From: a virus
DNA length: 57,086 nucleotides
IMG/VR virus record: IMGVR_UViG_3300030328_001660
Coordinates: 1-57,086 of that record
Strand: one strand, 5' to 3'
The notes beneath the pieces were generated by a model, which saw only the letters and a program-made list of their open reading frames with translations, did no database searches and was not told where the DNA came from. This document shows positions 1-57,086 of this stretch, piece after piece. Both the position numbers and the translations under genes were made by a program. Positions within the stretch are counted from its first letter, which is position 1; every line of letters begins with the position of its first letter.

Positions 1-54
1 GCAGCTGAAGGGTATCTTGCTGTCGATGCTGACGGTTACGCTGAGGCTTCTTGA
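1..54 (+). CDS. 3' end of a gene, probably the major capsid protein (partial)
   Basis: Frame 1 is open from the window edge and ends at TGA 52-54, giving a 17-residue tail ending GYAEAS. Too little is visible to identify it from sequence. The call rests on position: in T7-like phages the gene directly before tail tubular protein A is the major capsid protein, and a transcription terminator follows it, as here. Confidence 0.5.
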   Translation, partial: AAEGYLAVDADGYAEAS

Positions 55-86
55 TATTAAAGTTTGATTGATTGATACAACTTATC

Positions 87-129
87 CCCTCCTCTGCCCT
101 AACGGGTGGAGGAGGGCTTTCTTTACTTA
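87..129 (+). terminator. Strong terminator hairpin after the capsid-position gene (T-phi-like)
   Basis: A perfect 13-pair stem (87-99 with 104-116, including two G-T wobbles) closes a TAAC tetraloop and is followed by CTTTCTTTACTT. T7 carries its phage-polymerase terminator T-phi at the same place, between genes 10 and 11. The loop-proximal 16 bases (94-109) recur exactly at 33835-33850 in a second hairpin. Confidence 0.85.
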
Positions 130-142
130 CAGGAGGATCCTC

Positions 143-802
143 ATGGGAGACATTAGTAAACTAGACGCAGTAAATCATATGCTTCTGATGGCAGGAGAAT
201 CCTTGGTGTCTGATCTAGACGAAAACTCAGGACTTGACACCGAAACTTCTTTGTTTGTTCTGGATCAATTTGTCAGGGACTTTCAAATCAGGGGCATCGC
301 AAACAATAAACTTATTAAAAAAGTCACTCTAGATACTAAAGGAAAGATTGTAATAAACGCTGACGCTATATCTGCGGAGCTAATTACACACCACACTAAC
401 GACGACAACTATAATATTATTGGGGTTCTTAAGGGGACTGGGACTGATAAATACCTTTGGAATGTTACAGATCAAACTAGTGAATGGAAAGCGGATGTTG
501 AGTATCGGTATGAATTAGTTCTTTCCTTGCCTTGGGAAGACATGGATACCCCTGTTCAACGAGCAATCCTTTCTTCTGCCGCAAGGCAATACCAGTTGGT
601 TACCCAAGGTGATGGGGATGCTGATAATTATTTAGCTGAAATGGAAATGTTCTATCAGAGCAAGGGCAAGGCTGCTGATTTAGACGACAGAAGAAGAACT
701 GTGTTTACTGCCGGTAGTCCGAAGCTTCGGGCTGCTCAGCAAAGAGAAGGATTAAGTCGGTCATCTCAATCTTTAAGGTACTGGCGTACATCAAGGGGTT
801 AA
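143..802 (+). CDS. Tail tubular protein A (gp11-like adaptor)
   Basis: 219 residues from the ATG at 143, preceded by AGGAGGA at 131-137; an upstream ATG at 68 would read through the terminator and is not chosen. The N-terminus (DAVNHMLLMAGE, then LDTETSLFVLD) is the typical opening of the T7 gp11 family, which forms the ring joining portal to tail nozzle. Length is close to T7 gp11 (about 196). It sits directly before a gp12-like gene, as in T7. The basic C-terminus is ordinary for the family. Confidence 0.85.
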   Translation: MGDISKLDAVNHMLLMAGESLVSDLDENSGLDTETSLFVLDQFVRDFQIRGIANNKLIKKVTLDTKGKIVINADAISAELITHHTNDDNYNIIGVLKGTGTDKYLWNVTDQTSEWKADVEYRYELVLSLPWEDMDTPVQRAILSSAARQYQLVTQGDGDADNYLAEMEMFYQSKGKAADLDDRRRTVFTAGSPKLRAAQQREGLSRSSQSLRYWRTSRG

Positions 803-805
803 CCT

Positions 806-3523
806 ATGGCTAGAAAAAAAAGAAGAAGAACAACTTTCTTTCCTACTAAGATACCTATTAATACATTATCTGGTGGGGTAGGTAGACAAGCTCCAAACAA
901 AAGGCTTCCTAACGAGGCGGAAAATCTAGACAATGTTTTTTGTACAACAGAACGATCTATTGATAGGCGTAACGGTTTTTCTTTGTTAGAAGGTGGCGGT
1001 AAACTTGATATAGACAATGTTAATGATACCTCTATGTGGTGGTATTGGTATAATGCTGGGGCAAACAGAAGATATTTGTTTGGTGTAGATACAAATGCTA
1101 CTACCCCCGCAGACCTATTACATGTCTTTAAAATAGATGGTGACGCTGTTACTTCCCAGATAGTTGATAACAACATTGATCAAGATATTTTCAAATACCT
1201 TACTCATGGTAGTGGCAACCCGAAAGAAAAAATTAGGGCTTGCTCGGTGGGGTCTACAGTTCTTGTATTAAATACTGAAGTAAAAGCAGGGTTTACAAGC
1301 AACGGAGAACTACTTGATGCAGCCGATGGTTCGCAAGAAAGTATGATGTATGACTTAAATGGAGTAAGAACAACCAACCCAGACCACTCGGGTCCAGAAC
1401 TTGATTATGAAACCGCAGTTTCAGTTGACGAAGGAGGCGAAGGAGAAGTTTGGACTGAGTTTTCTAACTACGTATGGGGACAAAAAGCAATAGATACTTC
1501 GGATAAGAAATCCGAATACTCAGATAACGATCCTGATCCCGATGGTCGCGACAACTTAAGGTATGGTCTTTGGCAGGTCAAAAAAGATGTGGCTGAAACT
1601 GCCCTTCCCGGCCCAAACAATAGCGAAACTACAGCTCCTAGTAGCAATACTACTGATTGGGAAAGAGTTCCTTCAGATGTAGACGGAGCAACTAACGAAG
1701 ATGTATACATGTGGACTGAGTTTATTTCTCCTGATGATTATATCTACCCAAATCCCCTAACTTTAGATTTAGGGCAGTCTGTAAGCAGGCTTAGCTCTAT
1801 TAAGTTTCCTTTAGATCAAAACGATATCGATGCCAATAACGGAGGGACAAAAGTAGAGCGAGCTTTCCAAGCGTTATATCCAAACTCAGGCAACTCTTTA
1901 GGAAAAGGCAAACTATACTATCTATCCCAAGCATATCTTTCAAGTACTCCGGGATTTTATAGGGCCGTGAGTAAAGATAGATCTCCTTACTTAGAAAAAG
2001 TAAGAACTCCAGATAAGATGAGTGTGATCGATCAGAATAGAATGCCAATGCAAATCTTCTTAGATACGGAAAACAACAGATGGTCAATTAGAAAAGTAGA
2101 CTGGAACCCACGAACAAGCGGAACATTAAACTCTAACCCCGGTCCTTCTTTCTTTAAAGATTCAAAGGGGAATGCAAGGCAGGTAGAAATCAGGGCTATT
2201 TCTTTTTATAGGGATAGACTGTTTCTTGCTACAGACGATACTCTTGTTTCATCAGAACTAGGCGACTACTCTAATTTCTTTCTAAAAGATCCCTCTAATA
2301 TTGTGTTTACTGACTGCATTGATTTGAGTGTGTCTTCTAATGTATATACTCCAATCACATTCTTAAAACCCTTTAAAGACTTTTTATTCTTAGGAACCTC
2401 TGGCGATACACAGTACGAACTAATTGGATCCGAAAATCAAATTTCTCCTTTAACGGCAGAGATTGCTCCTACATCTTTCTTCCCTATGACAGAAGACGTA
2501 GAACCAATGGTTATGAATAACAACTTATTTTTCTTTTCTAAGAAACGGCTATTTATTTACTTCCAAAGATTCGAGGCTGCGGGCCAGCAAGCATTTGAAT
2601 TATCAAGGCATGTTCCCGACTATTTGCCAGAAAGATTTTGGGACACTACAGTATCGACGGCACACAATACCGTCTTGGCTATTGCTGGGGACCAGCCCTC
2701 AAATAAAATCTTTTGCTATAGGAACCAAGTTCAAGCAGATAAGATTACACAAAATGCTTTCTTTACATTCACAATGCCAAGCGATGTTTTAATTCAATCG
2801 GTTCAAGCTGTTGAAGACGACGTTTATATTGTTGTTAAGGAAACATCCTCGCAAGTAGGAGATTTCTTTCAGGTCCAAAAGATGAGTTTCATTCCAGATC
2901 CGGTCGATACACCAAGGATTGATAGCCGAGTTCCCCTTCAATTCAGTACGGTAGAATACAATCCTACTACTAATAAAACTAGTTTTTCCTTCTCGCGGTC
3001 TGACGTTACAGTATCCGATACATCTAATATTATTGTGTTTGATGACGGATCTAGCGCAACATGTGAATTAGATACAGAGTCTTCTACTACTAACATTATT
3101 ACCTTTAATGTAACAGGTCCAATGATTGGGTACGAATCGGGGTGGTTAGGGAAGACATTTACTACAGAGATTGAACTGTCTACTATATTTGTCCGCAACC
3201 AAGAAAATAATATTATGCCCGGAACCTTAAACTTAAGGTATGGGGTTACTCGCCATAGAAATACGGGCAACTATGACGTTACTGTTTCTAGAAAAAGTAG
3301 GGATGCAGCTGTGTATAAGTTCGAGCACATTTCTTTAGGTGAATTTTCTTCAACATTAGGAGGAAATCTCTACGAAAAGGACGGGACTTTTAAGTTTCCT
3401 TTAATGGGATTTACAGACGACATTGTGGTTAAAATTAAGTCCGATTACCCAAACCCACTGAACATTACTAACATAGAAGTTGCCGGTAAATTCAAACGAG
3501 TTCCGAAATTCTTAACAACATAG
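806..3523 (+). CDS. Tail tubular protein B (gp12-like nozzle)
   Basis: 905 residues, starting at ATG 806, three bases after the gp11-like gene. The central part, with FYRDRLFLATDD, SELGDYSNFF and FLFLGTSGDTQYEL, matches the beta-propeller region of T7 gp12-type nozzle proteins, and FFFSKKR follows as in the family. The very basic opening (ARKKRRRTTFF) and the length, somewhat above T7 gp12 (794), are the only departures. It forms the tail tube end through which DNA leaves. Confidence 0.85.
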   Translation: MARKKRRRTTFFPTKIPINTLSGGVGRQAPNKRLPNEAENLDNVFCTTERSIDRRNGFSLLEGGGKLDIDNVNDTSMWWYWYNAGANRRYLFGVDTNATTPADLLHVFKIDGDAVTSQIVDNNIDQDIFKYLTHGSGNPKEKIRACSVGSTVLVLNTEVKAGFTSNGELLDAADGSQESMMYDLNGVRTTNPDHSGPELDYETAVSVDEGGEGEVWTEFSNYVWGQKAIDTSDKKSEYSDNDPDPDGRDNLRYGLWQVKKDVAETALPGPNNSETTAPSSNTTDWERVPSDVDGATNEDVYMWTEFISPDDYIYPNPLTLDLGQSVSRLSSIKFPLDQNDIDANNGGTKVERAFQALYPNSGNSLGKGKLYYLSQAYLSSTPGFYRAVSKDRSPYLEKVRTPDKMSVIDQNRMPMQIFLDTENNRWSIRKVDWNPRTSGTLNSNPGPSFFKDSKGNARQVEIRAISFYRDRLFLATDDTLVSSELGDYSNFFLKDPSNIVFTDCIDLSVSSNVYTPITFLKPFKDFLFLGTSGDTQYELIGSENQISPLTAEIAPTSFFPMTEDVEPMVMNNNLFFFSKKRLFIYFQRFEAAGQQAFELSRHVPDYLPERFWDTTVSTAHNTVLAIAGDQPSNKIFCYRNQVQADKITQNAFFTFTMPSDVLIQSVQAVEDDVYIVVKETSSQVGDFFQVQKMSFIPDPVDTPRIDSRVPLQFSTVEYNPTTNKTSFSFSRSDVTVSDTSNIIVFDDGSSATCELDTESSTTNIITFNVTGPMIGYESGWLGKTFTTEIELSTIFVRNQENNIMPGTLNLRYGVTRHRNTGNYDVTVSRKSRDAAVYKFEHISLGEFSSTLGGNLYEKDGTFKFPLMGFTDDIVVKIKSDYPNPLNITNIEVAGKFKRVPKFLTT

Positions 3524-3532
3524 GAGATCCTA

Positions 3533-6500
3533 ATGGCTTCGTATTCAAACAATAAAGACAAAGTGAATTACTTAAAATTTACTGGTACAGAAATTGCAAA
3601 CAGTAATTACTCGGTTAGTATTAGCAGTTTGCTTGACTCAACTTCTGACCTAGCTTCCGCCCTTACCGATACCGATGAAATCATTGTAATCCGTCAATTC
3701 GATACAAGCAGTATTTCTCCCGATATTACTGCTGCCGAAGCTTGGTCTGCGTACACACTGCCAAACGAAACAACTAGTGGAAGTACAATGTATACTTTTG
3801 CTGACAACAATGTGACGTTTTCGCAAACAGCTTCCGACTATACATGGACAACAACAATGTCCGGAAGGGCAGCAGATGTAGTTTTGCCTTCCATTGCTTC
3901 GTCAGATACAATTTATATTTTAAAGAAAGTACATATTAACGACAACCTTGTTACATTTACTGCGGGAGCTAAGATAAGCTCTAGTAACCTCAATGTAAGT
4001 ACTCAGCAGCTTATGACAATTTCTCAAGAGTTGATGACTTACTTTAAAGAGTTTACTTTATTCAACCCCGCAATTGGTAGGCCGAATGGTTTAGTTCTTT
4101 TAAATTCTGTAGGAACAATTCCTTCTTCTTACATAGACGGGGATAGCTTATCTTTAGTAGTTGAGAACGGAATAACAGGAGCAGCTACTGTAGCTTCGCC
4201 TTTAACTTTAAACTTAGATGGCGATTCTCTTACTAAAAGCTCAAGCGGTGTCAAAGCTGATACTATTGATACCCTTAGTTCTACATCTTCTACCAAGCCA
4301 CTATCAGCTAACCAAGGAAAGGTCCTAAACGATCTTATTACTACCTTAGGATCTGGAGTTGTTTATAAAGGTGGGTTTGATGTAACGGGATCTACGGTTG
4401 TGTCTGGCACTCCTGCCGCTGGTTGGACTGTAGCTCATACAGGAACTACCGGAGCATCTCACAGTAACTGGGATGTAGATACCACTGGTGATGGTAGTGC
4501 CGATAGTGGCAATGTTACTGCTGGTGAACTTCTTAGGCACAATGGCACTAGATGGCAGACTACTGGAGCTGCCAACTCTATCCTTGCAGACGGTTCGATT
4601 GCTTTGAATACAGCCCAGAAGGCCGTAACTGCCGACGCTGACACAGGTCTTTTAACTGATGGTAATGAAAAGAAAGTAGCTACTACTGAATATGTTGAAG
4701 ATGCTATCTCAAACACCAAGCTTTCTCAGCTTGTTGATGTAGATACTAATACAGACGATGATACCTCGGCTCCGGCAGGCCAGATGCTTTTCTGGGATGC
4801 AAATAGCTGGGCTAAGGTTGATCTTAATAAGACTGACAATTTGGGTACTGATAAAATTGTCTCAACGGGAGACAGTATCAAAGCTTTAGATGATGTCTAT
4901 GATTCCATGAGTCCGGCTGATGGTCATTCTTTGACTTGGGATGCAGGAAACTCTAGGTGGACCGCTACCGGGATTGCTTCTACAAACGTAGATATTACTT
5001 CTGGTGGCGTCGGTAACGGCACGGCAGACGATGCCTCTGATGTATCAGCAGCAGTCTCAAGTGCAAACCTAGGTCACCAAAGTGTTGATGATACTTCTGA
5101 CAGCAGTGTTTTGTCAACCTTAGATTTTAGAGGGCGTAGGCATAATATCCAAAGTGCAATAGCTACCCTTAGAATTGCACACAACTATAATGTTAAAGAT
5201 GGGTCGCTGGAGTATCAGGTCAATAACTCGGGCGGCACTACAATGCTGACCACCCCCGGTTATACTGCTGTTACTCAGGCACTTTCTGCTCAGGCATATG
5301 CGGGTGATAACTATGTTGCCGTGGCCGATGCTTCTAATTTTCATGCGGGAGATTTAATTGAGATTTATGCGTCTTCTCGGAATGCAAGTGGGGGCATTGA
5401 GTATGCCTCCGGAGCTTATATCCAGTCTTCGGAAAACTCCGTGCTTCCGTTGGGGGATTCTGGACGATACGTAGCTTACGAGCTGGCGGTTGTTACTAGA
5501 GTAGATGCCACAGGTGGTGACTCCGAAGAAAGAATATACTTAGAAGAACCTTTAAGGTGTGGATACCAAGCTACTACTACCACTGTTAGTAGGTCGGGTG
5601 AATCTACCAGTACAAACGATAGAAACCAAATGCGAAACGTCACCTTTGAAAGGATGAAGTTTATTGACACTTTAGGTCGCGTTGAGTACGTTAACGATTC
5701 CGCAGAAGATACCTCTCAACCTTTAGAGTTAGACATAAATGATGAAACTGTTCACATCGATGTTACCGCAGGACATGGTATGGCTGGTGGTGGATATATG
5801 TGTTTGCAAGACTTTGACCTAACCAGTCAAATTACGGGAGGAAACACAACCCAGATTAACGGATGGAGGGCAATTACAAATGTATCCACAAATAAACTTC
5901 GGTTTGAAATGGGCGCACAATCTAATACCAACGATGATGCAGGTGGTCGAGCTGGGTATGTTATTATGTCTAAGCATAACGGTTTAGAACTTAAGTATGC
6001 ACGTAACATTGTCTTTAAGGACTGTACCTTTAGGGGCTGGAACGATGAGTTTGCCGTGAAGCTGTATAAATGCAAAGATGTTGTATTTGAAAACTGTAGA
6101 TTTGAACAATGCAGAAGGGGTGGCACAGAGGATGTTGCTGAGAGTTCAGCCCTTAAATTAGAAGCGTGTCAGGATGTTAAGATTAATAACTGTAAGTTTG
6201 TAGATTGTGGTGGTGGTATCCTCTTAGACCACGCTAACCAAACTATTACTGGAGGAAATGATCAGCTTTCTTGCAGAAACGTGTCTATTACTAACTGTGA
6301 TATTCACGCTTGTAACCCAATTTATGTTTGGCATTTCTGCGGAGGTACGCTAAGAATTGAGAATAATAGGATTACTGCCAATAGAGGTAATCCTAATAGA
6401 GTTCATCTCAGAAATTACGGGGGTATGGCCGGTCGTGATGGAGACTACCCATCGTATGCTATATTTGGGGGTGCTAATCAGTTTATTATTACTAACAACG

Positions 6501-7456
6501 ACATAGGCTCAGGTATTAGAACAAGAAAAGAATCAGGGGGAACAGAAGCTTACTCCCAAGGCTTTGGAGACTGGGATGCCTCTAAGTTCTGGGGTGTTGG
6601 GGACGGCTGGGAAAGGCATCCGGAAGTTAGTAATATGTCGAGCGACGAAAGACGGGACATATTGCCGGGGTTTGTGTACGGAGTAAACTGCTATACCGCA
6701 GTAGACCCATTTACAACTCCTTCGTTTAATATGGCATCTGCTGGCGGTCTTGAAATGAGAAGTATATTTAGCGGCAATAGTGTATACTGTATGGTAATAG
6801 CGTTTACTGCTTCTGGAGCATTTAATACAGACCTAAACCAACGTGGACACCACAATCAAAAGATTGCTTGGACAATAGACAACAATACTATTAAAGGATC
6901 TTATTACGGCATCTACTTAAAACCTAACAATGGTAATACTCTCTTCTTGAACGAAGGTACTACTATTACTAACAATAAAATTGATTTCTATTGCAGCGTT
7001 AACAAGGCACCGGGATGGGCAGCAGACGCTACAAACTATACCGCAGACTTTGGTGATTTAAATCAAACCGGAATTCGTGTTTGGCCGGGTGAAGCATTGT
7101 CAGGACAAGCCCCAGAGATAGAATATAGGGAACTAAAAATTACGGGTAATAGCTTGTGTTGTAGTGATCTAAACAGTGTATCAGATCCCGCAAGCTACTG
7201 CTTAAGATTTGGTGCGGCTGGAATTGAGACTTCTGTTAGGGGTCTTTTTGTAACCAACAACTGGTTTGAACAAGGGGCTTATGGGATTAGAATTTCAGAC
7301 GATGCGTCAGATTCAAACGAAAGTCAAATCAACTACGGAATAATTTCTAATAACTACTTTATTGGGCAGGATTACGCTTACTTCTACCAGCCTGAAAAGT
7401 TTTCTTCACAAAGCGTAAACGCACTAAACAATAATAGTGTTGCAAATATAGGATAA
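3533..7456 (+). CDS. Tail fibre / tailspike with right-handed beta-helix
   Basis: 1,307 residues from ATG 3533 with AGGAG upstream. About the first 180 residues resemble the T7 gp17 virion-anchoring domain (ending in a ...LMTISQELMTYFKE helix). The middle is Ser/Thr/Asp-rich and shaft-like. From about residue 820 there are repeated short strands of the type NIVFKDCTFRG, DVVFENCRFEQC, DVKINNCKFVDCGG and NVSITNCDIHAC, typical of a right-handed parallel beta-helix. Such proteins bind and often cut surface polysaccharide; no catalytic residues can be assigned by eye. The C-terminus (ISNNYFIGQDY) continues the helix pattern. Confidence 0.8.
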   Translation: MASYSNNKDKVNYLKFTGTEIANSNYSVSISSLLDSTSDLASALTDTDEIIVIRQFDTSSISPDITAAEAWSAYTLPNETTSGSTMYTFADNNVTFSQTASDYTWTTTMSGRAADVVLPSIASSDTIYILKKVHINDNLVTFTAGAKISSSNLNVSTQQLMTISQELMTYFKEFTLFNPAIGRPNGLVLLNSVGTIPSSYIDGDSLSLVVENGITGAATVASPLTLNLDGDSLTKSSSGVKADTIDTLSSTSSTKPLSANQGKVLNDLITTLGSGVVYKGGFDVTGSTVVSGTPAAGWTVAHTGTTGASHSNWDVDTTGDGSADSGNVTAGELLRHNGTRWQTTGAANSILADGSIALNTAQKAVTADADTGLLTDGNEKKVATTEYVEDAISNTKLSQLVDVDTNTDDDTSAPAGQMLFWDANSWAKVDLNKTDNLGTDKIVSTGDSIKALDDVYDSMSPADGHSLTWDAGNSRWTATGIASTNVDITSGGVGNGTADDASDVSAAVSSANLGHQSVDDTSDSSVLSTLDFRGRRHNIQSAIATLRIAHNYNVKDGSLEYQVNNSGGTTMLTTPGYTAVTQALSAQAYAGDNYVAVADASNFHAGDLIEIYASSRNASGGIEYASGAYIQSSENSVLPLGDSGRYVAYELAVVTRVDATGGDSEERIYLEEPLRCGYQATTTTVSRSGESTSTNDRNQMRNVTFERMKFIDTLGRVEYVNDSAEDTSQPLELDINDETVHIDVTAGHGMAGGGYMCLQDFDLTSQITGGNTTQINGWRAITNVSTNKLRFEMGAQSNTNDDAGGRAGYVIMSKHNGLELKYARNIVFKDCTFRGWNDEFAVKLYKCKDVVFENCRFEQCRRGGTEDVAESSALKLEACQDVKINNCKFVDCGGGILLDHANQTITGGNDQLSCRNVSITNCDIHACNPIYVWHFCGGTLRIENNRITANRGNPNRVHLRNYGGMAGRDGDYPSYAIFGGANQFIITNNDIGSGIRTRKESGGTEAYSQGFGDWDASKFWGVGDGWERHPEVSNMSSDERRDILPGFVYGVNCYTAVDPFTTPSFNMASAGGLEMRSIFSGNSVYCMVIAFTASGAFNTDLNQRGHHNQKIAWTIDNNTIKGSYYGIYLKPNNGNTLFLNEGTTITNNKIDFYCSVNKAPGWAADATNYTADFGDLNQTGIRVWPGEALSGQAPEIEYRELKITGNSLCCSDLNSVSDPASYCLRFGAAGIETSVRGLFVTNNWFEQGAYGIRISDDASDSNESQINYGIISNNYFIGQDYAYFYQPEKFSSQSVNALNNNSVANIG

Positions 7457-7461
7457 TAACC

Positions 7462-7674
7462 ATGAGTAAAATAGACAAACTAAATGAACTTTTATTAACC
7501 TGTCTTTTAGAGGATCTTAACGATCCGACTAAGTGTACACCCGGACTATATCAAGTTATTCGGGGTGTGATATCCGACAACAAAGAATCTTTAGATAATA
7601 TTCCTAAGGAAGCAGTGGAGTTTCTTGAGAATAAGTTTACTGATTCAATACCATTTAAAAAGGAGGCTATGTAA
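7462..7674 (+). CDS. Probable small terminase subunit (gp18-like)
   Basis: 70 residues, ATG 7462. The sequence (LLLTCLLEDLNDPTKCTPGLYQVIRGVISDN) has the length range and the LEDL..P.LYQVIR..I.DN character of the short DNA maturase A proteins of T7-like phages. It lies two genes before the large terminase, the usual position. Its stop overlaps the next start (TAATG). Identification rests on weak similarity plus position. Confidence 0.55.
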   Translation: MSKIDKLNELLLTCLLEDLNDPTKCTPGLYQVIRGVISDNKESLDNIPKEAVEFLENKFTDSIPFKKEAM

Positions 7675-7790
7675 TGCCCAGTGGAAAAGGAACTTACGGA
7701 AGTAAAAGAGGAAGACCCCCAAAGAAAGATCAGGGGAAACCACAAAAGGATAAGGGTTACAAATTAATTAAAGGTAGAAAGAAAAAATGA
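7674..7790 (+). CDS. Small basic AT-hook-like peptide between the terminase genes
   Basis: 38 residues; ATG 7674 overlaps the previous TAA, and its TGA overlaps the terminase ATG (ATGA, 7787-7790). AGGAGG lies upstream at 7661-7666. Composition is extremely Lys/Arg/Gly-rich, with GSKRGRPPKK, an AT-hook-like core (RGRPPK). Tight coupling on both sides and a good ribosome site argue it is real. It may bind DNA or help packaging, but this is inference. Confidence 0.7.
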   Translation: MPSGKGTYGSKRGRPPKKDQGKPQKDKGYKLIKGRKKK

Positions 7791-9484
7791 ACATACCCCC
7801 GGAAATGCTTGAAGATTTTAGGAATCATCTTTGGGCTTGTTTCAAATACTTAGGTATTGGCGAGCCTACTCCAGCACAGTATGCTATGGCAGATGCTCTT
7901 CAGAATTTTGGCAATGACATGCAGTTGCAAGCAGGTCGGGGTTTTGGTAAGTCAGTAATTACGTCGTGCTTAGCATCTTGGTTTCTTTTAAAAGAACCAA
8001 ACACAACAATCATGGTTGTATCAGCTACAAGTAACAAGGCTGCTGAGTTTATTTCTATGACTAGAAAGATCTTAGATTTAGTTCCTTACTGTAGTCACTT
8101 AAGACCGGGGGATCACACTTCGGATAATGCTTTTGCATTTAATGTAGAGTGCCGTACTAAGGTAGGGCAGGACAAATCTTGCTTTGCTCGCGGTATTACG
8201 TCTCAGTTAACGGGTTCTCACGCAGAATATGTGATTGCAGACGATGTGGAAATTGAGGGCAACTGCGAGACAGCTGCTGCCAGAGAAAAGTTAATGAACA
8301 AGGTAGGAGAGTTTGAGCAGATTCGTAATGCAGGCGGTCGGGTTATCTTTTTGGGTACGCCTCAAATTAAAGATTCTATCTACAATCAGTTAAAGTCGGG
8401 TTATAAAGTAACAAAGTTTCCCGCAGTTATGCCAGACAGATCAAATGAAGTTGAAATGGAAGACGTTAATGAGTTTCTTGTTGAGTCTGGAATGCAAGAA
8501 GGTGACGCAGTACAACCAGAAAGATTCCCTCTTGAACTCTTAATGGAAAGACAAGCTAAAATTGGACCGAAGTTATTTGCGTTGCACTATAAATTAGACA
8601 CTTCCCTTGCAGATTTCGAGAAGTTCCCCTTGAGACTTTCAGATTTAATTGTCTTAGATTTAAATCCGGGCATTTGTCCTGAAAAAATTGTATGGGCAAA
8701 CTCACAAAAGATGAAAGGTATCCCAAGCTTTGGATTAAGCGGAGATTTTGTTTATGAACCTATGTGGGTATCGAATAATTTTATCGAGTACTCCCAAAGA
8801 ATTATGACAGTAGACCCTTCGGGAAGAGGAGAGGACGAGACAGCCGTGTGTGTCGCCTCGTTTAGTAACGGGTACGTATATATCCATGAACTTATTGGGT
8901 ATCCCGGAGGTTACGAGAAAAATATTCTAACTAAAATTGCCAAACTTGCTAGAGAGTATCGAGTACAGATTGTTAAGGTTGAGTCTAACTTTGGCGACGG
9001 TATGTACTCTCAGCTGCTTATGCCAATCCTTCACAGTATTTGTGGTCCAGTAGCTATCGAGGAGTACCGAGTAAGCGGTCGCAAAGAAGCTAGAATAATT
9101 GATGCTATTGAGCCTGTAATGGCACAGCACCGATTAGTTTTTGACAGAAAAGCTATATGTCAAGAAGAAAATCAAAAACAAATTACTAGAATTTTTGACA
9201 AGAGAGGGGCATTACCAAAAGATGACCGGATAGATGTCCTCTCGGCAGCAGTTTCGCACTGGGAAGACTTCCTTAGTTTAGATGTAGATAAAGTTATAGA
9301 GCAGAATAAGGCCAAGGAGTATCAAGACATGGTAAAATCTTGGGGCGACGACGACAGAAGAGCAAACCTATTTGTAGGAGCTACCTCTGGTGCTGTCAGA
9401 CTGGTACGACCTGAGCCGAAAAAACCATACGACCAAAACAGGTCTAAATGGACAGGCTACAGGAAGGCCAGAGGCTGGCCCTAA
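7787..9484 (+). CDS. Terminase large subunit (gp19-like packaging ATPase-nuclease)
   Basis: 565 residues, start by ATGA overlap. Walker A is GRGFGKS at residues 50-56; a Walker B-like VIADDVE follows near 145-151. The C-terminal nuclease begins at MTVDPSGRGEDET with Asp343, and DDRIDVLSAAVSHW near the end supplies the late acidic residues typical of the RNase H-fold nuclease. Length fits T7 gp19 (586). It pumps DNA into the prohead and cuts concatemers. Unlike T7, ejection-protein genes follow rather than precede it. Confidence 0.92.
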   Translation: MNIPPEMLEDFRNHLWACFKYLGIGEPTPAQYAMADALQNFGNDMQLQAGRGFGKSVITSCLASWFLLKEPNTTIMVVSATSNKAAEFISMTRKILDLVPYCSHLRPGDHTSDNAFAFNVECRTKVGQDKSCFARGITSQLTGSHAEYVIADDVEIEGNCETAAAREKLMNKVGEFEQIRNAGGRVIFLGTPQIKDSIYNQLKSGYKVTKFPAVMPDRSNEVEMEDVNEFLVESGMQEGDAVQPERFPLELLMERQAKIGPKLFALHYKLDTSLADFEKFPLRLSDLIVLDLNPGICPEKIVWANSQKMKGIPSFGLSGDFVYEPMWVSNNFIEYSQRIMTVDPSGRGEDETAVCVASFSNGYVYIHELIGYPGGYEKNILTKIAKLAREYRVQIVKVESNFGDGMYSQLLMPILHSICGPVAIEEYRVSGRKEARIIDAIEPVMAQHRLVFDRKAICQEENQKQITRIFDKRGALPKDDRIDVLSAAVSHWEDFLSLDVDKVIEQNKAKEYQDMVKSWGDDDRRANLFVGATSGAVRLVRPEPKKPYDQNRSKWTGYRKARGWP

Positions 9485-9492
9485 GGGCTTTT
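9477..9492 (+). terminator. Weak terminator-like hairpin after the terminase gene
   Basis: GCCC (9478-9481), loop TAA, GGGC (9485-9488), then TTTT. The stem is only 4 pairs and overlaps the terminase stop codon. A second short inverted repeat (GGCCA GAGGC TGGCC) lies just upstream inside the coding end. It could be a partial terminator between the packaging and ejection modules. Confidence 0.35.
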
Positions 9493-9561
9493 AAAGGAAT
9501 ATAGGTACTACCCTAGCTTAATACATTCAAATGCCTCAGAGAGGCTCTTAGGAGGTTTCAC

Positions 9562-10263
9562 ATGCCATTAATTATGGGCGGTATGATGGCCGCATCAGCA
9601 ATCATGGGCGGACAGCAACAGGCCCAGCAAGCTGCTCAGCAGTATGCCCAACAGCAGTGGGCTGAGTTTAGTAAAAAAATGCAGATTCAAAAGCAGAATC
9701 GACAGATTGCTAAGAAAAATGCTATGCAGTGGCAGCAAAATAAATTTATTGCACAAGCTGCTAACAAGTCAAGGGCTGAAAGAGATTTTTATATTAGATT
9801 GAATTATAAGAATGAGACTGGAGAGTTTAGCCGAAACGTGACTGCAACCAATGATAGGTTGCTAGGGTATCTTAACGCTAAAAATGTTAAGGGCCAAACC
9901 GCAAAACAACTTATGAGACAGTCTTTAGAGTCAGCCCAAAAGGCTAGCGTGAATAAAAGACTTAATTACGAAAACCAACTTCGTTCTTCCGAGAGACAAC
10001 AACAAGCTAACTTAGCTAAAAGAAACTTTGGGTATAACGATCAGATCCAATTTATGCCGGGACTGGATATGGGAAATCAAAGCGGTAATATTATGAAGGC
10101 AGCTATTGGGCAGGGAATCCTAAGTGGAGCAATGGGTGCATACGGTGCCGCTCAAACACAAGGTCTAATGAGTGCTCAAGCTAAAGCAGCAGAAAGCCAA
10201 GCAAATGCCATGTGGTCTGCCGCAGGGTATGGTGCCGGTGGCATGGGTCCACCACGATTTTAA
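9562..10263 (+). CDS. Internal virion protein, gp14-like
   Basis: 233 residues from ATG 9562 with TAGGAGG upstream. It opens with a short Gly/Ala/Met hydrophobic segment (IMGGMMAASAIMGG), then a long Gln/Ala/Lys-rich helical region (residues 17-160), and ends with a Gly/Ala hydrophobic segment (ILSGAMGAYGAA). This matches T7 gp14, the 196-residue ejected protein that forms the outer-membrane channel, in length and organisation. It starts the ejection module. Confidence 0.65.
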   Translation: MPLIMGGMMAASAIMGGQQQAQQAAQQYAQQQWAEFSKKMQIQKQNRQIAKKNAMQWQQNKFIAQAANKSRAERDFYIRLNYKNETGEFSRNVTATNDRLLGYLNAKNVKGQTAKQLMRQSLESAQKASVNKRLNYENQLRSSERQQQANLAKRNFGYNDQIQFMPGLDMGNQSGNIMKAAIGQGILSGAMGAYGAAQTQGLMSAQAKAAESQANAMWSAAGYGAGGMGPPRF

Positions 10264-10274
10264 GGAGTTAAGCC

Positions 10275-11282
10275 ATGACTATGAATAAACTTAGGGAAAT
10301 AGCAGGGGGAACCAACCCTTCTAGCCAAAACAAAGACGACATTTATGGACAGGCCCAGATTAATAAATCAGAAGCATGGATTAAAGGTAATGAGTCTTTA
10401 GATAGCAAAACAAAATTAGAGTCTTGGAGTAAGGAATTTGGCGATTGGGGATTCACCCCGAATAATACAGAGTATTACTGGGAGACTAAGGAAAAACTAA
10501 GCCCCCTATCCCCAAACAAATTCAAAGAGTTTACAATATCTGATATACGAAACACTATTGATAAGCTTCCTACTATGGGAGACAAAGAAAATTACTTCAG
10601 AGATAACGCATCAACTTGGCCCTCTTATGTTCTAGACAAGTTAGACGGATACTTTACAAACATTAGAGGAGCCAATGCAGGACAAGAGTTAGAAAGAAAT
10701 AGATTGAGTCAAATTATGGATATGAAAAATATTATGTCTGACAAAAACTTAGCTTTGAACCCAAATGTTAGCGTTGAATCACATGCAGAAGAAATTATTA
10801 AAGCTTATGATATGGGCTACACCGGAGAAATTGATGTAGATAAAGACGGAAGAGTGTCGATCCCTCTTGACGGGAAGACAGTACCTGTGTATACTCTACC
10901 TAATCCTTCTCTTAGTATGGAAGAGGAGTTTATTTCTCGTAAGGATTTAAGTCCGGTTGTTAAATCTAGAATTAAACCTATGTTGAAGACTTCTAGACAA
11001 GAACAAAACCGAACAGAAACTAAAACAAAAAAGGCTTTGTTAAATAGAATTAAAACAGGAGAAATCCCAAGAGAATTTAGGGCTAATGTTATTATTGATG
11101 GAGTTATAGACGAGAAGGATCCTGCTGCGGAAGCTCGTAAATTTTTATTAGAGTCAATAGAACACAATGACAAGAAGGGTCTATACGCTACTTCTAAAGA
11201 AATGTTCTTAGATTACATGGAACAATACAAAGAACTAGGCAATACAGTTTTAAGGAGATTAAACGATGGTCGATATTCCTAA
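10275..11282 (+). CDS. Ejection-module protein of unknown function
   Basis: 335 residues; ATG 10275 follows AAGGAG at 10263-10268. No family recognised. It is hydrophilic, charged and mostly helical, without signal peptide or membrane segment. Its 3' end overlaps the next gene by 17 bases. Lying between the gp14-like gene and two very large ejection-type genes, it is probably a virion or assembly component. Confidence 0.7.
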   Translation: MTMNKLREIAGGTNPSSQNKDDIYGQAQINKSEAWIKGNESLDSKTKLESWSKEFGDWGFTPNNTEYYWETKEKLSPLSPNKFKEFTISDIRNTIDKLPTMGDKENYFRDNASTWPSYVLDKLDGYFTNIRGANAGQELERNRLSQIMDMKNIMSDKNLALNPNVSVESHAEEIIKAYDMGYTGEIDVDKDGRVSIPLDGKTVPVYTLPNPSLSMEEEFISRKDLSPVVKSRIKPMLKTSRQEQNRTETKTKKALLNRIKTGEIPREFRANVIIDGVIDEKDPAAEARKFLLESIEHNDKKGLYATSKEMFLDYMEQYKELGNTVLRRLNDGRYS

Positions 11283-11658
11283 TTACTTAAGGGAAAACAA
11301 TCAGATTCAAGGTCCAATTGAAGAGCCAGTACAAACCAGTACGGCAACCGTTGTAGAATCTCAAATGGTTTTTGGAGAATGGAATGCTAATAACCCAGCA
11401 ATGGATTACATGTATAGGGCTATCTCTGATACGTTAAAACAGGGAGCTGGGCTTGTTCAAGACATTATGCAAATTAATCATAAGAAGGCAATGCTAAAAA
11501 GAGAACTAGACTTAGCAGAAGCAAAGAAAGCGTACAAAACAACAATGGGAACGATGGGGGTTATGAATGAGATGTATAATGATCCGGGATATCTTGCTAC
11601 CTTTCGTGATATGATGTTCCAACTCGGGGGTTGGCATAGCGCGGGAGGCAACCGATAA
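11266..11658 (+). CDS. Small ejection-module protein
   Basis: 130 residues; ATG 11266 with AAGGAG inside the end of the previous gene, and a TAATG overlap with the next. Residues about 50-100 look like a continuous charged helix (IMQINHKKAMLKRELDLAEAKKAYKT). No family recognised. Tight coupling on both sides suggests co-expression with its large neighbours. Confidence 0.7.
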   Translation: MVDIPNYLRENNQIQGPIEEPVQTSTATVVESQMVFGEWNANNPAMDYMYRAISDTLKQGAGLVQDIMQINHKKAMLKRELDLAEAKKAYKTTMGTMGVMNEMYNDPGYLATFRDMMFQLGGWHSAGGNR

Positions 11659-14600
11659 TGTCTAGTAATACACCTCGTTATGAAAACATCGACTCTTTTG
11701 ATGAGGGGTTTGATCCCCGAAGAAACTACGTAAGAAACAAATTATATGGGATGTATCGAGCAGAGAAAGATTCAGAAATTTATTACCCGCAACTTAACAA
11801 GATGGATGATGAAGAGCTTCTTTACCGATTTAATAACTTTGGAAGAAGTAAAGAAGAACAAAAAGAATCAGAAGAACTTTACTATCTTATGAGAGATGTA
11901 GCCTATCCCGCTGACAGCGGTGGCTTCGGTGGTGGTGGTGGTGAAAGCTACGGCATCAACACCGGAATGGATTTCCCAGCAGTGTATCCGGGAGAAAATC
12001 CTTTATTTAAAACTAGGGATGTTACTAGAACTCAACCCAAGATAGGGATTACTCCAGCCCAACAATATTTAGCTGTTGAGCCGAATCTTCCTTGGTGGCT
12101 AAGAAGTTACGGACTTTCGCCAGAAGGTATTGTTTCGCAACAAGCAGTTGCAGAAATAGATCTAATGGAAGAAGAGGAAGAGGATACCATCAAACAAAGA
12201 TACGCCGTTTATAGGGTTTGGCAAAACAAAGCAATGGCTCGAAAAACAATAGGATATGGTTTCGGCGGGATGTTACCTTACAACCCACAAGACTTTAAAC
12301 CACTACTAGCACAAATGGCTATCGCTTCTCAAACAGACGAACTAGACCCAAGTCAGGACATAATTTTAGCTGAGGTGGAAGAACATTCTGATCTGTATGA
12401 TAGGATGAGCGAGGAAATTAATAACCTTATTGTCGAAAACCCAGACACAGAACCTATTGCTATTGTCGGTTCGGTTTTAAAGAAATTTGCTAATGAAGAC
12501 AGAGATCGTTACGTTACCGGGGCTGAGCTAATGGATATGACAGAGGAAGAGATTGCAGCAGTAGGATCCCAACGGCCTTTAGTTTTTCCAAAGGTAGCTC
12601 CGTGGGTTACACAGGATAAAAGAAGTTATCTGTTTACTGCAATGACAGAATTTTCTAAAAAATTAGAAGCAAAGGCAGAACAGTTAAGTGCTGCCGCAGC
12701 AGAAAATACCAGAGAGGACCCTAACACTAATTCATTAGTAGAGGAAGTAAAGGCTGAAGCTTTAATGTGCGTAACCGAAACTTGCAAGGAACTAGAAGGG
12801 AAAGCAGCTGACTTTATTGACGACCTAAGAGAATCGGGATCCTATTCGGAAGAAGAGCTAAGAGTTATCGCGTCTGGTATGGTTGGTGCAGAAGTCACAC
12901 CAACGGAAAAGGGAAAAGAAAAAGACATGATTCCTATACTTGAGAGCTACGCAAGGGATAATTCTGCAATAACTGAAGATGATAATATTCTTACTATGGC
13001 TTTAAAGATGAAGAATATGGGAGATATCTTTAACTACCTTATTAAGCAATCCAAAGAAGGGATTGATATTCAGGCTGATTATGCCGAGACATTGAGAATC
13101 TTAAAAGAGAACGGAGTTCTGTTGCCCTTTGATCCTCAAGTAAGTCCCACCGAAATCTTAGAAAGAAGCCAAAGGCTATTCCACAACAATGTTATTATTC
13201 CTTTTACGGAGAGAAGAAATGCTTTTAGTACACCTGAAGGTAGATATCAGTTAGCTGCTGTCAATGTATTTAGGAGGTTTGTAGATCCTTCTATCAGTGA
13301 TTACTCTGATGTTTTAAGATACGTACAGAGTGCCGTATACGATACAGATCCAAACATGACCTTAAACAGAAAGATGGCAATTATAGAATTATATTCAAAC
13401 GGTAGATCAGCATTCAAAGCTTCTCTTAACGCAAGTAATGGAAGCTCTGCATTAAACAGTGCTCTTAGCGCAATAAACGCACCTCCGGGAGTTAACGCTA
13501 GGAAGCCGAGCCAGACACCTTTTGCTTTTACAGATTTTCCACCGTCTACCGCAAGACAGGACCCTCAAACATGGAACGAATCGGTACAAAATACTTACCA
13601 AAGATGGGTAGAAACTATTTCGGCAAGATCTTACGGACATATTAAGGATCCAAAAGAAAGAGCTAATATGGTTTCGGGACTTAAGAGTGTGATGCGAATT
13701 GAACAAAACGAACAAGGATTAGGAAGAATAGTTGTTGATTGGGAGTCTTCCGATCCCAGCACTCTAATACCTATTGCACAAACTTTACTTGATGAAATGG
13801 ACCAGTACAATGTTTCAGAAGTCCCCTCTATCTTAAGAGGACTAGGTATGCAAGTAACAGAAGGCTTGCAGTTAATGGGCGGTGAGATTGGAGAAAACGA
13901 GACAGAAAAAATGAAGAAGGTTTATAGGTCTTTATCTATACTAGGAATGATTTATAATCCTAAAAATGCTACTAAGGCGAAGGGTGTTAAAAGCATGATG
14001 GGCTGGAATCAGGGCGATTACTCTGCTTATCAAACAGCTATTACAGCCCTAAGAGCTGACAGCTCTGTTTTTTCTAATCTAGGAAACTTTTATGAGGCAG
14101 CTAGCGATAAAGAAAGAGCAGGGTTTTTGTCTGAGTTTGCAAGAGATTTTAATACGAGAAGTAGGGTTATTTTTGAAGCTTTAGCAAATAGAGCATCAGG
14201 GTCTGCTATTGGTTTGTCAGACACTAGGAGAGGACTGCTTACTAATACTATACAAACAAACAACTTTTTGTCTTCTGTATTTCCTTTAATGTCTTTTGGC
14301 AAATCTAGACATGGGCAAAGAACCTTACAGGATATGGGCGAAAAAAGTAGTGGCACTTCTTATGATGCCTTTAATGCGGAAGTTGAAGTAGGAGATGTAA
14401 AAGTAAGTGGATGGGATAAGATTCGAGCTACCCTACAAGAAGTAATGCCGGGAACACAGTTTAAAACTTTTGAATCATCTGATTTTACTAACCTTGCTAA
14501 TGAGCTTGGTGGTATCTTAGGATTAAATAAGGCAGACATGAAAACTCTAAGAGAAAGAGTAATAGAAGACGGTGAAGATTGGATTCCTTGGAACGACTCT

Positions 14601-15596
14601 GTAGAAAAAGGTAAACAAGAAGAAGTAATTAGTTATCTTCTTATACGAGAACTTTTAAATAATAACCAAATCGCAAACCAAATGCACACCTATGTACAAA
14701 ACAGGCATATCTATAGTAGTGAAGTTCCTGTAAACGCCGAAGAGTTTATGTCAGTAATTGGTTACTTTTATAAAAATAGTGGCGTAAACTTAAGCGGAGC
14801 TATTTCCTTAACCGATACTGCTGGAGTCTTTTCTTACAGTAGTCCTACTTTAGATAAAGACTTTGTTCATATGTTAGGAGAACAAGATGTTCTTGACGGG
14901 AATTTAGACGGAACTTATGAAACAGCTATGTCAGAAGCTTTAGCTCTTATTCCGTTTAAGAAAAGCCCACAAATGACAACACATCTAAAATCAACATATA
15001 TGGTAGCAGAGGGGACAGAAGCAAACGAACTTAAAGTAGAAATCGCCAAAGGTTTAGGACTAACAATTGACCAATATAATTCGCTTGTTGAAGAAACTAT
15101 AGACGCTTTAGATGAAGTATATGTCCCAAAACGTACCGCAAGCAGTCCGACCGCAGGTTCATTATCAAGAAGTTTTTTACAAAGTAAGCTAGATGGCGGG
15201 GCAACAAGAATTCAAACAGAAGGCGCATCTTTAGTAAGTACTCATTTAAAAATTATAGAGCTTATCCTTAGACAAGCTGAGGATATGGATGGTGATGACA
15301 AGGTATTAAACTTTAGTGGGCTAACATTAGATATGTTAAAAAGAAAAGAAGAGTTTAGGACTATTGGGGGTCTGTTGACATCTACATCTCTTAGTTATCC
15401 AGACTTAACACCAAGACTTTTATCCCCAACTCCTCAAACAATGTCTATAAGAACAGATGCTGGTCGAAAGCATCTTCTTGTGTTTGATATTGCGGGGTTA
15501 AAATCATCAGACGAAGCATCAATAGAAGTGGGAGGTGTTGCGCCAAGGCGTGTATCTCTACCCTTCATTACCTTTAGGGGAGCCAACCATAAATGA
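11658..15596 (+). CDS. Large internal virion / ejection protein (gp15 position)
   Basis: 1,312 residues; GGAGG lies upstream of ATG 11658. Highly charged and predominantly helical, with a Gly-rich stretch near residues 92-100 (GGFGGGGGE). It has no Walker motif, metal-binding motif or membrane segment that I can see. Its position between the gp14-like gene and the giant gp16-position gene corresponds to T7 gp15 (747 residues), but it is far longer and no sequence match is visible. Its stop overlaps the next start (ATGA). Confidence 0.7.
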   Translation: MSSNTPRYENIDSFDEGFDPRRNYVRNKLYGMYRAEKDSEIYYPQLNKMDDEELLYRFNNFGRSKEEQKESEELYYLMRDVAYPADSGGFGGGGGESYGINTGMDFPAVYPGENPLFKTRDVTRTQPKIGITPAQQYLAVEPNLPWWLRSYGLSPEGIVSQQAVAEIDLMEEEEEDTIKQRYAVYRVWQNKAMARKTIGYGFGGMLPYNPQDFKPLLAQMAIASQTDELDPSQDIILAEVEEHSDLYDRMSEEINNLIVENPDTEPIAIVGSVLKKFANEDRDRYVTGAELMDMTEEEIAAVGSQRPLVFPKVAPWVTQDKRSYLFTAMTEFSKKLEAKAEQLSAAAAENTREDPNTNSLVEEVKAEALMCVTETCKELEGKAADFIDDLRESGSYSEEELRVIASGMVGAEVTPTEKGKEKDMIPILESYARDNSAITEDDNILTMALKMKNMGDIFNYLIKQSKEGIDIQADYAETLRILKENGVLLPFDPQVSPTEILERSQRLFHNNVIIPFTERRNAFSTPEGRYQLAAVNVFRRFVDPSISDYSDVLRYVQSAVYDTDPNMTLNRKMAIIELYSNGRSAFKASLNASNGSSALNSALSAINAPPGVNARKPSQTPFAFTDFPPSTARQDPQTWNESVQNTYQRWVETISARSYGHIKDPKERANMVSGLKSVMRIEQNEQGLGRIVVDWESSDPSTLIPIAQTLLDEMDQYNVSEVPSILRGLGMQVTEGLQLMGGEIGENETEKMKKVYRSLSILGMIYNPKNATKAKGVKSMMGWNQGDYSAYQTAITALRADSSVFSNLGNFYEAASDKERAGFLSEFARDFNTRSRVIFEALANRASGSAIGLSDTRRGLLTNTIQTNNFLSSVFPLMSFGKSRHGQRTLQDMGEKSSGTSYDAFNAEVEVGDVKVSGWDKIRATLQEVMPGTQFKTFESSDFTNLANELGGILGLNKADMKTLRERVIEDGEDWIPWNDSVEKGKQEEVISYLLIRELLNNNQIANQMHTYVQNRHIYSSEVPVNAEEFMSVIGYFYKNSGVNLSGAISLTDTAGVFSYSSPTLDKDFVHMLGEQDVLDGNLDGTYETAMSEALALIPFKKSPQMTTHLKSTYMVAEGTEANELKVEIAKGLGLTIDQYNSLVEETIDALDEVYVPKRTASSPTAGSLSRSFLQSKLDGGATRIQTEGASLVSTHLKIIELILRQAEDMDGDDKVLNFSGLTLDMLKRKEEFRTIGGLLTSTSLSYPDLTPRLLSPTPQTMSIRTDAGRKHLLVFDIAGLKSSDEASIEVGGVAPRRVSLPFITFRGANHK

Positions 15597-18500
15597 CCAG
15601 TCAAAACTTAAACGCATGGGCTACCAGTGATTTACCTTTTTACTTTCGTGACAATGAAGAACAGAATCAAGGCATTAGAGAATGGAGTGAGTTTACAGAA
15701 GGATTTAAAAAACTATCAGAACCTTCGATTGTCGGTGGAAGAACTCCTGACATTAGTGATTCTTGGTCTATTGATTTAGAAACTGGTGAGTTAGTTCGTG
15801 GTGTTTATGATATTACGACAGCTATGACACACGGGTCTTACTCTTCATACTATGGCGGTATGTTCGAGGATAACCAAGCTCGAAGCAAGTACTCAGCAAG
15901 AATGCAATTGGGTGCTTACAAGCATGACCTCTATAAAGGTACGGCTCTTGAGTTTAGTGAGAAGGACAAGAAACTTTTAAATCACTATGCAAGTAAAAGT
16001 GCTTGGAACTTGTCTAGATTAGGCGACCCTTTTCGTGATGAACAAGAAGAAGCAGGCGTAGACCTTTGGGATGTACCCGTATTTACAAACTTTAATGAAA
16101 CTCCCGATAACATTATGGGAAGAGACGCTCCAGAAGGATGGGATCCTCAGCAAGCGTTAGAGGTTTTAAAATTAAAAGACCCTCAAATGTATTCGGTGTA
16201 CCTAAATACTCTAGGCGGCAGAGAAAACGTAGACGACTTACTCTCCGAAACCAAAAACCCCTACGACTTTTTCTATACACTAACAAACGAAATGCAGCAA
16301 ATCGCTTATATGCGAACTCAAATGGAGTGGTGGAAAACTGCTTCAGCGAGTGAAGTCGTAACTGAATACGTATATAACTTTGTTGTCGAAGGCATTGCTA
16401 ACGATCCAGACTTTGCTGCTTCTATGGGAATTAGTTTAGGAATTAGTGCAGGTACGGCTGGAGTTGGGGCAATACCCTCTTTTATTGTTGCAGCAGCAGC
16501 CAAAGTACTAAAAACTGGAATTAATTTTGCAAAGTTCTTAAAGTGGACGGCAAGATTACAGAATAGAATGAATCAACTCCAAAGATATCTGCCAGAAAAC
16601 TTGGGTCCGACTTTGGTAAATAAAATTCCACAAGTAAAAAGCTTTGCGCAACACGGTAAGTTTGCCCAATTCTCAGTAAATAGACTAGGAGATGTAGGTG
16701 AAGGTTTAATTACTGGTGGCTTAGCTGAAATTGGAAACCAATACAGACAATTAGATGCCGGTACTTTAGATTCATTTAGTGTTACTAGAGTTATTAACGA
16801 GTCTTTAATTGAAGCGGCCTTTTCTCCTGCGGTAAACCCTGCAATCGGCGGACTATACAAGGGTATAGGGGCATTAGGTTCTTTAGGATCCAATCAAATT
16901 GCCGTGCCTTTAGCTAATGCTCTACTAGGTGAAAACTCTGTAAAGGGGATCTCTAATTTTGTAGGGAAAATAGGAAGGACTGCAAACCCGCAAGCATTAG
17001 CAGAGCGTCTTGAGCTGATTGAAATTAATACTGAGATTAGAGCAGAGCTTGAAGCATTGACTTTAGAAGGAACTGATATTGAAACGGGAGTCGAAGAAGA
17101 TACAGACCCCACTAGTCCTACCGGAGTCATTAGTGCTGTTATTGCCTCGTTGTTTGACGAAACAGGAATGAGTAAGGCAGAATTCCTAACGTCAGTAAAA
17201 GAAATCCTTACTGATTTTAGGGAACAAGCAGACAACCCAACAGATGCTCGAAGACCTAAGGAAGGCAAAGAACAAGAGGTTGTACTAGCCGAACTCGCAC
17301 AAGAGCTTGTAAACAGAAACCAAGAAGTAATCCTAGAAAGAAACGACGGGAATAAGCAAGTCTTTGCCAATATCCTAGGATGGACCAAGCAGCACATTAC
17401 TCTTGCTAAGCAAGCTGCTAAAAAAGGAATGAGCTATAAAGACTATGTAAATCAAATTATTGAAAGGGGAGAGGAATTTAACTTAGTTCCTAATGATATT
17501 AGAAAGGCTGTTGTAGAAAAATTAGGTGAGAAATTTAAAGACGCAACTACAGAAGAAAGGCTGGAGGTTGCTAAAGAAATTCTACAAGAAAGAATTCAAG
17601 AACAGAAGAAAGCAATTACCGAGTTTAATCAAAGAACCGATGAAGGAGAAGCTGAAGCCGATGCAAGAGATGAGGATATAGACGGAATCGATCCCGATCC
17701 AGCAGACCCTGCTCCAGCAGATCCAGAGCCTAAGCCCGTAGACCCAGAGAAACGAAAGGGAGATGATGACCCTAAGGATCCCGGACTTGAAGGAGGAGAA
17801 GGTGGTCCTCCAGCAAGAAAGAGATCAGAAGATCCCTTAGTTAGGCGAGAGGAACTAAAACGAAAATTAGAAAAACAGAAGAGAGAACTAGAGGCTTTAA
17901 AAAAGAAACTAGAAGATAGACTAAAGAGCGATCCAGATCCTAAAATTAAGGAGAAAGTAGAAAAGGTTCGGAGTTTAGTTCTATCTGTAGAGAAGCAACT
18001 TGAGACAGTAACAGTAGATTTAAATCAAATGCTAGCCGACCACGCTATTGATAACGCTGAACTTAAGCCTTTAGTAAATACCCTGATAGATCTTCGAGAT
18101 AGGTTACACAAGATTTCAGAAGATTTGAAAGTTGACCAAGAAGATGACAAGGGAGTAATCTGGTCTTATTTTAGGGCTAAGAGATTTGAAGCGTTGCTTA
18201 CAAAATTAAACAGGCTCTATATCGAGGAAGGAGAGGGTGGAAATGTTAAGTCAGCTGATATAAGTCCTGAACTAAGACAAACGCTTGAAGATATTAAAAA
18301 AGAATTAAAGGATGATAATTCAAAAACAGCAGATAGAATGAAGCAATACATAAACGGAGTATTAGCGGGTACAGAAAAACAAATGACTCCTAAGACGATC
18401 TCACAATACCTTGTTAGGGGTGGTCAGGTAATTAAAAGTCACATGGAGCGGCTAGAAAAAACTGACCTATACAAAGAGAACAGTGCTCTAGTTAAAGAGT

Positions 18501-21500
18501 TTAACAAAACCCTAAGGGACTATAAGAGAGTTATCGCTAATATCCAAAGGGGAGAAACCCTAAACGATATTCAGAAATTCTTCGCTATTCAATTACAACA
18601 AACTGGTGCTAGAGCACAACGAAAAGAAACGGAAGTATTTGAAGCCAAAGAAAAGCTGTTTAATGATATGATTGGAGATAAGGAAGCAGAAGGAGAAACG
18701 GTTACGGTAAACGAACTTCTTCCTGTTCTTCACCAGTTCTCTGAGTGGCGACAAAATAAAGAAGCAGTTGTAGAAGAAAACCCTGAAAAAGGTGAAAAAG
18801 AATACACAATAGAAGAAGCAAAAGAAATCTTTGGTAAGGAAGCCGCAGCCGTAAAACAAAAGATTAAAACTCTATCCATCGGAAAACTACAGAACCTTAG
18901 AGCGGGCGGGCGGTACTCTTACATTCGTGGAGATTACGAACACAACTACAATGATTCTGATGTATTGGGAACATCTTACGACCCCGAGTATGTACTAGAG
19001 AGATCAAACGAAGACGGTAAAGAACTTGATCCTGAAACTGTAGACGATACAGCAGAGATGATAGTTGAGCCAGAAGGTCTTGACGATATGAAACAAGCTG
19101 ACCTTAACAAGTTTATTGACGATGTAATGGGAGGCGAAGGAGGAAAGGGCGGAAAAAACAAGGATAAGGTTGCCCGCATTAGAGCGTGGATTGCTAATAA
19201 AAACGCCGAAGTTAAACCAAAAAGAACAGGACCAGCTTACCTTCCTTCACCAACTGTAGTTTACGAGACTCTAGATGCGGCGGATGGTTCAAGTTTATTT
19301 GAGGATTCTTTCGATGTACGAAATGCAGAAGCTCGGGAAGTTGGATTTGAAGACTATTTTCACGCTGTAAATTCCTATAATCTATATGTTATTGGGATTC
19401 ACAAAAATAAAGAAAACTTTGCAAAGGCTGCAAAAGGAATAGGAAGAAAGGAAATAAAGGAAGCGTGGGATGCACGAAGCAAACTATCGGAAAAACAAAG
19501 AGACGCAGCAAAGGCACAAAAAATAAACTTAGTAAAGCAAATGAAGAAGGAACTAAGAACTGAAGATATTGTCTTTACTAGGTCTTTGGATAAGGACGTA
19601 GAAGCTTGGATACAATTTGAAGCAGCCTTAGACATGTTAGCTACTAAGGCAGATCCTACCAAAGGAATTGCAGCTTGGAGAATTAACCAAGCAATGCCAG
19701 CTTACCTTAGAGATTACGTAGGGCTTAAACCCTATGTTGTGTTTGGTAGAGAGAATGTATTAGGGAAGTCACACTCCGCTCTAATGCCTTCTGATGTTGT
19801 AGATGTAGATATGGCATCTGCTACTGACCGACAAGTTGTCCAACATACCTTAAGGTATAGACCGGAAGAACTTTTAAATATCGCAAGAGCTTGGAAAGAA
19901 AGAGGAGTAGCTAAAATCGACGGATGGCAAAAGCAAGAACTTGCCAATGTTTTAGATACCCTAGAAGCTCAAGCAATGGATGAGTCCAACCCTAATTCAG
20001 CAGCAAACCTTTACTATACAATAGCCTTTATTGAGAGACTAGAGAGTGCGAGTGAACTTGTAAATAGAGAGCTTTTTAAAATGAGACAGGAAAAGAGAGA
20101 CGGCGGTTGGATTATGGAAGTAGACGGGGATACAGGGTTTCCTATTAAATTCACAAAGGATGAGAGCACTTGGATTGGCGATGCACGCGGACACATAAGA
20201 GATAGAATAAACTCTCTAATCGAAAGAAGGCAAACCAGATCCTTAAGGAACATCGCTGAAAAATTCGGCTTGACTCTAGAAGAACAACGAAATGAATTCC
20301 ATTTCCCAACCTATGTAATAACAGACGCAGAAGGTAATATATCTGATAATGTAGCTGACGTTATTATTGAGAGTATGAGAACTGAACTAGAAGGACTACA
20401 TGAAGGCCAACTATCTTTAACTAAGTTAGGTAACGGAGAATACGGATACGGCTCTTCTAAAAACGTAGGCTATGCTGTTGTAGATTTCTTAAGTGATAAG
20501 GAAATGCCTTCTATCCAAAGTCTTACGGCTATTACAGATAAGGATGGAAAGGTAATTCCAGCACAAGCAGACGAAGATACTGAAATTAAGGGACAGCCTA
20601 CAAATGTTCGACTTCCTATAGAAGGGGAAGTAAACCACGCTATGCCTATTCCAGCAATGAAGCTGGCAGCTTTAGTATCTAACTATAAAGCAAGAGAACG
20701 AATGAGGTTTATTCTGGGTAAGGAAAAATTTACTCCAAAGGAAAGAGAAGCCTATAAGGCGTGGGTAGAAGCTAAGTGGTCAGACATTAAATCTGAACTC
20801 AAGGATCCAGATCCTACAGGAGAGCAAGTTCCTTTTGCTGTTATTCCTCAGATTGTAGGTAACAGGTTGCACGAACAAGTAATGAAGAGATCTGAAGTGA
20901 AGGCATTTATTATGGAACTTCTTTTAGATGTGCCTCGAAATGCAGAAGGATTTATTCACGATCAGGTTACTAGAAGGCGTGGAAGTCGTTTGATGTTTAA
21001 TGAAGGAATGGAAGAAGGTATAGTCCAAGTAGTCGATAGAGATGGTAATATTGTTGATAGGGACATTAAAAACCTAGACAAAGATCAAGGCTTAATGGTT
21101 GACCTTAGTCACGGAGATCACATTCTAGTACCTTTAGGAAGAATAGGAGAAATCCTTGCAATTGAGGCAATGGGTCCAATGTTTAAGGGACTAACAAGTG
21201 TCGCTGTTGAAGAGGTAATGAAACTTAGAGATAAGAGAGAAGCTGACGGTACGGGAACATCTATAAATGATTTCCTTTCTAATGATAACTGGAGTGACCG
21301 AGTTGCTAGTGGCGTGTTTGAGATGAAACTGATGTCATTAGCAAATGACCCTAACGCTACTATTGAGGTTGACGGAAAGAAGATGACCGCCGAAGAAATT
21401 ATGAATGGAATTTTAGATGGGACTTTCAAGAGAAAGGAAAAGACTGAGCTTGACTTTTATATGCGAGGTGCGATTACTGCCGGTAGAAACAATACAGACA

Positions 21501-24500
21501 CCTCGACTCAGATTGGAAAAATCTTTGAGCTTATAAAAAAGCGAGATATTAAAACAATGGATGATATCGTTGCTTTAGAAGAGCTAGGTAAAACAGATGA
21601 AGATGCGGCTAAGGATTCACAAGAAATCGCGAAACTTAGAGGAGTTTTTAAAGTACCTATTCTAAGAAGAATTTACGGCGGCGGTCAAAAGAACTTTGAC
21701 GAAGAATTTGCGGAGGGAGGAAAGGGCTATGATGCGATGAAAGAATCAGGCATTGAGCCTAGCACTGAAAATATTGCTGCACTTAAGAAGATTCTATTTT
21801 CTAAGATAGGGGTTAGTGCCTCTAAATCTTACCTCATTGACGTAGCATTAGGAGTTGACGAAAAAACTAAAAAACTTGTACACTCTTATTTAAGGATTGA
21901 ACAGGAAAGGGACAAGCCCTTGTTAGAGGCTTGGAAAAACTTAATGGATATGGACAATAAAACATTAAGTAAGGAATTAGAAAACTCCATAACTCATATT
22001 GATTTGCTAGATAAAAAGCTGAGGCAACTATATAGGTTAGATAAATCGACAATGACATTTGAAGAATGGAAAAAAGTCAAGGGATACGACGAGAGGTTTG
22101 AGGCTGCTAAAAAATTCTTAACAGAAAAACATGAAGCGGGAGATGCAATCCATCCCGGCACTGATAACTACGCTGAGTTTAAAAGAATGGTTTCCGGCGT
22201 TGGCGGTAAACTAACGGCAGAATCTATTGGTTACTTAAGGGCATTAAACATCCTTAACTCTCAAGAATATAGAATAAATGCGGAGAGAATTAAAAACGCA
22301 GCGGAACTCTTGGGGTTAAAAGATTTTGATATAACAGATTATTTAGGGTTTGAGGCACACGCTGTATATCAAGTTATGTTACCCAGTGGAAACTCAGGAA
22401 GAACCTATAACACAAGAAACATGGGATTAGATACCTTAGGGATTTCTTTAGAAAGAGTAGCGAGAGTTTCTCAGTATACACATGAGGGCATTACTTACGA
22501 AAGCTTCTCTGACTTCCTTGAATCTGGCGCAGCACCTACAGATAAGGCAGTGCTCACCCAGCTATTTGAGGATTTCTTAGCCCAAGATAGCGACAATGCA
22601 GATGCCTTGGGGGCCTATGATCTTGCTGATCCTTTCTTAAGAGATCAAAGAGATGCGGGCAAGACAGACGAAGAGTTAGAACAAATCGTAGAAGACTTAA
22701 TGATTAAGCAAGAAATGCTTCTTTGGTCAAGCTACGATAGGCCGCCATCAAGTGTATTCCCTGACTATACAGTAGAAGATTCGGATGTTGGTTTGTTAGG
22801 AAATATCCTAAGGGAATGGTATTCTCACTCTGAAGGAAGGCATGAATCCTTACGAGATGAGATGAGAAGAGAAATGGACCATTGGAATAGGGAAGGAGAA
22901 AATAGTAAGTTCCTTGCTCTTAAAAATAAATCCGGTGGTCTAGTCAATAAGAAGGTTGTGGACGCTTCTAATGGTGCGTACCGATATACGCCATATCACG
23001 TTTCTGAAAACAACCCTACGTCAGTAATGCTTCATACAGCAGGCCAAAGGGGACCACTGGCAATGCGACCGAAGTATAAGGAATCTCAATACCATGATGT
23101 AGGTTTCTTCGGTCTACAAAAGCTTCATATCCAAGAGAGATTAGAAAGACTGCTTGGGCCTTTACACACTATTAGGCGAAACCAAAGAGAACTATCTGAC
23201 GAAGAAGTAATGGTAGGAGGAACTAATATTGGTGGGTTCTCTCCTTGGAACGCGGCTGAACTACCGCAAGTTATTCCAACTCTCCCAGCAAACATGGCTG
23301 CTGAAGTAGGAACTCCTGCTGGAGTAAGGGCAGCACAACTATATTACGAAACTCATATGTGGGCCACAGAAAGAGGATTACAAGAGCAGTTAGAAGCGGA
23401 CCCAGAAAACTTTGCAAGGTTCTACATTATTAGGGAGATTGAAAGGACAAGGCAAGACATTCACAGAAGAGTTAGAGAGGATGATGTTATAGCCGACTCT
23501 GATGTTACTGCCCATAGAAACGCTTGGGTAAGTGGACTGCATGATGTTGTCCGATACTCTCGGGATATTAAAAACCCAGAACCAAGAAGAAAGCTAAAGA
23601 TGTTCCCTGAAGGAGAACAATTCGCTGCTGTTAATCCTATTGCTGACGACTTAACTTATTATGAAAACTTAACCAGCGTCCTTTCAGAAGATAACCCAGA
23701 AGGTATCTTACTTAGGCGTAGTATCTTAGATGGTGAATTTAAGATGGGGCAAGCTCCTGACTTTAACTTAGTAATTGACTTGGATGAAGGTGCGGGGGAA
23801 ATGAATCTCTTTGAGTTTAGTGACTTAACCGAAGATGCGTGGGCAGTCCAGAACGCAGACTTTAATAAATTCTTAGCTGCCCAACTATTTACTGAAGCCA
23901 TTGGTAATGCCCTTAAAAACTATAAAGACGGTAAGTATGCAAAGTATGCTATGAGACCAGATGACTGGGAAACAGAAATTGGTGAAGGACTAACAACAGC
24001 AGAAGCTATAGCAGAAAGACAAGAGATACTACAAATGGCAAGGGAGTACGTAGCAGCTCTTCCTTCCTATACTTTGGAAGTAGGTATAGAAGAAGTACTG
24101 TACGATGACGCTAAGGGTCGAGGAAAGAAAACCAATAAATATAGGTTAGCTTTTAAACGACCTTCAGGAGAAGGGCAGGCACAAAAGGGTGTATACGGGG
24201 CTGCCGTAGGTTTTGGCATGACATTTATGACCTCTCAAAAGATTAGCGCAACAAGTGGTAAGTTCCTTCTAGGAGAAGGCGAAGCTTTAAAAATGTTTAG
24301 TATATTAGAGAACGCTCAAACAATGGAAGGGATTAACCTAAGCAATTGGCTTAACAAGGGATTAGGAATTAAAGTAGCTGCGAACGGTCAAGTAGTAAGA
24401 GCTGTACCTCTGCACGAACGTGTAGCAGACGCTTTAGGATACAGTGCTAGACCTATTAGGGATGCAGCCCTTACTAATTCTGAATCTATTAGCAGGGCTT

Positions 24501-27500
24501 CTGCTGGAGAAACAGGCTTAAGTGTAGTGCAAATGATCACGGCTGGTGAAGGGTTAAGTGTAGAAGGACGGGCAGTAACTGTTGTAGATTTAGATTACTA
24601 CGCAAGGGATGGGTCTGGTTGGGACGACGGAGACTTAGGAACAGCAACTTTTGCTTGGCTTGAGTCTTATATTAGCCCAGTTAAGAAACTAATTCGTATG
24701 ATTGATCAATCAGGGATTAATCCTGCTAGTCCTTTGACAGCAGTCAGAGGAGAACTTGTAGCATTAATAGCTGCAACAAGAGAAGGAGATGCAGCCTCGG
24801 GAATTGTTTTAAGATTGCTAGCACTTAAATTAGAAAATCCATTTTTAAGGTTAGACGGAGCAGGGCGAAAGGTAGAGATTTTCTTTAGTGAGAAAGATAG
24901 AAACGCAGAGAACTGGGGTGAATTACTACAAAGAGCAGACAGTTTAAGCACTAGTATTAAAACACAGATTTCAGACGAAGGGGTTCGCCTCAATAATGAT
25001 TTACACTATGCTGCTATGCAGTTTATCATGCTTGGAAAGACAGATATAAACAGCACGGATTTTGATACCTTAGTAGAGAACTTTAGAGAATTTTTAGGGA
25101 AGGACTTAGAGTTGACCGGGAGAAATGTAGAAGAAGAATTACAAGGAGCCTTAAGAGGGGCTGTTCTACATGGTAAAAGGGTTCCAATTACAAGCTCCGA
25201 TTCTATCTTTGCACAGGATTGGGATGAAGGTGACTTCGATTTAATGGCTGATTTTGCTTCTAACTACACAGCAGAAACACCTATTGAAAGATTGCCAGAA
25301 CAATTCAGGCCCCTATTTAAGGGACCCATATTGCAAATCGATAACCTAGTTGCAGACGGACGAATTACAAGACAAGAAGCTGTAACTATAAAGGCTATGC
25401 TATATAGAGCTTACTCTTTAAATCCAGAAATCATTCTTGGATTAACATTTGAGTCTTTGACAGAATCCATTAAGGGAGGAGCTGAAGCAGAACGAGCTGG
25501 GGATCAGTTTACAATTAGAATAGGCTCTAACTTTAGATCAGTTGCTAAGGACAATCCCCTTACAGCGATTGAAATATTTGCTCACGAAATTGCACATATC
25601 GCAAGGTTAAAATTTATTGCAGATAATTCCAACGAGTTTAACGAGCTAATGGGCCTTTATCAAAGCAAAGAAGGAAAGGTAGTACTAAAAAAAGCTGTAC
25701 TAGCTTGGCACGGGGGTGTATGGACTAAGGAAGCAAGAACAGAGTTTGAAAAATATATAGATGACCCTACTGGAGAAGAATTTATTGCTGGGTTTACGTC
25801 TTTATACTTACTTGCAGATGTAGCTCCAGTAATTAGAGACCTAAACAAAAAAGAATTAACAATCTTTGGAAAAACAGTAGCTGCTGTAAAGAGAATCTTT
25901 AGTTATATTTCTACTACTATGGGTAGGTTACAGATTGCTTTCCATACAGAAGACCCAGAGTTTAATAAGGCTATAAGAAGAATGTCTTTGAATGTATTTG
26001 GTTATGACTCAGGTACGGATGGGCATAGAAGCCAGTTTGATAGTACTGCCGTATCAGATGCTAGATTTGGTTGGGATGCAAAGCATAAGGGAAGTGTCTT
26101 ACCAAAGGTAGATGTTGAAAAGGATTTAGAAATACTAAGGCTTAATCAGAGGTACGTTGAACTGAAAGAAAGCGAAAGTAGAACAAGTGACGAAGAAACA
26201 GAATTAAATAACATTATAAATACTATGACTGAAGATCCTTATGCAAGTAGCGCGACAGGATTAACTTCGCATGGAGGAGAAGGCGGTACATTTACTAGAT
26301 GGGAATACATCACTACTTTAGACACAGTAAAAGAAAAATACGCTCCTCAGGCTAAGACTAGATCTGAATTAGAAGAGCCTAGTAGAAATCCAACGGGATC
26401 GGGAATTATTGATTTTGGTATGTTGATGGCTGAGGGTACATCCCAAGAAAAAGCAGCAGCTTTTGTTTACCTAAACGAAGCACTACTAAATACTTACGGA
26501 GAACCAGTTAGTAGAGGGCTAGGAGCAGTGGCAAACAAAATGCTTTCTAAAGGGGCAAGAGATAAGGTTATTGCAGCTTTAATTGGCAACACAGGACATG
26601 AATCAACATGGAACTCTAACTTCTTGATTCCCATAATGCTAACTACTCTCATTGATGATAACATCGCTACAGTTTCAGGATCGTTTACTAATCCAAGAGG
26701 AACTCCTTCTGTTAGAAAAATCCTAGGAGAACTAGAAAACTTTTCGGGTCAAATGAGAAGTAATAAGACAACAATAGTTAAACTGATACAAAACAAAATG
26801 ACATCCTTGTGGAAAGGAGAAGGGGTCGCTGGAAAAAAAGCTAACTTGATTTTAGAAACATTAAATATACAAGTTATTGAAAGCGTTTCACAAAGAAATG
26901 AAACTGAAGGAAAATACGAATTTGATTTATCAGAAAAAGCCATTGGTGTTGCTTTAGACGAAGACGTTAAAAAAGAAATAGCTGAACAGTTGCATGAGAT
27001 GTCTGAAGTATTTGTACAGATGGCTTTAAGAAATGTAACAAACGGTAAGGCTATTGGAGAATTTGGAGAAGGATTTACTAGCGTAGTTCCTTATAGACTA
27101 GGAACATCGCTGGATATTGAAAACATTTCCGGTGAAGCAGTCTTTGTAGATACAATGAAAGGTCTTATTTCCCAAAGACTTTTAACAAAACTAGACGAAA
27201 GTGGAATGGTTGAAGGAACTATTTTACTAGCAAACGGAACACTACCTCACTTAACAAATGACAACCAAGCTTTTAATGACCTTAAAAAACTTAAAGATAA
27301 CTTCCCATCAATATATGGATTCCTTTTAGAAAGTGCTGTAGACCAATTGGGAGGAGATAGAGATAGAGAGTTAAGGGTAAGATCTTTAGATAACAGACTA
27401 CAGAGTAAAGAATTCGATGCTTTAATTAAAATACGACATTCTTCTCTAAAGTTAATGAATCAACTAACTAAAGGTAATATTACTTTACATACTTTATTTA

Positions 27501-29887
27501 AAGATTCAGGAACTAGAAGAGAACGACAACGATTTGAAACTGAATACAAGCATATGGTTAGTGCAGCCAAAGAAAGCAGCGACAATGTAGCCAATAGATT
27601 AGAAGGGTTAACCGTTAAGAGCTACGAGGTTTCTCCCAATATAAAGGCAAGATCAACTGTTAAAGCAGGAAGAATTGCAAAATCTTTAGGAGTACCTAGA
27701 GATGCCATTACACATATATTTAGAAACTTCTTAGAACGGTCTGCGGTAGGAGCATACTACCCTAACGATAACTTTGCACTTCCAGAAGTAAATGAAACTT
27801 TGCAAGCTAATGAGCAAATGAAAAAATACTTTGTCGTAGATATTACAAGTTTGTCTGAAAACGCAAGGCACGGTCTATATAACGAAACTGCCGAAAAACT
27901 TATGATGAGAGAATTTGGAGCACACGCTACTGTTTCGCAAGTTTTAGATCTAGTAGAGTCTGTAAATACATCTTCATATGGTATTCTAGACGCAGAAGGA
28001 AATAGTTCTAGGGAGCAGACTGAAGCAATTAAGACAAGTGTAGAGGTCTTAAGAAATAAACATGACACTATTAGAAAGATAAGAAACACTAACGAACTTA
28101 AATCTACCAATATACTTGACAGTGCTGTTCCAGAGTATGGTAACGCAATTACTCGAATATCATTTGGTGGCAACTTGTTTATGGCAACCACTATTGTAGA
28201 AAATGGATTTGCTGCACTAGACGAATTACTTGGAAGAGGGAACATCACTGGTTTTGTAAGAAGTGCCTTTGCACCATTCAGTGCTATTACAAACAGAAAG
28301 GAAAGGGCTAGAGTTCTAAAGGACCACGCCTACCTTATTGATTCCATGACCCAAGGATTTTTACCTGAATTTGAAAAACCCTTTGGAGGAAGAGAAGACT
28401 CTGGGCCATTGAAATTCCTTAAAGGGTGGGGATCACAACAGATGCGATTAGCTAAGTGGCAGTTAAAAAACATTTCTGCTGCCCGTGCTGTTAACCTAAG
28501 ATCCTACATCCAATCTACACTGGAGCTAGATAAGAAGGGGAATCGACCTCTTATTCGTTTGGCTGAAATTTTAGAAAACCCCAGTGACTTTAGTGAGGTT
28601 AGTTTTAACAGGGAAATAAGTCAGTTACCAATGGATAAACAAGAGGCCGCATTAAAGGAGGCTCTTCGAGTAGCGGGCATTAGTAGTTACGCAAATCTTG
28701 GAATTATTACCTACCTTATGAAAGCAGGACTTCTTCGGACTGATAAGCTAAACATGCTTTTAGAAATGATGCCAGAAAACGGACGGTACAGTCCCTTTGA
28801 AATGAGTCACGAACTGTTCTCTAGTCACTCAGAAACTACAGATACTAAAGACTACAACGATAAGCTAGACATAATTACGGGTCTAAAAGAAGCTGAAAGA
28901 TCCTACATCGAAGAGGCTATCCTAGCTCCAAATGCTTTTGATACTCAAACTCAAGAACTAGGAACAGCCGGAGCATTGTTTGAGATCTATCGAAGATATC
29001 CAGTTCTTTTTGTTTCTCAACAGCTTATTAGAAAGTCAAGTAGGGCTAGTCCCATGAGGGCAGGAATGGGTCTAGCTAGTCTCCTCCTTCTAGATATCAT
29101 GTATATGGTAGCTTTGCAGCTAGCTGCGGGTGTAACAATGGACGAGATTATTGAAGAGTTTGAACAAAACGGATTTGCTAAAACAACAAAACTGATAGCC
29201 AGAACACCACTAATGGGACGTTATTTAGCAATGATTGCTCCGATAGCATCTTTAGGAGCTAAAGCTATTAGCGAGGGAAAAATGTTCGGTGCATTTGACT
29301 TGCAAAGAGAACTAGCAGCAAATTCAGGGTTTATTCCTTTAGCTGCTTTAGGACAAGGTTTAGGGGCTGGCATTACCGGAATACAAACTACAGGGGCTTT
29401 GATGGGCTTAAACGACATGCCAGTAGGTCAAGACATCTTAAACGCAACAAGAGTTATTCCGGGAGCAGACGCAGCTTTAAGACTTAGCGTATACTCTCTG
29501 GCCGGAGACGGAATTGAGAGAAAGGATAGGAGATCTTCCAGTAGAAGTACTAGATCAGGAGGAGTTGGAACTAATCAGGTAAGGAATGTTCACTACGGAA
29601 TGAGGCAAGACGAGGCACTAACCACTTGGGAGTACTATGCCCGTGACATGTATAAGGAAGTATTAGGAGAAGGTGTTGTCCCACAAGCAATTCAAGAATA
29701 CCACTCACAGCTTCAGCTTATGAATAGCTTAGAAAACACAATGGCCCCGCCCGCCGCACAAACACCCGCGCCGCCCGAACCCGCGCAGCCGGAGATCACT
29801 ACCTCTATTTCCAAACCCGAGAATATCGTAGAAGCAATCATAGACAGAAAGCCTGAGAAGGCACCGGAGGGTTTACTGGACTCATAG
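15593..29887 (+). CDS. Giant 4,764-residue ejection-module protein with a zinc metallopeptidase motif (gp16 position)
   Basis: Uninterrupted 14.3-kb frame. Near residues 273-307 is a Gly/Ala hydrophobic segment (SMGISLGISAGTAGVG), followed by a Gly-rich patch of the kind seen in ejected proteins. Residues about 697-750 are an acidic Pro/Asp linker, then a Lys/Glu coiled coil to about 815. HEIAH at 3331-3335 with Glu3395/Glu3396 in GEEFIAGF downstream fits a gluzincin-type zinc peptidase. Near the C-terminus are three hydrophobic or Gly/Ala-rich segments (about 4490-4513, 4540-4560, 4578-4607) and a GC-rich Pro/Ala tail. T7 gp16 has 1,318 residues. The rest is unrecognised; it may be a multi-domain 'polyvalent' protein delivered with the DNA. 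No lysozyme or polymerase motif was found. Confidence 0.85.
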   Translation: MTSQNLNAWATSDLPFYFRDNEEQNQGIREWSEFTEGFKKLSEPSIVGGRTPDISDSWSIDLETGELVRGVYDITTAMTHGSYSSYYGGMFEDNQARSKYSARMQLGAYKHDLYKGTALEFSEKDKKLLNHYASKSAWNLSRLGDPFRDEQEEAGVDLWDVPVFTNFNETPDNIMGRDAPEGWDPQQALEVLKLKDPQMYSVYLNTLGGRENVDDLLSETKNPYDFFYTLTNEMQQIAYMRTQMEWWKTASASEVVTEYVYNFVVEGIANDPDFAASMGISLGISAGTAGVGAIPSFIVAAAAKVLKTGINFAKFLKWTARLQNRMNQLQRYLPENLGPTLVNKIPQVKSFAQHGKFAQFSVNRLGDVGEGLITGGLAEIGNQYRQLDAGTLDSFSVTRVINESLIEAAFSPAVNPAIGGLYKGIGALGSLGSNQIAVPLANALLGENSVKGISNFVGKIGRTANPQALAERLELIEINTEIRAELEALTLEGTDIETGVEEDTDPTSPTGVISAVIASLFDETGMSKAEFLTSVKEILTDFREQADNPTDARRPKEGKEQEVVLAELAQELVNRNQEVILERNDGNKQVFANILGWTKQHITLAKQAAKKGMSYKDYVNQIIERGEEFNLVPNDIRKAVVEKLGEKFKDATTEERLEVAKEILQERIQEQKKAITEFNQRTDEGEAEADARDEDIDGIDPDPADPAPADPEPKPVDPEKRKGDDDPKDPGLEGGEGGPPARKRSEDPLVRREELKRKLEKQKRELEALKKKLEDRLKSDPDPKIKEKVEKVRSLVLSVEKQLETVTVDLNQMLADHAIDNAELKPLVNTLIDLRDRLHKISEDLKVDQEDDKGVIWSYFRAKRFEALLTKLNRLYIEEGEGGNVKSADISPELRQTLEDIKKELKDDNSKTADRMKQYINGVLAGTEKQMTPKTISQYLVRGGQVIKSHMERLEKTDLYKENSALVKEFNKTLRDYKRVIANIQRGETLNDIQKFFAIQLQQTGARAQRKETEVFEAKEKLFNDMIGDKEAEGETVTVNELLPVLHQFSEWRQNKEAVVEENPEKGEKEYTIEEAKEIFGKEAAAVKQKIKTLSIGKLQNLRAGGRYSYIRGDYEHNYNDSDVLGTSYDPEYVLERSNEDGKELDPETVDDTAEMIVEPEGLDDMKQADLNKFIDDVMGGEGGKGGKNKDKVARIRAWIANKNAEVKPKRTGPAYLPSPTVVYETLDAADGSSLFEDSFDVRNAEAREVGFEDYFHAVNSYNLYVIGIHKNKENFAKAAKGIGRKEIKEAWDARSKLSEKQRDAAKAQKINLVKQMKKELRTEDIVFTRSLDKDVEAWIQFEAALDMLATKADPTKGIAAWRINQAMPAYLRDYVGLKPYVVFGRENVLGKSHSALMPSDVVDVDMASATDRQVVQHTLRYRPEELLNIARAWKERGVAKIDGWQKQELANVLDTLEAQAMDESNPNSAANLYYTIAFIERLESASELVNRELFKMRQEKRDGGWIMEVDGDTGFPIKFTKDESTWIGDARGHIRDRINSLIERRQTRSLRNIAEKFGLTLEEQRNEFHFPTYVITDAEGNISDNVADVIIESMRTELEGLHEGQLSLTKLGNGEYGYGSSKNVGYAVVDFLSDKEMPSIQSLTAITDKDGKVIPAQADEDTEIKGQPTNVRLPIEGEVNHAMPIPAMKLAALVSNYKARERMRFILGKEKFTPKEREAYKAWVEAKWSDIKSELKDPDPTGEQVPFAVIPQIVGNRLHEQVMKRSEVKAFIMELLLDVPRNAEGFIHDQVTRRRGSRLMFNEGMEEGIVQVVDRDGNIVDRDIKNLDKDQGLMVDLSHGDHILVPLGRIGEILAIEAMGPMFKGLTSVAVEEVMKLRDKREADGTGTSINDFLSNDNWSDRVASGVFEMKLMSLANDPNATIEVDGKKMTAEEIMNGILDGTFKRKEKTELDFYMRGAITAGRNNTDTSTQIGKIFELIKKRDIKTMDDIVALEELGKTDEDAAKDSQEIAKLRGVFKVPILRRIYGGGQKNFDEEFAEGGKGYDAMKESGIEPSTENIAALKKILFSKIGVSASKSYLIDVALGVDEKTKKLVHSYLRIEQERDKPLLEAWKNLMDMDNKTLSKELENSITHIDLLDKKLRQLYRLDKSTMTFEEWKKVKGYDERFEAAKKFLTEKHEAGDAIHPGTDNYAEFKRMVSGVGGKLTAESIGYLRALNILNSQEYRINAERIKNAAELLGLKDFDITDYLGFEAHAVYQVMLPSGNSGRTYNTRNMGLDTLGISLERVARVSQYTHEGITYESFSDFLESGAAPTDKAVLTQLFEDFLAQDSDNADALGAYDLADPFLRDQRDAGKTDEELEQIVEDLMIKQEMLLWSSYDRPPSSVFPDYTVEDSDVGLLGNILREWYSHSEGRHESLRDEMRREMDHWNREGENSKFLALKNKSGGLVNKKVVDASNGAYRYTPYHVSENNPTSVMLHTAGQRGPLAMRPKYKESQYHDVGFFGLQKLHIQERLERLLGPLHTIRRNQRELSDEEVMVGGTNIGGFSPWNAAELPQVIPTLPANMAAEVGTPAGVRAAQLYYETHMWATERGLQEQLEADPENFARFYIIREIERTRQDIHRRVREDDVIADSDVTAHRNAWVSGLHDVVRYSRDIKNPEPRRKLKMFPEGEQFAAVNPIADDLTYYENLTSVLSEDNPEGILLRRSILDGEFKMGQAPDFNLVIDLDEGAGEMNLFEFSDLTEDAWAVQNADFNKFLAAQLFTEAIGNALKNYKDGKYAKYAMRPDDWETEIGEGLTTAEAIAERQEILQMAREYVAALPSYTLEVGIEEVLYDDAKGRGKKTNKYRLAFKRPSGEGQAQKGVYGAAVGFGMTFMTSQKISATSGKFLLGEGEALKMFSILENAQTMEGINLSNWLNKGLGIKVAANGQVVRAVPLHERVADALGYSARPIRDAALTNSESISRASAGETGLSVVQMITAGEGLSVEGRAVTVVDLDYYARDGSGWDDGDLGTATFAWLESYISPVKKLIRMIDQSGINPASPLTAVRGELVALIAATREGDAASGIVLRLLALKLENPFLRLDGAGRKVEIFFSEKDRNAENWGELLQRADSLSTSIKTQISDEGVRLNNDLHYAAMQFIMLGKTDINSTDFDTLVENFREFLGKDLELTGRNVEEELQGALRGAVLHGKRVPITSSDSIFAQDWDEGDFDLMADFASNYTAETPIERLPEQFRPLFKGPILQIDNLVADGRITRQEAVTIKAMLYRAYSLNPEIILGLTFESLTESIKGGAEAERAGDQFTIRIGSNFRSVAKDNPLTAIEIFAHEIAHIARLKFIADNSNEFNELMGLYQSKEGKVVLKKAVLAWHGGVWTKEARTEFEKYIDDPTGEEFIAGFTSLYLLADVAPVIRDLNKKELTIFGKTVAAVKRIFSYISTTMGRLQIAFHTEDPEFNKAIRRMSLNVFGYDSGTDGHRSQFDSTAVSDARFGWDAKHKGSVLPKVDVEKDLEILRLNQRYVELKESESRTSDEETELNNIINTMTEDPYASSATGLTSHGGEGGTFTRWEYITTLDTVKEKYAPQAKTRSELEEPSRNPTGSGIIDFGMLMAEGTSQEKAAAFVYLNEALLNTYGEPVSRGLGAVANKMLSKGARDKVIAALIGNTGHESTWNSNFLIPIMLTTLIDDNIATVSGSFTNPRGTPSVRKILGELENFSGQMRSNKTTIVKLIQNKMTSLWKGEGVAGKKANLILETLNIQVIESVSQRNETEGKYEFDLSEKAIGVALDEDVKKEIAEQLHEMSEVFVQMALRNVTNGKAIGEFGEGFTSVVPYRLGTSLDIENISGEAVFVDTMKGLISQRLLTKLDESGMVEGTILLANGTLPHLTNDNQAFNDLKKLKDNFPSIYGFLLESAVDQLGGDRDRELRVRSLDNRLQSKEFDALIKIRHSSLKLMNQLTKGNITLHTLFKDSGTRRERQRFETEYKHMVSAAKESSDNVANRLEGLTVKSYEVSPNIKARSTVKAGRIAKSLGVPRDAITHIFRNFLERSAVGAYYPNDNFALPEVNETLQANEQMKKYFVVDITSLSENARHGLYNETAEKLMMREFGAHATVSQVLDLVESVNTSSYGILDAEGNSSREQTEAIKTSVEVLRNKHDTIRKIRNTNELKSTNILDSAVPEYGNAITRISFGGNLFMATTIVENGFAALDELLGRGNITGFVRSAFAPFSAITNRKERARVLKDHAYLIDSMTQGFLPEFEKPFGGREDSGPLKFLKGWGSQQMRLAKWQLKNISAARAVNLRSYIQSTLELDKKGNRPLIRLAEILENPSDFSEVSFNREISQLPMDKQEAALKEALRVAGISSYANLGIITYLMKAGLLRTDKLNMLLEMMPENGRYSPFEMSHELFSSHSETTDTKDYNDKLDIITGLKEAERSYIEEAILAPNAFDTQTQELGTAGALFEIYRRYPVLFVSQQLIRKSSRASPMRAGMGLASLLLLDIMYMVALQLAAGVTMDEIIEEFEQNGFAKTTKLIARTPLMGRYLAMIAPIASLGAKAISEGKMFGAFDLQRELAANSGFIPLAALGQGLGAGITGIQTTGALMGLNDMPVGQDILNATRVIPGADAALRLSVYSLAGDGIERKDRRSSSRSTRSGGVGTNQVRNVHYGMRQDEALTTWEYYARDMYKEVLGEGVVPQAIQEYHSQLQLMNSLENTMAPPAAQTPAPPEPAQPEITTSISKPENIVEAIIDRKPEKAPEGLLDS

Positions 29888-29888
29888 A

Positions 29889-29903
29889 TACCCAACTAGG
29901 GTA
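29889..29903 (+). other. Short hairpin after the giant gene
   Basis: TACCC (29889-29893), loop AACTA, GGGTA (29899-29903), starting two bases after the giant gene's stop and followed by TTGACATTTT. A weak terminator or processing site is possible. Confidence 0.3.
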
Positions 29904-29915
29904 TTGACATTTTAA

Positions 29916-29935
29916 CTGTTAAGGAGGGTTAACAG
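29916..29935 (+). promoter_or_regulatory. Ribosome-binding site held in the loop of a 7-pair hairpin
   Basis: CTGTTAA (29916-29922) pairs perfectly with TTAACAG (29929-29935), leaving exactly GGAGGG in the 6-base loop. The holin-like ATG starts two bases later at 29938. A Shine-Dalgarno displayed in a loop can tune translation timing, which would suit a lysis gene. Confidence 0.6.
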
Positions 29936-29937
29936 AT

Positions 29938-30198
29938 ATGGAAGCAATAGAAGGACACCTTATCGATATCGCAATGTCTGTAGTAGGTACTGCTTTATTT
30001 GCGTTAATTGGTTTTGTTTGGAAGATTAGTCACAAGGTTACTGAGCTACAGAAAAGGTTAGACAATACTGTTCAGTTAAATCAAAAAGACATTAATCAGT
30101 TAAATAAAGATATTGATATGGTAATGAGTAAGGTCGATAAACATGGTGAGTGGACTACAAATAGAATGATGTCAATTGCTAAGGAGATGCCACGATGA
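29938..30198 (+). CDS. Holin-like single-pass membrane protein
   Basis: 86 residues. A short acidic N-terminus is followed by one clear membrane segment (residues about 10-30, IAMSVVGTALFALIGFVW), then a long charged coiled-coil tail (ISHKVTELQKRLDN...). This is the layout of T7 gp17.5-type and related class II/III holins. It is placed at the end of the virion operon, where T7-like lysis genes lie. Its stop overlaps the next start (ATGA). No endolysin is adjacent. Confidence 0.55.
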   Translation: MEAIEGHLIDIAMSVVGTALFALIGFVWKISHKVTELQKRLDNTVQLNQKDINQLNKDIDMVMSKVDKHGEWTTNRMMSIAKEMPR

Positions 30199-30779
30199 TA
30201 TTTGCTACACTTTCTTTATGTCTTTTTCAAGAAGTATGCCATCCCCCTTTAATTAGTTTTGGTGTACATAGAGAAGCTTTAGATGATGGATGGACGCACT
30301 CAACTGGTGGTATGGCTTCGGACACTAGAGTAATTGAAGTGGACTATTACGATAACAGAGCTATAGCAGAAACCGAGTTTACATCGCAAGGTCAAGTAAC
30401 ACTGACAAATACTTCACATGGGTTCATGCCGGAAAACAGAAAAATAAAATATCGCCATAAGGTACAAGTCCCTAGAGGGGACTATGTGATATCACAATCG
30501 CATAGCCCTCACGATTATGAAGTGTGTGCAGCTAACGGTGAGATAACTTTCTATACCGAAAAGATCCTACCCCGACAAGATCCCTATGTACAAGAGTGGG
30601 CGTATACCGTGGAGATACAACCTTGGGGTGATCTAAATAGTGATGGTCGAATTAATGGAGGAGACTTAGGATTGTTATTCGGTGACTGGGGACTACCCGG
30701 AGATGGGGACTTGAATGAGGATGGAATTACCGATGGAGAGGATCTCGCTATTCTACTAGAGAATTGGAATGATTATTAA
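30195..30779 (+). CDS. Secreted-type protein with two dockerin/EF-hand repeats
   Basis: 194 residues. The N-terminus (MIFATLSLCLFQ) is hydrophobic and could be a short signal peptide. The central domain is unrecognised and beta-rich in appearance. Residues 146-166 (DLNSDGRINGGDLGLLFGDW) and 172-192 (DLNEDGITDGEDLAILLENW) are tandem dockerin type I-like calcium loops: D-x-N-x-D-G spacing followed by a D-L-x-x-L-L helix. Such repeats are a common C-terminal signature of secreted planctomycete proteins. It may have been acquired from the host and could act at the cell surface during lysis or adsorption; the function is not known. Confidence 0.75.
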   Translation: MIFATLSLCLFQEVCHPPLISFGVHREALDDGWTHSTGGMASDTRVIEVDYYDNRAIAETEFTSQGQVTLTNTSHGFMPENRKIKYRHKVQVPRGDYVISQSHSPHDYEVCAANGEITFYTEKILPRQDPYVQEWAYTVEIQPWGDLNSDGRINGGDLGLLFGDWGLPGDGDLNEDGITDGEDLAILLENWNDY

Positions 30780-30853
30780 AATCGACTAGGGGGTCGAAAA
30801 TTTATCTGGGGGCATGTACAGTAAATGGGAATCCTGTTTTCCCCCTTAACCCC

Positions 30854-30872
30854 TTGTTCTTGAAAGGAACAA
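30854..30872 (+). promoter_or_regulatory. Leader hairpin overlapping a Shine-Dalgarno
   Basis: TTGTTC (30854-30859) pairs with GAACAA (30867-30872), extended by a T-G wobble. The AAAGGAAC ribosome site of the gene starting at 30874 lies in the loop and 3' arm. Upstream, 30783-30845 holds further inverted repeats (CGAC/GTCG, and GGGGG...CCCCC around ACAG/CTGT). Confidence 0.45.
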
Positions 30873-30873
30873 A

Positions 30874-31212
30874 ATGAGTATTCTTATCTCAATCGTCTGG
30901 TCAATCTTTGTCATCGGAACCTTTGCCTTTGGACTGGCATGCCTCACGATCAACTTCTGGAACCGGCAGAGGGAAGAGCCGGGGGACATGAAGCAGGTCA
31001 TCTGCCAGAAGGAGTTGCCGAACGGGCTGATCGTCTGGACCAGAGAATGGAGGAACATGAACTCACCGGAGTTCGATGAGGTGTTCACGGAGCTTGACAG
31101 CAACCACGAAAACCCCACCTACATCGTACATCACAACCAAGGCAGACACGCCAACATCAAGGTACTCAACAATGCATACTCTCGACCCGAGCTTCCCTGC
31201 AAGCCTGAGTGA
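30874..31212 (+). CDS. Small membrane-anchored protein, first gene of the GC-rich block
   Basis: 112 residues from ATG 30874. One N-terminal membrane segment (residues about 3-27, LISIVWSIFVIGTFAFGLACL) precedes a soluble charged domain with LPNGLIVWTREW. No family recognised. C/G-ending codons dominate, unlike the AT-rich genes before it. As the first gene after the virion operon it may be an early host-takeover gene. Confidence 0.7.
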   Translation: MSILISIVWSIFVIGTFAFGLACLTINFWNRQREEPGDMKQVICQKELPNGLIVWTREWRNMNSPEFDEVFTELDSNHENPTYIVHHNQGRHANIKVLNNAYSRPELPCKPE

Positions 31213-31222
31213 CACACACACC

Positions 31223-31253
31223 GCCTCAGCTCCCTTCACTGGGGGCATGAGGC
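31223..31253 (+). other. 12-pair intergenic hairpin
   Basis: 31223-31234 pairs with 31241-31253 around loop TTCACT, with one bulged A at 31247 and one T-G wobble. No T-run follows. Its place between early genes suggests an RNase III-type processing or stabilising element like those in the T7 early region. Confidence 0.55.
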
Positions 31254-31258
31254 ATTCC

Positions 31259-31296
31259 GCAGGACTAACTTCGTCAACGTGACGAACTAACCCTGC
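31259..31296 (+). other. Nested intergenic hairpin
   Basis: Outer stem GCAGG/CCTGC (31259-31263 with 31292-31296) surrounds a perfect 7-pair inner stem TTCGTCA/TGACGAA (31270-31276, 31280-31286) with loop ACG. The two internal-loop sides are nearly the same (ACTAAC and CTAAC). It lies just before the gene at 31320. Confidence 0.5.
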
Positions 31297-31319
31297 TTAC
31301 TCTAATGGAGGGTATCCTT

Positions 31320-31709
31320 ATGGATGCTACCATTACCGTACATCGGCGTAGCATTGGTACGCCGATTGAGTTCAGGACGAACGTCCTGTTCGCGTCTTCT
31401 TTCGAGAAGGCACTTCAGGATGGCAACGGCTCGGAGCTGGAGCAGATGATCGACAAGATCAAGAAGCTTCACGACTACGTGCCGGAGACCGAAGACAGCT
31501 TCGTCTCGGAACCTCATGTTTTCAACACGATTCGTGCTGACGGACATCGATGGTACTGTGTCGCTCGTACCTGCGTCACGGCTCAGGAGTTTGAGAGTCT
31601 CAAGAGGAATCGTCTGGAAATCATGTGGGTTCCCGAACCCTACCAGACCCTCACCGACTGGACCTTGGACATCAAGGAAGCGTCTAGGGATATCAAGCTG
31701 TTCGTCTGA
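31320..31709 (+). CDS. Early-region protein of unknown function
   Basis: 129 residues. The ATG at 31320 is chosen because GGAGG lies at 31308-31312; an in-frame ATG at 31305 overlaps that site. No family recognised. It has mixed charge, is soluble and GC-rich, and is flanked by strong hairpins on both sides, like its neighbours. Confidence 0.7.
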   Translation: MDATITVHRRSIGTPIEFRTNVLFASSFEKALQDGNGSELEQMIDKIKKLHDYVPETEDSFVSEPHVFNTIRADGHRWYCVARTCVTAQEFESLKRNRLEIMWVPEPYQTLTDWTLDIKEASRDIKLFV

Positions 31710-31723
31710 ACTCACACGGAACC

Positions 31724-31753
31724 CCTCACTGTTCCCGAAAGGGAATGGTGAGG
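31724..31753 (+). other. 13-pair hairpin A (GAAA loop), member of a repeated element
   Basis: A perfect 13-pair stem (31724-31736 with 31741-31753) with a GNRA-type GAAA loop, followed by ATTAGG. Nearly the same element recurs 160 bases on (31884-31913), with base changes that keep the pairs. There is no T-run, so processing or stability is likelier than termination. Confidence 0.7.
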
Positions 31754-31762
31754 ATTAGGAGC

Positions 31763-31880
31763 GGCTAGCCTCAAGGACGAGGTTAACCCGCAAAGAGATA
31801 CGTACTCCTCTACGCAAGGATGTGTAGTGTGGTGGAGTGAGTGTGATTCTCCCGGCCTAGTTGTATTGTTGGGCGGGAGC
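31763..31880 (+). other. Structured leader between the 129-aa gene and the second RNA polymerase gene
   Basis: There is no gene here. Several further stems are visible: GCGG...CCGC enclosing CCTC/GAGG (31763-31793), ACTCC/GGAGT enclosing CTACGC/GTGTAG (31805-31838), and CTCCCG/CGGGAG (about 31849-31879). With hairpins A and B this makes a continuous structured leader of about 250 bases. Confidence 0.45.
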
Positions 31881-31883
31881 TAG

Positions 31884-31913
31884 CCTTACTGTTCCTTAAC
31901 AGGAGTAGTGAGG
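31884..31913 (+). other. 13-pair hairpin B (TAAC loop), repeat of hairpin A
   Basis: 31884-31896 pairs with 31901-31913 around TAAC, the loop also used at 100-103 and 33841-33844. Against hairpin A, the closing pair changes from C-G to T-A, and other differences also preserve pairing. A CTAGC/GCTAG hairpin (31921-31935) and TGCCTC/GAGGCA (31954-31968) follow, just before the AAAGG ribosome site of the next gene. Confidence 0.7.
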
Positions 31914-31983
31914 ATTGGGTCTAGCGATGTGCTAGGCTCGGTCACTAATGAGTTGCCTCTTAGAGGCAGAAAGGTTCTTCAAA

Positions 31984-33807
31984 ATGAAGATCCAACTCAG
32001 TAACGGCCAGAAGGATGCAATCCGTGCAAAGACGGATTCCATTCTCCGGTCACGCTTGCGGGGATGGCTCCGCAGGTGGGGAACGTCAGAAACGGCGGTC
32101 CAACGGATGATGCAGGAAATGATCGTAGGATTGTGGATGACCTTCCACAAGGATCTCCCGAATGATCTGGTCCCCTTCAAGAAGAAGGGTGTTCAGGTCG
32201 GAGACATGACCGAGATCAGTGGTCTGCAACTGATGTCCATTCAGGCTTTCAACGTCCTTGACGACAAGCTTGCGTGGGTTGAGGCCAACAAGCATCGTTG
32301 GATTCCGGAGAAGCGTGTCATCTGGCACGCGGAACCCCCGAAGCTCGATGGGGTTTACACCCCGCGAGTTGCACGGAGAGTCGATCTCGAGGTCGGCTCC
32401 ATGAGGTCTGAGTTCATGCAGACCGTCACCAACACCCGGTATGTGGTGAACCAAGATACCCTTCGGGACATCTTGGCCTACCGGGAATCGCTGTCCAGAG
32501 AGAAGGCGAACAGCATCATGTACGAACGTGAGGCTGATGTCTTCGGTGATCTGGAGTTCAACAGCACGGGTGACATGGCTCTCTTCGAGTCTCTCTCTGG
32601 GGTCTCTGACCCCGGCTGCATCGCCTTGGATTCCCAAGACGAGGCAGGGCGTTTCTACGCCGAGTTCGGTCCCATGTACAGTCGCTTTCTCAGGGCTGCG
32701 ATGGGTCACGAATGGGAGGCACTCACCGAAGAGGGTGCGTTCATGTTTCGGAAGTACTTGGCCGACAAGTACGGAAAGAAGGATGACCTCGAGTTGGATA
32801 ACTGGTCCAAGAGCATCGATGAGAACGGGTTGCAAGTTCTCGTCAACCACCACAAGAAGGGTGCGGACATGCTGTCGGATGCCCGTGGTTGGAAGGAGTT
32901 CCGCCAGACCGGAGGCACTTGCCTCCCGGCGAAGCGGGACTACATCGCCCAAGGACTGGGAATCATCGCTGCCTTGCAGGGAGCGTCTTCGCATCGCCAA
33001 TTGGTGGACACGGCTCACCCCGACCACCGATCGGCACATGCCATCTTCTCGGATGACCTGAGAGCTATGTTCAGGTCGTTGCGTGGCTACACCGCCGAGG
33101 AACTCAAGCCCATCTCCAAGAACTGCTTGCTGCCCGGCCCCTATGGGGGCGGAAAGCTCGCCATTGCGGCGAAGCAGTCCGACATGGAATGGGATGCCGT
33201 TGCCGGTGATTGGAACTACGGCGAAGATGGTGATCGCGTTCCGGACATCCATCCCTTGTTGGAGAGCCTTCTCCCTCAGGGTGACGTTCGGGCGAAGATG
33301 GAAGCTCTTGTCAAAGAGAGCAGCAAGATGGCGAGACTCATGCACAAGCGGTTCCCCTTCCTGAAGCCCTTTCAGGAGAGGGTCGTCGCTAATTGGCACT
33401 CACACTCGGCACGGGGCGAATGTCCCATCTTCGAGTACAAGTCTGGGTATCGCCTTCCGGCGGCACCCATTCGGATGAACAAGAAGTGGACCACTCACAT
33501 CAGGGGCTACAAGGTCCTTGCTGATGGTTCCAAGATTCGTCCGGGTGTCACCGTCTTCAAGCATGATCTTAACGAAGACGGGACGGACTGGATGGCGAAG
33601 AGTGCGTTCAGGCGTGACTCTGATATCGTCTGCCACACCGGCTTGATGCTGGCAGAAGCAGGCGTGAAGAATCAGGATCACGTTCACGACATGCACCGAG
33701 TGGGATGGAACCACGTCACCCTCCTCGACCGGGTTTCGGTTGAGGCGTACAACGTGGTCTGTGGGACCGACCTTCCCGCAGATGCCAAGCTTCTCGCATC
33801 TGACTAA
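31984..33807 (+). CDS. Diverged second T7-type single-subunit RNA polymerase
   Basis: 607 residues; ATG 31984 with AAAGG at 31970-31974. All core motifs of T7 RNA polymerase can be aligned: DEAGRFYA at 219-226 (T7 D-x-R-G-R-V-Y-A); motif A, Asp319 in DYIAQGLGIIAAL (T7 Asp537 in DGSCSGIQHFSAM); motif B, K375-x3-K379-x7-Y387-G388 with the exact spacing of T7 R627/K631/Y639-G640; and motif C, H568-D569 (T7 H811-D812). NTRYVVN near 140 matches the conserved segment before the palm. It is about 275 residues shorter than T7 polymerase, mostly in the N-terminal domain. Arg627 is replaced by Lys and HDS by HDM. It is in the GC-rich block, away from the 814-residue polymerase. It may be an early polymerase or a partner subunit. 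Confidence 0.8.
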   Translation: MKIQLSNGQKDAIRAKTDSILRSRLRGWLRRWGTSETAVQRMMQEMIVGLWMTFHKDLPNDLVPFKKKGVQVGDMTEISGLQLMSIQAFNVLDDKLAWVEANKHRWIPEKRVIWHAEPPKLDGVYTPRVARRVDLEVGSMRSEFMQTVTNTRYVVNQDTLRDILAYRESLSREKANSIMYEREADVFGDLEFNSTGDMALFESLSGVSDPGCIALDSQDEAGRFYAEFGPMYSRFLRAAMGHEWEALTEEGAFMFRKYLADKYGKKDDLELDNWSKSIDENGLQVLVNHHKKGADMLSDARGWKEFRQTGGTCLPAKRDYIAQGLGIIAALQGASSHRQLVDTAHPDHRSAHAIFSDDLRAMFRSLRGYTAEELKPISKNCLLPGPYGGGKLAIAAKQSDMEWDAVAGDWNYGEDGDRVPDIHPLLESLLPQGDVRAKMEALVKESSKMARLMHKRFPFLKPFQERVVANWHSHSARGECPIFEYKSGYRLPAAPIRMNKKWTTHIRGYKVLADGSKIRPGVTVFKHDLNEDGTDWMAKSAFRRDSDIVCHTGLMLAEAGVKNQDHVHDMHRVGWNHVTLLDRVSVEAYNVVCGTDLPADAKLLASD

Positions 33808-33829
33808 TCCTTCTGGCTAACCAACCGAT

Positions 33830-33865
33830 CTCCCCTGCCCTAACGGGTGGGGGAGTTTCTTTCAC
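33830..33865 (+). terminator. Terminator hairpin after the second RNA polymerase gene
   Basis: An 11-pair stem (33830-33840 with 33845-33855) with TAAC loop, followed by TTTCTTTC. Bases 33835-33850 are identical to 94-109 of the terminator after the capsid-position gene. Sharing both core and T-rich tail points to one recognition mode, probably termination of phage transcription. Confidence 0.8.
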
Positions 33866-34195
33866 AACGGGGGATACGCTAAATCGATTGCCTTAGCAAT
33901 CAGAGTGTGTATTATCTTTGTCCCGGTCCGGGTACGTCCCCGCGTATGTATGGTGGTGGTGATCCGGACGACCCCTGCGCTCGGCCCCTCAAAGCCGGGG
34001 CCGAGAAACTCTAAGCAGTGAACGCCGAGCACTAGGCGTTAAAAGTGGGTGTAATAGTAGGTTGTATCCACATACCTAGGTTTGTCCCTAGGTTTTGAGA
34101 TTTTTATGGGTGTGTGGGTGGGTAGTCACATACCTGACTGATAACTAGGCTTGTACACCTTAGGTCAGTCCTTAGGTCTACCCCGGAGATGATCA
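33866..34195 (+). other. Gene-free structured region before the 84-aa gene
   Basis: I see no credible gene. It contains a perfect 9-pair hairpin CTCGGCCCC/GGGGCCGAG (33980-34005), AACGCC/GGCGTT (34021-34040), and ACCTAGG/CCTAGGT with a T-rich tail (34074-34105, terminator-like). Two related segments beginning CACATACCT (34070 and 34127) follow, and then a direct repeat CCTTAGGTC (about 34159 and 34171). The repeated segments could be promoter or operator sites. In T7 the region after the polymerase gene holds promoters and the primary origin; that is analogy only. Confidence 0.45.
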
Positions 34196-34450
34196 ATGAC
34201 CACCATTATCATCAAGAAGAAGAAGGCCCGCAAGGGTCCACCTGCGGACGATGCTCCTGTTACTGAGAAGGTTGCATACTGGGACGAGCGTTTCAGGCAG
34301 TGCTATGGCACTGAAGTTGCAGTCTCAGAAGGCACAGCCAAGGAGCAGCAGCGTTGGCCGGACCACAAGCGAGCCGAGATCGACCAGATGTGCAAGGAAT
34401 TGGACATCCAACACCACGATGAGGATGGAAACGTACTCACGCTGGCGTAG
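34196..34450 (+). CDS. Small basic/acidic early protein
   Basis: 84 residues; ATG 34196 with GGAG upstream. The N-terminus is strongly basic (IIIKKKKARKGPP) and the remainder acidic. No family recognised. Codon use is of the GC-rich early block. Confidence 0.65.
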   Translation: MTTIIIKKKKARKGPPADDAPVTEKVAYWDERFRQCYGTEVAVSEGTAKEQQRWPDHKRAEIDQMCKELDIQHHDEDGNVLTLA

Positions 34451-34490
34451 GGTAACCTGCGTCATCGAGGGTCTGCTCTTTTCTCACCAA

Positions 34491-34523
34491 GCCCTGAGAG
34501 GCTCTCACGTAGCTTCTCAGGGC
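34491..34523 (+). other. 9-pair intergenic hairpin
   Basis: GCCCTGAGA (34491-34499) pairs perfectly with TCTCAGGGC (34515-34523); an inner GCT/AGC continues the stem. A pyrimidine-rich run (TCGCTCTTTCTCTC) follows, so a terminator or processing role is possible. Confidence 0.55.
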
Positions 34524-34540
34524 ATTCGCTCTTTCTCTCG

Positions 34541-34575
34541 GGCCTCGGTATACCTATGGTATGCCGGGGCCTTTA
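34541..34575 (+). terminator. 14-pair hairpin, terminator-like
   Basis: 34541-34554 pairs without mismatch (two wobbles) with 34558-34571 around a TAT loop; TTTACAC follows. With the 34491 hairpin it separates the 84-aa gene from the next pair of genes. Confidence 0.55.
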
Positions 34576-34596
34576 CACAAGCACAGGGAGCCACAC

Positions 34597-34815
34597 ATGT
34601 GGGAATTCTTTTGTAATGCAGAAGGCGAAGTCTGGGTGGCATACTGTCACGATACTTACACAGCACACGTTTTGCTGGATGAGCGTCGTGGGTTGTATGA
34701 CCCTGACCCAAAGATCCCTCAGCATGTCATCGAGGCATGGAGGACTTGCCGTGAACTCGGCTACTCCTCGGGTCTGCAAACGGAGAACTGCGGAGGTGCG
34801 TTCATCAATGATTGA
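34597..34815 (+). CDS. Small early protein of unknown function
   Basis: 72 residues. ATG 34597 is chosen since AGGGAG lies at 34585-34590; the in-frame ATG at 34561 lies inside the preceding hairpin. Aromatic-rich N-terminus (MWEFFCNAEGEVWVAYC), three further cysteines or histidines, no recognised family. It overlaps the next gene by 8 bases. Confidence 0.6.
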   Translation: MWEFFCNAEGEVWVAYCHDTYTAHVLLDERRGLYDPDPKIPQHVIEAWRTCRELGYSSGLQTENCGGAFIND

Positions 34816-35293
34816 AGAGAACGATCTCCGGATTGCGAGGTGGAGATTATCCCGTAAGGGTTGTCCTCAGGATTTACTGGAGGACTATATCAACACTGCC
34901 GTTGTTTGTTTGTTAGAACAAGAGGAAGTAATTGAGGGTAAGCTAGGCATAGGTAATTGGTTGGGTCGTGTGGCCTTTTACAAATGGGTAGATGACCGCA
35001 AGAAACTATCCTTCAGGAAAACCAGAGGTTGGCCGAAGGACAATGAGGGAGAAGACTCAGAATTTCAGGGGGATCACATCCCTCCAGATCAGTTAGTGTT
35101 AGACAGGGAAGAAGCTGACCTTCAGGAGAAACATGTGATGAATCTCATCCATGAAGGGACGGTCATGCAGCAAGACGTAGCACATCTTGTGGCACGCTCT
35201 CCTCTGAAGAAGGGCAGAAAGGTTGCAGCAATAGTTAGAGGTGTCTCTTACCAAGCTACTGCTGTCGCCCTGAATTCCTACCGCAAAAGATAA
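34808..35293 (+). CDS. Possible sigma-70-family (ECF-like) protein
   Basis: 161 residues from ATG 34808. Residues about 20-60 (DLLEDYINTAVVCLL ... LGRVAFYKWVDDRKK) resemble ECF sigma region 2, where an LV.E.F..A helix is followed by a W-L.RIA.N...D..R helix. The C-terminal 35 residues (GRKVAAIVRGVSYQATAVAL..YRKR) look like a region 4 helix-turn-helix, which in sigma factors reads as an EIA..LG.S..TV pattern. A product that redirects or mimics host sigma would suit an early gene. The match is by eye and imperfect; an unrelated DNA-binding protein is the alternative. Confidence 0.4.
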   Translation: MIEENDLRIARWRLSRKGCPQDLLEDYINTAVVCLLEQEEVIEGKLGIGNWLGRVAFYKWVDDRKKLSFRKTRGWPKDNEGEDSEFQGDHIPPDQLVLDREEADLQEKHVMNLIHEGTVMQQDVAHLVARSPLKKGRKVAAIVRGVSYQATAVALNSYRKR

Positions 35294-35800
35294 CAAATAT
35301 TTCCACTCTAGATCAAGGGTGGAAGGGGTAGCCTAACAAGACTTTATCTTAGGTCTAAGGCATCACTCAAAGGGGTAGCACCTTGTACCAGAGCCAATCG
35401 GTGAGGTACAGCCCGACGCAGGGCTACGAGTGGGTACGAAGTAGAGTATCAACGAACTTGATAAGATCTCGAAAAGTTCTGGGTAACACAAGAAGTCCCA
35501 GCCCCACACTAAACACGCGGCTAGGTCATCACCGGAGACTATGGGTCACGCCATAGTTCTCCTATGGTGGTGATCTCAGCTAGAACGCACCATCACCTGA
35601 GCATGTGGTGTAATAAACTGCTTCACTTGTCTATCGCATTGCTCTGGACAAATGACTCGTTTGGGCGAGCCTAAATAGTTCTTAAGCCCAAAGCGGGCTA
35701 CAGCTTAGACAATACTCTGGTTGTAGCCGTGAAATCCTTCTAGTGTTAGTAGCGTACCCGTGAAAGCACCCAAAGGTGTACATGAAACATACTGGGAAGT

Positions 35801-35817
35801 ATCGGTTCAAGTCCGAT
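35801..35817 (+). other. T-arm-like hairpin inside the structured stretch
   Basis: ATCGG, loop TTCAAGT, CCGAT: a 5-pair stem and 7-base loop matching the tRNA T-arm consensus (TTCRA). No matching acceptor or anticodon arm could be placed upstream, so it is not a complete canonical tRNA gene. Confidence 0.5.
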
Positions 35818-35859
35818 CATCGGAGATATCCGACACAGATCCTAGGTAGGGCCTGAGAA

Positions 35860-35890
35860 GGGCCTGTAGTGTAATCGGCAGCACGCCCGT
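35860..35890 (+). other. tRNA 5'-half-like segment
   Basis: From GGGCCTG the sequence fits tRNA positions 1-26: T8, A9, D-stem GTGT/GCAC, A14, G18-G19 and A21 in place. After that the anticodon stem does not form, and no pairing acceptor CAGGCCC follows. GGGCCTG is also present just upstream as a direct repeat (about 35849). It looks like a tRNA remnant or a mimic. Confidence 0.4.
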
Positions 35891-35929
35891 ATGTTCTTGT
35901 GCTTAATAACCCAACATGAAAGGTAAGTA

Positions 35930-36373
35930 ATGGGAAACATCTTTGATGATCTCAATGCAGACGATCAGTTTATTGAAGCTGATGTAAGAGATGAGGTTAC
36001 TAACGAACCCATCAATACTGACATTGACTTTTGTAGTTTGGTTGTTAGTGAATACGCCAATAAAGTATCTCTCCATATTGAAAACGATATGGGTATACCT
36101 GATCCAGTTGGCTTGTTCCTTCCAGAAAACAAGGTTGATATCCAAGAAGCGATCAATCAAACGCTTAAGGATCACCCCGGCATTTGGATTAGGTGGGAAC
36201 ACGGCTCGTTTAAGGGTGTTCACTTCCAAATCAGACGAGGCAATGGGGTAAAGGAACGATTCTTTAGGACTGACACTAAGGGTGCATTTGCTCGGCGTAA
36301 AATCTACGCCCAGAGAAATCCTGATAGTGTTGTGAGTTTCACTATGTTCCCTGAAGAATCACAAACATTTTGA
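35930..36373 (+). CDS. Hypothetical protein
   Basis: 147 residues, ATG 35930 after AAAGGTAAGT. The acidic N-terminus is followed by a mixed domain (GIWIRWEHGSFKGVHFQIRRGNG) with a basic centre. No family recognised. It is the first gene of the AT-richer middle region. Confidence 0.7.
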   Translation: MGNIFDDLNADDQFIEADVRDEVTNEPINTDIDFCSLVVSEYANKVSLHIENDMGIPDPVGLFLPENKVDIQEAINQTLKDHPGIWIRWEHGSFKGVHFQIRRGNGVKERFFRTDTKGAFARRKIYAQRNPDSVVSFTMFPEESQTF

Positions 36374-36465
36374 CTATAGTGCTAACCGTGACAGCAAGGT
36401 AAGTGTGAAGAGGCACGGATGAGGTCGGCTGGAACCAAGAGTAGAAATGCCAGTCATCTATTATT

Positions 36466-36660
36466 ATGAAAGAACTACCACTAAGAATACTGTCATTGCT
36501 TATTGTATTAGTTTTGTGGGCAGCATTTGTCTGCTTCTCATGGCTGGTACTAAGCTTGCTTTTTTACGCACAACAATCGTGCGGAACTTGGACACTGGCT
36601 ATTATTATAGGCAGCGTATATACTTTATCAATCATCTTTAAGATGTGGAAGGAACACTAA
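36466..36660 (+). CDS. Small two-pass membrane protein
   Basis: 64 residues with two hydrophobic segments (about 9-33 and 42-58). This frame is preferred over an overlapping one starting at 36447 because its stop overlaps the next start (TAATG) and its hydrophobicity is coherent. No clear ribosome site. The 92 bases upstream (36374-36465) hold nothing I can identify. Confidence 0.5.
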   Translation: MKELPLRILSLLIVLVLWAAFVCFSWLVLSLLFYAQQSCGTWTLAIIIGSVYTLSIIFKMWKEH

Positions 36661-36944
36661 TGGTTAAAGAATTTATTCATAAAGGGAAGACAATTAAGGT
36701 CAACCCTAATGTAAGGAACTGTTATGAGGATCCTTCTGGTCTTAATACTATTCAACGGCTGCACCTTAAGGGGGAGCTGGATGTATACGCACCCATCGTA
36801 GCATACGATGAACGCTGGTCAACAAAGATGAAGAAGAATGGGTACTGGGAAGACTTCGAGTCAGCCTCTCCTATTCCTAATACTAAGAGACGCAACGATC
36901 TTCCTCCTATTTATTTGCAATGGAAAGATGCTGCAAAGTCTTGA
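36660..36944 (+). CDS. Hypothetical protein
   Basis: 94 residues; ATG 36660 taken for its TAATG coupling rather than an in-frame ATG at 36645. Begins MVKEFIHKGKTIKVNPNV. No family recognised. Confidence 0.65.
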   Translation: MVKEFIHKGKTIKVNPNVRNCYEDPSGLNTIQRLHLKGELDVYAPIVAYDERWSTKMKKNGYWEDFESASPIPNTKRRNDLPPIYLQWKDAAKS

Positions 36945-37078
36945 GTCAGTATTACAAGAAGCTAGCAAAAGTAGCTAAGGAAAAGAACTGGTCTCATCGT
37001 AAGCTCGGTGAGTTTATTAAAAAGAATAAGGGCAAACCGCCCTCAATTGCACTAAAGAATTTAGAAAAGGAATCTTAA
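36941..37078 (+). CDS. Small basic protein with TTG start
   Basis: 45 residues (MSQYYKKLAKVAKEKNWSHR...). TTG 36941 overlaps the previous stop as TTGA, the same junction seen at the main RNA polymerase gene. The sequence is Lys-rich and helix-like (KLGEFIKKNKG could be the second helix of a small helix-turn-helix). The ribosome site is weak. It fills the gap exactly to the next gene. Confidence 0.5.
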   Translation: MSQYYKKLAKVAKEKNWSHRKLGEFIKKNKGKPPSIALKNLEKES

Positions 37079-37079
37079 T

Positions 37080-37607
37080 ATGGGTATGGATGTATCAGGG
37101 ATTAACCCTACTGTAGTTGGCACTGAACCTAAGTGGCCTGAGAACTTCCGAGATCTCTCGGACGCAGAGCAGGACGCATGGTACGAAGCCAAGAACAAGT
37201 TCTATGAGAACAACCCCGGCGTTTACTTTCGAGCAAACTGCTGGTCATGGCGACCTATCATGGAAGCCATGTGGGAAAGCGGAGCTTGTTACGAACTCGA
37301 AGATAAAGAATGGGAGCACATGTCCTTCAACGACGGGGCTGGTGCAAAGAATCAAGAAACTTGTGACCGAATGGTTTCCAAGCTTAAGATTTGGCTGAGT
37401 GAACAGCAATGGGACAACAATAACCAATGGACTCCCGCTGCTTTTGATACGGATGACATGCAGATTGATATGAACGGTACGTTTATTAATAAGGAAAAGG
37501 CACTGGAAGAAAACATTGCGACCAGATCGCCTTATTCTGTACACAAGGAACATCTTGAAGAGTGGATTACTTTCCTTGAACATTGCGGAGGATTTGAAGT
37601 ATGGTAG
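37080..37607 (+). CDS. Conserved phage hypothetical protein (MGMDV...G.NP type)
   Basis: 175 residues; AAAGGAA upstream. It opens MGMDVSGINP and has YFRANCWSWRPIME, SFNDGAG and a C-terminal EEWITFLEHCGGFEV. This is the layout of a small protein family frequent in phages, with an N-terminal G-M-D and W-W/S-W-R-P core. Its function is unknown to me. Confidence 0.75.
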   Translation: MGMDVSGINPTVVGTEPKWPENFRDLSDAEQDAWYEAKNKFYENNPGVYFRANCWSWRPIMEAMWESGACYELEDKEWEHMSFNDGAGAKNQETCDRMVSKLKIWLSEQQWDNNNQWTPAAFDTDDMQIDMNGTFINKEKALEENIATRSPYSVHKEHLEEWITFLEHCGGFEVW

Positions 37608-37861
37608 AAGAAACAAAATATTGTCGTAGAGAATGTATCCGATTTCCTTCAGGGACTTATTACCTAGTGTCTCGGGTAGAACTACCCGGTACATACGACG
37701 ACTGGGAGACTATGATCTTCCCTGCAAATGAAAAGGGGGAAGTGATTAGCTGGCTAGAGGAGTACTGTCATCGTGGATACGAACCAATTATCGACACTGT
37801 TATCAAGTTCGCAGAAACAAGAGGACTTGAGCTTTCCGATGTGGAAGGTGACTTGGATTGA
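37601..37861 (+). CDS. Hypothetical protein
   Basis: 86 residues, overlapping the previous gene by 7 bases. Contains three cysteines and a W-rich acidic centre. No family recognised. Confidence 0.65.
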   Translation: MVEETKYCRRECIRFPSGTYYLVSRVELPGTYDDWETMIFPANEKGEVISWLEEYCHRGYEPIIDTVIKFAETRGLELSDVEGDLD

Positions 37862-38081
37862 TGCCCAAACTTTGGGTGATTCAACTTGGTCTGATTTAGA
37901 AGAAATGAAGGAGGAAGCCTTGACAACCCCTCCTACTATTCATACAATAGGTTATGTATTGTGTAACTGCGATACTCACATCGCACTAACAGAAACAATT
38001 GGCCCAGAAGAATGTGGTCATGTAACTAAAATACCGAAAGGAATGATCGTTGAAGATTACGAACTGTCACCCAACGGATAA
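37839..38081 (+). CDS. Small phage protein of the W.D......W type
   Basis: 80 residues from ATG 37839 (MWKVTWIDAQTLGDSTWSDLEEM); a longer frame start at 37773 lies deep in the preceding gene and is not preferred. The pattern, with V.W.DA...W..L.E, then a hydrophobic IGYVL strand and a final TKIPKGMI, is common among small phage proteins of unknown role. It overlaps both neighbours. Confidence 0.6.
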   Translation: MWKVTWIDAQTLGDSTWSDLEEMKEEALTTPPTIHTIGYVLCNCDTHIALTETIGPEECGHVTKIPKGMIVEDYELSPNG

Positions 38082-38451
38082 GTATAGGTATGAACTTAAG
38101 AGCACGCAGTATAGATACTCGGACGGAGACTATATCCTTACTGTTGAAGCTTGCGACGGAGATCTTGAAGTTGCCCATGAGTATGAAGATGAGAAAGTTT
38201 ACCTTGAGGAAAACAATATTGATTTCTGGGTAGGTGCTGTACTCTTTTGGTACGACGCTGACTTGCCAACGACCAAGTTCTTTGGCCCGCAGGTTGATGC
38301 AGTTGCACGGCTGTCACATTACTTGGGCTATGTCCCTGACGAAGAAACTATTAAGACTTACGCTGTTCCTAATAAAGAGGAGTACTATTCTTATAGTGAG
38401 ATGATTGCAAAGCTTGAAGAAGACAACCGAACCGAGGCAGTATATGATTAA
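38050..38451 (+). CDS. Hypothetical protein, probable TTG start
   Basis: 133 residues. TTG 38050 is preceded by AAAGGAA at suitable spacing and there is no in-frame ATG near the N-terminus. Acidic and Tyr-rich. It overlaps the 80-aa gene by 32 bases and ThyX by 8. No family recognised. Confidence 0.6.
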   Translation: MKITNCHPTDKYRYELKSTQYRYSDGDYILTVEACDGDLEVAHEYEDEKVYLEENNIDFWVGAVLFWYDADLPTTKFFGPQVDAVARLSHYLGYVPDEETIKTYAVPNKEEYYSYSEMIAKLEEDNRTEAVYD

Positions 38452-39112
38452 GATTACAGATGGCTGGTCTGTTAATGAGATAGAACCAGTACAGTATGTT
38501 GATAAGATGGGTTCAGATCAAGAGGTATGTAATGCAGCTAGAGTTTCTTTCGATAAGAACGCTAGTAACTATACCGACGAAGAGAACACTAAGCTTATTA
38601 ATTATCTGCATAAGAATGATCATTGGTCTCCGTTCTCCCATTGTTATATGAAGTTTAGATTTAATGCTCCTATGTTTATTGCCCGCCAATTCCAGAAACA
38701 TGTTGTTGGTTTCGCTTGGAATGAAGTATCACGTAGGTATGTGAGCAATCCTCCTATGTTCTTTGTTCCTAAGTCTTGGCGTAAGCGTCCTCCTAATATG
38801 AAGCAGGGTTCTATTCTTAAGGGGCAAGTGCCTCTTAAAGGAGAGATACTAAACAATTATGTAGGCCAAATGCAAGAACATGCTAGAGATTACAAGCATA
38901 TGCTGGAACAAGGTATATGTCCTGAGCAAGCAAGAATGTGTATGCCTCAAAGTATGATGACGCAATGGATTTGGTCAGGTAGTGTTGCTGCTTGGGCTAG
39001 GTTTATTAACCTGAGGTCTGATAGCCACGCTCAAATTGAGTGCCATCAGTACGCAGCAGCTGTTAAGGTTTATCTTGAGTCGCACTTTCCTGAATGTGCG
39101 AAGGTTCTTTAA
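38444..39112 (+). CDS. thyX: Flavin-dependent thymidylate synthase
   Basis: 222 residues from ATG 38444 (GAGG upstream). It makes dTMP from dUMP using FAD and methylene-tetrahydrofolate. The signature region KHVVGFAWNEVSRRYV corresponds to the ThyX motif RHR-x-x-S-x-N-E-x-S-x-R-Y, with the first triplet changed to KHV; ARVSFDK near the N-terminus and ARMCMPQSMMTQ...W..R..SHAQ..C in the C-terminal half also fit. It sits with a deaminase, a kinase and a ribonucleotide reductase as part of a dNTP supply set. Confidence 0.92.
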   Translation: MIKITDGWSVNEIEPVQYVDKMGSDQEVCNAARVSFDKNASNYTDEENTKLINYLHKNDHWSPFSHCYMKFRFNAPMFIARQFQKHVVGFAWNEVSRRYVSNPPMFFVPKSWRKRPPNMKQGSILKGQVPLKGEILNNYVGQMQEHARDYKHMLEQGICPEQARMCMPQSMMTQWIWSGSVAAWARFINLRSDSHAQIECHQYAAAVKVYLESHFPECAKVL

Positions 39113-39691
39113 ATGAAAATGAGAAAGTATGAGTTCCAATTAAGAAGTCTTTTAGAAATAGCTGACAAAATTAATTTAAATAGTAATAGTTCTATGGTTG
39201 AAGTAGGTTGCTACCGTGGCGAAAGCACAAGCATGTGGGCTTCGTTTAATGGTACAGTTTATGCTGTTGATTCTTGGAGAAAAGGGACCGCATTTAATAT
39301 TTGTGATCCCAAGGGATTGTGGCAACGACTAAAGTCTTCTTACCGACAAATCTCTATCAAAGATCTGCTTTGTATTAACTATAAGGTAGAGAAAGATTTT
39401 GATTTGATGGCTGAACAATATGATAACATCAAAAAAATTAAATTAAATAGTAAAGAAGCATCAGATATATTTGGAAAAGAAAGTGTAGACTTTGTTTATC
39501 TGGATGCGATGCACGACTACGACAACGTGAAGGCGGACATTAAAACTTGGCTGCCAAAGATTGTAAATGATGGATGGATAGGTGGTCACGACTATCACCA
39601 GTCTTGGCCCGGCGTAATAGAAGCTGTGGATGAGAAGTTTGGTAAGCCTGATTATTTATTTGAAGATACTAGTTGGTTAAAGAAACTTTAA
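39113..39691 (+). CDS. Class I SAM-dependent methyltransferase (Methyltransf_24-like)
   Basis: 192 residues, starting right after the ThyX stop. MVEVGCYRGEST is the SAM-binding motif I, AVDSW ends the next strand, and YLDAMHDYDNVKADIKTW then GGHDYHQSWPGVIEAV match the C-terminal core of the Methyltransf_24 family. The substrate is not predictable; it could modify a sugar, nucleotide or peptide. Confidence 0.8.
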   Translation: MKMRKYEFQLRSLLEIADKINLNSNSSMVEVGCYRGESTSMWASFNGTVYAVDSWRKGTAFNICDPKGLWQRLKSSYRQISIKDLLCINYKVEKDFDLMAEQYDNIKKIKLNSKEASDIFGKESVDFVYLDAMHDYDNVKADIKTWLPKIVNDGWIGGHDYHQSWPGVIEAVDEKFGKPDYLFEDTSWLKKL

Positions 39692-39697
39692 TACTTA

Positions 39698-39770
39698 GCC
39701 TCTATAGCTCAGTCGGTAGAGCATCGGCCTTTTAAGCCGCTGGTCGCTGGTTCGAGTCCAGCTGGAGGCA
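39698..39770 (+). tRNA. tRNA-Lys (UUU)
   Basis: 73-base cloverleaf: acceptor GCCTCTA/TGGAGGC, D-arm AGCTCAGTCGGTAGAGC, anticodon loop CTTTTAA, T-arm GCTGG TTCGAGT CCAGC. Discriminator A, no encoded CCA. The outermost anticodon-stem pair is mismatched (T-C). Confidence 0.95.
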
Positions 39771-39772
39771 TC

Positions 39773-39846
39773 GGGCCGGTAGCTTAGCGGTCTAAAGCTA
39801 TCGACTCATAATCGATTGATCGTCGGTTCAAATCCGACCCGGCCCA
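39773..39846 (+). tRNA. tRNA with CAU anticodon (elongator Met or Ile2)
   Basis: 74-base cloverleaf: acceptor GGGCCGG/CCGGCCC, anticodon stem ATCGA/TCGAT with loop CTCATAA, T-arm GTCGG TTCAAAT CCGAC. The paired G1-C72 excludes an initiator. Whether the C34 is modified to lysidine (Ile, AUA) cannot be told from the gene. Two bases after tRNA-Lys. Confidence 0.95.
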
Positions 39847-39860
39847 TTGGAGAAAATAAA

Positions 39861-40097
39861 ATGCCTAAGTTTGAATACACTTTTGATATCGAAGAAACGA
39901 CTATCAGACGATGTGAAATTGAAGTAGAAGCGGAGACATTAGAAGCAGCAATGGCTGCCGTAGAAGAGCAAGGTCCTTGGGATTGGGAAGTCCACTATGG
40001 CAAGGAACTTTGGTACGAATGCGATGAAACCTTGGACAATGATCCAAAGAATCCTGAACACTGGGATAAAATATATGAGGAACTTACTGATGTATGA
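39861..40097 (+). CDS. Small acidic protein between tRNA genes
   Basis: 78 residues; ATG 39861 with GGAG at 39849-39852, just after the tRNA; the in-frame ATG at 39816 lies within the tRNA and is rejected. Very acidic (pattern EAETLEAAMAAVEEQGPWDWE). No family recognised. Confidence 0.65.
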   Translation: MPKFEYTFDIEETTIRRCEIEVEAETLEAAMAAVEEQGPWDWEVHYGKELWYECDETLDNDPKNPEHWDKIYEELTDV

Positions 40098-40251
40098 TGA
40101 ATCTTGGGAGGATGATTGGTCTGTTGACATGGCAATTGAAGAATGGCAAATAGAAAAGGATAGAAGGCAGGAAGCTAATTATAATAACCACGCTTGGCGG
40201 AGGGGATATCGTGTGCCAGAAGAAGGAACAGATAATATTCGAGAAGCTTGA
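40090..40251 (+). CDS. Small hypothetical protein
   Basis: 53 residues; ATG 40090 overlaps the previous stop by 8 bases. Acidic N-half (MYDESWEDDWSVDMAIEEW), basic C-half. No family recognised. Confidence 0.5.
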   Translation: MYDESWEDDWSVDMAIEEWQIEKDRRQEANYNNHAWRRGYRVPEEGTDNIREA

Positions 40252-40294
40252 AGCTGAAATGAGAACAAACGACGAACATCAAAAGGATGACGCT

Positions 40295-40368
40295 GCCCCG
40301 GTAGCTCAGCTGGATAGAGCAGCTGACTTCTAATCAGCAGGTCGCAGGTTCGAGTCCTGCTCGGGGTG
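40295..40368 (+). tRNA. tRNA-Arg (UCU)
   Basis: 74-base cloverleaf: acceptor GCCCCGG/TCGGGGT (G1-U72 wobble), anticodon stem CTGA/TCAG with loop CTTCTAA, T-arm GCAGG TTCGAGT CCTGC. No CCA. The next gene starts two bases after it. Confidence 0.95.
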
Positions 40369-40370
40369 TT

Positions 40371-40730
40371 ATGAAACTAGAAAAATATATTGATATTGCA
40401 ATGCCTATGGCAGTACAGAGTACAAGGAAAAAGAAACATGTATCTTTAATTATCAGAAAAGGAGAGCTTGTTTCTTTTGGTGTGAACAAAATGAAGACAC
40501 ACCCCCTTGCAAAACGGTACGGTTACAGGTATAATGAAGTACATTCAGAGCTTGATGCTCTATTGAAATACAAAGGACCTAAGGATAAGTTGGTGCTTTT
40601 AAACTTTAGGTTTAATCGGTTTGGTGAAATGCGGATGAGTAAGCCGTGCAAATTATGTATGCCGTGGTGTTCTGCGGTGTTTGATAAGATCATTTATTCT
40701 ACTACCAATGGAATGGTGACTGAACATTAG
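40371..40730 (+). CDS. Zinc-dependent nucleoside/deoxynucleotide deaminase-fold protein
   Basis: 119 residues. H58-S-E60 and P92-C93-x2-C96 form the catalytic zinc motif of the cytidine/deoxycytidylate deaminase superfamily, with strands VSLIIRKGELVSFGVN and KLVLLNFRF in the expected places. The length is that of a minimal deaminase domain. Deamination of a dCMP or cytidine compound would feed dUMP to ThyX; the exact substrate is uncertain. Its TAG ends on the first base of tRNA-Leu. Confidence 0.8.
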   Translation: MKLEKYIDIAMPMAVQSTRKKKHVSLIIRKGELVSFGVNKMKTHPLAKRYGYRYNEVHSELDALLKYKGPKDKLVLLNFRFNRFGEMRMSKPCKLCMPWCSAVFDKIIYSTTNGMVTEH

Positions 40731-40813
40731 GCTCTGTGGCGGAATTGGCATACGCATTAGACTTAAAATCTAACGCCCGAAAGGGATTGAGGGTTCGAGT
40801 CCCTCCGGAGCTA
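40730..40813 (+). tRNA. tRNA-Leu (UAA)
   Basis: 84-base class II cloverleaf: acceptor GGCTCTG/CGGAGCT (G-U at 1-72 and wobble inside), D-region TGGCGGAATTGGC, anticodon stem TTAGA/TCTAA with loop CTTAAAA, long variable arm CGCCCGAAAGGGATT, T-arm GAGGG TTCGAGT CCCTC. It begins on the last base of the preceding gene. Confidence 0.93.
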
Positions 40814-40815
40814 TT

Positions 40816-40968
40816 ATGAAATACGCACTGTGGTGCTTAGCCACCAATGGATGGGTCATAGAAGATAACAATCAAGTCGTAACGTACAACTCTGTGGCAG
40901 CAGCCAAGAGGGATTTAAAAGAAAACTTTATTCACCAAGGCTACGAAATAAAAGAGTATAAAGAGTAG
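40816..40968 (+). CDS. Small hypothetical protein after tRNA-Leu
   Basis: 50 residues, ATG 40816, two bases after the tRNA (as for the deaminase gene). Sequence MKYALWCLATNGWVIEDNNQ... with a Lys/Glu-rich end. No ribosome site outside the tRNA; translation may follow tRNA processing. No family recognised. Confidence 0.55.
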   Translation: MKYALWCLATNGWVIEDNNQVVTYNSVAAAKRDLKENFIHQGYEIKEYKE

Positions 40969-40989
40969 TCTCAACTTAAAGGAAATATC

Positions 40990-41181
40990 ATGGGTAAGTT
41001 TAAGAACATGGCTTATGGTTGCTGGGAAGAGTGGACTAGCAACAAGACTAATCCGGACTGGGAACAGATCGGAAAGAATAACGGTGTTAGTGCAAAGGCA
41101 GCTAAAGAATATGCCTTGGGATGGGAAGAAGAAATGACCCGGCAAGATCTAGAGGATCGAGAACCGGAGTGGATTGGGTAA
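40990..41181 (+). CDS. Small hypothetical protein
   Basis: 63 residues, ATG 40990 with AAAGGAA upstream. Trp-rich and amphipathic (CWEEWTSNKTNPDWE). TAATG overlap with the next gene. Confidence 0.6.
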   Translation: MGKFKNMAYGCWEEWTSNKTNPDWEQIGKNNGVSAKAAKEYALGWEEEMTRQDLEDREPEWIG

Positions 41182-41372
41182 TGGCTCACGGAAAAAAGCG
41201 AAGGCAAGAGGTATCTAAAAAAGATGAAAGGCCCAAGCGAAAACAAACTGAAGAGAAAGGTAGGCAAACAATTAAAGCTAGGTTACGTAATCTAGACAAT
41301 GATAATTGGGAGATGGTGTCAGAGAAATTCATGAAAGGAAACAAACATGAGTCACGAAATGATGGAGAATGA
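41181..41372 (+). CDS. Small, highly basic protein
   Basis: 63 residues from ATG 41181 (TAATG coupling). About 40 percent Lys, Arg and Glu (GKKRRQEVSKKDERPKRKQ), likely nucleic-acid binding or disordered. It overlaps the next gene by 26 bases. Confidence 0.55.
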   Translation: MAHGKKRRQEVSKKDERPKRKQTEEKGRQTIKARLRNLDNDNWEMVSEKFMKGNKHESRNDGE

Positions 41373-42330
41373 TTCGGCAGTTTACTTTAAGAACCCAGCA
41401 TGGCATGGGCTTGGTAAGACTGTTGAGAACGCAATTAATGTAGACGAAGCAATGAAGATGGCTGAGCTTAACTGGGAAGTTGATAAGTGGCCGCTGTTTA
41501 CACTTGATGGTGTCCAAGCACACGATTACCGTGGTGTAATGCGTACTGATACAAGAGAAATTATTGGTGTAGTTTCTCCTCGGTATCAGCCGGTTCAAAA
41601 CTGGGAGGCATTCAACCTCGCTAAGTACTTTGGTAGTGACGTTAAGGTTGAGTCAGCTGGCTCTATTCGTAATGGTCGCAATGTTTATCTTCTTCTTAGG
41701 GGAGAGACATTTGACGCAGTGCCAAACGATACGGTACATAAGTACATGGCTTTGTTCTGGGGCCACGATGGTACTGCTTCTCTAACTGTACTGCCTACTT
41801 CTGTTCGGGTTGTTTGCAAGAACACCTTGGCTATGGTCATGGGTCAGGCTAGAGGTACAAGCAACAAGATTTCCATTAGTCATAGTGGAGACATCATGGA
41901 GAAGATGCGTGCTGCTGAAGAAGCAGTAAAGAAGTTCAAGGAAACTGGTAAGATGTTCGAGGAAAAGGTCAAGTACATGGCTAGTTCCAATCCACAAAGA
42001 GAACACATTAGCAGGTTCTTCTTGAATGTGTACGCCCAACTCAATAAGGTTGCGGTTGTACATAACCCAACTTCCGAAAAGGAAGAAGAGATTTACACAA
42101 AGGCTTTGACCACTGTAAGCAAGTGGACTGAGACCTTTGAGCTTGAGTCTCAAGAACTGGGTAACTGGAGTTACTGGACCGCTGCTAACGCAGTAACCAA
42201 TGATATCCAGCATCGAGTTGCTGCAAGAGGAAAGAAAAAGTCCCCCGCTTCTTCCGCTTACAGCAATCTAATCGGGCAGAACGCTACCAATACCAATAAG
42301 GTATTTGATATCGCAATGGCCGAAGTCTGA
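41347..42330 (+). CDS. DUF932 family protein
   Basis: 327 residues; AAAGGAAA upstream of ATG 41347. PAWHGLGKTV near the N-terminus, YRGVMRTDTREIIGVVSPRYQPVQNWEAF and VLPTSVRVVCKNTL are the hallmarks of DUF932 (phage/plasmid-like protein). These are common in phages and plasmids; the function is not established to my knowledge. It may act in replication or recombination. Confidence 0.85.
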   Translation: MSHEMMENDSAVYFKNPAWHGLGKTVENAINVDEAMKMAELNWEVDKWPLFTLDGVQAHDYRGVMRTDTREIIGVVSPRYQPVQNWEAFNLAKYFGSDVKVESAGSIRNGRNVYLLLRGETFDAVPNDTVHKYMALFWGHDGTASLTVLPTSVRVVCKNTLAMVMGQARGTSNKISISHSGDIMEKMRAAEEAVKKFKETGKMFEEKVKYMASSNPQREHISRFFLNVYAQLNKVAVVHNPTSEKEEEIYTKALTTVSKWTETFELESQELGNWSYWTAANAVTNDIQHRVAARGKKKSPASSAYSNLIGQNATNTNKVFDIAMAEV

Positions 42331-42343
42331 TCAGACTAGGGAT

Positions 42344-42378
42344 CCCCTCTGGCTAGGCTTAGCGGCCTACCAGAGGGG
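42344..42378 (+). other. Strong two-part hairpin before the RNA polymerase operon
   Basis: CCCCTCTGG (42344-42352) pairs perfectly with CCAGAGGGG (42370-42378). After a bulged C, TAGGC/GCCTA continues to a 6-base loop. No T-run follows. It may terminate, attenuate or mark RNA processing between the DUF932 gene and the polymerase genes. Confidence 0.65.
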
Positions 42379-42399
42379 CCATCCCACATTGGAGATCGC

Positions 42400-42687
42400 A
42401 TGATGCAGAAACACGATCAATTAGGTGGTGGTAATTGGAATGCCCATAAGCCACGGGTATGGAAAAAATTAAGAGAGAAGCATAGGAAACATGCAGCATC
42501 AGGCCGGTCCGGTCCATCAATGCCTGAAGGGCATATACCGCACGGTGGTGCAGGTAAAGGTGACATGAATAGAGTTGTTAACCAAACCAAATATTCTTTA
42601 GGTTTAGATCTTATCCGAATCGCCAAAGAAAAAGGTAAGGATTCTAAGGAATATAAAGAAGCCCTTGAGGCTTGGAGGAACGCTTGA
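42400..42687 (+). CDS. Small basic protein preceding the RNA polymerase
   Basis: 95 residues; GGAG upstream. His/Lys/Gly-rich (KLREKHRKHAASGRSGPSMPEGHIPHGGAGKGDMNR). Its stop overlaps the polymerase start as TTGA. No family recognised. Confidence 0.6.
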   Translation: MMQKHDQLGGGNWNAHKPRVWKKLREKHRKHAASGRSGPSMPEGHIPHGGAGKGDMNRVVNQTKYSLGLDLIRIAKEKGKDSKEYKEALEAWRNA

Positions 42688-45128
42688 TCTGGCATACGCT
42701 TTCTGAAGAAGAAAAAGATATTCGAGTTAATTCTCAATTAGCTTTTGAAGAAAAGATGTTAGACTACGGTAGAGAAAAATACTGGCGAGAATATAATCGG
42801 TCCCCAGATGAGGGCATACCGGAACAAGAGCTGATAGATACTTCCGTTAAAGAACTAACTGAACTCTATCAAGACTGGATAGACAAAGTATGTAGCTCAC
42901 CTCGCTGTCCCAAGTGGATCTATCCTCTAATAGAATTAGGTGCTAAGAAAATGGCTGACGTTACGTTACGTTCTGTCATTAGGAATTGGTTTTCTAGTTC
43001 TTATTGGGGGTACAACTGGCAATCAAATCAAATAGTTCCTCCATTAGCCCAGAGTGTCTCTAGTCAGATAGCTCAAGACGCATTGGACATTATAAATTTT
43101 CAACGGGCTAAAGATAACAACAGAGAAGACTGGCTAAAGCAATCTAAGTTTGTAAAGAACTGGACCACAAAAAGATGCAAGGCTTTTTCGCAGAAGCTAG
43201 AAGAAAATACTGAGATATCTTTAAAAAACAAACGTGACTTCGGTCACAATATGTTGCGCATAGCTGCCTCGTCTAATGTAATTCGGCTAGTGACGCACAA
43301 AACAAAGAGAGGAAACCTTTACCGAAACTTATTAACGGTAGAGTTCCATCCCTCTGTGTTAAAAGAACTGCACAACAGACATGAGTTTCTTCAGAACAGT
43401 GCTCTAATCTATAGACCTATGATCTCAAGGCCAGTAAGCCATACAAAAGAATACTCAGGCGGGTATATTACTTCGTCAATTAGAAAACCTGTAGTTCAAA
43501 GATACAAATCAAATTTCTTTAGCGATCATACAATTAAACAAAAGTTTTCAGAGCCTTCCAAGGTTGTGCTTGATGGTTTAAATACCATGATGGATACAGA
43601 GTGGTGCGTCAATGAGAAAACTTATGATGTAATGAAGAATTTGTTTGAGAATAATACAGGGCTAGCTAACTTACCTTACTATTCTTTTGAAGAGTTCATG
43701 TATAACGAGCCGTACCCTAAAGACGGAACTAAAGAAGAGAAGGCTATATGGTGTCAGAAGAAAGAAGAAGCTTGGGGTAAGTGGTATAAACAAGAACAAT
43801 CAAGAGGTAGAATGCTGGTTAGATTACAGCTAGCAAAAGATTTAATAGAGTGTGGTTGGTTCTACCATGTCTATACTTGTGACTTCCGTGGCCGTGCTTA
43901 TACAACCTGCGAATTGCTTTCTCCCCAGTCATCTGATACAGACAGAGGATTGATAAAGTTAAAGAACAAAAGAAAGTTAACAGAACGAGGTAGGTACTGG
44001 CAGAAGATTAACTTAGCTAACCTTTTTGATCAAGACAAAATTACTTTTGAAGAAAGAGTGCAGTGGGTAGAGGATAACTGGGATATGTTTGTGCGTATTT
44101 CAAAGGACCCTTATAGTAATAAGGAGTGGATTGATGAAGCCCCAAAGAAAAACAAATCTTTTCAGAGACTATCAGCAATCTTCGACATTACTAGGACTGA
44201 TGGCTATAGTGATATACCTATTAACGTCGATGGTAAATGCAATGGCAATCAGCATTGGTCTGCTATTATGGGAGATAGTAGCATTGCCAAATTAACAGGA
44301 GTCATCCCCTCAGATACTCCGCTTGATTTGTATCAGCATGTTGCGGATAGCACTACCACTCACTGTAAGAAGTTTATAGAAGAAAACTCTTGGTACAAAA
44401 AGTTCCTTAAGTATTGGACAGGAAGAATAGAACGCAAGGTAACTAAGCGTAGTACAATGTGCGAGCCTTATGGCATAACCTTCTACGGAATACAAAGATA
44501 TATAAAAGAAGAAGGACACCTTGACTGGGTGCCAAGAGAACAACGAGGCGGTGCTATAGTTGAGCTTGCCCGTGCTATAAAAGCAAGCCTAGATATATCC
44601 TTGGGAGAACCAAATAAAGGCAAACAATATCTTAAGGATATAGTAGAGGAAGCAAACAAGGTTAATGTACACGTTACTTGGACGACCCCAAGCGGATTCA
44701 AGGTAGTACATTACTATAACAAGCAACAAAAGAAAAGATCTTTAGCTGCTTTGTTTAATAAAAAAGAGTTAGTCTTTTACGTAAGAACAAAAGATGTTAA
44801 CCCTAGAGAAGCTTTGCAAGCTATCTCTCCTAATTTTATACACAGTTTAGATGCTGCTCATATGTTTTTAACTATCGACATGATCAGTAAGTTGTATGGG
44901 ATTATAGATTTGTGCATGATACACGACTCTTACGGTTGTCATGCTAACGATATGGATATTATGAGAGACTGTCTTCGTCATACATTTGTAGATATTCACG
45001 CAGAGAATCAACTGGAAAACTTTAAGATCCAACTTGAAAATCAGTTGGGAATTAGCTTGCCTTCTGTTCCAGAACGTGGTAAACTAGATATAGGTTCAGT
45101 CTTAAGTTCAGAATACTTTTTTGCGTGA
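42684..45128 (+). CDS. T7-type single-subunit DNA-directed RNA polymerase
   Basis: 814 residues if the TTG at 42684 is the start: GGAGGA lies at 42674-42679 and the TTGA overlap couples it to the previous gene. A TTG at 42672 is the alternative. Motifs: D400-F-R-G-R404; motif A Asp516 in VDGKCNGNQHWSAIM; motif B R-x3-K-x7-YG in RKVTKRSTMCEPYG; SPNFIHSLDAAH; motif C with Asp748 in MIHDSYG. Length approaches T7 polymerase (883). It should transcribe replication and virion genes from phage promoters, which I could not identify. Confidence 0.95.
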   Translation: MIWHTLSEEEKDIRVNSQLAFEEKMLDYGREKYWREYNRSPDEGIPEQELIDTSVKELTELYQDWIDKVCSSPRCPKWIYPLIELGAKKMADVTLRSVIRNWFSSSYWGYNWQSNQIVPPLAQSVSSQIAQDALDIINFQRAKDNNREDWLKQSKFVKNWTTKRCKAFSQKLEENTEISLKNKRDFGHNMLRIAASSNVIRLVTHKTKRGNLYRNLLTVEFHPSVLKELHNRHEFLQNSALIYRPMISRPVSHTKEYSGGYITSSIRKPVVQRYKSNFFSDHTIKQKFSEPSKVVLDGLNTMMDTEWCVNEKTYDVMKNLFENNTGLANLPYYSFEEFMYNEPYPKDGTKEEKAIWCQKKEEAWGKWYKQEQSRGRMLVRLQLAKDLIECGWFYHVYTCDFRGRAYTTCELLSPQSSDTDRGLIKLKNKRKLTERGRYWQKINLANLFDQDKITFEERVQWVEDNWDMFVRISKDPYSNKEWIDEAPKKNKSFQRLSAIFDITRTDGYSDIPINVDGKCNGNQHWSAIMGDSSIAKLTGVIPSDTPLDLYQHVADSTTTHCKKFIEENSWYKKFLKYWTGRIERKVTKRSTMCEPYGITFYGIQRYIKEEGHLDWVPREQRGGAIVELARAIKASLDISLGEPNKGKQYLKDIVEEANKVNVHVTWTTPSGFKVVHYYNKQQKKRSLAALFNKKELVFYVRTKDVNPREALQAISPNFIHSLDAAHMFLTIDMISKLYGIIDLCMIHDSYGCHANDMDIMRDCLRHTFVDIHAENQLENFKIQLENQLGISLPSVPERGKLDIGSVLSSEYFFA

Positions 45129-45135
45129 GGTAACT

Positions 45136-45363
45136 ATGTTACAAATTGGAATAGAAAGTGAGGCAGACATGGATTTTGCAATTCAACACACTGTCAAGGT
45201 AGCAAAGTCAGACAAGCTAGTAACTAAAAGCTTGACTGTATCTTTCAACAGCGAGGGAATGATGGATATCTTTATGAATAATTTGTTTACGGTTTTTGAA
45301 AAAGAAAACATTCCCGATGATAGCGGGCTACACTTACATTTAATATTACCGGAGGATTGTTAA
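45136..45363 (+). CDS. Small hypothetical protein
   Basis: 75 residues from ATG 45136 with GAGG upstream; a TTG at 45121 is possible. Acidic. Ends with TAATG overlap into the phosphoesterase gene. Confidence 0.6.
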   Translation: MLQIGIESEADMDFAIQHTVKVAKSDKLVTKSLTVSFNSEGMMDIFMNNLFTVFEKENIPDDSGLHLHLILPEDC

Positions 45364-46028
45364 TGAGTAGGGTATTGGTTATTGGTGACTTACATCTTCC
45401 TGCTGAACGTCCAGACTATTTAGACTTCTGCAAAAAGATTAAGAAGAAATACAAAACAGACTCGGTTGTTTTTATTGGTGATGTTATAGATCACCATAGC
45501 ATATCGTTTCACAACAAACATCCCGAAGAAGACTCAGCTGTAGCAGAGTATCACAGGGTTCAAAAGGCATTAAAGAATTGGAAGAAAGCTTTTCCAATAG
45601 CGAAGGTTTGCATAGGCAACCATGACGAAAGAATCCAAAGGCTAAGTGCTAGCGTTGGTATACCTTCTATGTATATGAAACCTTACAAGGAAATATACAG
45701 CACACCGGGATGGGAGTGGGACTATACACATATAGTGGAAGATGTCATGTACACACACGGCACTGGAAACTCTTCCTCGGCTATTGTGCCTGCTTTAAAT
45801 ACAGCTAAGGCGGCAATGGTAAGTGTTGTTAGTGGTCACATTCACTCGGCTGCTGCAATTGCGTGGGCTAAGGGACCGAACAACTCAAAGATTTTTGGAT
45901 TTAATGTACCTTGTGGGGTTGACGAGTCCCACAAAATGATGTATTATGGTAAGAACTTCCTACGTAAGCCAGTCAACGGGGCTGGAGTAGTAATAGATGG
46001 ACATCCTTTTATGGAGATTATGGATTAA
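45363..46028 (+). CDS. Calcineurin-like metallophosphoesterase
   Basis: 221 residues from ATG 45363. The five metal-binding blocks are present: GDLHLP (Asp9, His11), FIGDVIDHHS, GNHDE, a lone H in TPGWEWDYTHIV/THGTG, and SGHIHSA. It may act as a phosphodiesterase or nuclease; many T7-like marine phages carry such a gene among replication genes. The substrate is unknown. Confidence 0.88.
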   Translation: MSRVLVIGDLHLPAERPDYLDFCKKIKKKYKTDSVVFIGDVIDHHSISFHNKHPEEDSAVAEYHRVQKALKNWKKAFPIAKVCIGNHDERIQRLSASVGIPSMYMKPYKEIYSTPGWEWDYTHIVEDVMYTHGTGNSSSAIVPALNTAKAAMVSVVSGHIHSAAAIAWAKGPNNSKIFGFNVPCGVDESHKMMYYGKNFLRKPVNGAGVVIDGHPFMEIMD

Positions 46029-46210
46029 TGGAAACAGTAGAGCAACCAACAGAGAGTGAAGATCGAATTTGGGTTCCTTATGAAGAGCTAAAGAAGTATT
46101 TAGAATCATTAGGAGCAACCCTTAGACAAATGTCAGATAGTATTGAAATGTCTTTGGGTATGATTGAAGAGAACGCGAGAAGTTTAAATGATAACAAAGG
46201 AGATAACTAA
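46028..46210 (+). CDS. Small acidic coiled-coil-like protein
   Basis: 60 residues, coupled at both ends (TAATG). Likely one helix (YEELKKYLESLGATLRQMSDSIEMSLGMIEENARSL). No family recognised. Confidence 0.6.
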   Translation: METVEQPTESEDRIWVPYEELKKYLESLGATLRQMSDSIEMSLGMIEENARSLNDNKGDN

Positions 46211-46737
46211 TGGATAAGATTCCAGCATTTACAACTGAAACTGTTAACGTGGTTTGGTCACACCTTCATGCACCTGACGATAAGTTTGGTGAAGATTCGG
46301 CTAACCACAACATTACCATTGAAGTCGATGATGACCTTGCCGCTGTCCTAGACGGGATTAAGGCCAAGGCAAATGCGACAAAGATCAATGGTATGCGTGT
46401 CGATGATGAAGGTCGAAACCTTCTTAAGGTAAAGTCAAAGGCATTCGTTAAGAAGAATGTACACACTTTCCCTTGTCGTGACGCAGAGACCAAGCGAACT
46501 GATGCCGTACCTTTTGGCGGCGACACGGTTCGGCTTCGTCTGTCGCCTGCTGTTCTAAGCAGAGACAACTCTCTCAGTTTTTACTTGAATGGTTGTCAGA
46601 TTATCACCAAGGAAGTGCGTGATACTGGCGGCTTTGAAGCGACTGATGGGTTCAGCGGCGGGGATTATATCCCTCCAACTGAACAGCCTGTCACCAGTGG
46701 TGGAGATGGTGAAGGAAATTCGGACATTCCCTTCTAA
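46210..46737 (+). CDS. Single-stranded DNA-binding protein (gp2.5-like)
   Basis: 175 residues. An OB-fold-type beta pattern ends in GDTVRLRLSPAVLS...SFYLNGCQIITK, as in T7 gp2.5-like proteins, followed by a Gly/acidic tail. The last residues are SDIPF, closely resembling the DDIPF tip that bacterial SSB uses to recruit partners. It sits between the phosphoesterase and the resolvase in the replication operon. Shorter than T7 gp2.5 (232). Confidence 0.75.
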   Translation: MDKIPAFTTETVNVVWSHLHAPDDKFGEDSANHNITIEVDDDLAAVLDGIKAKANATKINGMRVDDEGRNLLKVKSKAFVKKNVHTFPCRDAETKRTDAVPFGGDTVRLRLSPAVLSRDNSLSFYLNGCQIITKEVRDTGGFEATDGFSGGDYIPPTEQPVTSGGDGEGNSDIPF

Positions 46738-47114
46738 TGCCCGAGTGGTTGTTCCCCATTAGTCCGGTCGCAGCAAGTAGGCCCCGTGTTTCACGGCGCG
46801 GGGCTTACTTCGCTGGTCCGTACAAAAAATTTAGGACAGAGATGAGGTCTCTAGTTCCTATCGTTCTTGGAGAAAGCTGGGTTCCTTTGGAAGGTAGCTT
46901 GAAAGTTGATCTAGAGTTTTACGTAAAGCAGCCAAAGACAACTAAACTTCCTCAACCCAGAGCTGACATAGACAACTACATTAAATCTATTTTTGATTGT
47001 TGTAACCAAAAACTTTGGATAGACGATGCTCAAATACATTCAGTGTACGCGACAAAACAATGGGCCTCCAAAGGAAAGGACGGCTACTTTATCATAGGAG
47101 TAGATAAGCTATGA
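46737..47114 (+). CDS. RusA-family Holliday junction resolvase
   Basis: 125 residues, TAATG start. SRPRVSRRGAYFAGPYKKF at the N-terminus, then the conserved acidic core PRADIDNYIKSIFDCC...WIDDAQIH, match RusA dimeric endonucleases (three essential Asp). It occupies the place of T7 gp3 endonuclease I and would resolve branched DNA before packaging. Confidence 0.85.
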   Translation: MPEWLFPISPVAASRPRVSRRGAYFAGPYKKFRTEMRSLVPIVLGESWVPLEGSLKVDLEFYVKQPKTTKLPQPRADIDNYIKSIFDCCNQKLWIDDAQIHSVYATKQWASKGKDGYFIIGVDKL

Positions 47115-47488
47115 GATATTTACTAGCCTTCTTATTACTAGCGGGATGTCAGACTATCCCAAAAGTACCGGGCAGTACAGAAATCCTGACGACTGCGTTG
47201 AATCAAGAGTCTTCCTCTTGCAATCCAATGCTGGGACTATTAGGAGGGGTGTGCTGTTTGGGTGGCATGATCATGCTAGTTGTGTCGAGAGGACAAATGG
47301 GTTGGAGACCCCTTATCGGCGGGATTGTATTCATCCTAATCAATTATGCCCTAGCAATGTATGCACACTGGTTCTTTATTCCAGTAGCAATATCCACGGG
47401 AGTGATTGGCTTGGCTTATACCACCCGAATAGTTATCAAAATTCTAAAGAACAAAGAACTAAAGGAGTTAAAACTATGGAACTCTTAA
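47111..47488 (+). CDS. Membrane lipoprotein of unknown function
   Basis: 125 residues. The N-terminus MRYLLAFLLLAGC is a lipoprotein signal with lipobox LAGC (Cys13). Three further membrane segments follow (about 42-60, 67-83, 89-108) and a Lys-rich tail. Lipobox plus multiple membrane passes is unusual. A role in lysis (o-spanin-like) or superinfection exclusion is possible. Confidence 0.65.
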   Translation: MRYLLAFLLLAGCQTIPKVPGSTEILTTALNQESSSCNPMLGLLGGVCCLGGMIMLVVSRGQMGWRPLIGGIVFILINYALAMYAHWFFIPVAISTGVIGLAYTTRIVIKILKNKELKELKLWNS

Positions 47489-47604
47489 CAGCAAACATTC
47501 TGGGTACAATCTTTTATACCCTCGTAGTCTTCGGACTTGGTGCTCTTAGTGGCAAGAAGATTTGGTATTGGGTAAGAGCATTCTTCCCTTGGAATAGAAA
47601 GTAG
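47476..47604 (+). CDS. Small single-pass membrane protein
   Basis: 42 residues; ATG 47476 with AAAGGAG at ideal spacing, overlapping the end of the lipoprotein gene by 13 bases. One membrane segment (ANILGTIFYTLVVFGLGAL) then a basic aromatic tail (KKIWYWVRAFFPWNRK). Possibly a partner of the lipoprotein or a small holin-like protein. Confidence 0.6.
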   Translation: MELLTANILGTIFYTLVVFGLGALSGKKIWYWVRAFFPWNRK

Positions 47605-47609
47605 AACAA

Positions 47610-49328
47610 ATGGCAAAGATGATTTCGAGAGAACAGTGTCCCTCCTGTGCTAAACGCGGGAGGGATACTTCTTGTGACAACCTAGTAGTATTCGAGAATA
47701 ACACTTCTCATTGTTTTAGTTGCGGATATCATAAAGGAGATTCAAATATGCAGGAAACACGCAGCGTAAGTTCAGCTAATACTTCCCCCAACTTTGTTGA
47801 CGGTAAGGTAGAAGCTTTGGGAGATAGAAAGCTAACCGAAAAGACGGCAAGGTTTTATAATTACCAAGTAATTCATAAGTCAGGAGAAAGAGTAGAGATT
47901 GCTTCGTTTTATAGGGAAGGTTCGGTTGTCGGACAAAAACTTCGTGGCCCTAACAAAGCTTTTCAATGGAGAGGAGAGGCCAGTAAGTCTCAACTCTGGG
48001 GCCAACATCTTTGGAAATCCAAGGGAGGCAAGCGTCTTGTTATTACTGAAGGCGAGATTGACTGTATGTCTGTGGCTCAGCTACTTGATTGTAAGTGGCC
48101 GGTCGTATCCTTACCAAACGGTGCAGCGGGTGCTGCTCGATCCATTAAGGATAACCTTGAATTTGTTACTAGCTATGATGAAGTTGTTCTTATGTTTGAT
48201 ATGGATGAAGCAGGACAAGATGCAGTTAAGGCCGTAGCTGATCTACTTCCTCCGGGCAAATGCAAGGTTGCTACGCTTCCTTACAAGGACCCAAACGAGT
48301 GTCTTCTAAAGGGTCAGGGCAAGGCTATTGTCCAAGCCATGTGGGAAGCCACGCTTTATTCACCAGACGAAATTGTCCATGTCTCTAATATCCAGAACGA
48401 TAATAACATGGATGACGTTCGTGTCTACCCATTCCCGTTTGATGGACTATCAGAGTTCCTTCTCGGGCAAAGGTCTGGCGAGATTACCTTATGGGCCTCA
48501 GGTACTGGGTCAGGTAAGTCTACCCTTCTTCGGGAAGTTATTTACCACCACCTAGACGAAGGCCGAAGCGTTGGTGCTATTATGCTTGAGGAATCTCCTC
48601 AGGAAACTATCGATGACATCGTTTCTCTTATGCTTAACAAGCCAGTAAGGGCAATCAGGGCAAAGAAGATGATGAATAAACTCCGAGAAGAATTAGGTAA
48701 GGAACCTATTGACATCTCTGTTATTGATGACCTTACTGATGAGGAGTATGCAGAAGCTAGAAAGCAACTGGCTGGCACAAACTTATACATTTATGATCAC
48801 CTTGGAAACAGCGGACTTCAAAATCTGTGTGCTCGTATTGAGTTCATGGCCGTATCTCTCGGTGTAGATGTTATCGTGCTTGACCACATTACCGCCGCAG
48901 CAGCTGGCCTACTGACTACGGACAATGACTTTGAAGGAGGTAGCTCAGAAAGACTTCTTATTGACAATATTATGAAGGAACTCAGAGCACTCGTATCTAG
49001 AACAGGAGTTAGAATTGATGTCGTATCTCAACTTAAGAAGACGCAAAAGGCTTACGAAGAAGGAGACCGAATCACTCTACAAGACCTTCGTGGTTCTGGC
49101 TCTCTCGCTTCAGTGCCTAACACTGTTATTGCTTTGGAACGAGATAGACAAAATCCAGACAATCGTATTGCGAACACTACAATTGTTAGAGTCCTAAAGA
49201 ACAGGCTTACTGGCAAGTCTGGTATTGCTTCTTGTCTATACTATGACCACGGAACTGGCCGTATGCAAGAGCTTGACTTCGGGATTGATGACGAAGGTAA
49301 TGTCATAAACGATTGGGATGAAGTATGA
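47610..49328 (+). CDS. Primase-helicase (gp4-like)
   Basis: 572 residues. An N-terminal zinc finger (C10, C13, C35, C38) for template reading; TOPRIM primase core with VITEGEIDCMSVA and LMFDMDEAGQDA; C-terminal DnaB-type helicase with Walker A ASGTGSGKST at 296-305, DVIVLDHI as Walker B, and SQLKKT near the end. Layout and length match T7 gp4A (566). It primes and unwinds at the fork with the polymerase two genes downstream. Stop overlaps the next start (ATGA). Confidence 0.95.
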   Translation: MAKMISREQCPSCAKRGRDTSCDNLVVFENNTSHCFSCGYHKGDSNMQETRSVSSANTSPNFVDGKVEALGDRKLTEKTARFYNYQVIHKSGERVEIASFYREGSVVGQKLRGPNKAFQWRGEASKSQLWGQHLWKSKGGKRLVITEGEIDCMSVAQLLDCKWPVVSLPNGAAGAARSIKDNLEFVTSYDEVVLMFDMDEAGQDAVKAVADLLPPGKCKVATLPYKDPNECLLKGQGKAIVQAMWEATLYSPDEIVHVSNIQNDNNMDDVRVYPFPFDGLSEFLLGQRSGEITLWASGTGSGKSTLLREVIYHHLDEGRSVGAIMLEESPQETIDDIVSLMLNKPVRAIRAKKMMNKLREELGKEPIDISVIDDLTDEEYAEARKQLAGTNLYIYDHLGNSGLQNLCARIEFMAVSLGVDVIVLDHITAAAAGLLTTDNDFEGGSSERLLIDNIMKELRALVSRTGVRIDVVSQLKKTQKAYEEGDRITLQDLRGSGSLASVPNTVIALERDRQNPDNRIANTTIVRVLKNRLTGKSGIASCLYYDHGTGRMQELDFGIDDEGNVINDWDEV

Positions 49329-49969
49329 TTGCAGTAGTGGGCGGTGGCCGTTGCGGTAGTAGCCTAATGATGCAGACTCTGAGCCTGCTGGGTGTCCCCT
49401 TATTGGGGAACCCGGCGGCTCGGACGACGCATCAACTGTGGCAAGCTTACCAAGAAAACTCCGGGGAAATTTTAAATGATCTCCCGATGTCTAAGAATCC
49501 CAAAGGCTACTATGAAATATCATTAAATAAAATAGATGAAATCGTTACCGGGAAAGATAAGAATCTTTATGAAGGTGAAGCCGTTAAGTTTACAACCCCA
49601 GATATCATCGACATTGATCCTGAAAAAATTGAATCAGTTATTTATTGCCGACGCAGAAACATTAGGAAAGCCGCAAAAAGCATGGCCTTACTTGCTCGCC
49701 AAGATTATGAGTACGGTAGAGACAACGACCTAAAGTTTTGTTTCTCTTCTATATACCCTGCGTTCAAAATAAAAGATTGGGAGAAACATATGATCTTATT
49801 TAACGAACGAGTAACAGACTGGCTAAGCAAAATCAAAAAACCCTTTGTTGAAATTTGGTTTGAGGATATGACAAGAAATCCCGAACCAATTATACAACAC
49901 CTTGGGGACTTTTTAAATTTAGATAACCCCGACATATCAGAAGCCCTGAAGAACGTGGAAAAAAGATGA
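49325..49969 (+). CDS. Sulfotransferase-like P-loop protein
   Basis: 214 residues. VVGGGRCGSSLMMQTLSLLGVPLLG at the N-terminus is the PAPS 5'-phosphosulfate loop pattern of sulfotransferases (G-x-x-R-S/C-G-T/S-S). VIYCRRRN holds the 3'-phosphate-binding Arg region, and EIWFEDMTRNPEPIIQHLGDFLNL is the typical C-terminal block. It would transfer sulfate to a sugar or other acceptor; the target is unknown. It is coupled on both sides (ATGA) and inserted between helicase and DNA polymerase. Confidence 0.75.
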   Translation: MIAVVGGGRCGSSLMMQTLSLLGVPLLGNPAARTTHQLWQAYQENSGEILNDLPMSKNPKGYYEISLNKIDEIVTGKDKNLYEGEAVKFTTPDIIDIDPEKIESVIYCRRRNIRKAAKSMALLARQDYEYGRDNDLKFCFSSIYPAFKIKDWEKHMILFNERVTDWLSKIKKPFVEIWFEDMTRNPEPIIQHLGDFLNLDNPDISEALKNVEKR

Positions 49970-51669
49970 GACTTGTTTTCGACATTGAAGCAAATGGACT
50001 ATCAGAAGTAACTTTAGTTGGACCAAAGAAAAAGATTAGCCCCGAGGCAGATACTATTTGGTGTTTGTGTGTTATTGATATAGACACAGGCAAAGAATAC
50101 TCTTATGGTCCGGGCGAAATCTCGGAGGGAGTAAAGCTCCTTAACAAGGCAACGCTTTTGATTGGGCATAATATTATTGGCTATGATATTCCTATGCTTG
50201 AAAGAGTTCACGGTAAGATCTCAGACTGTAAAATCTTTGATACACTGATTGCATCCCGACTTAAGTATCCCGACAGAGATAACCACCCCTTCGGTGGTAA
50301 CTCTCTTAGGAGTTGGGGTATTCATCTTGGTTGCTTTAAGGATGATTACGATAAAGGCTTTGACTCTTATTGCAAAGAGATGTTATCTTATTGTAAACAA
50401 GACGTAGAAGTAACGCTAAGAGTTTACGAAGCACTAAAGAATGTAGAAGAAGAAATGTCCTTGCCCTTTGCTATTGAGCACGCTATCGCAAAGATCATTG
50501 CAGAACAAACCGATAACGGCATGGGCTTTGATTTGCAAGGTGCTCACGACTTAGAGCAAGAACTTATTATGGAGAGGGTTACTATTGAAGATGAGTTCAA
50601 TACTTTGTTTCCTCCGATAGTAGAAAAAAGATTTCACAAAACAACAGGCAAGCCTCTGAAGGATAAGATAACATACTTCAACCCCGGATCTAGAAAGATG
50701 ATCGCTGAAAGACTTGGGGAAAAGTATGGGTGGATTCCTCCCAAGACAGACAAAGGAAATGCAAAAGTAGACGAGGCTGTTCTGAAAGAATTAAAGTATC
50801 CAGAAGCAGAAAAACTAATTGAGTATTTCTATATTATTAAGCTGCTTGGTTTCATTCGAGACTGGATTACTCGGGCAGTAAACAGCCGGGATGGTAGGAT
50901 TCATTGTAGTATTAATACTCAGGGTGCTGTATCAGGTCGTATGACTTGCAGCCAGCCAAATCTACAACAAGTCTCAAGTGATCCAAGAGCACGCAGTCTA
51001 TTCAAACCAAGGGATGGCTGGGTTCAAGTTGGTATTGATGCCTCTGGGTTAGAAGCTAGGCTGCTTGCCAGCCGTATGGCTAAATATGATGATGGTTCCT
51101 TTGGTGAGGTAGTTCTCAACGGTGACATCCACTCAGCAAACCAAGAAGCCGCTGGATTACCAACAAGAGATTCAGCAAAGACCTTCTTCTTCGCCCTTAT
51201 TTATGGGGCAGGGGACGGTAAGATAGGTAGTATTGTAGGTAAGGGCGCAAAAGCGGGTAAGGAAGTAAAAGAAACCTTCTTCAAGAAGATGCCAGCATTA
51301 AAGAAAGTACTTGACAATTGTCATTTCCAGATTGCAAAGAAAGGTACTGTCACTCTCCTCGATAATAGAGAAGTGCCTTGCCGTGCCAAGCATAAGGCAC
51401 TCAATGTCCAGATCCAAGGCGATGGTGCTATCCTTATGAAGGTAGCCCAAGCAATTTTCAGAAAGAAACTAGAAGCCAAGTATCCTGAGCAGTACTCATT
51501 TATGATGACAGTCCATGATGAATGGCAAGTAGAATGTGACCCTGTAATTGCAGAAGATGTTGGTGCGCTGGGGTGCAAATCCATTGAAGAAGCAGCAGTG
51601 TTTTTAAATTGTAGAATTAAAATGGAAGGGAATGCAATCATTGGTTTTAATTGGAAGGAATGCCATTGA
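49966..51669 (+). CDS. DNA polymerase, family A (gp5-like)
   Basis: 567 residues. The 3'-5' exonuclease has FDIEANGL (Asp6, Glu8), LIGHNIIGYDIPML and YCKQDVEVT. Polymerase motif A is VGIDASGLEARLLA with Asp358, motif B is RDSAKTFFFALIYGAG, and motif C is VHDEWQVE with Asp518. SGRMTCSQPNLQQ precedes motif A as usual. It is about 140 residues shorter than T7 gp5. Replicates the genome. Confidence 0.95.
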   Translation: MRLVFDIEANGLSEVTLVGPKKKISPEADTIWCLCVIDIDTGKEYSYGPGEISEGVKLLNKATLLIGHNIIGYDIPMLERVHGKISDCKIFDTLIASRLKYPDRDNHPFGGNSLRSWGIHLGCFKDDYDKGFDSYCKEMLSYCKQDVEVTLRVYEALKNVEEEMSLPFAIEHAIAKIIAEQTDNGMGFDLQGAHDLEQELIMERVTIEDEFNTLFPPIVEKRFHKTTGKPLKDKITYFNPGSRKMIAERLGEKYGWIPPKTDKGNAKVDEAVLKELKYPEAEKLIEYFYIIKLLGFIRDWITRAVNSRDGRIHCSINTQGAVSGRMTCSQPNLQQVSSDPRARSLFKPRDGWVQVGIDASGLEARLLASRMAKYDDGSFGEVVLNGDIHSANQEAAGLPTRDSAKTFFFALIYGAGDGKIGSIVGKGAKAGKEVKETFFKKMPALKKVLDNCHFQIAKKGTVTLLDNREVPCRAKHKALNVQIQGDGAILMKVAQAIFRKKLEAKYPEQYSFMMTVHDEWQVECDPVIAEDVGALGCKSIEEAAVFLNCRIKMEGNAIIGFNWKECH

Positions 51670-52187
51670 AATCTAATGTGTCTGTTTGTTTTTACTCACG
51701 GGATATCTTTGAAAAAGAAAGAATAATACAGTGGCTTGCGTCCACAGACGTAATACATTGTGGTATAATGATTACCCATGAGGACTTGAGTATTGTTTTA
51801 GCTTCTGATAAAAGTCATAACGCAAAGTTTGTAGACAGCAGTGCCTTTCACAGAAGAATGATGAAACCAAAATACATTATTGATTTGGGTGAACACGATG
51901 TTTCCATAAAGCAGTTAGAAAACTTTATGGGAAGGACGTACATAGGTGAAGCTAGGTCTTTAACTTTTTGGTGGTTTGTAGGTAGGTATTTATTTCCTAA
52001 CTATCTCCCTAAAACATGTGCGTTGTTAACCTCACAAATGCTGAGGATATGTGGAATACAAGTTAAGGATCATGTAGGTCCTCATACATTACTAAAGGAA
52101 TTACAAGATGCAACTAATAATAATCGGAGGCCAAGCAGGAGTGGGGAAGACAACCCTAGCTCATCTAATAGCGGAACAAGCGTTTGA
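51666..52187 (+). CDS. Possible permuted papain-like (NlpC/P60-type) hydrolase
   Basis: 173 residues if TTG 51666 is the start (TTGA overlap with the polymerase stop, AAGGA spaced 7); an ATG at 51660 is the alternative. DVIHCGIMI and a later PKTCALLTSQMLRICGI ... GPHTLLKEL show the His and Cys order seen in circularly permuted NlpC/P60 proteins. If right, it could cut an amide, perhaps in peptidoglycan. The last 26 residues are read through the start of the dNMP kinase gene, an 80-base overlap. Confidence 0.4.
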   Translation: MKSNVSVCFYSRDIFEKERIIQWLASTDVIHCGIMITHEDLSIVLASDKSHNAKFVDSSAFHRRMMKPKYIIDLGEHDVSIKQLENFMGRTYIGEARSLTFWWFVGRYLFPNYLPKTCALLTSQMLRICGIQVKDHVGPHTLLKELQDATNNNRRPSRSGEDNPSSSNSGTSV

Positions 52188-52827
52188 GTTAGGCTTTATT
52201 CCTGTTGTTAGTTCTTTTGCTGGTGCTCTTAAAAAAGCTGCGGCAGAAGCCGGTTGCTCTAAAGAAGAAAAGCCAGAAGAGTACAGAAAGTTTTGTCAAA
52301 CTCATGGAGCAGAAAAGAGAAAAGAAAATCCAGACCATTGGGTAGAGGTCTTTAATGAGTCGTTAAATAAAATAGTCGCAAAAGAAAAAAGAGACCTTAA
52401 CAATAACGAGCGGTACTGGGAGCGTTGTGTAATTGTGGATGACTGTCGATATCCTAATGAGGTCCGCTATGCTATGAAGAAAAAAGCAACAACTTTGTTT
52501 TTAATGTACGGTGATAGGCCCAACCCAAATAGAAATAAGGACTGGACTAAGCACGAATCAGAAGATCTTGCTAATGCAATTTGTAAAAACCCAGACTTAT
52601 TCGGTGACGCTTTCCAGTATTTTATATACAACGATATGTCTCTTAGGGATTTAAAAGAAAAGGTAGATCTTAGTAGCCCCTTTTGGTGCGGAGTCCAAGC
52701 TGATCCAGATGCTCCTCAAAAACTAAAGCAAATTTCTAGATGTATATCTGAGCTTATTGATTTGCTTTTACTAAACGCCCTAGAACAAGACGACAATGAT
52801 TACGATTTTAAGGAAGGTTCAGACTAA
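52108..52827 (+). CDS. Deoxynucleoside monophosphate kinase
   Basis: 239 residues from ATG 52108. Walker A GGQAGVGKTT is at residues 7-16. VIVDDCRYPNEV and DWTKHESEDLAN in the C-terminal half are typical of phage dNMP kinases. It phosphorylates dNMPs for DNA synthesis, working with ThyX and the reductase. It overlaps the previous gene by 80 bases in another frame. Confidence 0.82.
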   Translation: MQLIIIGGQAGVGKTTLAHLIAEQAFELGFIPVVSSFAGALKKAAAEAGCSKEEKPEEYRKFCQTHGAEKRKENPDHWVEVFNESLNKIVAKEKRDLNNNERYWERCVIVDDCRYPNEVRYAMKKKATTLFLMYGDRPNPNRNKDWTKHESEDLANAICKNPDLFGDAFQYFIYNDMSLRDLKEKVDLSSPFWCGVQADPDAPQKLKQISRCISELIDLLLLNALEQDDNDYDFKEGSD

Positions 52828-53060
52828 TGAATATCACAAGTCACTACGACCCCTATGGTCCGTACACTCTTTCTCAAGGCCGAGCTTATATCAAACACAA
52901 CTATGTTCCTTTTGATTTAGGTAGCCTTGAATTAGAAGAAGTCATTAAAAATAAAATGAAGGTGTTAGCAGAAGACTTAACCAAATGGGAAGAGCTTTTA
53001 AAAGAGAACACGAAAAGGATGAAAAAGCATGTGCCACCAGCCGCAGAAATCGCCATCTAA
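52827..53060 (+). CDS. Small hypothetical protein
   Basis: 77 residues, TAATG start. The C-terminal half is a charged helix (LELEEVIKNKMKVLAEDLTKWEELLKENTKRMKKH). It overlaps the exonuclease gene by 32 bases. No family recognised. Confidence 0.6.
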   Translation: MNITSHYDPYGPYTLSQGRAYIKHNYVPFDLGSLELEEVIKNKMKVLAEDLTKWEELLKENTKRMKKHVPPAAEIAI

Positions 53061-53784
53061 TTCAGCTATTCTTGATGGAGATATCCTTGCGTATCACACC
53101 GCTTTTTGGGCTGAGTCAAACAACCCCTCTGAGTATCCCAAAAAACTTAAGGAGTTAATTAAAAAGTGGACTCCTAAAGGTGTAGATACAATTAGAATTG
53201 CCTTGTCGTGTAGTCGAGAAGATAATTTTAGAAGAACTGAATGGCCTAACTATAAAATAAATAGGACAGACATGTATGTGCCGGAGTATTTAGGGGATAT
53301 TAAAGATTATATTCAGCATAATTATTTTGTAGAGACCTTGGATACACTAGAAGCCGATGATATTATGGGCATTAATGCACTAGAAAGCATTGCAGTTACC
53401 ATAGACAAGGACCTAAGAGGCGTGGCAGGCTGGCATTTTAATCCGGACAAAGAAAAGAAACCCAGATTCGTTACAGAAGAAGAAGCGTATAGGTTTTTCT
53501 GTAAGCAATGGATGATGGGAGATGCTACTGATTGTATCCCCGGTCTTTGGCGGGTTGGTCCTAAGAAGGCCGACAAATTTCTCGATGAATGGGAAACAGA
53601 TGAGTGGGAAGAGAGAATTTTAGAGCTATATAATACCGAAAAATACCAACTAAAAGATACTTGCGGGCTGTCGCCTGAAGAAGTAGCTATAGCAATGGCA
53701 CGGTGCGTAAAAATTTTAGATCATACTGGATATGATTACGAAACCTTTCAACACATTCTTTGGAACCCTAAAAGTGGGTCATAA
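53029..53784 (+). CDS. 5'-3' exonuclease (gp6-like, FEN/PIN fold)
   Basis: 251 residues. Acidic metal-site motifs: ILDGDILAY, LEADDIMG, TIDKDLRG, then MMGDATDCIPGLWRVGPKKA, which combines the last acidic pair with the helix-hairpin-helix. These match T7 gp6, which removes primers and degrades host DNA. Length is near T7 gp6 (300). Confidence 0.9.
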   Translation: MCHQPQKSPSNSAILDGDILAYHTAFWAESNNPSEYPKKLKELIKKWTPKGVDTIRIALSCSREDNFRRTEWPNYKINRTDMYVPEYLGDIKDYIQHNYFVETLDTLEADDIMGINALESIAVTIDKDLRGVAGWHFNPDKEKKPRFVTEEEAYRFFCKQWMMGDATDCIPGLWRVGPKKADKFLDEWETDEWEERILELYNTEKYQLKDTCGLSPEEVAIAMARCVKILDHTGYDYETFQHILWNPKSGS

Positions 53785-53804
53785 AGACCAGACGGAGTTT
53801 ATAA

Positions 53805-55721
53805 ATGGATAACTTTCAACAGTTTATTGTTACCAGCAAGTATTGCCGGTGGATAGAAGAGGAGAACAGACGAGAGACTTGGGACGAATGTGTTGACAGA
53901 TACTTCGATTATATGATCAGTAGAACTAATGCCTCAACTAACGCTAAGTTAATGTCAGCTTTCCTTAGGGCAAAGGAAATGGTATTAGATAGAGAAATCT
54001 TCCCCTCCATGAGAGGGCTTATGACCGCAGGTCCTGCTGCTGATATTGACGATACTTGTTTGTATAACTGTTCTTATGTAGGAATTAATCGAGTGCGGGC
54101 ATTTAGTGATGTGATGTATATCCTTTGCTGCGGCACCGGGGTTGGCTTCTCTTGTGAGTCTGAGGAGATTAATAATCTTCCTGTAATTCCTGAGGACATT
54201 GAGCGTAAAGAACTAGAAGTTATTCAGGTTCCTGATAGTAGGGTTGGCTGGGCTGATTCTTTCAAGAAACTGTTGAACTGCCTATATGATGGGGTCCACC
54301 CCACATGGGACACCAGCCTAATCAGGCCGTCAGGTGCTAGGCTTAAGACATTTGGCGGGCGTGCGTCTGGTCCAGAGCCTTTGGAGAGACTGTTTAGGTA
54401 CGTAGTAAATGTGTTTAACAAGGCTAAGGGGCGAAAGCTCAGCAGCCTAGAGGTCCATGATATTGTTTGCTTAACTGGAGAGATCGTTATCGCAGGAGCT
54501 GTAAGGCGTTCTGCTTTGATTTCTCTTTCGGATTTGCATGACGATGAGATGGCAAAGGCAAAGTCTGGGCCTTGGTGGGAAACCAGCGGGCATCGTAGCC
54601 TAGCAAATAACTCGGCTGTCTACGAATCCAAACCTACTATGGGAACTTTCTTAAAGGAATGGTCTACGATTTTTGATTCTAGATCGGGAGAAAGGGGTAT
54701 CTGTAATCGAGAGTCCCTTAAATATCTTGCTTCTAGGATTGGTCGAGACGACAACCATAGGTTTGGCACCAACCCTTGCAGCGAAATTATTCTCAGGCCA
54801 AATCAATTCTGCAATCTAACAGAAGTTGTTATTCGTCCTGAAGATACGGAAGAAACCTTGACAGAGAAGGTGAAGTATGCTACATTCTTGGGTACTGTAC
54901 AATCTTCTTGCACTAATTTTACTTACCTCGATGAAGAGTGGAAGAATAATTGTGAAGAAGAAAGACTTCTTGGTGTATCCTTTACGGGGATATACGATAA
55001 CAAACTAATGTCAGGTCAGCTTGGAATGCCCAAGCTAAGGTGGGCTTTGAAAAGTTTAAGAGACACATCACAACTAGAGAACTACAAATGGGCAAAGCAC
55101 TTAGGAATTAACCGAAGCTTAGCAGTAACTTGCTGTAAGCCAAGCGGCACTACAAGTTGTGTAGCTGGTACATCTTCTGGTCTACATCCTAGGTATAGCG
55201 ATTTTTATATTCGTCGTGTTCGTATAGATGTCAAAGATCCTATCTGTCAGTTTATGATTGACCGGGGATTTAAGGCAGAGAAGTGTACTGTTCGTCCAGA
55301 CACTACGGTTGTATTTGCTTTTCCAATGATGTCCCCAAAAGATTCTATTGTCCAAAAAGATTTGTGTCCTATTGATCACTTAGATCTTTGGTTAGAGTAC
55401 CAAACTAACTGGTGTGATCACAAGCCATCTGTAACTATCTCTTACTCAGACGATAAGTTTATGGCTATTGGTGATTGGGTATGGAAGAATTGGAATATGG
55501 TTTCTGGGATTTCATTCCTACCGTATAACGACCACATCTATGAGCAAGCACCATTTGAACCCATAGACGCAAGAACATATAACCTAATGAAAGCCGACAT
55601 GCCCAAAGGCGTGGACTGGTCTGAGCTTTCTAATTACGAAACAGAAGACAACACATCCCAAGAAAAAACACTGGCTTGTTCTGGTGGCTCTTGTGAGGTT
55701 GTTGATCTAATAAAGGAGTAA
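53805..55721 (+). CDS. Class II (adenosylcobalamin-dependent) ribonucleotide reductase
   Basis: 638 residues, monomeric type like Lactobacillus RTPR. Cys85 in DDTCLYNC, CCGTGVGFS, the active-site segment N323-P-C325-S-E327, FCNLTEVV, CCKPSGTTS, and a C-terminal redox pair C625-x4-C630 (CSGGSC). It reduces ribonucleotides to deoxyribonucleotides without oxygen, using vitamin B12 coenzyme, which must come from the host or environment. Completes the phage's dNTP set. Confidence 0.92.
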   Translation: MDNFQQFIVTSKYCRWIEEENRRETWDECVDRYFDYMISRTNASTNAKLMSAFLRAKEMVLDREIFPSMRGLMTAGPAADIDDTCLYNCSYVGINRVRAFSDVMYILCCGTGVGFSCESEEINNLPVIPEDIERKELEVIQVPDSRVGWADSFKKLLNCLYDGVHPTWDTSLIRPSGARLKTFGGRASGPEPLERLFRYVVNVFNKAKGRKLSSLEVHDIVCLTGEIVIAGAVRRSALISLSDLHDDEMAKAKSGPWWETSGHRSLANNSAVYESKPTMGTFLKEWSTIFDSRSGERGICNRESLKYLASRIGRDDNHRFGTNPCSEIILRPNQFCNLTEVVIRPEDTEETLTEKVKYATFLGTVQSSCTNFTYLDEEWKNNCEEERLLGVSFTGIYDNKLMSGQLGMPKLRWALKSLRDTSQLENYKWAKHLGINRSLAVTCCKPSGTTSCVAGTSSGLHPRYSDFYIRRVRIDVKDPICQFMIDRGFKAEKCTVRPDTTVVFAFPMMSPKDSIVQKDLCPIDHLDLWLEYQTNWCDHKPSVTISYSDDKFMAIGDWVWKNWNMVSGISFLPYNDHIYEQAPFEPIDARTYNLMKADMPKGVDWSELSNYETEDNTSQEKTLACSGGSCEVVDLIKE

Positions 55722-55723
55722 GC

Positions 55724-55963
55724 ATGAGCTTATCTGCACACAACTTAGAAACTGTATATCGAAAGATGAAACTTCGTAGCAATATTATGCCCGCTGAGAT
55801 TATTCTTGTAGTAAAGGATTACATGGTACGCATCGAAGCTCTAGAAGAACAACTAAAGAAAATGCAGGAGGATTGCAATGCCTGTCGAACCGGAATGGAA
55901 GAGACTCCCAAGACTGGACGTAGAACTGGTGGAGTTTCTAAGAAAAAAGTATCCTCCGATTGA
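55724..55963 (+). CDS. Small hypothetical protein
   Basis: 79 residues; AAGGAG precedes ATG 55724. Predicted helix with CNAC, then a basic tail (TGRRTGGVSKKKVSS). Overlaps the next gene by 86 bases. Possibly a small virion assembly protein of the T7 gp6.5-7.3 region. Confidence 0.55.
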   Translation: MSLSAHNLETVYRKMKLRSNIMPAEIILVVKDYMVRIEALEEQLKKMQEDCNACRTGMEETPKTGRRTGGVSKKKVSSD

Positions 55964-56078
55964 GTTTAAAAACCAAGACAAGGAAGACTTCTTAAAACAA
56001 GCTATGATGCAAGCCGGTGCTGCTGAGGTTATTGCAAGTATTTCTCGTATTATAGACCTTCAAAATAAAAAGGGGTGA
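55878..56078 (+). CDS. Small hypothetical protein, nested start
   Basis: 66 residues; GGAGG precedes ATG 55878, which lies within the 79-aa gene in another frame. Helical (FLKQAMMQAGAAEVIASISRIIDL). Both overlapping genes look real because each has a good ribosome site. Confidence 0.55.
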   Translation: MPVEPEWKRLPRLDVELVEFLRKKYPPIEFKNQDKEDFLKQAMMQAGAAEVIASISRIIDLQNKKG

Positions 56079-56081
56079 TCC

Positions 56082-57020
56082 ATGACCGCAGGACAATACG
56101 TAGACGCAGCCACTAACTATAAAAAAACTAGGGGCATTGCTTCTAATAACCATAGGAATGAGTACATTGGATCATTCGAGGTTAGGAAGGATGCAAGGAC
56201 AGAGCTTTGGTATCTTAAGGTTAACGAAGATCGTCTTATTGGTACAAAGTTTCCTACTCAGAAGGAAGCTCTTGCTGTCCTGCATGGTCTGTTTACTGGC
56301 ATGGATGCAAAGAAGGATGGCATGAACGCTATTATTAACCGCATGGTTTCTCAGGGCCGTGGTATTATTGACGCTGACAAGGCAACCCAGACTCTTGTTC
56401 TTAGGTTTGGTAATGATACTAGTAATGGATTCCAAGAAGGGGGCAAAGCCTATTCAAGCACAGGAGATAATATTCTTTCTCCTACGCACGACGGAACAAC
56501 CATAGCCGACTCGGGAACTACGGACTGGTGGACATCAGGTGGAAATAAACTTAGATTGTTTGCTGGTAACTATATGCAAACGGTAGGGCCACTTGGAAGT
56601 GCAACATCTGTAGTCCAGAATGGTTCTGATGATATTTATAAAATGTCTGGAGGTACTTCCGCTGAAAATAAGACTGCTAATGGATTATATTTTGCTAAGT
56701 TTACTGCTACTGCTACTGCAACGGTGCGGCGAGATGGAGAAAGTTCTTTCGCTGCAATCCCAAGCAACGGAGCTACTCACGACGGGAATGCACCGCAATC
56801 TAACAGCGGACAAAGCTCGTTAGATCTTACAAAGGGTGGTACTGGGATTGGTGGAAGTGCGCAATCATTTTATATAAACTCTGATTTGAACTTTACTAGC
56901 GATAATACTTATGGCTTTGGAACTTATGTTTCTGCCGGTGGTTCGGCGTTATCGTGGATGGATCTTAATAACGATTATGATGATGACTTTGAATTAACTA
57001 TAGTTGTAACGGAGCTTTAG
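56082..57020 (+). CDS. Probable virion-associated protein, first of two paralogues
   Basis: 312 residues, ATG 56082. The N-terminal 80 residues are a mixed domain (MTAGQYVDAATNYKKTRGIASNN...). The rest is Gly/Ser/Thr/Asn-rich and beta-like, as in head decoration or fibre proteins. The next gene begins with a related sequence. It precedes the portal/capsid region expected beyond the window. Confidence 0.55.
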   Translation: MTAGQYVDAATNYKKTRGIASNNHRNEYIGSFEVRKDARTELWYLKVNEDRLIGTKFPTQKEALAVLHGLFTGMDAKKDGMNAIINRMVSQGRGIIDADKATQTLVLRFGNDTSNGFQEGGKAYSSTGDNILSPTHDGTTIADSGTTDWWTSGGNKLRLFAGNYMQTVGPLGSATSVVQNGSDDIYKMSGGTSAENKTANGLYFAKFTATATATVRRDGESSFAAIPSNGATHDGNAPQSNSGQSSLDLTKGGTGIGGSAQSFYINSDLNFTSDNTYGFGTYVSAGGSALSWMDLNNDYDDDFELTIVVTEL

Positions 57021-57021
57021 T

Positions 57022-57086
57022 ATGACTGGTCAGTTTAACGCAGCCGATAACAAACAAAGCAGAGGTATTTCTTCTGGCCTAGCCCG
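57022..57086 (+). CDS. Start of a second paralogous virion-type gene (partial)
   Basis: ATG 57022, one base after the previous stop, with GGAG at 57011-57014; open to the window edge. MTGQFNAADNKQSRGISSGLA parallels MTAGQYVDAATNYKKTRGIAS of the preceding gene. Confidence 0.55.
   Translation, partial: MTGQFNAADNKQSRGISSGLA

Follow-up and report, generated by a model that had tools for sequence, protein, structure and literature searches.

A single 4,764-codon gene closing the post-terminase cassette of a T7-like phage probably encodes an ejected protein of the polyvalent kind

The stretch of DNA analyzed here (the window) is the whole of IMG/VR record IMGVR_UViG_3300030328_001660, with a length of 57,086 bases. 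It carries one giant gene (positions 15593 to 29887, plus strand), whose product is probably a single polyvalent protein of the internal virion (ejection) type, placed as gp16 is in T7 and as gp50, the virion RNA polymerase, is in N4. This explanation is favored by intact frames in 15 members of the family, a cassette shared by 14 genomes, hydrophobic ends, a conserved zincin domain, the presence of ART-PolyVal in relatives and an order of features like that of N4 gp50. On the other side, the window copy has no domain above any curated family cut-off, no homology of the cassette partners to the ejection proteins of T7 or N4 could be detected, and relative G004 has lost its HExxH motif. Since N4 packages about four copies of a 3,500-aa protein (PMC12633501), large size is no bar to packaging.

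The frame runs open from ATG to stop over 4,764 codons with no internal stop, and the dimensions given in the original prediction held: the product is 3.6 times as long as T7 gp16 (4,764/1,318 aa), and the gene occupies 25% of the window (14,295/57,086 bases). Relatives were retrieved from IMG/VR contigs via TerL and tail tube B, then via the giant's own conserved ends. Including the window copy, the family now comprises 15 complete members of 4,559 to 5,825 aa plus four incomplete ones, and internal stops are absent from all of them. The homologues align with the window copy over the full length at 20 to 54% identity, the closest being G001 and G017 (about 50-54%) and the other relatives lying at about 20-30%. 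As the window is a metagenome contig, separate genes could have been fused by an assembly artefact or a missed frameshift, and the original prediction had named a frameshift or stop splitting the gene as one refutation. The 14 complete homologues, all single-frame and on other contigs, rule this out for the family, and the probability we leave to it is negligible. Between the window copy and G001 (53% identical), 4,618 aligned codons differ at frequencies of 0.37, 0.27 and 0.57 at positions 1, 2 and 3, as expected for a protein that is under selection. A tblastn search with each half of the giant against 50,697 phage records gave no match, and contigs of bacterial and archaeal genomes yielded no relatives. 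The phage with the giant gene is known solely from metagenomes, and many of the source metagenomes of the family are probably deep-ocean viral samples.

The remaining genes of the window include T7-like tail tubes, a tail spike, TerL, a T7-like RNA polymerase, a primase-helicase, a DNA polymerase, an exonuclease and a ribonucleotide reductase. A quick check detected no end repeat, and no portal or capsid gene was recognized in the window. Because head genes are absent here, yet present in G001 between the ribonucleotide reductase and tail tube genes (portal phrog_449, scaffold phrog_1052, capsid phrog_267), the window is probably an incomplete T7-like podovirus genome with several kb missing. 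The G001 contig (82 kb; L082, G001:1-19990) closes with a divergent second copy of the tail tube, spike and TerL genes (50% identical, one stop) and may therefore be a chimeric or over-circular assembly. At 39698-40813, the window has four tRNA genes (Lys-TTT, Met-CAT, Arg-TCT, Leu-TAA).

Upstream of the giant gene, TerL (7787-9484; PHROG E 4e-92) is followed on the same plus strand by four cassette genes, all syntenic in relatives. The first (9562-10263, 233 aa) is a gp14-like candidate with a weak match to a PHROG internal virion protein (E 0.0084), the second (10275-11282, 335 aa) is of unknown function, and the third (11266-11658, 130 aa) is poorly conserved. The fourth (11658-15596, 1,312 aa) occupies the gp15/gp51 position and evolves fast (13-18% identity). 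The order is constant across 14 genomes, namely TerL, proteins of 224-279 aa and 333-391 aa, a variable one of 121-477 aa, one of 1,270-1,787 aa, and the giant. In G001 the penultimate cassette gene appears as two pieces (839 and 596 aa) that overlap, and it was omitted from this comparison. No homology was detected between the cassette partners and N4 gp51/52/53 or T7 gp14/15. The "gp16 position" originally assigned to the giant is therefore a statement on gene order (TerL, a weak gp14-like match, three genes, the giant) and not on homology, and the cassette follows TerL. The start of the giant overlaps cassette gene 4, and the giant always closes the post-TerL cassette. This tight placement, together with the hydrophobic ends of the protein, argues against the alternative that the giant is produced during infection without being packaged, which we regard as very improbable.

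The hydrophobic ends correspond to the only two transmembrane-type segments of the giant. The first, residues 288-310, is within a conserved N-terminal domain (residues 1-470, 15593-17002), and the second, residues 4490-4517 (29060-29143), is within the C-terminal domain (residues 4111-4764, 27923-29884), the most conserved of all. The N-terminal domain is followed by a variable cargo region (residues 471-1380, 17003-19732), in which the predicted acidic linker was recovered as an Asp/Pro-rich stretch at about residues 685-745. Of the predicted coiled coils, what we can support is a charged stretch after this linker that looks coil-like when judged by eye. Further along are a conserved core with putative RNA-polymerase-like motifs (residues 1690-2420, 20660-22852), a conserved region without known relative (residues 2461-3210, 22973-25222) and a zincin-like metallopeptidase domain (residues 3211-3440, 25223-25912), all on the plus strand. 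Conservation is strongest within residues 50-430, 1,600-2,420, 3,300-3,430 and 4,150-4,640. Profiles of five blocks of the giant searched against PDB sequences gave nothing significant, nor did Foldseek searches with two AlphaFold models. A weak Phage_lysozyme2 match in the window copy, which would place a lysozyme or transglycosylase at residues 3645-3675, was rejected as its catalytic Glu is not conserved.

The zinc peptidase motif noticed in the original prediction is HEIAH at residues 3331-3335 (25583-25597), accompanied by a distal Glu at E3396 (25778-25780). Of the 15 distinct members covering the site, 14 keep both elements. The exception is G004, which like its near-copy G025 has AEEIGH at this place. 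Because G004 lacks the first His of HExxH, peptidase activity is not essential in every lineage. In the AlphaFold model of the domain (mean pLDDT 65), the HExxH helix comes after a three-strand sheet and the Glu is carried by a later helix, the layout described for polyvalent MPTases (PMC5512222). Conservation of the motif and Glu and this model thus agree on a zincin-like MPTase layout. Zincin metallopeptidases were among the top Foldseek matches of the model, none of them significant.

Variation in the family is concentrated in the cargo region, as the part matching window residues 471-1380 measures 707 to 1,915 aa in relatives. The Pfam domain ART-PolyVal is found there in G011 (E 1.1e-26) and G022 (E 2.3e-10), both passing the curated cut-off, and four relatives (G011, G022, G028, G029) have an extra HExxH within the region. 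No other single finding speaks as strongly for a polyvalent protein. The variable region of G022 (L079:3456-7184) also matches phrog_9880 (E 2e-14), a 2,231-position profile of unknown function that may link the family to other large proteins of phages. The family as a whole thus combines several effector-type domains in one chain (ART-PolyVal in two relatives, a second HExxH in four, the conserved zincin), and the polyvalent claim stands at that level; in the window copy, the zincin alone is recognizable. The related suggestion that each part of the giant has a job in the cell is a guess. A purely structural ejection protein could also be considered, that is, an enlarged gp16 forming the part of the DNA conduit that lies in the inner membrane and cytoplasm. 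The zincin would then be a relic, either inert or used for maturation only, and no part of the protein would act as an effector. Such a protein would fit the gene order and the hydrophobic ends, as well as the lack of another recognizable enzyme in the window copy and the loss of HExxH in G004. We nevertheless find it unlikely given the ART-PolyVal and extra metallopeptidase sites of relatives and the retention of the zincin in nearly all members.

A narrower reading than the ejected polyvalent protein is that its core is a divergent N4-type virion RNA polymerase, which once injected would transcribe the first genes and help pull in the DNA, with the 619-aa and 818-aa polymerases encoded downstream acting later. 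We consider this a tentative possibility, with chances somewhat short of even. The candidate motifs are D1902 for motif A (21296-21298, doubtful), R2016-K2020-Y2028 for motif B (21638-21676) and D2343 for motif C (22619-22621, doubtful). R2016-x3-K2020-x7-Y2028 is invariant in all 18 members covering the site and has the spacing of N4 motif B. When the whole-giant profile was scanned with motif profiles built from eight N4-type polymerases, the top motif B match fell at R2016-Y2028 and the top motif C match at D2343, in order and 323 positions apart (281 in N4), a result robust to leave-one-out. Pairs of random vRNAP segments did likewise in 6 of 300 trials, and after column shuffling, 2% of giant profiles scored as high as observed for motif B and 18% for motif C. 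Since the motif was first spotted by eye, these figures are not strict tests. The domain order also follows that of N4 gp50, and N4-type polymerases are reportedly always fused to an MPTase (PMC5512222).

Several results weigh against a polymerase core. The motif A candidate ranks 22nd in the scan, the profile scan found no TxxGR motif in the giant, shuffled profiles match the motif C score rather often, and positive controls score higher on motif B than the giant does. Using hhalign, the core gave P values of 0.003-0.06 with vRNAPs, weaker than the values that genuine single-subunit polymerases gave when compared in this way (7e-5 and 5.8e-5), and the whole profile gave P 0.25, so that similarity to N4 gp50 is not significant. 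The AlphaFold model of the core (mean pLDDT 60) had no fold match and is too poor to judge the fold. The motif C Asp is missing in G004 and its near-copy G025. A search of intergenic DNA for N4-like promoter hairpins (5-bp stem, 3-nt loop) was uninformative, with three found and 1.4 expected. Overall, a polymerase-derived core may be entertained, at rather less than an even chance. The same reserve applies to the wider proposal that single-subunit RNA polymerases packaged in virions have a second lineage, not known before, carried in a polyvalent protein of 4.6-5.8 kaa by T7-like phages with two further single-subunit RNA polymerases (619 and 818 aa), which would amount to an N4-like multi-polymerase program on a T7-like genome.

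These two further enzymes are separate from the giant. Just downstream of the giant gene, an unannotated 619-aa product (31948-33807) without PHROG or Pfam match belongs to a family present in 12 others of the records compared. The family profile has a match to mitochondrial RNA polymerases (E 4e-9) and weak ones to both subunits of N4 RNAPII, and D..SG-like, K-x7-Y and HD sites are recognizable. The second is the T7-like RNA polymerase of 818 aa (42672-45128). Together they give the phage two phage-type RNA polymerases apart from the giant. The 619-aa gene is part of a GC island (31213-35300) with 55-57% G+C, compared to about 40% elsewhere. GC3 reaches 0.68-0.71 in this gene and in a 134-aa ORF (31305-31709), compared to 0.29-0.40. 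Positions 31214-31757 share 93% DNA identity with G017, though protein identity between the giants of these phages is no more than about 50%. Upstream of the 619-aa polymerase gene are two hairpins resembling each other (CCTCACTGTTCCCGAAAGGGAATGGTGAGG type), at 31724-31759 and 31884-31919, the first being identical in G017 (L060:13489). Structured RNAs were also observed downstream of the giant gene, namely a Pistol ribozyme in the window (35655-35711, 37.3 bits) and in G001 (L059:16913-16989, 51.7 bits), a type II hammerhead in G019 (L062:12396-12475) and a manA RNA in G008 (L063:17461-17655).

Returning to the giant as an ejected polyvalent protein, we infer its packaging, ejection, membrane anchoring, proteolysis and action on DNA, and with them its delivery into the host along with the DNA, from the features above. 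A few copies would be packaged with the DNA in the head. The smaller cassette proteins would build a conduit first, and the giant would then exit via the tail and anchor in the inner membrane by the hydrophobic domains at its two termini. The incoming DNA may be acted on by the conserved core together with the C-terminal part, and the zincin domain may cut the giant chain itself or a host protein, freeing or activating parts. The region past the N-terminal domain would serve as an exchangeable cargo bay, holding an ADP-ribosyltransferase and a second metallopeptidase in relatives. The giants form a new family of polyvalent proteins that are probably ejected and exceed the N4 protein in size by about a third, in a T7-like lineage whose giant gene has no detectable relative among sequenced phage records. 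With its exchangeable contents, the cargo bay lets one compare, in natural variants, the injected activities that phages swap. Should the core prove to be a polymerase, virion-packaged single-subunit transcription would exist beyond the N4-like family and its evolution would become directly testable.

Compared with T7, the phage has similar tail tubes, TerL and RNA polymerase, and the giant, like gp16, ends the internal-virion cassette and has hydrophobic segments near both ends. The cassette follows TerL, whereas T7 genes 14-16 precede the tail fibre gene. Six block profiles of the giant matched neither T7 gp16 nor pelagiphage internal virion protein D, and the giant, far longer than gp16, has no N-terminal lysozyme-like transglycosylase of the gp16 type. 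Crassvirales virion RNA polymerases (up to about 6,000 aa, PMC10136315) resemble the giant in size and presumed ejection from a short-tailed phage. Their DxDGD metal-binding motif is absent from the window copy and occurs in two of 19 members, at unrelated places only, and a Crassvirales-type active site was thus rejected.

N4 gp50 begins with an N-terminal domain that binds membranes, followed by a low-complexity linker, the single-subunit RNA polymerase, an HExxH-bearing C1 domain and a C2 domain that is large and helical (PMC12633501). For comparison, eight Schitoviridae virion RNA polymerases of 3,024-3,760 aa were used. The giant shares with gp50 its great size, its last place in the ejection cassette and motif B- and C-like sites. 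It also shares the order of a membrane-type N-terminal domain, low-complexity linker, core, HExxH and large helical C-terminus, as the HExxH at 3331-3335 comes after the core and is followed by a mostly helical model to residue 4110. Unlike gp50, it reaches 4.6-5.8 kaa, has no significant profile match or homologous cassette partners, is encoded with T7-like and not Schitoviridae head and tail genes, and has about 700-750 extra residues before HExxH (988 from motif C, compared to 280 in N4). Like the phage-type polyvalent proteins (Iyer et al., 2017; PMC5512222), the family has a zincin metallopeptidase and domains that are exchanged, with ART-PolyVal in two relatives, and is probably delivered with the DNA, although it is separate and longer and its window copy displays the zincin only. 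The best reading is a giant ejected polyvalent protein, akin in kind to N4 gp50 but encoded on a T7-like genome.
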